Part shown: positions 1 to 34,515 of the stretch, piece after piece
Position numbering within the stretch: the stretch's first letter is position 1
Layout of the letters: the number at the start of each line of letters is the position of its first letter
NCBI GenBank assembly: GCA_029265435.1
Contig: JAJUJH010000011.1
Location: 1 to 34,515, forward strand
Reading direction: 5' to 3'
Length of the DNA stretch: 34,515 nucleotides
From: Clostridiales bacterium
Lineage (GTDB): Bacteria; Bacillota; Clostridia; Christensenellales; SZUA-584
Notes under the pieces: model-generated
Told to the model about the DNA's origin: nothing
The model's input: the letters and a program-made list of their open reading frames with translations, nothing else
Databases searched by the model: none
Position numbers and translations under genes: made by a program

Positions 1-293
1 GCGGTGTAAAACTCCTGCCGCGAGAGAAGGCTGTCCACCACGGCGGGTATGAAATGGTCGTATGCGCCCGCACCAAGAAAACATGTATCACTTTCCGTAT
101 TGGCGTTGAGCGCGTCCAGCGTTTTGAGCTTTTTGCTCACCTCGAACTCCGGAAGCGCGCCTTCAAGCGCCAGCGGCTGAGCAAGCCGCACATCTTCCGG
201 CACGCCCGCGAACAGATCGTCCATGTTTTTCAGGCCGATCACATCCAGCATCTTCTGCCTGTCGTCTTGCGTATTCGGGATGTATCGGTGCAT
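1..293 (-). CDS. gcvPA: Glycine dehydrogenase (decarboxylating) subunit 1, N-terminal part, truncated by the window edge
   Basis: Minus-strand translation from ATG at 293: MHRYIPNTQDDRQKMLDVIGLKNMDDLFAGVPEDVRLAQPLALEGALPEFEVSKKLKTLDALNANTESDTCFLGAGAYDHFIPAVVDSLLSRQEFYT, a typical GcvPA N-terminus; directly downstream of gcvH. Confidence 0.9.
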   Translation of the reverse strand, partial: MHRYIPNTQDDRQKMLDVIGLKNMDDLFAGVPEDVRLAQPLALEGALPEFEVSKKLKTLDALNANTESDTCFLGAGAYDHFIPAVVDSLLSRQEFYT

Positions 294-294
294 G

Positions 295-681
295 CTATTC
301 CTCCGACGCGCAGAATTCTTCGTATGCCTCCGCGTCCATCAGCATGTTCAGCTCCGACGCATCCGTCATTTTCAGCACCGCGATCCAGCTCGCATATGCG
401 TCCGCGTTGATCTTTTCGGGCGCGTCTCCAAGCTCGTCGTTTACCTTAACGACCTCGCCGGATACGGGCGTATAGATATCCGAGGCGGACTTGACCGAAT
501 CCACCCCTCCCAATATATCGCCCGCGTTCAGCGCTGCGCCTAAGGCCGGCAGCTCCACATAGACGATATCTCCAAGGTTGTGCTGTGCGTAATCGGTGAT
601 GCCTACATAGGCCATGCCACCGTCGATGCGCACCCATTCGTGATCCTTGGAATAAAGCAGACCTTCCGGAATTTTCATCAA
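295..681 (-). CDS. gcvH: Glycine cleavage system H protein
   Basis: 128 aa; lipoyl-domain motif GDILGGVDSVKSASDIYTPVSGEVVKVN; sits between gcvT and gcvPA. Confidence 0.95.
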   Translation of the reverse strand: MMKIPEGLLYSKDHEWVRIDGGMAYVGITDYAQHNLGDIVYVELPALGAALNAGDILGGVDSVKSASDIYTPVSGEVVKVNDELGDAPEKINADAYASWIAVLKMTDASELNMLMDAEAYEEFCASEE

Positions 682-715
682 TCATACCTCCAAAATCATT
701 ATTCGATGAAAGCCT

Positions 716-1810
716 TTATTTTTTATACTTCTTGCAGTAGAAGGGCCTTTTGACGACCCGCGCCATCACGGGCTTATCACGGATGACGATATCAAGCCCG
801 GTTCCTTCCGCCGCACAACCGGCGTCGACAAGCGCCATGCCGATATTCTTGCCGACGCTGGGCGCGAACCCGCCGGATGTGACAACGCCTGCCGCCGCGC
901 CGTGATGGAGCACCGTCATCTGCGCTCTGGGGATGCCGCGGCCGGTCATCTCAAAACCGACGATACGGCGCGAAAGCCCCGCCGCTTTTTGCTTTGCGAG
1001 CGCGCTTTTGCCGATGAAATCCTCCTTATCGAGCTTGACGAAAATGCCGAGTCCCGCTTCAAGCGGCGATATGCTGTCTGACAGCTCATGCCCGTAAAGA
1101 GGCAGCGCCGCTTCGAAACGCAGCGTATCGCGTGCGCCGAGACCCGCGGGCATCAGTCCGTCGCTTTGCCCCGCTTCAAGAAGCCTGTCCCATACTTCAG
1201 ACGACTTGTCGGGCCTTATATAAAGCTCGAACCCGTCTTCTCCCGTGTAGCCCGTGCGCGATACGACGGCGGTCACGCCCGCCACGCGCACGTCCGTCCG
1301 GAACCGGTAAAAACCGATGTCCGACAGCGGCTTATCGCAGAGTTTTTGCAGTATCCGCTCCGCATACGGACCCTGCAGCGCGAGCTGCGCGTATTCATCC
1401 GACACATTGCGAACCTCCGCATCGCCGGAGGCGTGGCTTTGGAGCCACTCAAAATCCTTTTCGGTATTGGCGGCGTTGACGACAAGCAGAAAGCTCCGGC
1501 TATCCTGCCGGTAAACGAGAAGGTCGTCCACGGTGCCGCCGTTTTCGTTGCACATCGGCGAATAGACCGCCTGAAAGTCTTGTGCCGCGGCGACATCGTT
1601 TGTGACCATCCGCTGCAAAAAGCGAAGCGCGCCGGGGCCTTTCACGCTGATTTCACCCATGTGGGACACATCGAACAGCCCGGCGGCGTTTCTTGTTTGT
1701 TCGTGCTCCTTGATGATGCCATGGTACTGTACGGGCAGCTCCCATCCGCCGAAGTTGATCATCTGTCCGCCGAGCGCCAGATGACGCTCATAAAGCGGGG
1801 TTCTTTTCAT
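716..1810 (-). CDS. gcvT: Glycine cleavage system T protein (aminomethyltransferase)
   Basis: 364 aa; MKRTPLYERHLALGGQMINFGGWELPVQY...GLFDVSHMGEI...SRTGYTGEDGFELY. Confidence 0.95.
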   Translation of the reverse strand: MKRTPLYERHLALGGQMINFGGWELPVQYHGIIKEHEQTRNAAGLFDVSHMGEISVKGPGALRFLQRMVTNDVAAAQDFQAVYSPMCNENGGTVDDLLVYRQDSRSFLLVVNAANTEKDFEWLQSHASGDAEVRNVSDEYAQLALQGPYAERILQKLCDKPLSDIGFYRFRTDVRVAGVTAVVSRTGYTGEDGFELYIRPDKSSEVWDRLLEAGQSDGLMPAGLGARDTLRFEAALPLYGHELSDSISPLEAGLGIFVKLDKEDFIGKSALAKQKAAGLSRRIVGFEMTGRGIPRAQMTVLHHGAAAGVVTSGGFAPSVGKNIGMALVDAGCAAEGTGLDIVIRDKPVMARVVKRPFYCKKYKK

Positions 1811-1845
1811 AGCATTGCCTCTCCGTCAAAAAACTTGCCGTTTCC

Positions 1846-2072
1846 ATAAAACAAAAAGAGAAAGCGAAAAAACCGTCGCTTTCTCTGTCGTGTCACCTGA
1901 GAGATTCTATTAAAACCGCAGGGTTTTAATATTGCACCTTTGGCGCCGGCCTTTGCCGGCTTTCCAGAGCCCCGTCAGGATACGATCCTTTTACCTGAAA
2001 GTTTCGCCGCGTTTTGACATACATCGGCTTACATCGTCGGTGGGCCGCAAGGCCGCTCTCCCGCATCCCTCA
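1846..2072 (-). ncRNA. Tandem glycine riboswitch with downstream intrinsic terminator, controlling gcvT-gcvH-gcvPA
   Basis: Minus strand reads GCGGGAGAGCGGCC...CCGACG...GCCGATGT...GGCGAAACTTTCAGGTAAAAGGATCGTATCCTGACGGGGCTCTGGAAAGCC...GGCGCCAAAGGTGCAATATT...AATCTCTCAGGTGACACGACAGAG (two glycine-aptamer-like halves), then the hairpin AGAGAAAGCGACGGTTTTTTCGCTTTCTCTTTTTG just before gcvT. Confidence 0.9.
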
Positions 2073-2194
2073 TCCGGCTATTGAGTTATTGCCTTTTCTT
2101 TTCAAAAGCATACTAACACATCGGCTTTGGCTTGTCAATTTATACAAGGGGGGGCGATGCGAACCTGGGAGGCCGGCGATGCGATGGCATTTTT

Positions 2195-2243
2195 GCGGCA
2201 GATGGGTGGGCTCGTTCAGCCATCCGGGCGATTTTACGCCTGT
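2195..2243 (+). pseudogene. Short peroxiredoxin gene fragment (active-site segment)
   Basis: gcggcagatgggtgggctcgttcagccatccgggcgattttacgcctgt closely matches about 8360-8404 of the intact peroxiredoxin (gcggcaaatgggtgatcatgttcagtcatccgggcgattttacgcctgt); encodes FSHPGDFTPV. Confidence 0.8.
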
Positions 2244-2339
2244 TAGTTCTGCGTCGAAGAATGTGAAATCCAGCATTAAGTCTGCCACAAAAAAAGAACC
2301 CGCCCATGGAAGGGAAGGTTCTAAAGCGCAAACCAGATA

Positions 2340-4121
2340 TTAGTATTTACCGAAGTCATCATTACCCAAGCTCAGTTTTATTTCGCCTTGGCCTTCTTTT
2401 AATACCTGCATCTTGTTTGGTGAGTTCAGTTTTTGAGATTCAGTATCCTTAAGTTTGAATTGGGCAACCATAGTTTTCAGCATTTCAGCCTGGCTGGATA
2501 GTTCTTCGCTTGCGGCCGCCGCTTCTTCGGCAGTGGCGGAATTCGTCTGCACCACTTGCGAGAGCTCTTCGATACCGCGGTCAACCTGTGAAATAGCCGA
2601 CGCTTGTTCGTTGGAGGCAGAAGCAATTTGTCCGACGAGCCCCGCTGCTTTTTCCACTCCGATAACGATGTCGGATAATGACGAAGCGGTTTGGTCTGCA
2701 ATTGTTGTGCCTGCTTCAACTTTCCTTATCGATCCCTCGATAAGCTCCGTTGTCTCTTTGGCGGCTTCACCGCTTCTGGCAGCGAGATTCCTGACCTCTT
2801 CGGCAACCACAGCGAAGCCTTTGCCATGAATACCGGCTCTTGCCGCTTCAACCGCAGCGTTCAGAGCGAGTATGTTGGTTTGGAATGCAATATCGTCTAT
2901 GACTTTGATGATCTTTGATATATTTGTCGATGACTCATTTATTTCAGCCATCGCCTGCTGGAGAGCCTTCATCTGATCGTTGCCCTGCACAGCCTTGTCC
3001 TTGACCTCTTCCGTCATTTTGTTTGCCTGTCCTGCATTCAGCGCATTCTGCTTTGTCTGCGAGGCAATCCGAGTGACTATTGAGGTTAATTCTTCAATAG
3101 ATGACGCCTGCTGTGCGGCACCTTGAGATATTGCCTGACTGCCATCGGATACCTGAGCTGTTCCGGATGCCACCTGTTGGGCTGCAATATTGATTTCGCG
3201 CATCACGTCGTTTAGTGATGTGGAAATTCCATTGATGGATTCCTTTAGCGCGATAAAGTCACCCTTGTACTCGGATGTAATTGCAACATTCAAATTGCCT
3301 TTTGCCATCTCACCGAGCACTTGGGATATTTCACTGATGTATCCGTTTATTATATCAATCGTACTGTTTAATGCATTTTTTATTACCGCATGATCACCAC
3401 GATAGTCGCCCTTCATGTTTACATGCAAATTCCCCGATGCCATATTTTTCAGTATTGCACTTGCTTCATTTACCGGTTCAATCACAGCATCAAGAGTATC
3501 GTTTACACCTTCTACAATCTTTCTGTATTCACCCTGATGCTTTTGGGCATCTGTCCGCACGGAAAGATTTCCTTGTTTGGCTTCTTCGGCGAGTATAAAG
3601 ATATCCGCAACCAAAGCTTTAATCGATGCAATAGCTTTTTCAAGAGCTTGTGAAAGCACACCCAATTCATCCTTTGATTTGATGTTGAGCGTAATGTCCA
3701 TATCTCCTTTTGCAAGTTTCTCTGATGCAACCATAAGCTGCTTAACGGGCTTGGTTATGTTACGGGCTGAGTACAACCCCAAGGCAACACATAATATTAC
3801 GACAAAAATCACAATGCCTATCATAATCATATTCATTATATTTAAGCCCTGATTTATGCTGACTATCAACCCGGCGACATCGTTTTTAAATGTACTAAAC
3901 ATATCCATGGTGGCTTTTTCAAACGTATCTATGACCGCAGTGCTGTCATTAGCTAACAAAATACTTTTTGCGGTGGTGAAATCGCCTTTAAGAGCCGCTT
4001 CTGCAAACTTATCCCGGATTTCCCTGAAAGCATCTGCTTTTTTAACAAAGTCTGCGGCAATATCTTTGTATTCCGGAGTAAAACTGTACATCTCCTGAAA
4101 GGTTTTTAAGTTAGCGGTCAA
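2340..4121 (-). CDS. Methyl-accepting chemotaxis protein, probably truncated at the 5' end
   Basis: 593 aa; TM helix [26 protein letters not shown] region, signalling tip [41 protein letters not shown]. Only one TM helix is present and the ORF opens at a TTG, with an upstream in-frame stop near 4205. Confidence 0.88.
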
Positions 4122-4314
4122 TTCCGCATCTGACGCGGCAAGGGTTTCCGCATCTGTTAAAGCCGGGGGTTGTGAATGTATTTGAGGGGTGGGGGAGAAG
4201 TACTAAGGCATCGGTTAATTTGTTGAGCAAAGACAGAGACACCGATATCGGATATGGTGCTGCGTACCACAACTGTTTGGTTGAGGTGGAAAAGGTGCTG
4301 CAAGACGGCAATAT

Positions 4315-4956
4315 ATGAACGCGGAATATCAAAACAGTGCGCAATCAGCAATTATTCTTTGCGGTGGAAAAAGCACACGGGCGGGTATGGATAAGCAAAC
4401 GCTAAAGGTTCAGTATACGTTGATTGCTCTCGTTATCGCGGACAAGCTTAGCTCGGTATTTGATGATGTGCTGCGTGTGACGAATAAGCCGGAGTTATAC
4501 GTCAAAACGCGATATCGAGTTGTGGAGGATATCTATAAAGATGCGGGACCGCTTGGCGGTATTAATTCCGGTCTGGTTCACGCATACGGCGATATCGCCT
4601 ACGTAACCGCATGCGATATGCCAAATGTATGCCTCCCTTATATTGCATGGATAAAAAACATTATGAACAAGGAGGCATGCGATATTCTGACAGTCAAAAG
4701 ACATAACGGCATGGTTGAACCGTTTAATGGTTTTTATTCAAAAGCGTCGGTTTCCGCTATTGAACAAATGCTGGCGGCCCATGAGTATAAGATGTCGGCC
4801 GTTCATTCAAAGCTTGCTGCGCATTATATTGATGAAGAGGATATCAAACAATTTGGTGCTTACGACGATTTGTTTTTCAATATGAATTGGCAGCATCAGA
4901 TTAAGAATTACTTGGCACGCATAAACTCGCAAAGCCAAAAAGGAGTGAAGGTATGA
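4315..4956 (+). CDS. MobA-like nucleotidyltransferase (molybdenum cofactor guanylyltransferase family)
   Basis: 213 aa; SAIILCGGKSTRAGMDKQTLKV, DAGPLGGINSGL, VTACDMPNV. Confidence 0.75.
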   Translation: MNAEYQNSAQSAIILCGGKSTRAGMDKQTLKVQYTLIALVIADKLSSVFDDVLRVTNKPELYVKTRYRVVEDIYKDAGPLGGINSGLVHAYGDIAYVTACDMPNVCLPYIAWIKNIMNKEACDILTVKRHNGMVEPFNGFYSKASVSAIEQMLAAHEYKMSAVHSKLAAHYIDEEDIKQFGAYDDLFFNMNWQHQIKNYLARINSQSQKGVKV

Positions 4957-5888
4957 GGCAAGTTGTTGTTAAATGCGGAAGGTCAGTCATTGAAAAGTGG
5001 GTATCGCAAATTGCAACAAAGCTGCCGGAATTTGAGGTGATATCGTATACATCGCCGCTTATCCGAAAAGAGGATGTCAGCTATGTGGTGGGATAGAAGC
5101 CCGACGCAATCTGGGTTAATGGATTTCCCAATATTAAAGCACTTGTATCCATAGGCTCCGGTGTTGACCATATTGCCAATCTGGCACAACTTCGCGAAGG
5201 CATTCCAGTGCTTCGGACGGTGTCGCCTGATCTGGCTCAAAAAATGCTTGAATTTGTGGTCATGTGCACATTGTCTTGGCAAAGGCAATTGATACCGATG
5301 GTTAGAGCCAATGACAGAAGAGAATGGATGGTTTTTGACGCACCGCTTGCCAGAGAACTGACAGTAGGTATTATGGGTTACGGACAAATGGGCAAAGCGG
5401 TTGCGGATGCTTTGAATGGGTTAGGATTTCGTATAAAAATATGGGCAAGATCGATACGAGAAGATATACCTTATGCTTATTATTATGGAAAGGATAACTT
5501 GATTCCTTTTGCAACGGGTTGTGATGTGCTGGTTTGCCTTCTTCCGCTTACTCAGGAGACGACCGCTATAATTAATTACGAGCTGATGAAACACATGAAT
5601 AAGGGCGGATGTCTTATCAATGCGGCGCGTGGCCAGCACGTTATTGAAGAAGATTTGTTTAGAGTGCTGGATGAGGAATGGTTGTCTTATGCCTTTTTGG
5701 ATGTGCTTTCTCAAGAACCGATGCCAGTCGACGCACCAATTTGGAACAGAAAGAACATCATTATTCTATATCATTGCGCGGCGTATATTAATGCGGAGAT
5801 CGGTTCGAATGTGATTGCAAATAATATACGAAAATTCGATCAAGGTTTATTTAACGGGCTGCAATATAAGCCCGATCTCGGATATTAA
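4953..5888 (+). pseudogene. D-isomer-specific 2-hydroxyacid dehydrogenase with an in-frame UAG at codon 48
   Basis: ATG at 4953 (ATGA overlap with the upstream gene) gives MRQVVVKCGRSVIEKWVSQIATKLPEFEVISYTSPLIRKEDVSYVVG*KPDAIWVNGFPNIKALVSIGSGVDHIANL..., same frame as the 5208-5888 ORF (GIMGYGQMGKAVADAL, LPLTQETTAIIN, INAARGQHVIEED). TAG lies at 5094-5096. Confidence 0.8.
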
Positions 5889-5914
5889 TTTTAAAACGGA
5901 TAGGGGAAATTTGC

Positions 5915-6361
5915 ATGAAAACAAAAAAAGTGATTATGGGGGCGGATGCTGCGGGATTTGATTTAAAGGAATCCGTAAAGATCTATTTAATTAAAAAAGG
6001 CTATGAAATTACAGATGTTGGGGTAACGGATCAAAATAACCCGATGCCTTTTTATGAAGTTGGTTTCAGAGTTGGACGGGCTGTTAGTAAAAAAGAGTAT
6101 GAACGTGGACTGTTATTTTGCGGCTCCGGTATGGGGATCCATCTGGCTGCGGCTAAATTTCCGGGTGTGCAATGTGCGGTTTGTGAAAGTATTTCATCGG
6201 CGAAACGGTGTGTTATTGCAAACAACTGCAATATTATGGCTATGGGCGGATTCTATGTGGCTGCGTATACAGGACGGCTGATGGCGGAAGAATTTTTGAG
6301 CCACGATTTTGGAGATGAACAGACACAAGAGTTTATTGAATTTCATTTAAAAGCCTACTAA
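5915..6361 (+). CDS. RpiB/LacA/LacB-family sugar-phosphate isomerase
   Basis: 148 aa; MGADAAGFDLKESVKIYLIKKGYEITDVGV, LLFCGSGMGIHLAAAKFPGVQCAVCES, NNCNIMAMGG. Confidence 0.88.
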   Translation: MKTKKVIMGADAAGFDLKESVKIYLIKKGYEITDVGVTDQNNPMPFYEVGFRVGRAVSKKEYERGLLFCGSGMGIHLAAAKFPGVQCAVCESISSAKRCVIANNCNIMAMGGFYVAAYTGRLMAEEFLSHDFGDEQTQEFIEFHLKAY

Positions 6362-6505
6362 GAAATTGAGAAATACAATTATCAGTTATAAGGCTGACTC
6401 AAAAAAGACAAATGCATAACATTATGCTGGCTGATAATGATTGCATTAATTTCATAAGTTGGTTGCTTGGCTGCACTGAAAATATGGACGAAAGAGCGAC
6501 AGACA

Positions 6506-7663
6506 ATGAGAATAAAAGAGAATAAGACGCTCTGGACGAAAAACTTTGTTTTTATCATTGTTATTAATGTGCTGCTCTTTTTAGGAATGCAGATGCAGCT
6601 ATCGGCATTACCTGTTTATTTAAAAGAACTTAGTGGTTTAGATGCAACCGTTGGTATCTGCATTGCCTTGGGTACGGTTGCCGCTCTTCTGGCACGTCCG
6701 CTTGCTGGATATGCGGTGGATCGGTTTGGCCGGCGTTCGCTGATATTGATCGGCTTGTTGATGATGATAGTATCATTGTTTTCATACAGCTGGTTTTCTG
6801 TTGTTTGGGTCATTATTGTCATTCGAACCTTCAACGGTTTCAGTTGGGGGCTTTCCACCACAACAAGCAATACAATCGCAACGGATGTGATTCCGCATGA
6901 TCGGCTAGGTGAGGGAATGGGTTTTTTCAGTCTTTCGCAAAGTGTTTCAATGTCTGTGGCGCCCGCAATTGGGCTGTTTCTCGTTGATAATTTTGGTTAC
7001 AAATATATGACGTTTGTGGCGGCAGGGCTGTTTTGTGCAGCATATGTACCGGCGCTCCTATTAGAATATAAAAAGGTGGAAATAAATCCTAAAAAGACAA
7101 AGCTTATTCTATTTGAGAAAACGGCAATTCGTCCCGCAATTATTATGATATTTATCGGTATTCCGCTTGGATCTGTTTTAAGCTTTTCAGCGCTGTATGG
7201 TAATAGCTGCAACTATCCAAACGGTGCCATATTTTTAAGTTGTTTTGCTGTTTCCATGTTAATATCAAGACCGATTGCAGGACGGCTTGTGGATCGTTTG
7301 GGTTTTAAAAAAGTGGTTCTTCTCGGATTCATATTATACATCGTATCAATGGTGTTCTTAGCGGCAGTGCAAACATATACAATGTTTCTGTGCGCTGCGT
7401 TGTGGCAGGGGGTAGCCTATGGCTTCGTACAAAACAGTATTCAAACAATGAGCATTATCAATGCGCCACCCGAACGGCGCGGTGCGGCAAATGCTACATT
7501 TTTCACAGGCTTTGATTTTGGCATTGGGATTGGTAATCTGTTGGCAGGTATCATCTCGGGTGCGATTGGATATAGCCATATGTATCTTACAATGACAGTG
7601 CCGCTTGCTATTGGCCTGGGTTTGTACTTTCTTCTTGCTTCGAAAATAGAATGCAACAATTAG
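6506..7663 (+). CDS. Major facilitator superfamily transporter
   Basis: About 385 aa with many hydrophobic helices; ARPLAGYAVDRFGRRSLILIG and SRPIAGRLVDRLGFKKVVLLG MFS loop motifs. Start chosen at MRIKENK inside the listed ORF. Confidence 0.85.
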   Translation: MRIKENKTLWTKNFVFIIVINVLLFLGMQMQLSALPVYLKELSGLDATVGICIALGTVAALLARPLAGYAVDRFGRRSLILIGLLMMIVSLFSYSWFSVVWVIIVIRTFNGFSWGLSTTTSNTIATDVIPHDRLGEGMGFFSLSQSVSMSVAPAIGLFLVDNFGYKYMTFVAAGLFCAAYVPALLLEYKKVEINPKKTKLILFEKTAIRPAIIMIFIGIPLGSVLSFSALYGNSCNYPNGAIFLSCFAVSMLISRPIAGRLVDRLGFKKVVLLGFILYIVSMVFLAAVQTYTMFLCAALWQGVAYGFVQNSIQTMSIINAPPERRGAANATFFTGFDFGIGIGNLLAGIISGAIGYSHMYLTMTVPLAIGLGLYFLLASKIECNN

Positions 7664-7688
7664 GTGAGCTGATTTAAACCGGCTTTCT

Positions 7689-7857
7689 TCCGTGGTTTTG
7701 GCTCGTTTTTGCCGCAACGGCAAGAAAACAGCCGAAATCCGGTTCCATAAGGCTTTTTCGATATGTTTTTCCTTTGCTTTTTTTTCGCTGCCCCTTAAAA
7801 GCGCCGCAATTTGCCGCCTGCCGCAAACGCCGCCCGGCACGAGCCAAAACGACCGGA
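7689..7857. repeat. About 170-bp intergenic element with imperfect terminal inverted repeats (MITE-like candidate)
   Basis: Left end tccgtggttttggctcgt (7689-7706) pairs with right end acgagccaaaacgaccgga (7839-7857); internal inverted repeat ttgccgcaacggcaa and aaatccggt/accggattt. Confidence 0.45.
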
Positions 7858-8207
7858 TTTGCGCTGGTGCAGATTATGTGCAATGGATTCGAATTTATGA
7901 CAGACCACTATATATTGCTTTTGAATAACCAAATAATTCTTAAAAAATATGTGCTCTCCCTTGCAGCGGGTCGATGATTGCCGATTTTCAATAAGGCGTT
8001 CCAGTCAATGACGTTGCCCGAAACCTTCGGCAGTTTTGCCCGGCCTGCGGTTGACGGTAATCGATTGCGGACAGGCGTTTATCGTTCCGAACTTCCCAGG
8101 GAATTTTGTCTCGGGTCATCCGTCTGCCAGTATGGAATTTGCACAATACCCGTTTGCATTGAATATAGTAAAAAGAATAAAACTGGAAAGGTGAGTGTCA
8201 AAAAAAC

Positions 8208-8912
8208 ATGAACGGCAATCAAAAAATGACCATGCCGATGCAGCCGTCCGCCGTCATTGACGCAACGGTGACCGCCGTGCCGCCGGGCCTTGGCGATACG
8301 GCCCCCGATTTTACGGCGATGACGACGCAAGGCGTGAAAAGCTTGTCCGAATACCGCGGCAAATGGGTGATCATGTTCAGTCATCCGGGCGATTTTACGC
8401 CTGTCTGCACCACGGAGTTCATTGCATTCGCGCAGCGCTATCAGGATTTCAAGGACAGAAACGCTGAACTGCTCGGCCTCTCTATCGATTCAAATGCTTC
8501 ACATATCGCGTGGCTCATCAACATATACCGCAATACCGGAATTGAGATACCGTTTCCCGTTATTGCCGACAGAGATATGGCGATATCAAGAATGTATGGA
8601 ATGATACAACCGGGCGTGAGCGGGACAGAAACCGTTCGCAACGTGTTCTATATTGACCCGAACGGCGTCATTCGAGCGAAACTGATCTATCCGCTGACAA
8701 ACGGGCGCAATATCGGAGAAATACTGCGTCTGCTGGATGCGCTGCAAACAACGGATCGAGAGAAGGTGGTAACGCCCGCAAACTGGCGGCCGGGATTTCC
8801 TACGGTTATACCACCGCCGAAGACGATGGACGCGGCGATGAAACGCATGGACTCGAGTGATAACTGTATGGATTGGTATCTGTGTTACAATCAGCCAAGG
8901 GAACTGACATAA
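8208..8912 (+). CDS. Peroxiredoxin (AhpC/TSA, Prx6-like)
   Basis: 234 aa; GDTAPDFTAMTTQGVKSLSEYRGKWVIMFSHPGDFTPVCTTEFIAFAQ. Confidence 0.92.
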   Translation: MNGNQKMTMPMQPSAVIDATVTAVPPGLGDTAPDFTAMTTQGVKSLSEYRGKWVIMFSHPGDFTPVCTTEFIAFAQRYQDFKDRNAELLGLSIDSNASHIAWLINIYRNTGIEIPFPVIADRDMAISRMYGMIQPGVSGTETVRNVFYIDPNGVIRAKLIYPLTNGRNIGEILRLLDALQTTDREKVVTPANWRPGFPTVIPPPKTMDAAMKRMDSSDNCMDWYLCYNQPRELT

Positions 8913-8922
8913 AGATGTCAGA

Positions 8923-8956
8923 GAAGCGCTTGACGGATGTCCGGCGCTTTTATTAT
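8923..8956 (+). terminator. Intrinsic terminator after the peroxiredoxin gene
   Basis: gaagcgcttgacggatgtccggcgcttttatta: AAGCGC/GCGCTT stem with nested CGGA/TCCG, then T-rich tract. Confidence 0.75.
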
Positions 8957-9196
8957 ATAACATAATTCAGCGGACAATAGCTAAAAAAACGAAGAGCTTG
9001 CTTAATCAATCCTCACAAAAAAGCTCTTATCTACATGCAAATCATATTGATCACAACTAAAAATACTAAACATATAAAACAACATACAAGCATGCGAAAG
9101 AATAAAACCACCAAAACAAACTAAACAAAACGACTAAAATAAATAAATTTTTAAATAAAATACCCGATAAAATTAGAATAATTCGTTTAATTATTG

Positions 9197-9225
9197 TTGA
9201 CAACATAAAATAAATGGAGTAATAT
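9197..9225 (+). promoter_or_regulatory. Sigma-A type promoter of the BMC locus
   Basis: TTGACA (9197-9202), 17-nt spacer, TAATAT (9220-9225), about 90 nt upstream of the first gene of the locus. Confidence 0.7.
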
Positions 9226-9316
9226 TACCACATCAATAAAAAAACTTTATCAAATCACTAAACAAGCGGAACTAAACAATATATAAACTAATGGGAAACA
9301 TGGGCGGGAGTTTAAT

Positions 9317-10207
9317 ATGGCAAGCATACATTTTCCGACAGATCATGAGGCTAAGCAGACTATTCTCGAAGTAGGCCGCAGAATGTACACAAAGAATTTT
9401 GTGGCTGCAAATGACGGGAATATCAGCTGCAAGGTTGATCATGACATCATTTGGACAACGCCCACGGGCGTTTCAAAGGGCTTCATGAGCGAGGATATGC
9501 TTGTTAAAATGCGGCTTGATGGCACGATTCTTTCGGCGGGTTCCTTAAAGCCTTCGTCTGAAGTGAAAATGCATATTAGAGTATACAAAGAAAACCCTGA
9601 GGTTATGGGAGTCACGCATGCGCATCCGCCCATCTGTACATCGTTTGCGATTGCAGGCATCGGCCTTGACCGGGCAATTTACCCAGAAGCGCTCGTGAAT
9701 CTTGGCACCGTGCCATGTGTACATTATGAAACGCCGGGATCTCAGGGAATCCCGGATTCTATCGCACCCTACTGCAAGGATTACAACGCCGTGCTGCTTG
9801 GAAATCATGGCGCGCTTTCGTGGGGAAAATCACTTATCGAAGCATTTTATCGTCTTGAATCAATGGAACATTATGCGATGGTGCTCATGTATACGGGCAA
9901 CATCATCGGCAAGGCCAATGTATTAAGCTGCGAACAAGTTCAGGAACTGCTCGATATCCGCAAGAGCCTGGGCATCCATGCGGGCGGCGTTCCGCCTTGT
10001 GCGGCCAAGCCCACGAATCTTAAAGACGTTGTGGCGCCACATTCTGCCATTGCTGCGGCGGCTGAAGTACGCAAGGAGCTTAAAACATATTCTCCGGGCG
10101 AAAAGGCTTGCGGTTGTGTGGCCTCACCGGTTTCTGAAAATGAGAACGGTGTCAGCGATATTGAGTTGATTACGCAGGCCGTGCTCAAACGCTTAAAAGA
10201 CATGTAG
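9317..10207 (+). CDS. Class II aldolase (FucA/Ald2 family) with C-terminal linker and candidate encapsulation peptide
   Basis: 296 aa; metal-binding THAHPP and LLGNHGALSWG; extra C-terminal helix DIELITQAVLKRLKDM. Confidence 0.9.
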   Translation: MASIHFPTDHEAKQTILEVGRRMYTKNFVAANDGNISCKVDHDIIWTTPTGVSKGFMSEDMLVKMRLDGTILSAGSLKPSSEVKMHIRVYKENPEVMGVTHAHPPICTSFAIAGIGLDRAIYPEALVNLGTVPCVHYETPGSQGIPDSIAPYCKDYNAVLLGNHGALSWGKSLIEAFYRLESMEHYAMVLMYTGNIIGKANVLSCEQVQELLDIRKSLGIHAGGVPPCAAKPTNLKDVVAPHSAIAAAAEVRKELKTYSPGEKACGCVASPVSENENGVSDIELITQAVLKRLKDM

Positions 10208-10261
10208 GGTTTTGGTCGCGGGTAAGTTTTTGCCAAATACACACAGGCAAAGGGACAGCAA

Positions 10262-11593
10262 ATGAAAGCAGTTATTATCGGTGGTGTGGCCGCCGGCATG
10301 TCGGCCGCTTCCAAAATAAAACGCAATGATCCGACCGCTGAGGTAACCGTCTATGAAAAGGGCAATTTCCTTTCATACGGAGCCTGCGGGCTGCCGTATT
10401 TTGTGAGCGGCGAGAACCCTGATTATACCAAGATGATTGCGCGCACACGTGAGCAGTTCAGCAAAGCGGGCATTCGCACGTTTCTCAATCACGAGGTGCT
10501 TTCAATATCGCCCGAAGAAAAAAGTGTTACCGTAAAAAATACGGCAACCCAGGAGACGTTTAAAGACGGTTATGATTCTTTGTTGATCGCAACAGGCTGC
10601 ACAAGCGTCGTGCCTCCAATCCCGGGGATTGATAATGCGGGTGTATTTTATATAAAAACGCTGGAAGACGGTTTGCTGTTGCAAAAGGTGGCTTCCCATG
10701 AGTCTGTCCGTCGGTGTGTGATCATCGGCGGCGGTTATATCGGCATCGAAATGACGGAAGCGTTTTTACGGCTCGGCAAGGAAGTTACCGTCATTGAAGG
10801 GGCAAACCGTATTCTCTCGCCGTTTGAGCCGGAGTTTTCAGAAATGGCTGCCAAGGAACTGATTCAAAACGGCGCTCAAGTAAAAACCGGGGAACGCGTC
10901 ATATCCATCGAAGAGCAACGGACCCATCGTCTTGTTCGCACGAGCCACGGCGAATACCCGGCGGATATCATACTGATGTCGGTGGGCGTGATGCCCGCGA
11001 CGCAGTTCCTCAAAGACACAGGCATTCGAATGACAAAGAACGGCGCCATTATCGTTGACCGCGAAATGCGCACTTCTTTGCCCGGCATCTATGCCGCGGG
11101 CGATTGTGCGGTGACATATAACAGGATAATGGAAGAAGATTACTTTTTGCCGCTTGGCACCGTGGCTAACAAATGCGGGAGAATTGCGGGCGGCAATATG
11201 CTTGGTAAACATGAGAAATTTACGGGCGCTCTGGGAACAGCGGCCATCAAAGTCTGTGGCATTGAAATGGGGCGTACGGGTATGAGCGAAGCCGACGCTT
11301 TGCGTATGGGTATTGATTACCGGACAACCATGGTTACAACGTATAATCATCCGCCGTATTATCCGGGACAAACAGCCATTACAATTAAGCTGATTTATGA
11401 GAAGGGCACGCGCCGTTTGCTCGGGGCCTGCGCTGCCGGGCAGCACGGGGCTGTATTGCGTGTGGACATGTTCGCGATTGCGATACATGCAGGCTTGACA
11501 ACAAAAGAACTTGGCATGGTAGACTTGGCCTATGCGCCGCCTTTCGCCGGCGTTTGGGATGCGGTTCATATCGCCGCCAATGCGGCAAAGTGA
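10262..11593 (+). CDS. CoA-disulfide reductase / NADH oxidase-like FAD-dependent oxidoreductase
   Basis: 443 aa; MKAVIIGGVAAGMSAASKIKRNDP, redox Cys in LSYGACGLPYFVSGE, GIYAAGDCAVTYN. Confidence 0.9.
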   Translation: MKAVIIGGVAAGMSAASKIKRNDPTAEVTVYEKGNFLSYGACGLPYFVSGENPDYTKMIARTREQFSKAGIRTFLNHEVLSISPEEKSVTVKNTATQETFKDGYDSLLIATGCTSVVPPIPGIDNAGVFYIKTLEDGLLLQKVASHESVRRCVIIGGGYIGIEMTEAFLRLGKEVTVIEGANRILSPFEPEFSEMAAKELIQNGAQVKTGERVISIEEQRTHRLVRTSHGEYPADIILMSVGVMPATQFLKDTGIRMTKNGAIIVDREMRTSLPGIYAAGDCAVTYNRIMEEDYFLPLGTVANKCGRIAGGNMLGKHEKFTGALGTAAIKVCGIEMGRTGMSEADALRMGIDYRTTMVTTYNHPPYYPGQTAITIKLIYEKGTRRLLGACAAGQHGAVLRVDMFAIAIHAGLTTKELGMVDLAYAPPFAGVWDAVHIAANAAK

Positions 11594-11594
11594 G

Positions 11595-12398
11595 ATGGAC
11601 ATGAATAAGCTCGTCAATTTACATGAGGCAATTGCGACAATACCGGATGGTGCCGTGGTTGGTCTTGGCGGCAACACACTCAATCGTGCGCCCATGGCTG
11701 CCGTTTTTGAAATGGTCCGTCAGAAGAAAAAATCGCTCGCGCTTGTTAAAACAGCGGGCGCCATGGATATCGATATTTTGTGTCTCGCGGGATGCGTGAA
11801 GAGTGTAGATGCGGGCTTCATCAGCTATGAAAGCGAATATTCGCTGGCCCGGCATTACCGCGCAAGCGTTCAGAAAGGGCTTGTCAAAGCCAATGAGCAT
11901 GCATGTTACACGGTGATATCCGCCCTGCGTGCCGCCTCATACGGTATTCCTTTTATGCCGGTGCGTGGGCTTGTCACCAGCGATTTGATCGACGTGAATC
12001 CATACTTTAAGCGGATTACCGATCCGTTTACGGGAGATCCAGTTACGTTGGTATCGGCAATACGGCCGGACTATGCGATCCTTCATGTACATAAGGCGGA
12101 TATACAGGGCAATGCCCTCATTCTCGGCCCCAAATATGAAGATGTTCTCTTCTCACGGGCAGCCAAAAAGGTGATATTGACAGCTGAAGAAATCGTTGAT
12201 GAAGGGTTTTTTCGATGCAGCGAAACAAAGGCGGATATTCCCGGATTTCTGGTTGAAAGTGTCGTTCATGTGCCGCATGGCGCTGCGCCTTGCGCATGCC
12301 ACGGCGTATACGGTTTGAATCATGAATCCATTCGAAAGTTTCTAACGATAAAAAACGATAGCGAATTACCTCTGTACCTTGAGGTGTGCCATGTTTAG
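11595..12398 (+). CDS. CoA-transferase family subunit A (GctA-like)
   Basis: LHEAIATIPDGAVVGLGGNTLNRAPMAAVFEMVRQKKKSLALVKTAGAMDIDILCLAGCVKSVDAGFISYE. Start after 11593; ATG at 11595 or 11601. Confidence 0.82.
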   Translation: MDMNKLVNLHEAIATIPDGAVVGLGGNTLNRAPMAAVFEMVRQKKKSLALVKTAGAMDIDILCLAGCVKSVDAGFISYESEYSLARHYRASVQKGLVKANEHACYTVISALRAASYGIPFMPVRGLVTSDLIDVNPYFKRITDPFTGDPVTLVSAIRPDYAILHVHKADIQGNALILGPKYEDVLFSRAAKKVILTAEEIVDEGFFRCSETKADIPGFLVESVVHVPHGAAPCACHGVYGLNHESIRKFLTIKNDSELPLYLEVCHV

Positions 12399-13107
12399 AG
12401 TTTGCGACATCATGGTATGTGCCATGGCGAGGCTGATTAAAAACGGCGATACGGTGTTTCATGGCGTATCCTCCCATATGCCGATGATTGCCACGCTGCT
12501 GGCCAAAGCGACACATGCTCCGGACGCTGTTCATTTGAATATACCGGGTGGAGTTGACCCGAAGTCTCCTAAGCTTGTGTCGTTTACCAGCGCGGGCAGC
12601 GAGCTTTTTGAGACAGCCCCGGCTGTTTTTCCGCTGATGGATGTGTTTGATCTGTCGATGCGCGGGGGCCTTGATGTCGCTTTTTTAAGCGGTGTGCAGT
12701 TCGACAATGCAGGAACGGTAAACGCATCGGTAATAGGCGATTATTATTCGCCAAAGGTTCGGCTTCCCGGCGGTGCGGGCAGCGCCGTACTGATTCCGAC
12801 GGCCAAACGCGCAGTTATTTGGCGTACCAAGCACGACAGACGAACCTTTGTACAGAATGTTGACTTTATGACGGCGCGTGGCAACGTCAGCTTTGTTGTG
12901 ACACCGCTTTGTATTTTCGCAATGTATGAGGGTGAATTGATTTTGGACAGTATTCATCCCACATCAACGATCGAGGAAGTCGCGCAGAACACGGGGTTCC
13001 CCATCAGATACTTTGAGCTGAAAAGCACGCCTGCGCCGACCGATGAGGAATTGAGGCTGCTGCAGATGATTGATCCTCAGGATCTCAGGAACATAGAGTT
13101 CCGCTGA
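12391..13107 (+). CDS. CoA-transferase family subunit B (GctB-like), apparently lacking the catalytic Glu
   Basis: NGDTVFHGVSSHMPMIATLLAKATHAPDAVHLNIPGGVDPKSPK...FLSGVQFDNAGTVNASVIGDYYSPKVRLPGGAGSAVL...IWRTKHDRRTFVQNVDFMT, colinear with GctB. Confidence 0.8.
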   Translation: MFRVCDIMVCAMARLIKNGDTVFHGVSSHMPMIATLLAKATHAPDAVHLNIPGGVDPKSPKLVSFTSAGSELFETAPAVFPLMDVFDLSMRGGLDVAFLSGVQFDNAGTVNASVIGDYYSPKVRLPGGAGSAVLIPTAKRAVIWRTKHDRRTFVQNVDFMTARGNVSFVVTPLCIFAMYEGELILDSIHPTSTIEEVAQNTGFPIRYFELKSTPAPTDEELRLLQMIDPQDLRNIEFR

Positions 13108-13160
13108 ACGGGCGAGCAACACGAAAGTGCTCGAATAAAATCAAACAATGGAGGAAAAAC

Positions 13161-14357
13161 ATGAAAAAGCTTTTGTATGTCCTGATTGCTGTTGCCATGA
13201 TGTTCACGTTGGCCGCATGCGGTACAACAACTCCGGCCGCGTCTGCCTCTGAATCGGCTGCGTCTTCGGCACCTGCTGAATCAGCTGAATCTTCGGCTCC
13301 CGCCGGTGACACCACCGCTGTGGCTGATCTGCTGAAAAAGTATATGCCGGATCAGATGGCTGACGGCAAAATCAAAGTTGCCGTTATCCGTAACTTGGCA
13401 GCGGGCGACCATACGCAGCAGTTCCTTGAAGGCTGCACATCCGAAGGCGAAGCGCTTGGTTTCACGGTTGATACATACGTCACTGACGGCGATAATGCAA
13501 AGTGCCAGGAAACGATCGCGCAGGTTATCCAGAAAGATTATGATGGTCTCATCCTGTCTCACGGCGAAGCCGGTTACACGTATGATTCCCTGCTTCCCGC
13601 TGTGGAAAAGGGCATGAAAGTCGTCACGTTCGACTCCGTCCCCTATAAAAACGGCGACCCGAATGGTGAGATTCTTGAGGGCGTAACCAGCACAGCTCAG
13701 GAAGATGCGAAACTGGCAGAGCTTTCTCTCGGTTCCATCGTCAGTCATTTCGATGAATCCAAACAGCCGATTAAGGTGATCCGTGCATGGATGGGCCCCG
13801 GAATCCCGCCGCTGGATCGTCGTCAGGTGGTCTATGACAAGTATGTGGCCGAAGGCAAAATACAAGAAGTTGCGCTGGTTGGGCCGGTTGACTTCTCCAA
13901 TGCGCGCGGCGGCACGCAGGATGCTCTGGCCGCTATTCTTCCGAAGTTCCCCGAGGGGACGGTTGATGCGATTTGGGGTTCCTATGACGAGCTCGCAAAG
14001 GGCTGCTTGCAGGCGCTTAATGATGCTGGCAGAACCGACATCAAGATCATGTCTATCGATATCTCCAACGATGATATCAATTTAATGCTCAAGAACTCGG
14101 ACGTATGGGTTTCCACTGCAGCGGTTGATCCCAAGCTTATCGGTATTGCGGATATGAGACTGCTGGCTGCAAAGTTTGCCGGCGAAGAAACACCTGACAC
14201 ATATAACCTTGACGCTCAGGGCGTTGACACAACACAGCTCAATTCTTCGATTAACATGACAAACATTGCGACCGTTGTAAATGGTTGGGGCCAGGAAAAA
14301 GGCGTGTTTGACAGCTATGCATGGATGGCTGAAATCAAAGCCGCTGTGAAAGGCTGA
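13161..14357 (+). CDS. Sugar ABC transporter substrate-binding lipoprotein (RbsB-like, CUT2 family)
   Basis: Signal peptide with lipobox LAACG; periplasmic-binding fold YDGLILSHGEAGYTYDSLLPAVEKGMKVVTFDS; followed by RbsA- and RbsC-like genes. Confidence 0.92.
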   Translation: MKKLLYVLIAVAMMFTLAACGTTTPAASASESAASSAPAESAESSAPAGDTTAVADLLKKYMPDQMADGKIKVAVIRNLAAGDHTQQFLEGCTSEGEALGFTVDTYVTDGDNAKCQETIAQVIQKDYDGLILSHGEAGYTYDSLLPAVEKGMKVVTFDSVPYKNGDPNGEILEGVTSTAQEDAKLAELSLGSIVSHFDESKQPIKVIRAWMGPGIPPLDRRQVVYDKYVAEGKIQEVALVGPVDFSNARGGTQDALAAILPKFPEGTVDAIWGSYDELAKGCLQALNDAGRTDIKIMSIDISNDDINLMLKNSDVWVSTAAVDPKLIGIADMRLLAAKFAGEETPDTYNLDAQGVDTTQLNSSINMTNIATVVNGWGQEKGVFDSYAWMAEIKAAVKG

Positions 14358-14412
14358 TCGCATATAACGATCAGCTCCGCTTTGAGTCCCCTCCGGTTTG
14401 TTGCCGGAGGGG
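14353..14412 (+). promoter_or_regulatory. Two consecutive intercistronic hairpins between binding-protein and ATPase genes
   Basis: GCTGATCG-catataa-CGATCAGC (14353-14375, includes the TGA stop) and CCCCTCCGG-tttgttg-CCGGAGGGG (14388-14412); no poly-T tract. Confidence 0.75.
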
Positions 14413-14481
14413 GCAAAAGCAAAAAATGAACGGTTAAGGGCTTTTGTGGTTAACGATTTTGATTTTGGGCAGGTGAATGGA

Positions 14482-16002
14482 ATGAGAGCAGCAAACGCAA
14501 AACTCTCAATGCGAGATATAAGTATCGAATTCCCCGGCGTCAAAGCGCTTTCAAATGTGAACTTTGATCTGGAGAGCGGTCAGATTCGTGCATTGATCGG
14601 GGCAAATGGCGCAGGCAAATCCACACTGATGAAAGTCTTGTCGGGTGTCAATTCCCATTACAGCGGGAAGATATATATTGATGACGAGGAATGTGAGATT
14701 CGTTCGCCGAAAGCTGCGAAAAATCTGGGTATAGAAATTGTATATCAGGAGGTCGATGTTGCGCTGGTGTCTAACCTGACAGTCGGGGAAAACATCATGC
14801 TTAATTCATTGGCCAACAAGATGGGGAAGAAACAGATTGTAAACTGGAATGATATAAGAAAAACAGCGAAAGAAACGCTGAAACGCCTCGGTATGGACAT
14901 TGATGTGAGAAAAATCGTTTCCGAGCTGTCTTTGGCGGAAAAACAAATGGTACTTATCGCACGGGCTGTGGTGGAGCAGTGTAAGTTTTTGATTCTTGAC
15001 GAGCCGACAGCACCGCTTTCCATTACCGAAACAGAGAATTTCTTTAAAATCATACGAAATTTGGCCAAGTCCGAGAACGTGGGGATTGTATTTATTTCCC
15101 ATAGGCTGGCTGAACTGTTTGAAATCTGCGAGCACATCACCATTATGAAAGACGGTATGGTGGTCAAAGATATGCCGATTACTTCGGACCTTACAATCAA
15201 TCAAATTGTTGAGTATATGCTGGGGCGGAAATTCGACGATAACTATCCCAAGCAGACTGTTGACATCGGGGATGTGCTTTTGGATGTCAGGAATCTGACA
15301 GAACGCAACCACAAGGTCGTCAATATCAATATGCAGGTGAAAAAAGGCGAAATCGTAGGGGTTTGCGGGTTGGTCGGCGCCGGCAAAACCGAACTGTGCA
15401 AAACGCTTTTCGGCGCATACCGTGCATGCTCAGGGGACATCTGCCTTAATGGCAAGAAGATTAACCCCAAGAATCCGACTCAGGCTGTTACACGAGGACT
15501 TGCGCTGGTTCCCGAAGAACGCCGCAAGGAAGGTGTTTTTGTGACGGATCCGCTGTACGCGAACATCACCGTTTCGTCGCTTAACAAATTTACAAATAAA
15601 ATTCGCTTTGTGAGTAAAAGCAAGCAGCGCACAGCCGCAAGAACCAAGATCAATGAACTTGGTATCAAAACCCCCAACGAGAATCAGGTGGTGGCTCTGC
15701 TATCAGGCGGTAATCAGCAGAAGGTGGTTGTCGGAAAATGGCTGGTCAGCGATTCTGAAATATACATTTTTGATGAACCGACAAAGGGCGTGGATGTCGG
15801 TGCGAAGAGAGACATCTTTCAGCTGATTGAAGGACTTGCCGCACAAGGCAAGGGTGTCATCTATGCATCCTGTGAATTTTCCGAAATTCTTGCCATCGCC
15901 GATCGGGTTTACGTATTGTTCGATGGTGAAATCGTCAAGGAAATGGATGTAAAGGACACAAACGAAAAAGAACTTTTATATTATTCAACGGGAGGCCGGT
16001 AA
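14482..16002 (+). CDS. Sugar ABC transporter ATP-binding protein (RbsA/MglA-like, two ATPase domains)
   Basis: Walker A GANGAGKST and GLVGAGKTE; LSLAEKQMVLIARAV and LSGGNQQKVVVGKWL signatures. Start chosen at MRAANAKLSMRDI. Confidence 0.93.
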   Translation: MRAANAKLSMRDISIEFPGVKALSNVNFDLESGQIRALIGANGAGKSTLMKVLSGVNSHYSGKIYIDDEECEIRSPKAAKNLGIEIVYQEVDVALVSNLTVGENIMLNSLANKMGKKQIVNWNDIRKTAKETLKRLGMDIDVRKIVSELSLAEKQMVLIARAVVEQCKFLILDEPTAPLSITETENFFKIIRNLAKSENVGIVFISHRLAELFEICEHITIMKDGMVVKDMPITSDLTINQIVEYMLGRKFDDNYPKQTVDIGDVLLDVRNLTERNHKVVNINMQVKKGEIVGVCGLVGAGKTELCKTLFGAYRACSGDICLNGKKINPKNPTQAVTRGLALVPEERRKEGVFVTDPLYANITVSSLNKFTNKIRFVSKSKQRTAARTKINELGIKTPNENQVVALLSGGNQQKVVVGKWLVSDSEIYIFDEPTKGVDVGAKRDIFQLIEGLAAQGKGVIYASCEFSEILAIADRVYVLFDGEIVKEMDVKDTNEKELLYYSTGGR

Positions 16003-16003
16003 C

Positions 16004-17002
16004 ATGAATAATTCGACGAATACCGCAAAAAAGTCTTCGATTATGGACTTTACAACCAAATGGGGAACGCTGTTAACCATTGCGGTGATGCTGGTTGTAT
16101 TCTCTTTGACAATGCCGACATTTATGACAGCTTCAAACATGATCACCATCATCAGAGCCGTCTGCATAGTGACCGTTATTGCTACGGGGATGACCATATC
16201 TTTAACCGTTAACGGCCTTGACTTGTCGGTGGGGTCTACGGCGACATTTGCGAACACGGTTTTAATGACATTTTTCGTGTGGTTTTCCTTCGGCAGCTCC
16301 ACGGGCGGCATGCTGCTGTCGATATTATTAACCATACTGATTTGCACAGTGATTGCCGGCATCAATGCCTTGCTGATTGTCAAGCTGAGAATTCCGGATA
16401 TGCTCGCGACATTGTCAACGATGTTCATGTTTGAAGGCGTGGCGATGACATACGCAGGCGGCGGCGCCATAAACGAAAACATGCTGCGGCCTGACGGGAC
16501 AACCGCCACAGGTGAGGTTCCGGATCTTTTCAGGGACATCGGCAAAGAACCTTGGATCATCATAGTGATGCTCGTGCTCGTATTCCTTGTATTCTTATTT
16601 TTGACTTATACCAAGCATGGCCGTTATATGTACGCTGTCGGCGGCAATCCCGAAGCGGCCAGACTCTCTGGTATTAATGTCAACAAGTACCGTGCGCTGG
16701 CCTATCTGATGTCAACGATACTCGCATCCATCGGCGGTATGCTGATCGGTGCGCGCGTTGGCAACGCACAAATCAACTCGGGCGCAGCCTATTTAATGGG
16801 ATCGGTTGCTGCGGCGCATATCGGTATGTCGGTGGCGGGAGCGGGTAAACCGAACGCACTTGGCACACTCGCCGGTGCAATATTGATCGGTGTTTTGGAG
16901 AACGGGCTTATCATGGCGTCTGTCCCGTATTATGCGGTCAACATCTTTAAAGGCGCTGTGCTCGCAATTGCGCTGGCTCTGAATTATGCCCGTAAAAAAT
17001 AA
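16004..17002 (+). CDS. Sugar ABC transporter permease (RbsC-like)
   Basis: 332 aa; VNGLDLSVGSTATFANTV, YAVGGNPEAARLSGINVNKYR, NGLIMASVPYYAVNIFKGAVLAIALALNY. Confidence 0.93.
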   Translation: MNNSTNTAKKSSIMDFTTKWGTLLTIAVMLVVFSLTMPTFMTASNMITIIRAVCIVTVIATGMTISLTVNGLDLSVGSTATFANTVLMTFFVWFSFGSSTGGMLLSILLTILICTVIAGINALLIVKLRIPDMLATLSTMFMFEGVAMTYAGGGAINENMLRPDGTTATGEVPDLFRDIGKEPWIIIVMLVLVFLVFLFLTYTKHGRYMYAVGGNPEAARLSGINVNKYRALAYLMSTILASIGGMLIGARVGNAQINSGAAYLMGSVAAAHIGMSVAGAGKPNALGTLAGAILIGVLENGLIMASVPYYAVNIFKGAVLAIALALNYARKK

Positions 17003-17019
17003 GCTTGTGAGGTGCAATC

Positions 17020-18231
17020 ATGTCGCGTTTTGACAAATACTTTTTGATGAATGAATCGGACGTTATTGAATACGTCAAAGAGAAGCTTGATTTCTTTGAA
17101 GCCGGCGCCAACCTCACGGTCAAGGAAATCGGCGACGGCAATCTTAATTACGTTTTCCGTGTTGTTGAAGAGGGCACGGATAAATCTGTGATTATAAAGC
17201 AGGCTGGAGAAGCGCTTCGTATCTCCGCCGAAATGAAGGTGTCCACGGACAGAAACCGTATTGAAGCTGAAATACTGCAGATTCAGGATCGGTATGCGCC
17301 CGGCCTCGTACCGAAGATTTATAACTACGATACCGTTATGTGTGCATGTGCCATGGAGGACCTTTCGGATCATGAGCTGATGCGCTACGCGCTGATGAAG
17401 CATAAGATATTCCCTCGGTTTGCGGATGATATCTCCACATATCTCGTCAACACTCTGTTAAAAACATCGGATGTGGTGATGGATCACAAGGCGAAAAAGG
17501 CGTTGGTGAAAAGCTTTATTAATCCGGAACTCTGTGAAATCACGGAAGACCTCGTACTGACGGAACCCTATAATGACGTCAATAAACGGAATCTGGTTTT
17601 TGAGAAAAATGCCGATTTTGTGAAAGAGCAGCTTTATAACGACAAAGCGCTGCACCTTGAGGTTGCCAAAATCAAATTTGAATTTATGAATAACGCACAG
17701 GCGCTGATTCACGGCGATCTGCATACGGGTTCGATATTTGTGAAGGAAAACAGCACGCGTGTGTTTGACCCCGAGTTTGCGTTTTATGGACCGATGGGCT
17801 ACGACATCGGAAATGTAATGGCGAATCTCTTTTTTGCCTGGGACAACGGCAACGCGGCGGGTGCGTCAGCGTTCTGTGATTGGGTGCTCAAGGCTGCGGC
17901 GGACACCATCGATCTTTTCAACAAGAAGTTCCTTGAGTGTTTTGATGAATACGCTACGGATGTTATGGCGAAGACAGATGGATTCAAGCAGCATTATCTC
18001 AACACTGTGCTGTCAGACACCGCGGCATATGCAGGTACAGAGCTTATCCGAAGAACAGTCGGCATGGCGCAGGTGAAAGACGTGACAACGATAGCGGATG
18101 CAGAAAAAAGGGCATACGCTGAGCGCGTGAACATTCTTTGCGCGAAAGACTTCATTATGAACCGCAAGGCGTTTAAAACAGGCGCTGATTTTGTGGCAGC
18201 GCTGAAACGGGCTGCGCAGGCTGCCCAATAA
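17020..18231 (+). CDS. 5-methylthioribose kinase family protein (MtnK-like; candidate 5-deoxypentose kinase)
   Basis: 403 aa; LTVKEIGDGNLNYVFRVVEEGTDKSVIIKQA, LIHGDLHTGSIFV, RVFDPEFAFYGPMGYDIGNVMANLFFAW. Confidence 0.9.
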   Translation: MSRFDKYFLMNESDVIEYVKEKLDFFEAGANLTVKEIGDGNLNYVFRVVEEGTDKSVIIKQAGEALRISAEMKVSTDRNRIEAEILQIQDRYAPGLVPKIYNYDTVMCACAMEDLSDHELMRYALMKHKIFPRFADDISTYLVNTLLKTSDVVMDHKAKKALVKSFINPELCEITEDLVLTEPYNDVNKRNLVFEKNADFVKEQLYNDKALHLEVAKIKFEFMNNAQALIHGDLHTGSIFVKENSTRVFDPEFAFYGPMGYDIGNVMANLFFAWDNGNAAGASAFCDWVLKAAADTIDLFNKKFLECFDEYATDVMAKTDGFKQHYLNTVLSDTAAYAGTELIRRTVGMAQVKDVTTIADAEKRAYAERVNILCAKDFIMNRKAFKTGADFVAALKRAAQAAQ

Positions 18232-18243
18232 CGGGAGGATATC

Positions 18244-19326
18244 ATGGCGGAAAACATTATGAACTACGAGACAGTAACATTGAACGAGGAAAAGGCCACT
18301 CTGGATATCATCGATCAGACACAGCTCCCCAATCACGTGGAAATTCTGTCTTTGGCGGATATTAAGGATATTTGGGATGCCATTTACCTGCTAAAAGTTC
18401 GTGGGGCACCGGCAATCGGCGTTGCAGCGGCTATTGGATTATATGTTGTTGCAAAAGATATTGATGCGGACAGTTACGACGCCTTTTATGCGGAATTCAA
18501 GAAGGCAAAGGATTATCTCGCATCCGCACGGCCGACGGCTGTTAACCTTTTCTGGGCGCTCGACCGCATGGAAAACGTCGTGCTGATGAATAAAGATAAA
18601 GCTGTTTCTGATTTAAAACAGTTGCTTCACGATGAAGCGATCGCGATAAAAGAAGAGGATATTTGGGTTTGCAGGTCTATCGGAGAATATGGTCTATCTC
18701 TGATTAAAGACGGCGACGGGATATTAACACACTGCAATGCCGGACAATTGGCGACCGCAAAATACGGAACGGCTCTTGCGCCGATTCATCTTGGCGTCGA
18801 AAAGGGCTATAAATTTAAGGTATTTACGGACGAGACGCGTCCGCTGTTGCAGGGCGCACGGTTAAGCGCTTTTGAACTGTACTCCCACGGCATTGATACC
18901 ACGGTGATTTGTGACAATATGGCATCTCAAGTGATGAAGAACGGCTGGGTTCAGGCGGTTTTTGTCGGGTGCGACCGTGTGGCGGCCAACGGTGACGCTT
19001 GCAACAAGATCGGAACCTCGGGTGTTGCGATACTTGCAAAATACTATGGCATTCCGTTCTATGTCTGCGCGCCGACATCAACGATTGATATGGAAACAAA
19101 GCAAGGCGAGGATATTCCGATTGAGGAGCGTCCTGCGAAGGAAGTCACCGACATGTGGTACACAAAACGCATGGCTCCCGAAGGTGTGAATGTATACAAT
19201 CCCGCTTTCGATTTCGCAGATAACGAACTGATTACAGCAATCATTACGGAGTATGGTATTGCGCGCCCGCCGTACAAACAGAGCTTGAAGGAGATATTTG
19301 AAAGAAAGGCAAATGCACACAAATAG
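18244..19326 (+). CDS. S-methyl-5-thioribose-1-phosphate isomerase family protein (MtnA-like; candidate 5-deoxyribose-1-P isomerase)
   Basis: 360 aa; [92 protein letters not shown]. Confidence 0.93.
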
Positions 19327-19383
19327 CTTGATGCACCGCCGCGATCCGAATCATTCTGAACGCAGCGGTGCAATGAGGATGAT

Positions 19384-20214
19384 ATGGACGAAAGAGCTTT
19401 AAGGATAGCTGTGGAACGCGTTGTGTTGACGGAACTGGCGAAAAGCGGTGAACGGATCGTGCCGGTCAATTCTTCCAACAGGCACATTCATTTGAGCCAA
19501 AAGGATGTTGACGCGCTTTTCGGAACGGGCTATCAGCTTAAAAAAATGCGTGATCTCGCTCAGCCGGGACAATACGCATGTGAAGAGCATGTGACGCTTG
19601 AAACGCCAAAGGGTAAGCTGACGCTTCGGGTTGTCGGGCCGGTACGCAAAGAAACGCAGGTTGAGCTTTCTTTAACCGAGATGATTAAGCTTGGCATACC
19701 GCCTATGGTGCGCATGTCGGGCGATTCGGCCGGAACGCCGGGCGGTATTATCAGCAACGGAGACAGGAAGGTGACGCTGGAACGAGGCATAATGGTCGCG
19801 GCGCGTCATCTGCACATGACGGATGCGCAGGCGAAAGCATACGGGCTTCAAAACGGCGATACCGTATCGTTGCTTGCCGAGGGTATCCGCGAGACGGTAT
19901 TTAACAACGTGATTGTCCGGTGCGGTGAGGGGCACGAACTCGAAGCGCATATCGACAAGGACGAGGCCAATGCGGCGGGGCTGAAGGACGGTGCATTGTG
20001 CCGGATTTTCAAACAGACGCAGCAGCCTTCTTTGTTGTCACAATTTCAAACGAAGGCATTGACAGCAACAGATAAAAGGCAGCGCAGACTGATTACGGAA
20101 GATGATGTGAAGACGGCCCACGCCGAAGGGCGCACATCAATACCGCATGAAAAGGATGATATTATCACACCGCTTGCAAGAGATGCGGCATGGGAACTCG
20201 GCATAGAGCTTTGA
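19384..20214 (+). CDS. pduL: Phosphate propanoyltransferase (PduL) with N-terminal helical extension
   Basis: 276 aa; VNSSNRHIHLSQKDVDALFG, VGPVRKETQVELS, ARHLHMTDAQAKAYGLQNGD; N-terminal helix DERALRIAVERVVLTEL. Confidence 0.93.
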   Translation: MDERALRIAVERVVLTELAKSGERIVPVNSSNRHIHLSQKDVDALFGTGYQLKKMRDLAQPGQYACEEHVTLETPKGKLTLRVVGPVRKETQVELSLTEMIKLGIPPMVRMSGDSAGTPGGIISNGDRKVTLERGIMVAARHLHMTDAQAKAYGLQNGDTVSLLAEGIRETVFNNVIVRCGEGHELEAHIDKDEANAAGLKDGALCRIFKQTQQPSLLSQFQTKALTATDKRQRRLITEDDVKTAHAEGRTSIPHEKDDIITPLARDAAWELGIEL

Positions 20215-20226
20215 TTAGGAGAAGGT

Positions 20227-20529
20227 ATGATTTTAGGCAGAGTCAAAGGAAACGTCGTCAGCACCACCAAATCGGATAAGCTCTCGGGGTACAAGCTGCT
20301 CATCGTTGTACCGATCAATATCGATACGTTTGAGGAACAGGGAGCGCCGATTGTCAGCGTGGATACGGTGGGCGCGGGCGAAGACGAGGTTGTGATGGTA
20401 GTGGGCGGAAGCTCGTCACGCCAAACGGCTGCCACTGAAGGACGCCCGGTGGATTCCACCATTGTCGCAATTATCGACAGCGTGGATTTTAAAGGCAAAC
20501 GAATATTCAGCAAGACTGAACAGGAATAA
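20227..20529 (+). CDS. BMC-P (EutN/CcmL) shell vertex protein
   Basis: 100 aa; MILGRVKGNVVSTTKSDKLSGYKLLIVVPI...VDTVGAGEDEVVMVVGGSSSRQ...DSTIVAIIDSVDF. Confidence 0.93.
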   Translation: MILGRVKGNVVSTTKSDKLSGYKLLIVVPINIDTFEEQGAPIVSVDTVGAGEDEVVMVVGGSSSRQTAATEGRPVDSTIVAIIDSVDFKGKRIFSKTEQE

Positions 20530-20542
20530 GGAGTAACTCGTT

Positions 20543-21988
20543 ATGGCAATGACAGAACAGCAGATTCGTCAGATCACCGAAGATATTGTCCGTGAGCTGT
20601 CAGGCAAATTGCATATCAATCCAGCGAACGCATCGACGTCTGCAAATCCCGTTCACATAGCGGGAGCCACATCACGCTGGCTGTGCGATACAGCTGAAGA
20701 AGCGGTGAGCAATGCCAAGGCCGCACAAAAGCAGCTGGCTGAAATGTCGCTCGAACAGCGCGGCGCGCTTATCGCAGCGATGCGAAAAGCGGGTATTGAT
20801 AATGCGGAGTACTTAGCAAAGCTCGCCAATGAGGAAACGGGCTACGGACGCGTGGCTGACAAGGTGGCAAAGAATCTGCTGGCGGCAAAAAAAACGCCGG
20901 GCATTGAGGATTTAAAAACAAACGCATTTACGGGCGACAACGGCATGACGATCATTGAGCAGGCGCCGTTTGGCGTGATCGGGTCCATCACACCTTCCAC
21001 GAATCCGACGTCCACGGTGATCAACAACAGCATCACAATGATCGCGGCAGGCAACGCCGTGGTGTTCAATCCGCATCCGGCCGCGAAGCATGCATCTCAG
21101 GAAGCAATGCGGCTCATGAACGAAGCGATCGTATCGGCAGGCGGCCCGGCCACACTGATTACAACTGTGAAAGAACCCACGCTTGAAAGCGGGCAAGCCA
21201 TAATGACGCATAAGGATATTCCGCTTCTGTCAATTACAGGCGGCGAAGCGGTTGTGGCAGTGGCGATGAAAACGGGAAAAAAAGTGATTGCCGCAGGTCC
21301 GGGGAATCCGCCCGTAATCGTAGACGATACGGCTGACATAAAAAATGCGGCGCAGAAGATCGTGGACGGTGCAAGCTTTGACAATAATGTGCTCTGTATC
21401 GCGGAAAAAGAAGTATTCGTTTTTGCATCTGTCGCGGATGAGCTGATGACTGAGATGGAAAAACACGGCGCTTACCGCATCAGAAACACGGACATCGAAA
21501 AGGTGCTTGCCACCACACTCATCAATAAGGACGGCAAATATGTGATCAATCGTCAATATGTCGGCCGCGATGCAGCCGTGATACTGCGCGACAGCGGTGT
21601 GGCTTTTACAGGCAATCCTCGGCTGATTATCGCGGAGGTGGATAAGAACCATCCATTCATCATGACGGAAATGCTGATGCCCGTGCTCGGTATCGTACGC
21701 GTGAGCTGCATTGAAGAAGCGGTGGAAGAAGCTTGCCGCGCAGAGCAGGATTGCAAACATTCTGCCATGATTCATTCGACGAATGTCCATCATCTTTCGC
21801 TCGCGGCGCGTCGGCTTAACACCACGATTTTTGTGAAAAATGCGTCTTCGCTCGCGGGCCTTGGTTTCGGCGGAGAAGGCTGCACCACGCTCACGATTGC
21901 GACCCCAACCGGTGAAGGCATCACGACGCCGCGGTCATTTACGCGCCAGCGGCGCTGTGTACTCGCGGGTGACTTTCGAATCGTTTAA
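20543..21988 (+). CDS. CoA-acylating aldehyde dehydrogenase (PduP/EutE-like) with N-terminal encapsulation-type helix
   Basis: 481 aa; N-terminal EQQIRQITEDIVRELSGKL; catalytic Cys region GASFDNNVLCIAEKEVFVF; PFGVIGSITPSTNPTSTVINNSI. Confidence 0.94.
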   Translation: MAMTEQQIRQITEDIVRELSGKLHINPANASTSANPVHIAGATSRWLCDTAEEAVSNAKAAQKQLAEMSLEQRGALIAAMRKAGIDNAEYLAKLANEETGYGRVADKVAKNLLAAKKTPGIEDLKTNAFTGDNGMTIIEQAPFGVIGSITPSTNPTSTVINNSITMIAAGNAVVFNPHPAAKHASQEAMRLMNEAIVSAGGPATLITTVKEPTLESGQAIMTHKDIPLLSITGGEAVVAVAMKTGKKVIAAGPGNPPVIVDDTADIKNAAQKIVDGASFDNNVLCIAEKEVFVFASVADELMTEMEKHGAYRIRNTDIEKVLATTLINKDGKYVINRQYVGRDAAVILRDSGVAFTGNPRLIIAEVDKNHPFIMTEMLMPVLGIVRVSCIEEAVEEACRAEQDCKHSAMIHSTNVHHLSLAARRLNTTIFVKNASSLAGLGFGGEGCTTLTIATPTGEGITTPRSFTRQRRCVLAGDFRIV

Positions 21989-21997
21989 AGGGAAACA

Positions 21998-23320
21998 GTG
22001 ATGGACATTGTTGAAAAGATAAAAAACGCGGGGGTTGTCGGCGCAGGCGGAGCGGGCTTTCCGACACATATAAAGCTTAGCTGCAAAGCGGCCGTTGTGA
22101 TTGCGAACGGTGCGGAATGCGAGCCGTTGCTGCGTGTGGATCAAACATTGATGCAAATGCAGGCCGAACGCATTATTGTCGGTTTGGAAACGGCAATGGC
22201 GGCGGTAAGCGCCAAGCTCGGTGTGATTACGACAAAATCACACTATCACGAGGCCGTCGAAGCGCTTAAGCGTGCGATTGGGGCAAAAAAGAATATCCGT
22301 CTGCATCTGATGAAGAGCTACTATCCAGCGGGAGATGAGAAGTCACTGATATATGATATCACGGGTCATGTGGTGCCGAGTGCAAAACTGCCGCAGGATG
22401 TGAACTGCGTGGTCGTGAATGTGGCGACACTGGTCAATATTGCCGATGCCTTGGAAGATCAACCGGTTGTTGATAAATACCTGACAATCGGCGGCGACGT
22501 TGAAAAACCGGTGACAGTACGTGTTCCGATAGGTATTCCGGCAAAGCAGCTTCTCAAATTGACGGGCTTTAAAGGCAGCGAACAGGATTATGCGATGATA
22601 ATCGGCGGCCCATGCATGGGCCGTATCGAGGAAAACTGGAATGTGCCGGTAACCAAAACCATGAGCGGCATTCTCGTTTTTAAACGGTCGCATCCGCTTG
22701 TTGTGCAACAGTCAATCCCGCTCTCGAAGCAGGCAAAGCTGGCCCAGGCCGTTTGCTGCCAGTGCAGCCAGTGTACGCAAATGTGCCCGCGCAATGCACT
22801 GGGACTGAACGTTCAGCCGCACAAGGTGATGAGAGCGGCGTCGACGGGCGATGCGCGGCTGATCGGCGATGTGAACGGTTTGCTGGCCTGTTCCGGCTGC
22901 GGTCTATGTACAAATTATGCATGTAACTTTGGGCTTCGGCCATCGGCGATGATGACGGCATTCAAGACGAAGATGCTGAAAGCGGGGGTACGTCCGCAAG
23001 CGGAAAAGCGAATTATACCCGATTCGGCGCTGGCCTTGAAGCGCGTGCCGACAGCCCGGCTGGTTGCGCGTATGGGGCTCAGTGACTATGATCTTCCTGC
23101 TCCGCTGATTGATAACGTGGTTTCGCCGAAGAGTGTAACCATACCAATGCAGATGCATGCGGGAAAACCCGCTGAAACGACGGTGGCTGTGGGCGATACT
23201 GTGGCGCGGGGCAGTTTGATCGGCAGAATACCCGAAAATGCAATAGGCGCGGCGGTACATGCAAGCATCAGCGGAACGGTCACAAAAATCGCAAACGGGT
23301 GCATTGAGATTAAGGCTTAG
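21998..23320 (+). CDS. pduS: PduS/RnfC-like BMC-associated flavin/Fe-S oxidoreductase
   Basis: 440 aa; GVVGAGGAGFPTHIKLSCKAAVVIANGAECEPLL; two Fe-S motifs CCQCSQCTQMCPRNA and CSGCGLCTNYACNFG. GTG (21998) or ATG (22001) start. Confidence 0.92.
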   Translation: MMDIVEKIKNAGVVGAGGAGFPTHIKLSCKAAVVIANGAECEPLLRVDQTLMQMQAERIIVGLETAMAAVSAKLGVITTKSHYHEAVEALKRAIGAKKNIRLHLMKSYYPAGDEKSLIYDITGHVVPSAKLPQDVNCVVVNVATLVNIADALEDQPVVDKYLTIGGDVEKPVTVRVPIGIPAKQLLKLTGFKGSEQDYAMIIGGPCMGRIEENWNVPVTKTMSGILVFKRSHPLVVQQSIPLSKQAKLAQAVCCQCSQCTQMCPRNALGLNVQPHKVMRAASTGDARLIGDVNGLLACSGCGLCTNYACNFGLRPSAMMTAFKTKMLKAGVRPQAEKRIIPDSALALKRVPTARLVARMGLSDYDLPAPLIDNVVSPKSVTIPMQMHAGKPAETTVAVGDTVARGSLIGRIPENAIGAAVHASISGTVTKIANGCIEIKA

Positions 23321-23333
23321 GAGGAACAGGCAA

Positions 23334-23879
23334 ATGAACGCACTTGGCATGGTCGAAGTGCTGAGTATCCCGGTTGGGGTTCTCGCAGGAGACGCAATGC
23401 TGAAAACCGCACAGGTGTCGCTCGTGACGGCGCAGACAGTATGCGCGGGGAAATATATTGTGATAGTAAGCGGAGATGTGGCAACTGTAAAGGCGGCTGT
23501 GGATGCCGGCGTGGAGATTGCAGAGACGACGCTTGTGGACAGTCTGATGATACCGAATGTGGATGATCGCGTGATTGCCGCGATGGCGGGCGCATGCGAA
23601 GCCGAGAATGTCCAGGCTGTGGGCATCATGGAAACCTTCTCGCTCGCATCGGCCGTTTATGCCGCAGACGCTGCGGTGAAAGCGGCGGCTGTTGAGCTTA
23701 TCGAGGTTCGTCTTGGACGCGGCATGGGGGGTAAATCGTTTGTGATTGTGACGGGTGATGTGGCGGCGGTGGAAGCCGCTGTAGCGGCAGCTGAATGCTG
23801 TGAACAAACGGAAGGCATGATGGCGAGATCCGTCGTGATACCTTCTCCTCATATGGATATGATCCGTGCACTGCTCTAG
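23334..23879 (+). CDS. BMC-T (PduT-like) tandem-domain shell protein
   Basis: 181 aa from ATG 23334 (RBS GGAGGA); two BMC domains MNALGMVEVLSIPVGVLAGDAMLKTAQVSLV and AVGIMETFSLASAVYAADAAVKAAAVEL; pore loop TVCAGKYIVIVSGDV. Confidence 0.92.
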   Translation: MNALGMVEVLSIPVGVLAGDAMLKTAQVSLVTAQTVCAGKYIVIVSGDVATVKAAVDAGVEIAETTLVDSLMIPNVDDRVIAAMAGACEAENVQAVGIMETFSLASAVYAADAAVKAAAVELIEVRLGRGMGGKSFVIVTGDVAAVEAAVAAAECCEQTEGMMARSVVIPSPHMDMIRALL

Positions 23880-23942
23880 CGGGCCCGGAATGATCATATT
23901 AATGCTGGTACAATATTGAGAGGATTGCTAAGGAGACAAAAA

Positions 23943-24218
23943 ATGAAAGAAGCATTGGGAATGGTTGAAACAAAGGGGCTTGTGTGTGCGATTGAAGCGG
24001 CGGACGCCATGGTGAAAGCGGCCAATGTGACGCTGATCGGCAAAGAAATGATTGGATCGGGCCTTGTGACGGTGATGGTACGCGGGGATGTCGGCGCTGT
24101 GAAGGCATCTGTGGAAGCGGGTGCTGCGGCGGCAAAGCGCGTCGGCGAACTGGTTAGCGTGCATGTGATTCCGCGTCCGCACAGCGATGTGGAAAGCATC
24201 CTGCCCCAGAGCAAATAA
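23943..24218 (+). CDS. BMC-H (PduA/EutM-like) shell protein, copy 1
   Basis: 91 aa; [80 protein letters not shown]. Confidence 0.96.
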
Positions 24219-24220
24219 TC

Positions 24221-24493
24221 ATGTTTATCGGCAGAATCGAAGGCACGGTCGTGTCAACAATCAAAGATCCTGCGCTTGTGGGTGTCAAGCTTTTGTTGGT
24301 ACGCCTGATAGAGAACGACAAGCCGACAAAATTGATTGTAGCGGGAGATGCGACACGGCAGGCTGGGCTAAATGATCTTGTCACGCTGATCAGCGCGAAA
24401 GAAGCTTCGCTGATGTTCCGAGGGATTTTACCGCCCTGCGATGTGGCGATTACGGGATTTATCGATGATTGCAATCTTGCACAAGAACATTAA
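24221..24493 (+). CDS. BMC-P (EutN/CcmL) shell vertex protein, second
   Basis: 90 aa; MFIGRIEGTVVSTIKDPALVGVKLLLVRLI...DATRQAGLNDLVTLI...CDVAITGFIDD. Confidence 0.9.
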   Translation: MFIGRIEGTVVSTIKDPALVGVKLLLVRLIENDKPTKLIVAGDATRQAGLNDLVTLISAKEASLMFRGILPPCDVAITGFIDDCNLAQEH

Positions 24494-24517
24494 CATTTCA
24501 TTGAGAGGAGTACACAC

Positions 24518-24796
24518 ATGGAAAAACAGGCATTGGGTATGGTTGAAACGAAAGGTCTTGTCGGCGCGATTGAAGCGGCAGATGCGATGGTGAAAGCGGC
24601 CAACGTCACACTGCTCGGCAAGGAGCGCATCGGTTCGGGTCTTGTGACAGTGATGGTGCGCGGGGATGTCGGCGCTGTGAAGGCATCTGTGGAAGCGGGT
24701 GCTGCGGCGGCAAAGCGCGTGGGCGAGTTGGTGAGTGTGCATGTGATTCCGAGACCGCATGAGGATGTTGAAAAAATACTGCCGTCTGTCGGCTAG
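24518..24796 (+). CDS. BMC-H (PduA/EutM-like) shell protein, copy 2
   Basis: 92 aa; [88 protein letters not shown]. Confidence 0.96.
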
Positions 24797-24805
24797 GAGA
24801 CATCC

Positions 24806-25093
24806 GTGAAACTCGCAAGAGTGGTGGGCAACATTGTGTCCACGGTCAAAGAACAGACGCATGAAGGTTATAAACTCATGCTGGTTCAATATATCGATGC
24901 AAAGGGCGAACCGGACGGACCGAGACTCATCGCATTTGATTGCGCGCATGTCGGTATCGGAGATCTTGTAATTGTCAATACGGACGGCGGCGCTGCAAAA
25001 ATGCTGCTGGATGACGAAGATATTATCTGCGATTTGACGATTTGCGGAGTTGTGGATCATTATACGCTCAATGATAAAAACATAAAGGGCTAG
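24806..25093 (+). CDS. BMC-P (EutN/CcmL) shell vertex protein, third
   Basis: 95 aa, GTG start; MKLARVVGNIVSTVKEQTHEGYKLMLVQYID...DLTICGVVDHY. Confidence 0.92.
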   Translation: MKLARVVGNIVSTVKEQTHEGYKLMLVQYIDAKGEPDGPRLIAFDCAHVGIGDLVIVNTDGGAAKMLLDDEDIICDLTICGVVDHYTLNDKNIKG

Positions 25094-25118
25094 CATCGAC
25101 CCATACAAGGAGGCCAAT

Positions 25119-25544
25119 ATGCTTAAAGGAATTTCTTCAAAACTTTCTCCTGATCTGCTAAAAGTCATTGCAGAAATGGGACATGGTGATGAGCTTGTGA
25201 TCGGCGACTGCAACTTTCCCGCCGCATCGATGGGTAAACGCTGCGTTCGGGCGGACGGACTTAACGGTACGGATGTGCTTGATGCTGTGTTGTCCTTGTT
25301 TCCGCTTGATACATTTGTGGATGCACCGGTGGCGCTGATGCGGGTGATGCCCGGAACCGTTGACGGTGACCCTTTGATTTGGAACGAGTATAAAGCCATC
25401 ATAGAAAAATATGAACCGGGCACAAAAATCGAGCAAATTGACCGATTTGATTTTTATGAACGGGCAAAAAACGCATATGCCACTGTGGCCACAGCGGAAC
25501 GTGCTCTGTATGCCTGCATCATCATTAAGAAAGGCGTTTTGTAA
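25119..25544 (+). CDS. RbsD/FucU-family sugar mutarotase
   Basis: 141 aa; MLKGISSKLSPDLLKVIAEMGHGDELVIGDCNFPA...SLFPLDTFVDAPVALM...RFDFYERAKNAYATVATAERALYACIIIKKGV. Confidence 0.9.
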   Translation: MLKGISSKLSPDLLKVIAEMGHGDELVIGDCNFPAASMGKRCVRADGLNGTDVLDAVLSLFPLDTFVDAPVALMRVMPGTVDGDPLIWNEYKAIIEKYEPGTKIEQIDRFDFYERAKNAYATVATAERALYACIIIKKGVL

Positions 25545-25582
25545 ACCGGATATTTGTGTATCGACTATGTAAGGAGACAAGC

Positions 25583-26599
25583 ATGAAAAAGATTATCAAT
25601 ATGCCGGAGAGCTTCGTGAATGACATGCTTGAGGGTATCTACGCTGCTCATCCGGGGATGGTTGAATATGTGAATGATGATATGCGCTGCTTGGTTACCG
25701 CCAATGTCAAAAAGGGCAAAGTCGGTATCGCCACAGGCGGCGGTTCCGGGCATCTGCCCCTGTTTTTGGGATATGTAGGTGAGGGGATGCTGGACGGATG
25801 CGCCATCGGAGACGTGTTTCAGTCGCCCAGCGCTGAGCAGATGTTTGCAGTGACGAAACATATTGACACCGGAGCAGGGGTGCTATATATTTATGGCAAC
25901 TATAATGGAGATATTTTCAATTTCGATATGGCTGCAGAGATGGCCGATTTTGAAGAAAATATCCGTGTTGAGTCTGTCGTTGTGGGAGAAGATGTTGCAT
26001 CGGCTCCGCCGGCTGAGACAGGCGGAAAGAATAAACGCAGAGGCGTGGCGGGCATATTTTTCGTTTACAAATGTGCGGGAGCCGCAGCGGCGGCCGGGCT
26101 CAATTTGGATGAGGTCAAGCGTGTTGCGCTAAAAGCATGTGCCAATGTGCGTACGATGGGGATGGCATTAACGCCCTGCATCGTACCGCGAGTGGGGCGT
26201 CCAAGCTTTGAACTCGCTGAGAACGAAATGGAAATCGGCATGGGCATACACGGCGAACCCGGAATACACCGAGGTGAGCTGTTAAGCGCGGATAAAATTG
26301 TTGATCAAATGATTCAGCCGATACTCGCAGATCTTCCTTACGCATCCGGAGATGAAGTTGCCGTTCTAGTGAACGGTCTTGGTGCGACACCGCTTGAGGA
26401 GCAGTATATCATGTACCGCCGGATCAATCAGGTTCTTAAGGAAACAGGCATCAAGGTGTACCATGTTTATGTGGGTGAATATGCTACATCAATGGAGATG
26501 AGCGGGGCTTCAATATCTCTTTTCAAACTGGATGACGAACTGAAAAAATATCTGTCAGCGCCTGCCCATACACCGTTTTTTAAACAGTTTGCATTATGA
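25583..26599 (+). CDS. Dihydroxyacetone kinase DhaK-family subunit
   Basis: MKKIINMPESFVNDMLEGIYAAHPGM, IATGGGSGHLPLFLGYVGEGMLDGCAIGDVFQSP, substrate-binding His context EIGMGIHGEPGI, LVNGLGATPLEE. Start at 25583 after RBS aaggag. Confidence 0.93.
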   Translation: MKKIINMPESFVNDMLEGIYAAHPGMVEYVNDDMRCLVTANVKKGKVGIATGGGSGHLPLFLGYVGEGMLDGCAIGDVFQSPSAEQMFAVTKHIDTGAGVLYIYGNYNGDIFNFDMAAEMADFEENIRVESVVVGEDVASAPPAETGGKNKRRGVAGIFFVYKCAGAAAAAGLNLDEVKRVALKACANVRTMGMALTPCIVPRVGRPSFELAENEMEIGMGIHGEPGIHRGELLSADKIVDQMIQPILADLPYASGDEVAVLVNGLGATPLEEQYIMYRRINQVLKETGIKVYHVYVGEYATSMEMSGASISLFKLDDELKKYLSAPAHTPFFKQFAL

Positions 26600-26611
26600 A
26601 GGGAGCGGGTA

Positions 26612-27241
26612 ATGAAAGCTGATGATTTCAAGGCGCTGCTTGCATACTGGGCCGACGTGATGAAAGAAAACCGTGATTATTTAATTGACCTTGACAGTGT
26701 GATGGGCGACGGAGACTTGGGCCTCACGATGAGCGACGGCTTTAAAGCCGCAAGCGAAGCCGTAAGGGACTGTGATGAACCGGATATCGGCAAGCTCGCT
26801 TATCTCGCGGGCAAAGCGATGTCCACCGCGGTTCCGTCCACGATGGGCACGCTCATGGCGGCCGGCTTTATGGCTGCGGGCAGGGCGCTCAAAGGTATTG
26901 TCGAGCTTGACATTGGCGGAACTGCAACGTTTTTTGAGGCTTATCTCGAAGGCGTGAAAAACCGGGGGAAGGCTGAGATTGGCGATAAAACATTTTTGGA
27001 CGGAATGTATCCTGCCGCGATGCAGTTGAAGAATGACGCTGCGGCAGGCACGGATTTGACTGAAGCCGCATTAAAAGCGGCGGGCGTGGCACATGAGGCG
27101 TTCCTTTTAACAAAGGGTATGCTCGCAAAGCATGGGCGCGCGGCAGCCCGAGGAGAAAAATCGCGCGAATTGCTCGACCCGGGTGCGGCGGTTGCTGATT
27201 TAATAATGAAAGGATATGCCGATTTCATCACGAAACGGTAA
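26612..27241 (+). CDS. Dihydroxyacetone kinase DhaL-family (ATP-binding) subunit
   Basis: 209 aa; DLDSVMGDGDLGLTMSDGF, GKAMSTAVPSTMGTLMAAGFMAAGRAL, DKTFLDGMYPA. Confidence 0.9.
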   Translation: MKADDFKALLAYWADVMKENRDYLIDLDSVMGDGDLGLTMSDGFKAASEAVRDCDEPDIGKLAYLAGKAMSTAVPSTMGTLMAAGFMAAGRALKGIVELDIGGTATFFEAYLEGVKNRGKAEIGDKTFLDGMYPAAMQLKNDAAAGTDLTEAALKAAGVAHEAFLLTKGMLAKHGRAAARGEKSRELLDPGAAVADLIMKGYADFITKR

Positions 27242-27250
27242 TGTGGTGGC

Positions 27251-28255
27251 ATGACAATAAGAGAGATTGCGGCGATTGCAGGGGTATCGCCTGCGGCAGT
27301 ATCGCTGGTATTAAACGAAAAAAAAGGCGTGAGCGAAAAGACGCGTGAACGCGTGAAAAAGGTCTTGAGCGAATACAATTATTCGTTGGCCCCTCAGATA
27401 AAAAAAACGCCGCGCTGCAGCATACGGCTGATCAAATATTCCACACACGGTATGGCGGTAGAGGAAAATCAAGGGTTTGTCGCTGCAATTATTGATCATA
27501 TCGAAAGCGAGTGCAGACGTTATTCTTATGATCTCATCATGACCGGATGCAACAACAGAACCGCCGAAGAAACATTTAAAATGATCGCGCAGGATCCGAT
27601 GGACGGTGTGATACTTTTAGGTTCAGAATTTGAGCCGTCTCAGTTTGACATGATGAAAGAAATAAAGGCGCCGATCATCGTCGTGGATAACAGCATGCGG
27701 CATCAAAACGTTGACAGCATTGTGATGGACAATGAAGACATTTCATACACCGCTGTGAACTATCTGTATGGTATGGGGCACAGAAAAATCGGCTATTTTT
27801 TAACTAACGTCAAAATATCCAATTTTACCGAAAGGTATAACGGTTACCTTGACGCTTTGGCGGAGCTTGGCTTGACGCCTCCCGAACCTGTACTGCTTAC
27901 TCCCACGCTCAACGGCGCATATTCCGATATGAAAATGCTGCTTGAGAGCGGCGCTTATGTGCCCGAAGGTGCTGTACTTGCGGGCAATGACAGTATCGCG
28001 ATCGGTGCGGTGCGTGCGATTCAGGAAGCGGGATATAAGGTGCCCGACGATATTTCAATTATCGGTGTGGACGATATTCCGTACAGCTCTATGATGATGC
28101 CGCCGCTCACCACAATGCGTATATCGCGCACTGTGATGGGAAATTTAACCGTTAGCTTATTGAGAGAACGCTTGAAACACCCGCAAAGCCCGTTTATGCA
28201 TATGACCATTAGCGCTCAGCTTGTGGAGCGGGGGAGTACGGCCCCTGCCAAATAA
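27251..28255 (+). CDS. LacI-family transcriptional regulator
   Basis: 334 aa; N-terminal HTH MTIREIAAIAGVSPAAVSLVLNEKKGVSEKTRERV; periplasmic-binding-like effector domain; ISIIGVDDIPYSSMMMPPLTTMR. Confidence 0.93.
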   Translation: MTIREIAAIAGVSPAAVSLVLNEKKGVSEKTRERVKKVLSEYNYSLAPQIKKTPRCSIRLIKYSTHGMAVEENQGFVAAIIDHIESECRRYSYDLIMTGCNNRTAEETFKMIAQDPMDGVILLGSEFEPSQFDMMKEIKAPIIVVDNSMRHQNVDSIVMDNEDISYTAVNYLYGMGHRKIGYFLTNVKISNFTERYNGYLDALAELGLTPPEPVLLTPTLNGAYSDMKMLLESGAYVPEGAVLAGNDSIAIGAVRAIQEAGYKVPDDISIIGVDDIPYSSMMMPPLTTMRISRTVMGNLTVSLLRERLKHPQSPFMHMTISAQLVERGSTAPAK

Positions 28256-28305
28256 AGGCTTTATTGTGTGTGGAATACCGATATCTATAAGTGCAGTCAA
28301 CGTCA

Positions 28306-28625
28306 CGCAGCGCTATCAGGATTTCGCGCACAGAAACGCCGGACTGTTCGGCCTCTCTATCGATTCAAATGCTTCACATATCGCGTGGCTTATCAACATA
28401 TACCGCAATACCGGAATTGAGATACCGTTTCCTGTTATTGCCGACAGAGATATGGCGATATCAAGAATGTATGGAATGATACAACCGGGCGTGAGCGGGA
28501 CAAAAACCGTTCGCAACGTGTTCTATATTGACCCGAACGGCGTCATTCGAGCGAAACTGATCCCGCCGAATACGATGGATGCGGCGATGAAACGCATGGA
28601 CTCGAGTGATAACTGTATGGTGTGA
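28306..28625 (+). pseudogene. Truncated second copy of the peroxiredoxin gene
   Basis: cgcagcgctatcaggattt... is near-identical to 8431-8686; then joins gcgaaactgatc directly to ccgccgaa.acgatgga, skipping about 8687-8815 of the intact copy. Lacks the active-site N-terminal half. Confidence 0.92.
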
Positions 28626-28659
28626 CAACAGCCAAGGAAACTGAAATAAAGGTGTCTGA

Positions 28660-28692
28660 GAAGCGCTTGACGGATGTCCGGCGCTTTTATTT
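28660..28692 (+). terminator. Intrinsic terminator, duplicate of the one at 8923-8956
   Basis: gaagcgcttgacggatgtccggcgcttttattta, same stem as after the intact peroxiredoxin gene. Confidence 0.75.
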
Positions 28693-28696
28693 ATTA

Positions 28697-28725
28697 GGCT
28701 TCAGCACAAAACCTCCAGTTTTACG
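28697..28725 (+). repeat. Degenerate copy of the repeat seen at 34403
   Basis: ggcttcagcacaaaacctccagttttacg vs ggctttagcacaataaacccccagttttac. Confidence 0.55.
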
Positions 28726-28836
28726 TTCGAGGCTGCTTGACAAATATTAACTGACGCTTTTCTCATTATAAATGTTTCGTTATATTTTATTGAGTTTATA
28801 AATTAACAGAATTCTTTCTAAGTATTAGGTGATAAA

Positions 28837-29724
28837 ATGGCAAATGATATGGCAGTTGAGGTTAACAGCGATACCAGCATCAATGACAATATAACAGAAC
28901 TGAACGCTTTAATTCAGGAGATAGCGGTTTCGATAGAACAGTTGTCAAAAACGATAGAAGGAGCTTCTGCAGTTGCGGATGATATGGCCGGAACATCTTT
29001 GGATATTTCGGATTCGATTCAGGATATCGCTAAAAGGGCCATGGATGGGCACGAAAAAACGTCAAGTATTAAGGAAAGCGCAGAGAGCATGAAGCAAAAT
29101 GTATCTCTTGCGCTCGATAAGGCCTCAGAAGTGTTTAAGCAGACAAAAGAGGAATTGCAAAACGCTATCGAAGCATCTAAGGTTGTCGAACAAATATCGG
29201 TTTTATCCAAGTCAATCAATGATGTCAACAGACAAACAAATTTACTCTCAATAAATGCAGCAATTGAAGCCGCGAGGGCGGGAAAAGCCGGCAAAGGATT
29301 TGCTGTTGTCGCTAATGAAATTAAAAAATTAGCTGAAAGATCCGAAAAAACCATTAATGAAATCCAAACAATTGCAAATAACGTAATCAGCGCAGTAACA
29401 GATCTGATAAGCAGCTCCAACAAACTCCTTGAATATGTCTCAGTTGATGTGAATAATGACTATATGATAATGATGAAGGTAGCCGAAAATTACAGTCAGG
29501 ATACTTCGGATATTAATAAAATCTTCTTTGATTATAATTCAACATCACAATTGCTCCTGGATTCGGTTCGAAATCTGATGCAAAACATGGATTTGATTGC
29601 ACAAGGAACGGGTGACAGTTTCGATGGCATCAATGACGTAAAAAAGAAGCTTGCTTCTATTATGCTCATATCCAGCAAGTTAACAGAGCAGATCCAAATG
29701 GATACAAAGGATAGTTTTTGTTGA
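28837..29724 (+). CDS. Soluble MCP-type signalling protein (no transmembrane segment)
   Basis: 295 aa; [50 protein letters not shown]; no hydrophobic helix or sensor domain. Confidence 0.88.
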
Positions 29725-29752
29725 TAAATACAATGAAAGTGAGGAGAAACAC

Positions 29753-30151
29753 ATGATAAAAAACGAAAAAAGCATAGTTGAAATTGTTGAAGGAAGAAAT
29801 GTGGTAAAATCTTTGGCATGGGGACAGCTTAGCCCAGAAGATGTAAAGGCTCTAATTGATGGCCTCCTTGCTTCGAGCAAAAAACTGAAGCCTGGCAAAT
29901 GGGGATACATTGCCGATCCAACAAAATTGGATCCGATTTTGAGTAAAGAGACAAGCGATGCGTTTATTAATTTGCACGTTGTCCTTGAGAAGAATGGTTG
30001 TGTCGGTATTGCGTTCCTTGATGGGAAAACCGCCGCAATGAAACAAAAAACAAAACGTCACTCTGATGCAGCAGGCGGAAAAATGGTCACGGAACATTTT
30101 AAAGATGAAAAAGAAGCTTTGGATTGGCTTGCAAGCATAGGCGTCCAATAA
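29753..30151 (+). CDS. Small uncharacterised protein, weakly STAS/SpoIIAA-like
   Basis: 132 aa, clear ORF with RBS gtgaggag upstream of ATG; IVEIVEGRNVVKSLAWGQLSPEDVKALIDGLL...KWGYIADPTKLDPILSKETSDAF...FKDEKEALDWLASIG. Confidence 0.6.
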   Translation: MIKNEKSIVEIVEGRNVVKSLAWGQLSPEDVKALIDGLLASSKKLKPGKWGYIADPTKLDPILSKETSDAFINLHVVLEKNGCVGIAFLDGKTAAMKQKTKRHSDAAGGKMVTEHFKDEKEALDWLASIGVQ

Positions 30152-30243
30152 ATATGAAAAGAAAGGGCTTCGTGAGGCGTCCTTTCTCGATAACAATTCG
30201 GCACCTGTTTCTAAGAGGTTAAGGGTGCAATGCTCTTAAGATC

Positions 30244-30332
30244 CTCTGACAAACAGGCGCAACATCGGTTAAATACCGCCTCTGCTGACAACGGATCGAG
30301 AGAAGGTGGTGACTGCCGCAAACTGGCAGGGG
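30244..30332 (+). pseudogene. Third peroxiredoxin fragment (segment missing from the 28306 copy)
   Basis: ctctgacaaacaggcgcaacatcggttaaataccgcctctgct-gacaacggatcgagagaaggtggtgactgccgcaaactggc matches about 8693-8789 of the intact gene with a short internal gap. Confidence 0.85.
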
Positions 30333-30346
30333 TTATGCATAAGGCG

Positions 30347-31087
30347 TTAATACGATTCTTTGTATTGTGACGGCGTGATCCCGCAATAGTTTTTAAAACA
30401 CTTGCTGAAATAAAACTGGTCGATAAAACCTGTCTTTTCAGCAACTTCTTTTACTGTCAAGTTTGTATCTTTGAGCAGTCCTTTCGCTATCTTAATACGA
30501 TACTCGATAAGGTATTTGATAGGCGAAGTTCCGGTATGCTCCTTGAATATTTTTGTTAAATATGAGGAGGAAAAATTATATTCGGAAGCAATTTGAGAAA
30601 AGTTGATTTGGCTTGCGTAATTTGTTTGCAGATATTGAATAATGCTGCTTACCATATCCTCGGTGCATTTTTCCCTCTCGGTATTAAGCTGAGCTTGTTC
30701 GGACAATATTTCGTCCTTTATTTTCCTTAAGGTTTTTGACAGCTCGAATTTATTCAGCGGTTTCAGCAAATAATCAAAGGCTTTGTATTTTATGGCGGCT
30801 TGGGCGTATTCAAATTCGTTATAGCCGGTGATTAATACGCAGCGAACATGCGGGTTGCTGCTGTGAACTCTTTCAATAAGGGATAGGCCGTCCATCAGCG
30901 GCATTTTAATATCGGTGAATAAAACGTGCGGGTTATATTGTTCAACAGCGTTTAAAGCCGAAAGACCGTCGTAGCATACCGCCAAAACCTCATATGAGGC
31001 ATCGCAGGAGCGGATATTTCTGGCGATATTATGGGCAATAAGCTTTTCATCTTCAGCAACAACGGTTCTTAGGATATTACTTGTCAT
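30347..31087 (-). CDS. Response regulator with AraC-type DNA-binding domain (YesN-like)
   Basis: Receiver VVAEDEKLIAHNIARNI, VLFTDIKMPLMDGLSLIE, LLKPLNKFEL; AraC HTH FNFSSSYLTKIFKEHTGTSPIKYLIEYRIKIAKGLL...FYFSKCFKNYCGITPSQYKESY. Confidence 0.93.
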   Translation of the reverse strand: MTSNILRTVVAEDEKLIAHNIARNIRSCDASYEVLAVCYDGLSALNAVEQYNPHVLFTDIKMPLMDGLSLIERVHSSNPHVRCVLITGYNEFEYAQAAIKYKAFDYLLKPLNKFELSKTLRKIKDEILSEQAQLNTEREKCTEDMVSSIIQYLQTNYASQINFSQIASEYNFSSSYLTKIFKEHTGTSPIKYLIEYRIKIAKGLLKDTNLTVKEVAEKTGFIDQFYFSKCFKNYCGITPSQYKESY

Positions 31088-32846
31088 ATGTACCTCCGAC
31101 GGTGATGCTTGCGCCTTCCTCCGTATTTTCAATTTTAAAGATTACATCAGAATCATACAATATTTTAAACCGCAGATATATGTTAAGAAGTCCCATTCCT
31201 TTGATCTCCAGGGAGGGAAGCAAGCCCGTTGAATCGATTTCCGCAATTTTTGCATAGATATTTGAGACAGACTCGGGGCTGAACCCGGTGCCGTTGTCGG
31301 TAACGGTAATGGTATATGTGCCATTGCAGATACGCCCCCTGATACTGATATGGTAGGGCGGCAGTTTTGTCGTACAAAACTTGATGGAGTTTTCTACAAG
31401 AGGCTGTATGCATAGTTTTGGTACTTTTATATCATGCATGGCGTCGGGTATTTCAATGGTATAAAACAAATCGTTATTGTAACGGATCATCATACAGATA
31501 AGAAAATCTTTTGTATATTTGATTTCATCGGCAAGCAATACCGTCGTATCGGTATCGGAAGAAATATACCGCAATATATTGGACATGGACTGGCACATGA
31601 TGATTATTTCTTTATTCATGTCCGAATCGGCCATTGCCTGTATGGTCTGAAGGCTGTTATACAGAAAATGAGGGTTCATTTGAGATTGAAGCGCCAGCAT
31701 TTTGGACTGCATTTCTTGATTTTTTAACAAGAGCTGTTTGTTGAGACTGTCAACCAGCTTATGCTGCATATCCACGAAGCTGTCATACAGCACGTTGAGC
31801 TCGATCACCTTGGTATTGAGATTGGTTCTTAACATATACCCGTCCAGATTTATGTGCTGAATTTCGCGATAAATGCGGTCGATCGGCACTGTGATTTGAT
31901 TGGCGGCAAGGTATGAAAGAACAAATGCGAGAGACAAAGAAATCACGGTGAGTAGAAAAACGCTGAATATATAACTGTTTCTAGGCATAAACAAATCGTT
32001 TTCACTGATGACGATTGCCGTGATAATGCCGTCATCGGATTTTGTAAAAGTCAAGTAATTTGTTTCGCCGCCGTCGGATACTCGAATAATATCAGTAGTG
32101 GGTTTTATATCGTTTATTTTTTTAAAAATATATTGAAAATCATCGTTCTGCGTATTGATCGGATAAATCAAGGTTCCGGTTCTGTCGAAAACGACAACAC
32201 GTTCGCCGTAAATGCTTTGATAGCTCAAGGCTTGAGACAGAACCTGCCTGACGGATTTTTTGACTTCGATATATCCTTGTACATTATTATAATGACCATA
32301 ATATTTGCGGGAAAGCGAAAGGAATACCTTTCCGTATTGGTCTGTGGTATAGCGTGATATATACGGGTCTTGCCCCGTATAGGACAGGATCCTGTTGCCG
32401 TTGCCGCTTTTGGCTGCTTCATACCATGGCATTTTTTCAACCGGGTAATTATATGTGTTGTTATATAAACCGGAAGCGATTACTGTGCCGATATTGGAAT
32501 ATAAGTTGGCCTGATCAACAAGTCTGTTCGGGCCAATGCTGTTGGCAAGCAGTTCGTTAATGACTTTCAGTTTTTCATAATCCTCATTGTTGACCAGATA
32601 GCTATTAAAGGCATCGTTAATCAGATAAGAATATGCAATATTCAATGAGACCAGGTTCATTTGAGCGATCTCCCTTTCCATTGAATCGGAGAGAGTATCG
32701 CAGCTTTGCTGCAAGGCCGAAAACGTTCTTGAATTGATTTTCTGCGATTCCGTTGTGATGAGATACGTTGAGAAAATAAGAAACGGAATCAGCAAAATCA
32801 ATGAATAGGTGACTATCATATTGAATTTTATCGTCTTTTTAAACAT
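31077..32846 (-). CDS. Sensor histidine kinase (YesM-like, His_kinase domain)
   Basis: N-terminal TM IVTYSLILLIPFLIFS, second TM, HAMP, LQSQMNPHFLYNSLQTIQAMADSD, PKLCIQPLVENSIKF, TDNGTGF. Start at MFKKT (32846). Confidence 0.92.
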   Translation of the reverse strand: MFKKTIKFNMIVTYSLILLIPFLIFSTYLITTESQKINSRTFSALQQSCDTLSDSMEREIAQMNLVSLNIAYSYLINDAFNSYLVNNEDYEKLKVINELLANSIGPNRLVDQANLYSNIGTVIASGLYNNTYNYPVEKMPWYEAAKSGNGNRILSYTGQDPYISRYTTDQYGKVFLSLSRKYYGHYNNVQGYIEVKKSVRQVLSQALSYQSIYGERVVVFDRTGTLIYPINTQNDDFQYIFKKINDIKPTTDIIRVSDGGETNYLTFTKSDDGIITAIVISENDLFMPRNSYIFSVFLLTVISLSLAFVLSYLAANQITVPIDRIYREIQHINLDGYMLRTNLNTKVIELNVLYDSFVDMQHKLVDSLNKQLLLKNQEMQSKMLALQSQMNPHFLYNSLQTIQAMADSDMNKEIIIMCQSMSNILRYISSDTDTTVLLADEIKYTKDFLICMMIRYNNDLFYTIEIPDAMHDIKVPKLCIQPLVENSIKFCTTKLPPYHISIRGRICNGTYTITVTDNGTGFSPESVSNIYAKIAEIDSTGLLPSLEIKGMGLLNIYLRFKILYDSDVIFKIENTEEGASITVGGTYDK

Positions 32847-33002
32847 CTGATACCGCCGCAAAACAGAAGTGAAAAAAATACAAAGAATACGAATGTATAT
32901 TACATTCCAAGTAAAAGAGAACCCATTTATAATCCAATCAGACTGCAAAAGGATTATATATTGATGAAAGAAAATTTGTCAATGAAAAAAGGAGGAGAAA
33001 GA

Positions 33003-34355
33003 ATGAAAAAAACATTATTGCTTGTGTTGGCGGCAATCATGGCGTTTTCGCTTGCAGCATGCGGACAGCCTGCAGCAACAAGCGAGACGGCGTCCGCTGA
33101 AACCAGCCAGCAGCCAAGCGCAGCGCCGTCCGAATCGGTATCCGCAAAGCAGGATGTGACGATTACTTTTATGGCCAGTCAGGATTGGGTTCAGGATGCG
33201 GAACTCGCGCTTGCTGAGAAGTTTACCGAACAAACGGGCATAAAAGTGGATTATCAAATCGTTCCTTCCGACCAGTATCCGAATCTGCTTCTGACAAAGC
33301 TCAATTCAGGAGAATGTACGGATATTTTCTGCTCGCAGGCCGGAAGATTCGACATTGTAACGACTCTCAATGTTGAGAAGAATGCGGTGGATTTATCCGG
33401 AGAGGCCTGGGCAAAGACAATTGAAGAAACGGCGGCCACTGAAGTCTCGGTGGATGGCAAGGTGTACGGACAGCCAATGGCGGATACGTCGGCGGTTTGG
33501 GCCATTGCGTATAACAAAAAGATATTCAGCGACCTGAAATTGTCCGTTCCCAAAACATGGGCCGAATTTACGGCGGTTTGCGATGCGATCAAAGCAAAAG
33601 GCATCACGCCTGTTTTCGAGCCTGTATCCGACGGCTGGCACCACGTTCTGTGGTTTGCTGAAATGGGCTGCGCATATGAGAAGACGGAGCCCGGTCTAGT
33701 CGATAAGCTCAATAACAACGAAACCAAGTTTGCCGACAGCGCGGTGATGAAGACGGCTATTGAGCAGATCAAGGAAATGGCGGACAAGGGCTATTGGGGC
33801 GAAAACTACATGGCTGACGTGTATACCGACCAGCCCGCAAAAATGGCTTCGGGTGAATATGCAATGACCATCGCGAATCAAGGGCTCCCGCAGCAGGTGG
33901 CGGATATCGGCGGAGATCTGACCGCGGATGACATCGGATTCTTCGTGATGCCGATTGTTGACAACCAGATGCTCAATGTTAACCCGGTTGGACCCACCCG
34001 ATTCATTTATTCCGGATCTAAAAATATAGAAGCCGCGAAGCAGTACCTCGCGTTCCTTGCGGAGCCTGAAAACCTTCAGTATATGATTGACAATGTGCCG
34101 AAGTTCCAGACGCTTCCCTTCAGCGGCGTTACGCCGAAATACTCCGGTACTGTAAAGGATTTCTATGTCACATATACAAAGCCCGGTACGGTTCTTCAGA
34201 CGGCTGTAAAATATGTGAATCCGCAGTGGATGGAGATGGGAAAAGAGATCGTCAGTGTGATTCAAGGGTCGGAAGATGCGGCAAAAATGCTTGCCAACAT
34301 TGATGCGAACAGAGCTGACCAAGCTCAGGCTGCAAAAGATCCGGCGTGGCAATAA
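33003..34355 (+). CDS. Extracellular sugar-binding lipoprotein (CUT1-type solute-binding protein)
   Basis: Signal peptide/lipobox SLAACG; QDVTITFMASQDWVQDAELALAEKFTEQTGIKVDYQIVPSDQYPNLLLTKLNSGECTDIF. RBS aaaggaggag before ATG 33003. Confidence 0.92.
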   Translation: MKKTLLLVLAAIMAFSLAACGQPAATSETASAETSQQPSAAPSESVSAKQDVTITFMASQDWVQDAELALAEKFTEQTGIKVDYQIVPSDQYPNLLLTKLNSGECTDIFCSQAGRFDIVTTLNVEKNAVDLSGEAWAKTIEETAATEVSVDGKVYGQPMADTSAVWAIAYNKKIFSDLKLSVPKTWAEFTAVCDAIKAKGITPVFEPVSDGWHHVLWFAEMGCAYEKTEPGLVDKLNNNETKFADSAVMKTAIEQIKEMADKGYWGENYMADVYTDQPAKMASGEYAMTIANQGLPQQVADIGGDLTADDIGFFVMPIVDNQMLNVNPVGPTRFIYSGSKNIEAAKQYLAFLAEPENLQYMIDNVPKFQTLPFSGVTPKYSGTVKDFYVTYTKPGTVLQTAVKYVNPQWMEMGKEIVSVIQGSEDAAKMLANIDANRADQAQAAKDPAWQ

Positions 34356-34369
34356 CGGTTTGCCGGAGA

Positions 34370-34402
34370 ATGGGGCGGGCAAAGCGCTTGCCCCATTTTT
34401 TT
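34370..34402 (+). terminator. Intrinsic terminator after the sugar-binding protein gene
   Basis: atggggcgggcaaagcgcttgccccattttttt. Confidence 0.8.
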
Positions 34403-34515
34403 GGGCTTTAGCACAATAAACCCCCAGTTTTACTGGGGGAATTAAAAGGCTTATAGCAGTAAAAGACCTCCAATGTTAAGATGATACAGGTTCGCCAACC
34501 GTATCAACAAAAAAA
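34403..34515 (+). mobile_element. Candidate left end of an IS200/IS605-type element continuing past the window
   Basis: gggctttagcacaataaa, perfect hairpin CCCCCAGT-ttt-ACTGGGGG, then an AT-rich leader ...gacctccaatgttaagatgatacaggttcgccaaccgtatcaac; no transposase ORF inside the window. Confidence 0.4.

Follow-up and report, generated by a model that had tools for sequence, protein, structure and literature searches.

A C-terminal encapsulation-peptide-like helix on a class II sugar-phosphate aldolase encoded in a microcompartment locus of a Clostridiales bacterium

The window analysed here is a stretch of 34,515 nucleotides from a Clostridiales bacterium (contig JAJUJH010000011.1), and all genes of the locus described in the following lie on its forward strand. 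At 9317-10207 a class II sugar-phosphate aldolase of the FucA/DrdA/YgbL fold is encoded, which has 296 amino acids and a C-terminal extension and was recognised by its open reading frame, by PF00596 and by Foldseek. Directly downstream lies a gene for a flavoprotein of the CoA-disulfide reductase family (10262-11593; NF007123, 547.7 bits, cutoff 458), as is the case in many related loci. It is followed by an alpha-like (11532-12398) and a beta-like CoA-transferase subunit (12379-13107), both matching PF01144, and by an ABC sugar transporter that comprises an RbsB-like substrate-binding protein (13161-14357; PF13407), an ATPase (14398-16002), which was named by its sequence and by the position of its reading frame between the genes for binding protein and permease, and a ribose-type permease (16004-17002; NF007067, 153 bits, which is under the cutoff of 398). 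Then come a kinase of the S-methyl-5-thioribose/5-deoxyribose (MtnK/DrdK) type (17020-18231; TIGR01767, 427.9 bits, cutoff 275) and an isomerase of the S-methyl-5-thioribose-1-phosphate (MtnA/DrdI) type (18244-19326; TIGR00512, 411.9 bits, cutoff 279).

The second half of the locus encodes a PduL phosphotransacylase (19384-20214), in which PF06130 begins at residue 27 after an N-terminal extension of 26 residues, a EutN/CcmL shell pentamer protein (20227-20529; PF03319), a CoA-acylating aldehyde dehydrogenase of the PduP/EutE type (20543-21988; NF011927, 643 bits, cutoff 403), a PduS-type RnfC-like Fe-S flavoprotein (21998-23320; PF01512 and PF13375) and a PduT-type trimeric shell protein (23259-23879) with two PF00936 domains, a TIGR02526 score below cutoff and a CAGKY pore motif, a motif described for Fe-S PduT (PMC6325248). 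Further shell genes code for a BMC-H protein (23916-24218; PF00936), a EutN protein (24221-24493; PF03319), a second BMC-H protein (24518-24796; PF00936), which is an 84% DNA repeat of the first, and a EutN-like protein (24806-25093), so named because it resembles the locus's other EutN proteins. An RbsD/FucU sugar mutarotase (25119-25544; PF05025), a DhaK-type (25556-26599; TIGR02363, 388.9 bits, under the cutoff of 406) and a DhaL-type kinase subunit (26612-27241; PF02734) complete the gene run. Thus, BMC-H and EutN shell proteins, an acylating aldehyde dehydrogenase and a phosphotransacylase, the gene set of a metabolosome, are found in one locus. No alcohol dehydrogenase that would recycle NAD turned up in the examined genes of the locus, which has a PduS instead. 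DhaK and DhaL occur without DhaM in the window (25556-27241) and in its relatives. PduL has about 75 additional C-terminal residues past its PTAC domain, with weak similarity to a Eut protein of unknown function.

A peroxiredoxin gene is located just before the microcompartment locus (8208-8954) and a 96%-identical partial copy just after it (28303-28691), so that direct repeats stand on both sides of the locus. Shorter peroxiredoxin fragments lie further out (2195-2243 and 30282-30327), and the repeats are possibly an island boundary or debris of gene duplication. A reading frame at 5208-5888 matches 2-hydroxyacid dehydrogenases (PF02826) and looks truncated at its start, since its match to the family is confined to the C-terminal portion (GhrA from position 94). 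The same genome contains two further microcompartment loci (L015 on G000:C223 and L016 on G000:C150), each with a DeoC-type aldolase carrying an N-terminal encapsulation peptide (EP).

In the aldolase, Pfam Aldolase_II (PF00596) covers residues 15-189 (7e-46), and the folded catalytic core extends over residues 1-239 (9317-10033), as judged by AlphaFold2 confidence and by the end point of relatives without a tail. The nearest solved structures are those of YgbL, DrdA and FucA, found by Foldseek as 6voq, 6btg (DrdA with DHAP) and the 1fua series with a TM score (target) of about 0.9; DrdA with bound DHAP ranks third, and the alignment stops at about residue 221. Glu82, His101, His103 and His164 are invariant among 72 relatives; by analogy to Glu73, His92, His94 and His155 of FucA, Glu82 is expected to be the catalytic residue and the three histidines are expected to be metal ligands. 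None of the NCBIfam aldolase models listed (FucA, OtnC, MtnB and others) scored above its cut-off, the best being NF043034 with 112.9 against 250 bits. Since all of these models stay below cut-off, the assignment of a substrate rests on the neighbouring genes.

The original prediction had drawn attention to a C-terminal helix of this protein resembling an EP. An AlphaFold2 model, built with 72 natural relatives, indeed gave a FucA-fold core with pLDDT values above 90 as far as about residue 230, a disordered linker of about 40 residues (240-278; 10034-10150) with values of 43-54 and below 50 at residues 262-276, and a confidently predicted amphipathic terminal helix (residues 279-295, pLDDT about 85). 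The linker, which differs in length and sequence among relatives, contains ASPVSENENG and the protein terminates in DIELITQAVLKRLKDM, both as originally quoted. The predicted EP helix comprises residues 279-296 (10151-10204). The tail is thus present, but the interval 10085-10207 first given for it is too short; the addition starts at about residue 240 (nucleotide 10034).

To score the helix, 19 EPs belonging to aldehyde dehydrogenases, PduL, DeoC and a EutQ-like protein, none of them from an aldolase of this kind, were combined into a matrix of 12 positions, with a background drawn from the collected loci. The 12-mer IELITQAVLKRL (residues 282-293; 10160-10195) scored 22.2 bits, a value that no background sequence reached, be it one of 178,949 12-mers or one of 558 C-termini (maximum 8.4), and that was not attained in 20,000 shuffles; after removal of the window's own aldehyde dehydrogenase EP from the matrix it amounted to 22.4 bits. 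The matrix was restricted to protein termini because a few internal helices score fairly high (16.9 in the ABC ATPase), and the threshold for calling a tail, 7 bits, was chosen after inspection of the data. Matrix score and predicted helix both bear out the EP-like character of the C-terminus. The only other good match in the locus was the N-terminus of the aldehyde dehydrogenase, IRQITEDIVREL (20564-20599), with 17.5 bits when excluded from training. An EP on MtnK or MtnA was rejected, the termini in the window scoring at most 5.5 bits and below 0 bits, respectively, and with the same matrix the termini of both proteins were without EP in all 29 shell-linked loci each and also in shell-less loci. 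A canonical EP on PduL was rejected as well (N-terminal score 1.4 bits); its N-terminal extension is amphipathic by eye and non-canonical by the matrix.

Orthologues were then collected from 297 genomes of the order, 80 loci of named genomes and 52 loci of the class retrieved by means of a GRM5/PVM-like aldolase. Loci on truncated contigs and one ambiguous locus (L229) were excluded, which left 152 loci with usable context for the association counts. All 66 relatives with nearby shell genes carried the tail; of the 86 loci without nearby shell genes, 69 were tail-less and 17 tailed. Fisher's test gave p = 3e-19 for the first 107 loci, which are relatives and not independent; in independent pairs on supported branches 4-5 were concordant and none opposite, with a median p of 0.06 that falls short of significance. 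The closest comparison is with aldolases of Selenomonas, which are 70-71% identical, adjoin MtnA and nest with moderate support in the window's tail-bearing clade, where their tail-bearing neighbours have shells. These proteins end at about residue 239 and the genome has no PF00936 gene; the tail is lost in shell-less Selenomonas within the window's own clade. The pattern recurs in the clade of GRM5/PVM-like aldolases (40-47% identity). Two exceptions were found: in L229 shell genes are close by but the tail is non-canonical, with a score of 4.2, and L015, the other microcompartment locus of the same genome mentioned above, has a second class II aldolase without a tail. Since relatives of about 70% identity are tail-less and the tail tracks shell genes, it is an addition linked to microcompartments, which agrees with what had been predicted for it. 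A C-terminal helix could also serve the assembly of the aldolase oligomer or the closure of the active site, with no relation to shells; the C-terminal residues of FucA do sit near the active site of the adjacent subunit. This is a very improbable explanation here, because the core is intact in the tail-less relatives of about 70% identity, the linker is disordered and variable in length, and the helix matches the EPs of unrelated enzymes and follows the shell genes.

An EP-like tail had been expected to be confined to microcompartment aldolases; in part it was not, as shown by the 17 loci without nearby shells and by several genomes without PF00936. The latter are G031, G303, G719, G260, G543 and G481. 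G260 is only 72% complete; G031 is 99% complete in one contig and has a EutN-like fusion beside MtnA, and G543 and G481 are near-complete genomes of one genus. Of the remaining tail-bearing genomes that were checked, most contain shell genes at some position. In Bacillales, distant shells were rejected as cognate: four of six such loci have no matching aldehyde dehydrogenase and lie amid unrelated purine-type genes. In L168-L171, Bacillales shell genes stand beside genes resembling purine catabolism, with no match for an aldehyde dehydrogenase; by eye, from their sequence, they may be taken to resemble the xanthine-linked BUF type, of which BUF1 has been described (PMC8156839). In the Christensenella-like loci L058, L059 and L060, the gene just upstream of MtnA and an EP-tailed aldolase codes for a EutN-like protein that is extended by a long additional C-terminal region and matches only positions 1-59 of the EutN profile; G031, a genome without PF00936, has such a protein, too.

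Because EP-like tails persist in genomes without PF00936, the tail alone does not prove encapsulation. Therefore, it marks microcompartment ancestry or association and not encapsulation in every genome. Between species of Bacillales whose loci have no shell genes nearby, identity amounts to about 60% in the helix and about 22% in the linker, with a pN/pS of 0.35, so that selection seems to maintain the helix there. A possible reason is that EPs condense on their own (PMC12339742), and one may go further and regard the helix primarily as a self-association tag that builds enzyme condensates, with the shell being optional and the tail functional without one. The formation of trimers and condensates by EPs (PMC12339742), the two near-complete genomes of one genus that kept the tail without any PF00936 gene and the apparent maintenance of the Bacillales helix speak for this. 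We nevertheless consider it unlikely for the aldolase studied here, since the tail was present in every one of the shell-linked loci and absent from most shell-less relatives, the window locus has a full set of shell genes, and most other tail-bearing genomes possess shell genes, though in several Bacillales at unrelated loci.

The tail also has a feature that the original prediction had not mentioned, namely three cysteines, Cys228, Cys265 and Cys267. Cys228 (9998-10000) is part of GGxPxC, a motif that opens the tail and, among the 43 shell-linked tails of the first set, stands straight after the aldolase core in 32; Cys265-Gly-Cys267 (10109-10117) is a linker motif present as CGC, CxC or CxxC in 27 of these 43, in a single one of 12 tails lacking nearby shell genes and in none of 52 tail-less ends. 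All 43 have at least one cysteine, and cysteine makes up 129 of their 2,655 residues (4.9%), whereas the remaining genes of the loci have 1.5% and the N-terminal 55 residues of their aldehyde dehydrogenases 1.2%. Over the combined set, every one of the 66 shell-linked tails had a cysteine, as did 10 of the 17 tails with no shell genes nearby and 4 of the 69 tail-less ends. The helix is kept and cysteine is missing in five of the seven Bacillales tails that have no nearby shells, and likewise in the two tails of the shell-less genus. The association was noticed in the data and not predicted, the thresholds for testing it were set afterwards, and the independent-pair test on tail-bearing rows had only about three informative pairs. 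In the first count all 31 tails with PduS had at least three cysteines; PduS was rejected as a predictor of the linker cysteines on finding one-cysteine tails beside PduS in G058 and G305 in the wider context. The cysteines are perhaps a second, shell-associated element that is redox- or metal-active or binds aldehyde. A more far-reaching combination, which we put forward tentatively and as a whole hold to be rather doubtful, is that the linker cysteines have a function separate from the EP, namely a redox, metal or aldehyde-thiol site that would be useful only in the shell and lost with it, that the helix is a condensation tag able to act free of a shell, and that the locus is a microcompartment DHAP shunt whose 5-deoxy sugars would come from by-products of radical-SAM enzymes.

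EPs are known to be amphipathic helices, about 18 residues long, that are attached to a protein terminus through a variable linker, condense cargo and bind the shell (PMC12339742, PMC11157265). The aldolase tail is similar to the EPs of PduP, PduD and PduL described there, with an amphipathic helix of 15-20 residues and a poorly conserved linker, but those are N-terminal, whereas the EP of the aldolase is C-terminal and its linker has cysteines. C-terminal EPs on class II aldolases of PF00596 have already been published for ACI loci (PMC8217296). Like the window, these have such an aldolase in a microcompartment locus; unlike it, they are reported only in Acidobacteria, have a BMC-P triplet and a hydroxyacid dehydrogenase and no MtnK/MtnA is reported, and linker cysteines are not described for their aldolase. 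Fuculose-phosphate aldolases are encapsulated in GRM5 and PVM or PVM-like shells (PMC3557285, PMC4207490, PMC6325248), where, as in our model for the window, a PF00596 aldolase yields DHAP and an aldehyde within the shell. The published pathway leads from fuculose or rhamnulose phosphate to lactaldehyde, whereas the window locus has enzymes of the MtnK/MtnA type, and the aldolases are about 40-47% identical. Related aldolases of Clostridia (L063-L072 and L204-L255) have EP tails and cysteine-bearing linkers as well. The loci L256-L260 of related genomes end with four EutN-type genes after a LacI-type regulator; this BMC-P-rich arrangement is absent from the window. In SPU (PMC8217296, PMC4207490), with DeoC and RpiB, a sugar-phosphate aldolase provides acetaldehyde for an acylating aldehyde dehydrogenase, as in our model, but the aldolase is a class I enzyme of the DeoC type.

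The MtnK- and MtnA-type enzymes of the window, together with its aldolase, also correspond to the DHAP shunt for disposal of 5-deoxyribose, DrdK-DrdI-DrdA (PMC6079011, PMC10986504, PMC12632272), in which an MtnK-type, an MtnA-type and a FucA-fold enzyme likewise occur together and of which the DrdA structures 6btd and 6btg are among the closest folds to the window aldolase. These papers mention no microcompartment, and the solved DrdA chain has no EP tail and about 27% identity to the window aldolase. The open literature that was searched yielded neither a microcompartment with a kinase-isomerase-aldolase set of the MtnK/MtnA type nor any mention of cysteines in the tail or linker; published supplementary locus tables may already list the locus as PVM-like or MIC. 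A tailed, encapsulated class II aldolase is hence a known kind, and as far as the open literature goes the MtnK/MtnA setting and the cysteine signature are new.

We propose that the aldolase is, very probably, a core cargo of a metabolosome resembling the DHAP shunt, with the C-terminal helix as its EP and with cleavage inside the shell. What the data show is the sequence of the tail, the predicted helix and disordered linker, the tie to shell genes and the enzymes without EP; encapsulation itself, the substrate, the passage through the shell and the role of the cysteines we infer. In the simplest scheme, 5-deoxyribose or 5-methylthioribose would be taken up; an ABC sugar transporter and an RbsD/FucU mutarotase are encoded in the same gene run as MtnK and MtnA. 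The MtnK-type kinase and the MtnA-type isomerase, both cytosolic, would produce 5-deoxyribulose 1-phosphate (or the 5-methylthio compound), and their lack of an EP is, as far as sequence can tell, consistent with a location outside the shell. The ketose 1-phosphate would then pass into the shell. That it is the sugar phosphate which crosses, as had been suggested at the outset, we likewise infer; the same model has been proposed for the GRM5/PVM aldolases (PMC6325248). By its flexible linker the helix would bring the aldolase together with the rest of the EP-bearing cargo, in this locus the aldehyde dehydrogenase, and fasten it to the shell's inner face, a placing of the aldolase that is supported by the evidence on the tail. 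There the ketose 1-phosphate would be cleaved to DHAP and acetaldehyde (or methylthioacetaldehyde). The restriction of EPs to aldolase and aldehyde dehydrogenase would fit a release of the aldehyde inside the shell. DHAP would exit and the aldehyde would be retained, and aldehyde dehydrogenase and PduL would convert the trapped aldehyde via acyl-CoA to acyl-phosphate, while PduS and the CAGKY-bearing PduT might move electrons across the shell. Because DHAP is already a product of this route, DhaK and DhaL may phosphorylate another ketose at C1 and so feed the same aldolase.

The cysteine signature makes it cheap to test sequences for class II aldolases of the encapsulated kind, and in this sample it is better than the EP at separating shell-linked from shell-less EP tails. 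The EP tails found without shells are natural test cases for EPs as shell-free condensation tags, an idea tested to date in engineered constructs (PMC12339742). If the proposed model is right, the aldehyde-releasing step of a salvage-type kinase-isomerase-aldolase pathway would be placed inside a protein shell, and such a shell-enclosed cleavage could be what lets anaerobes use 5-deoxy sugars and escape damage by acetaldehyde.
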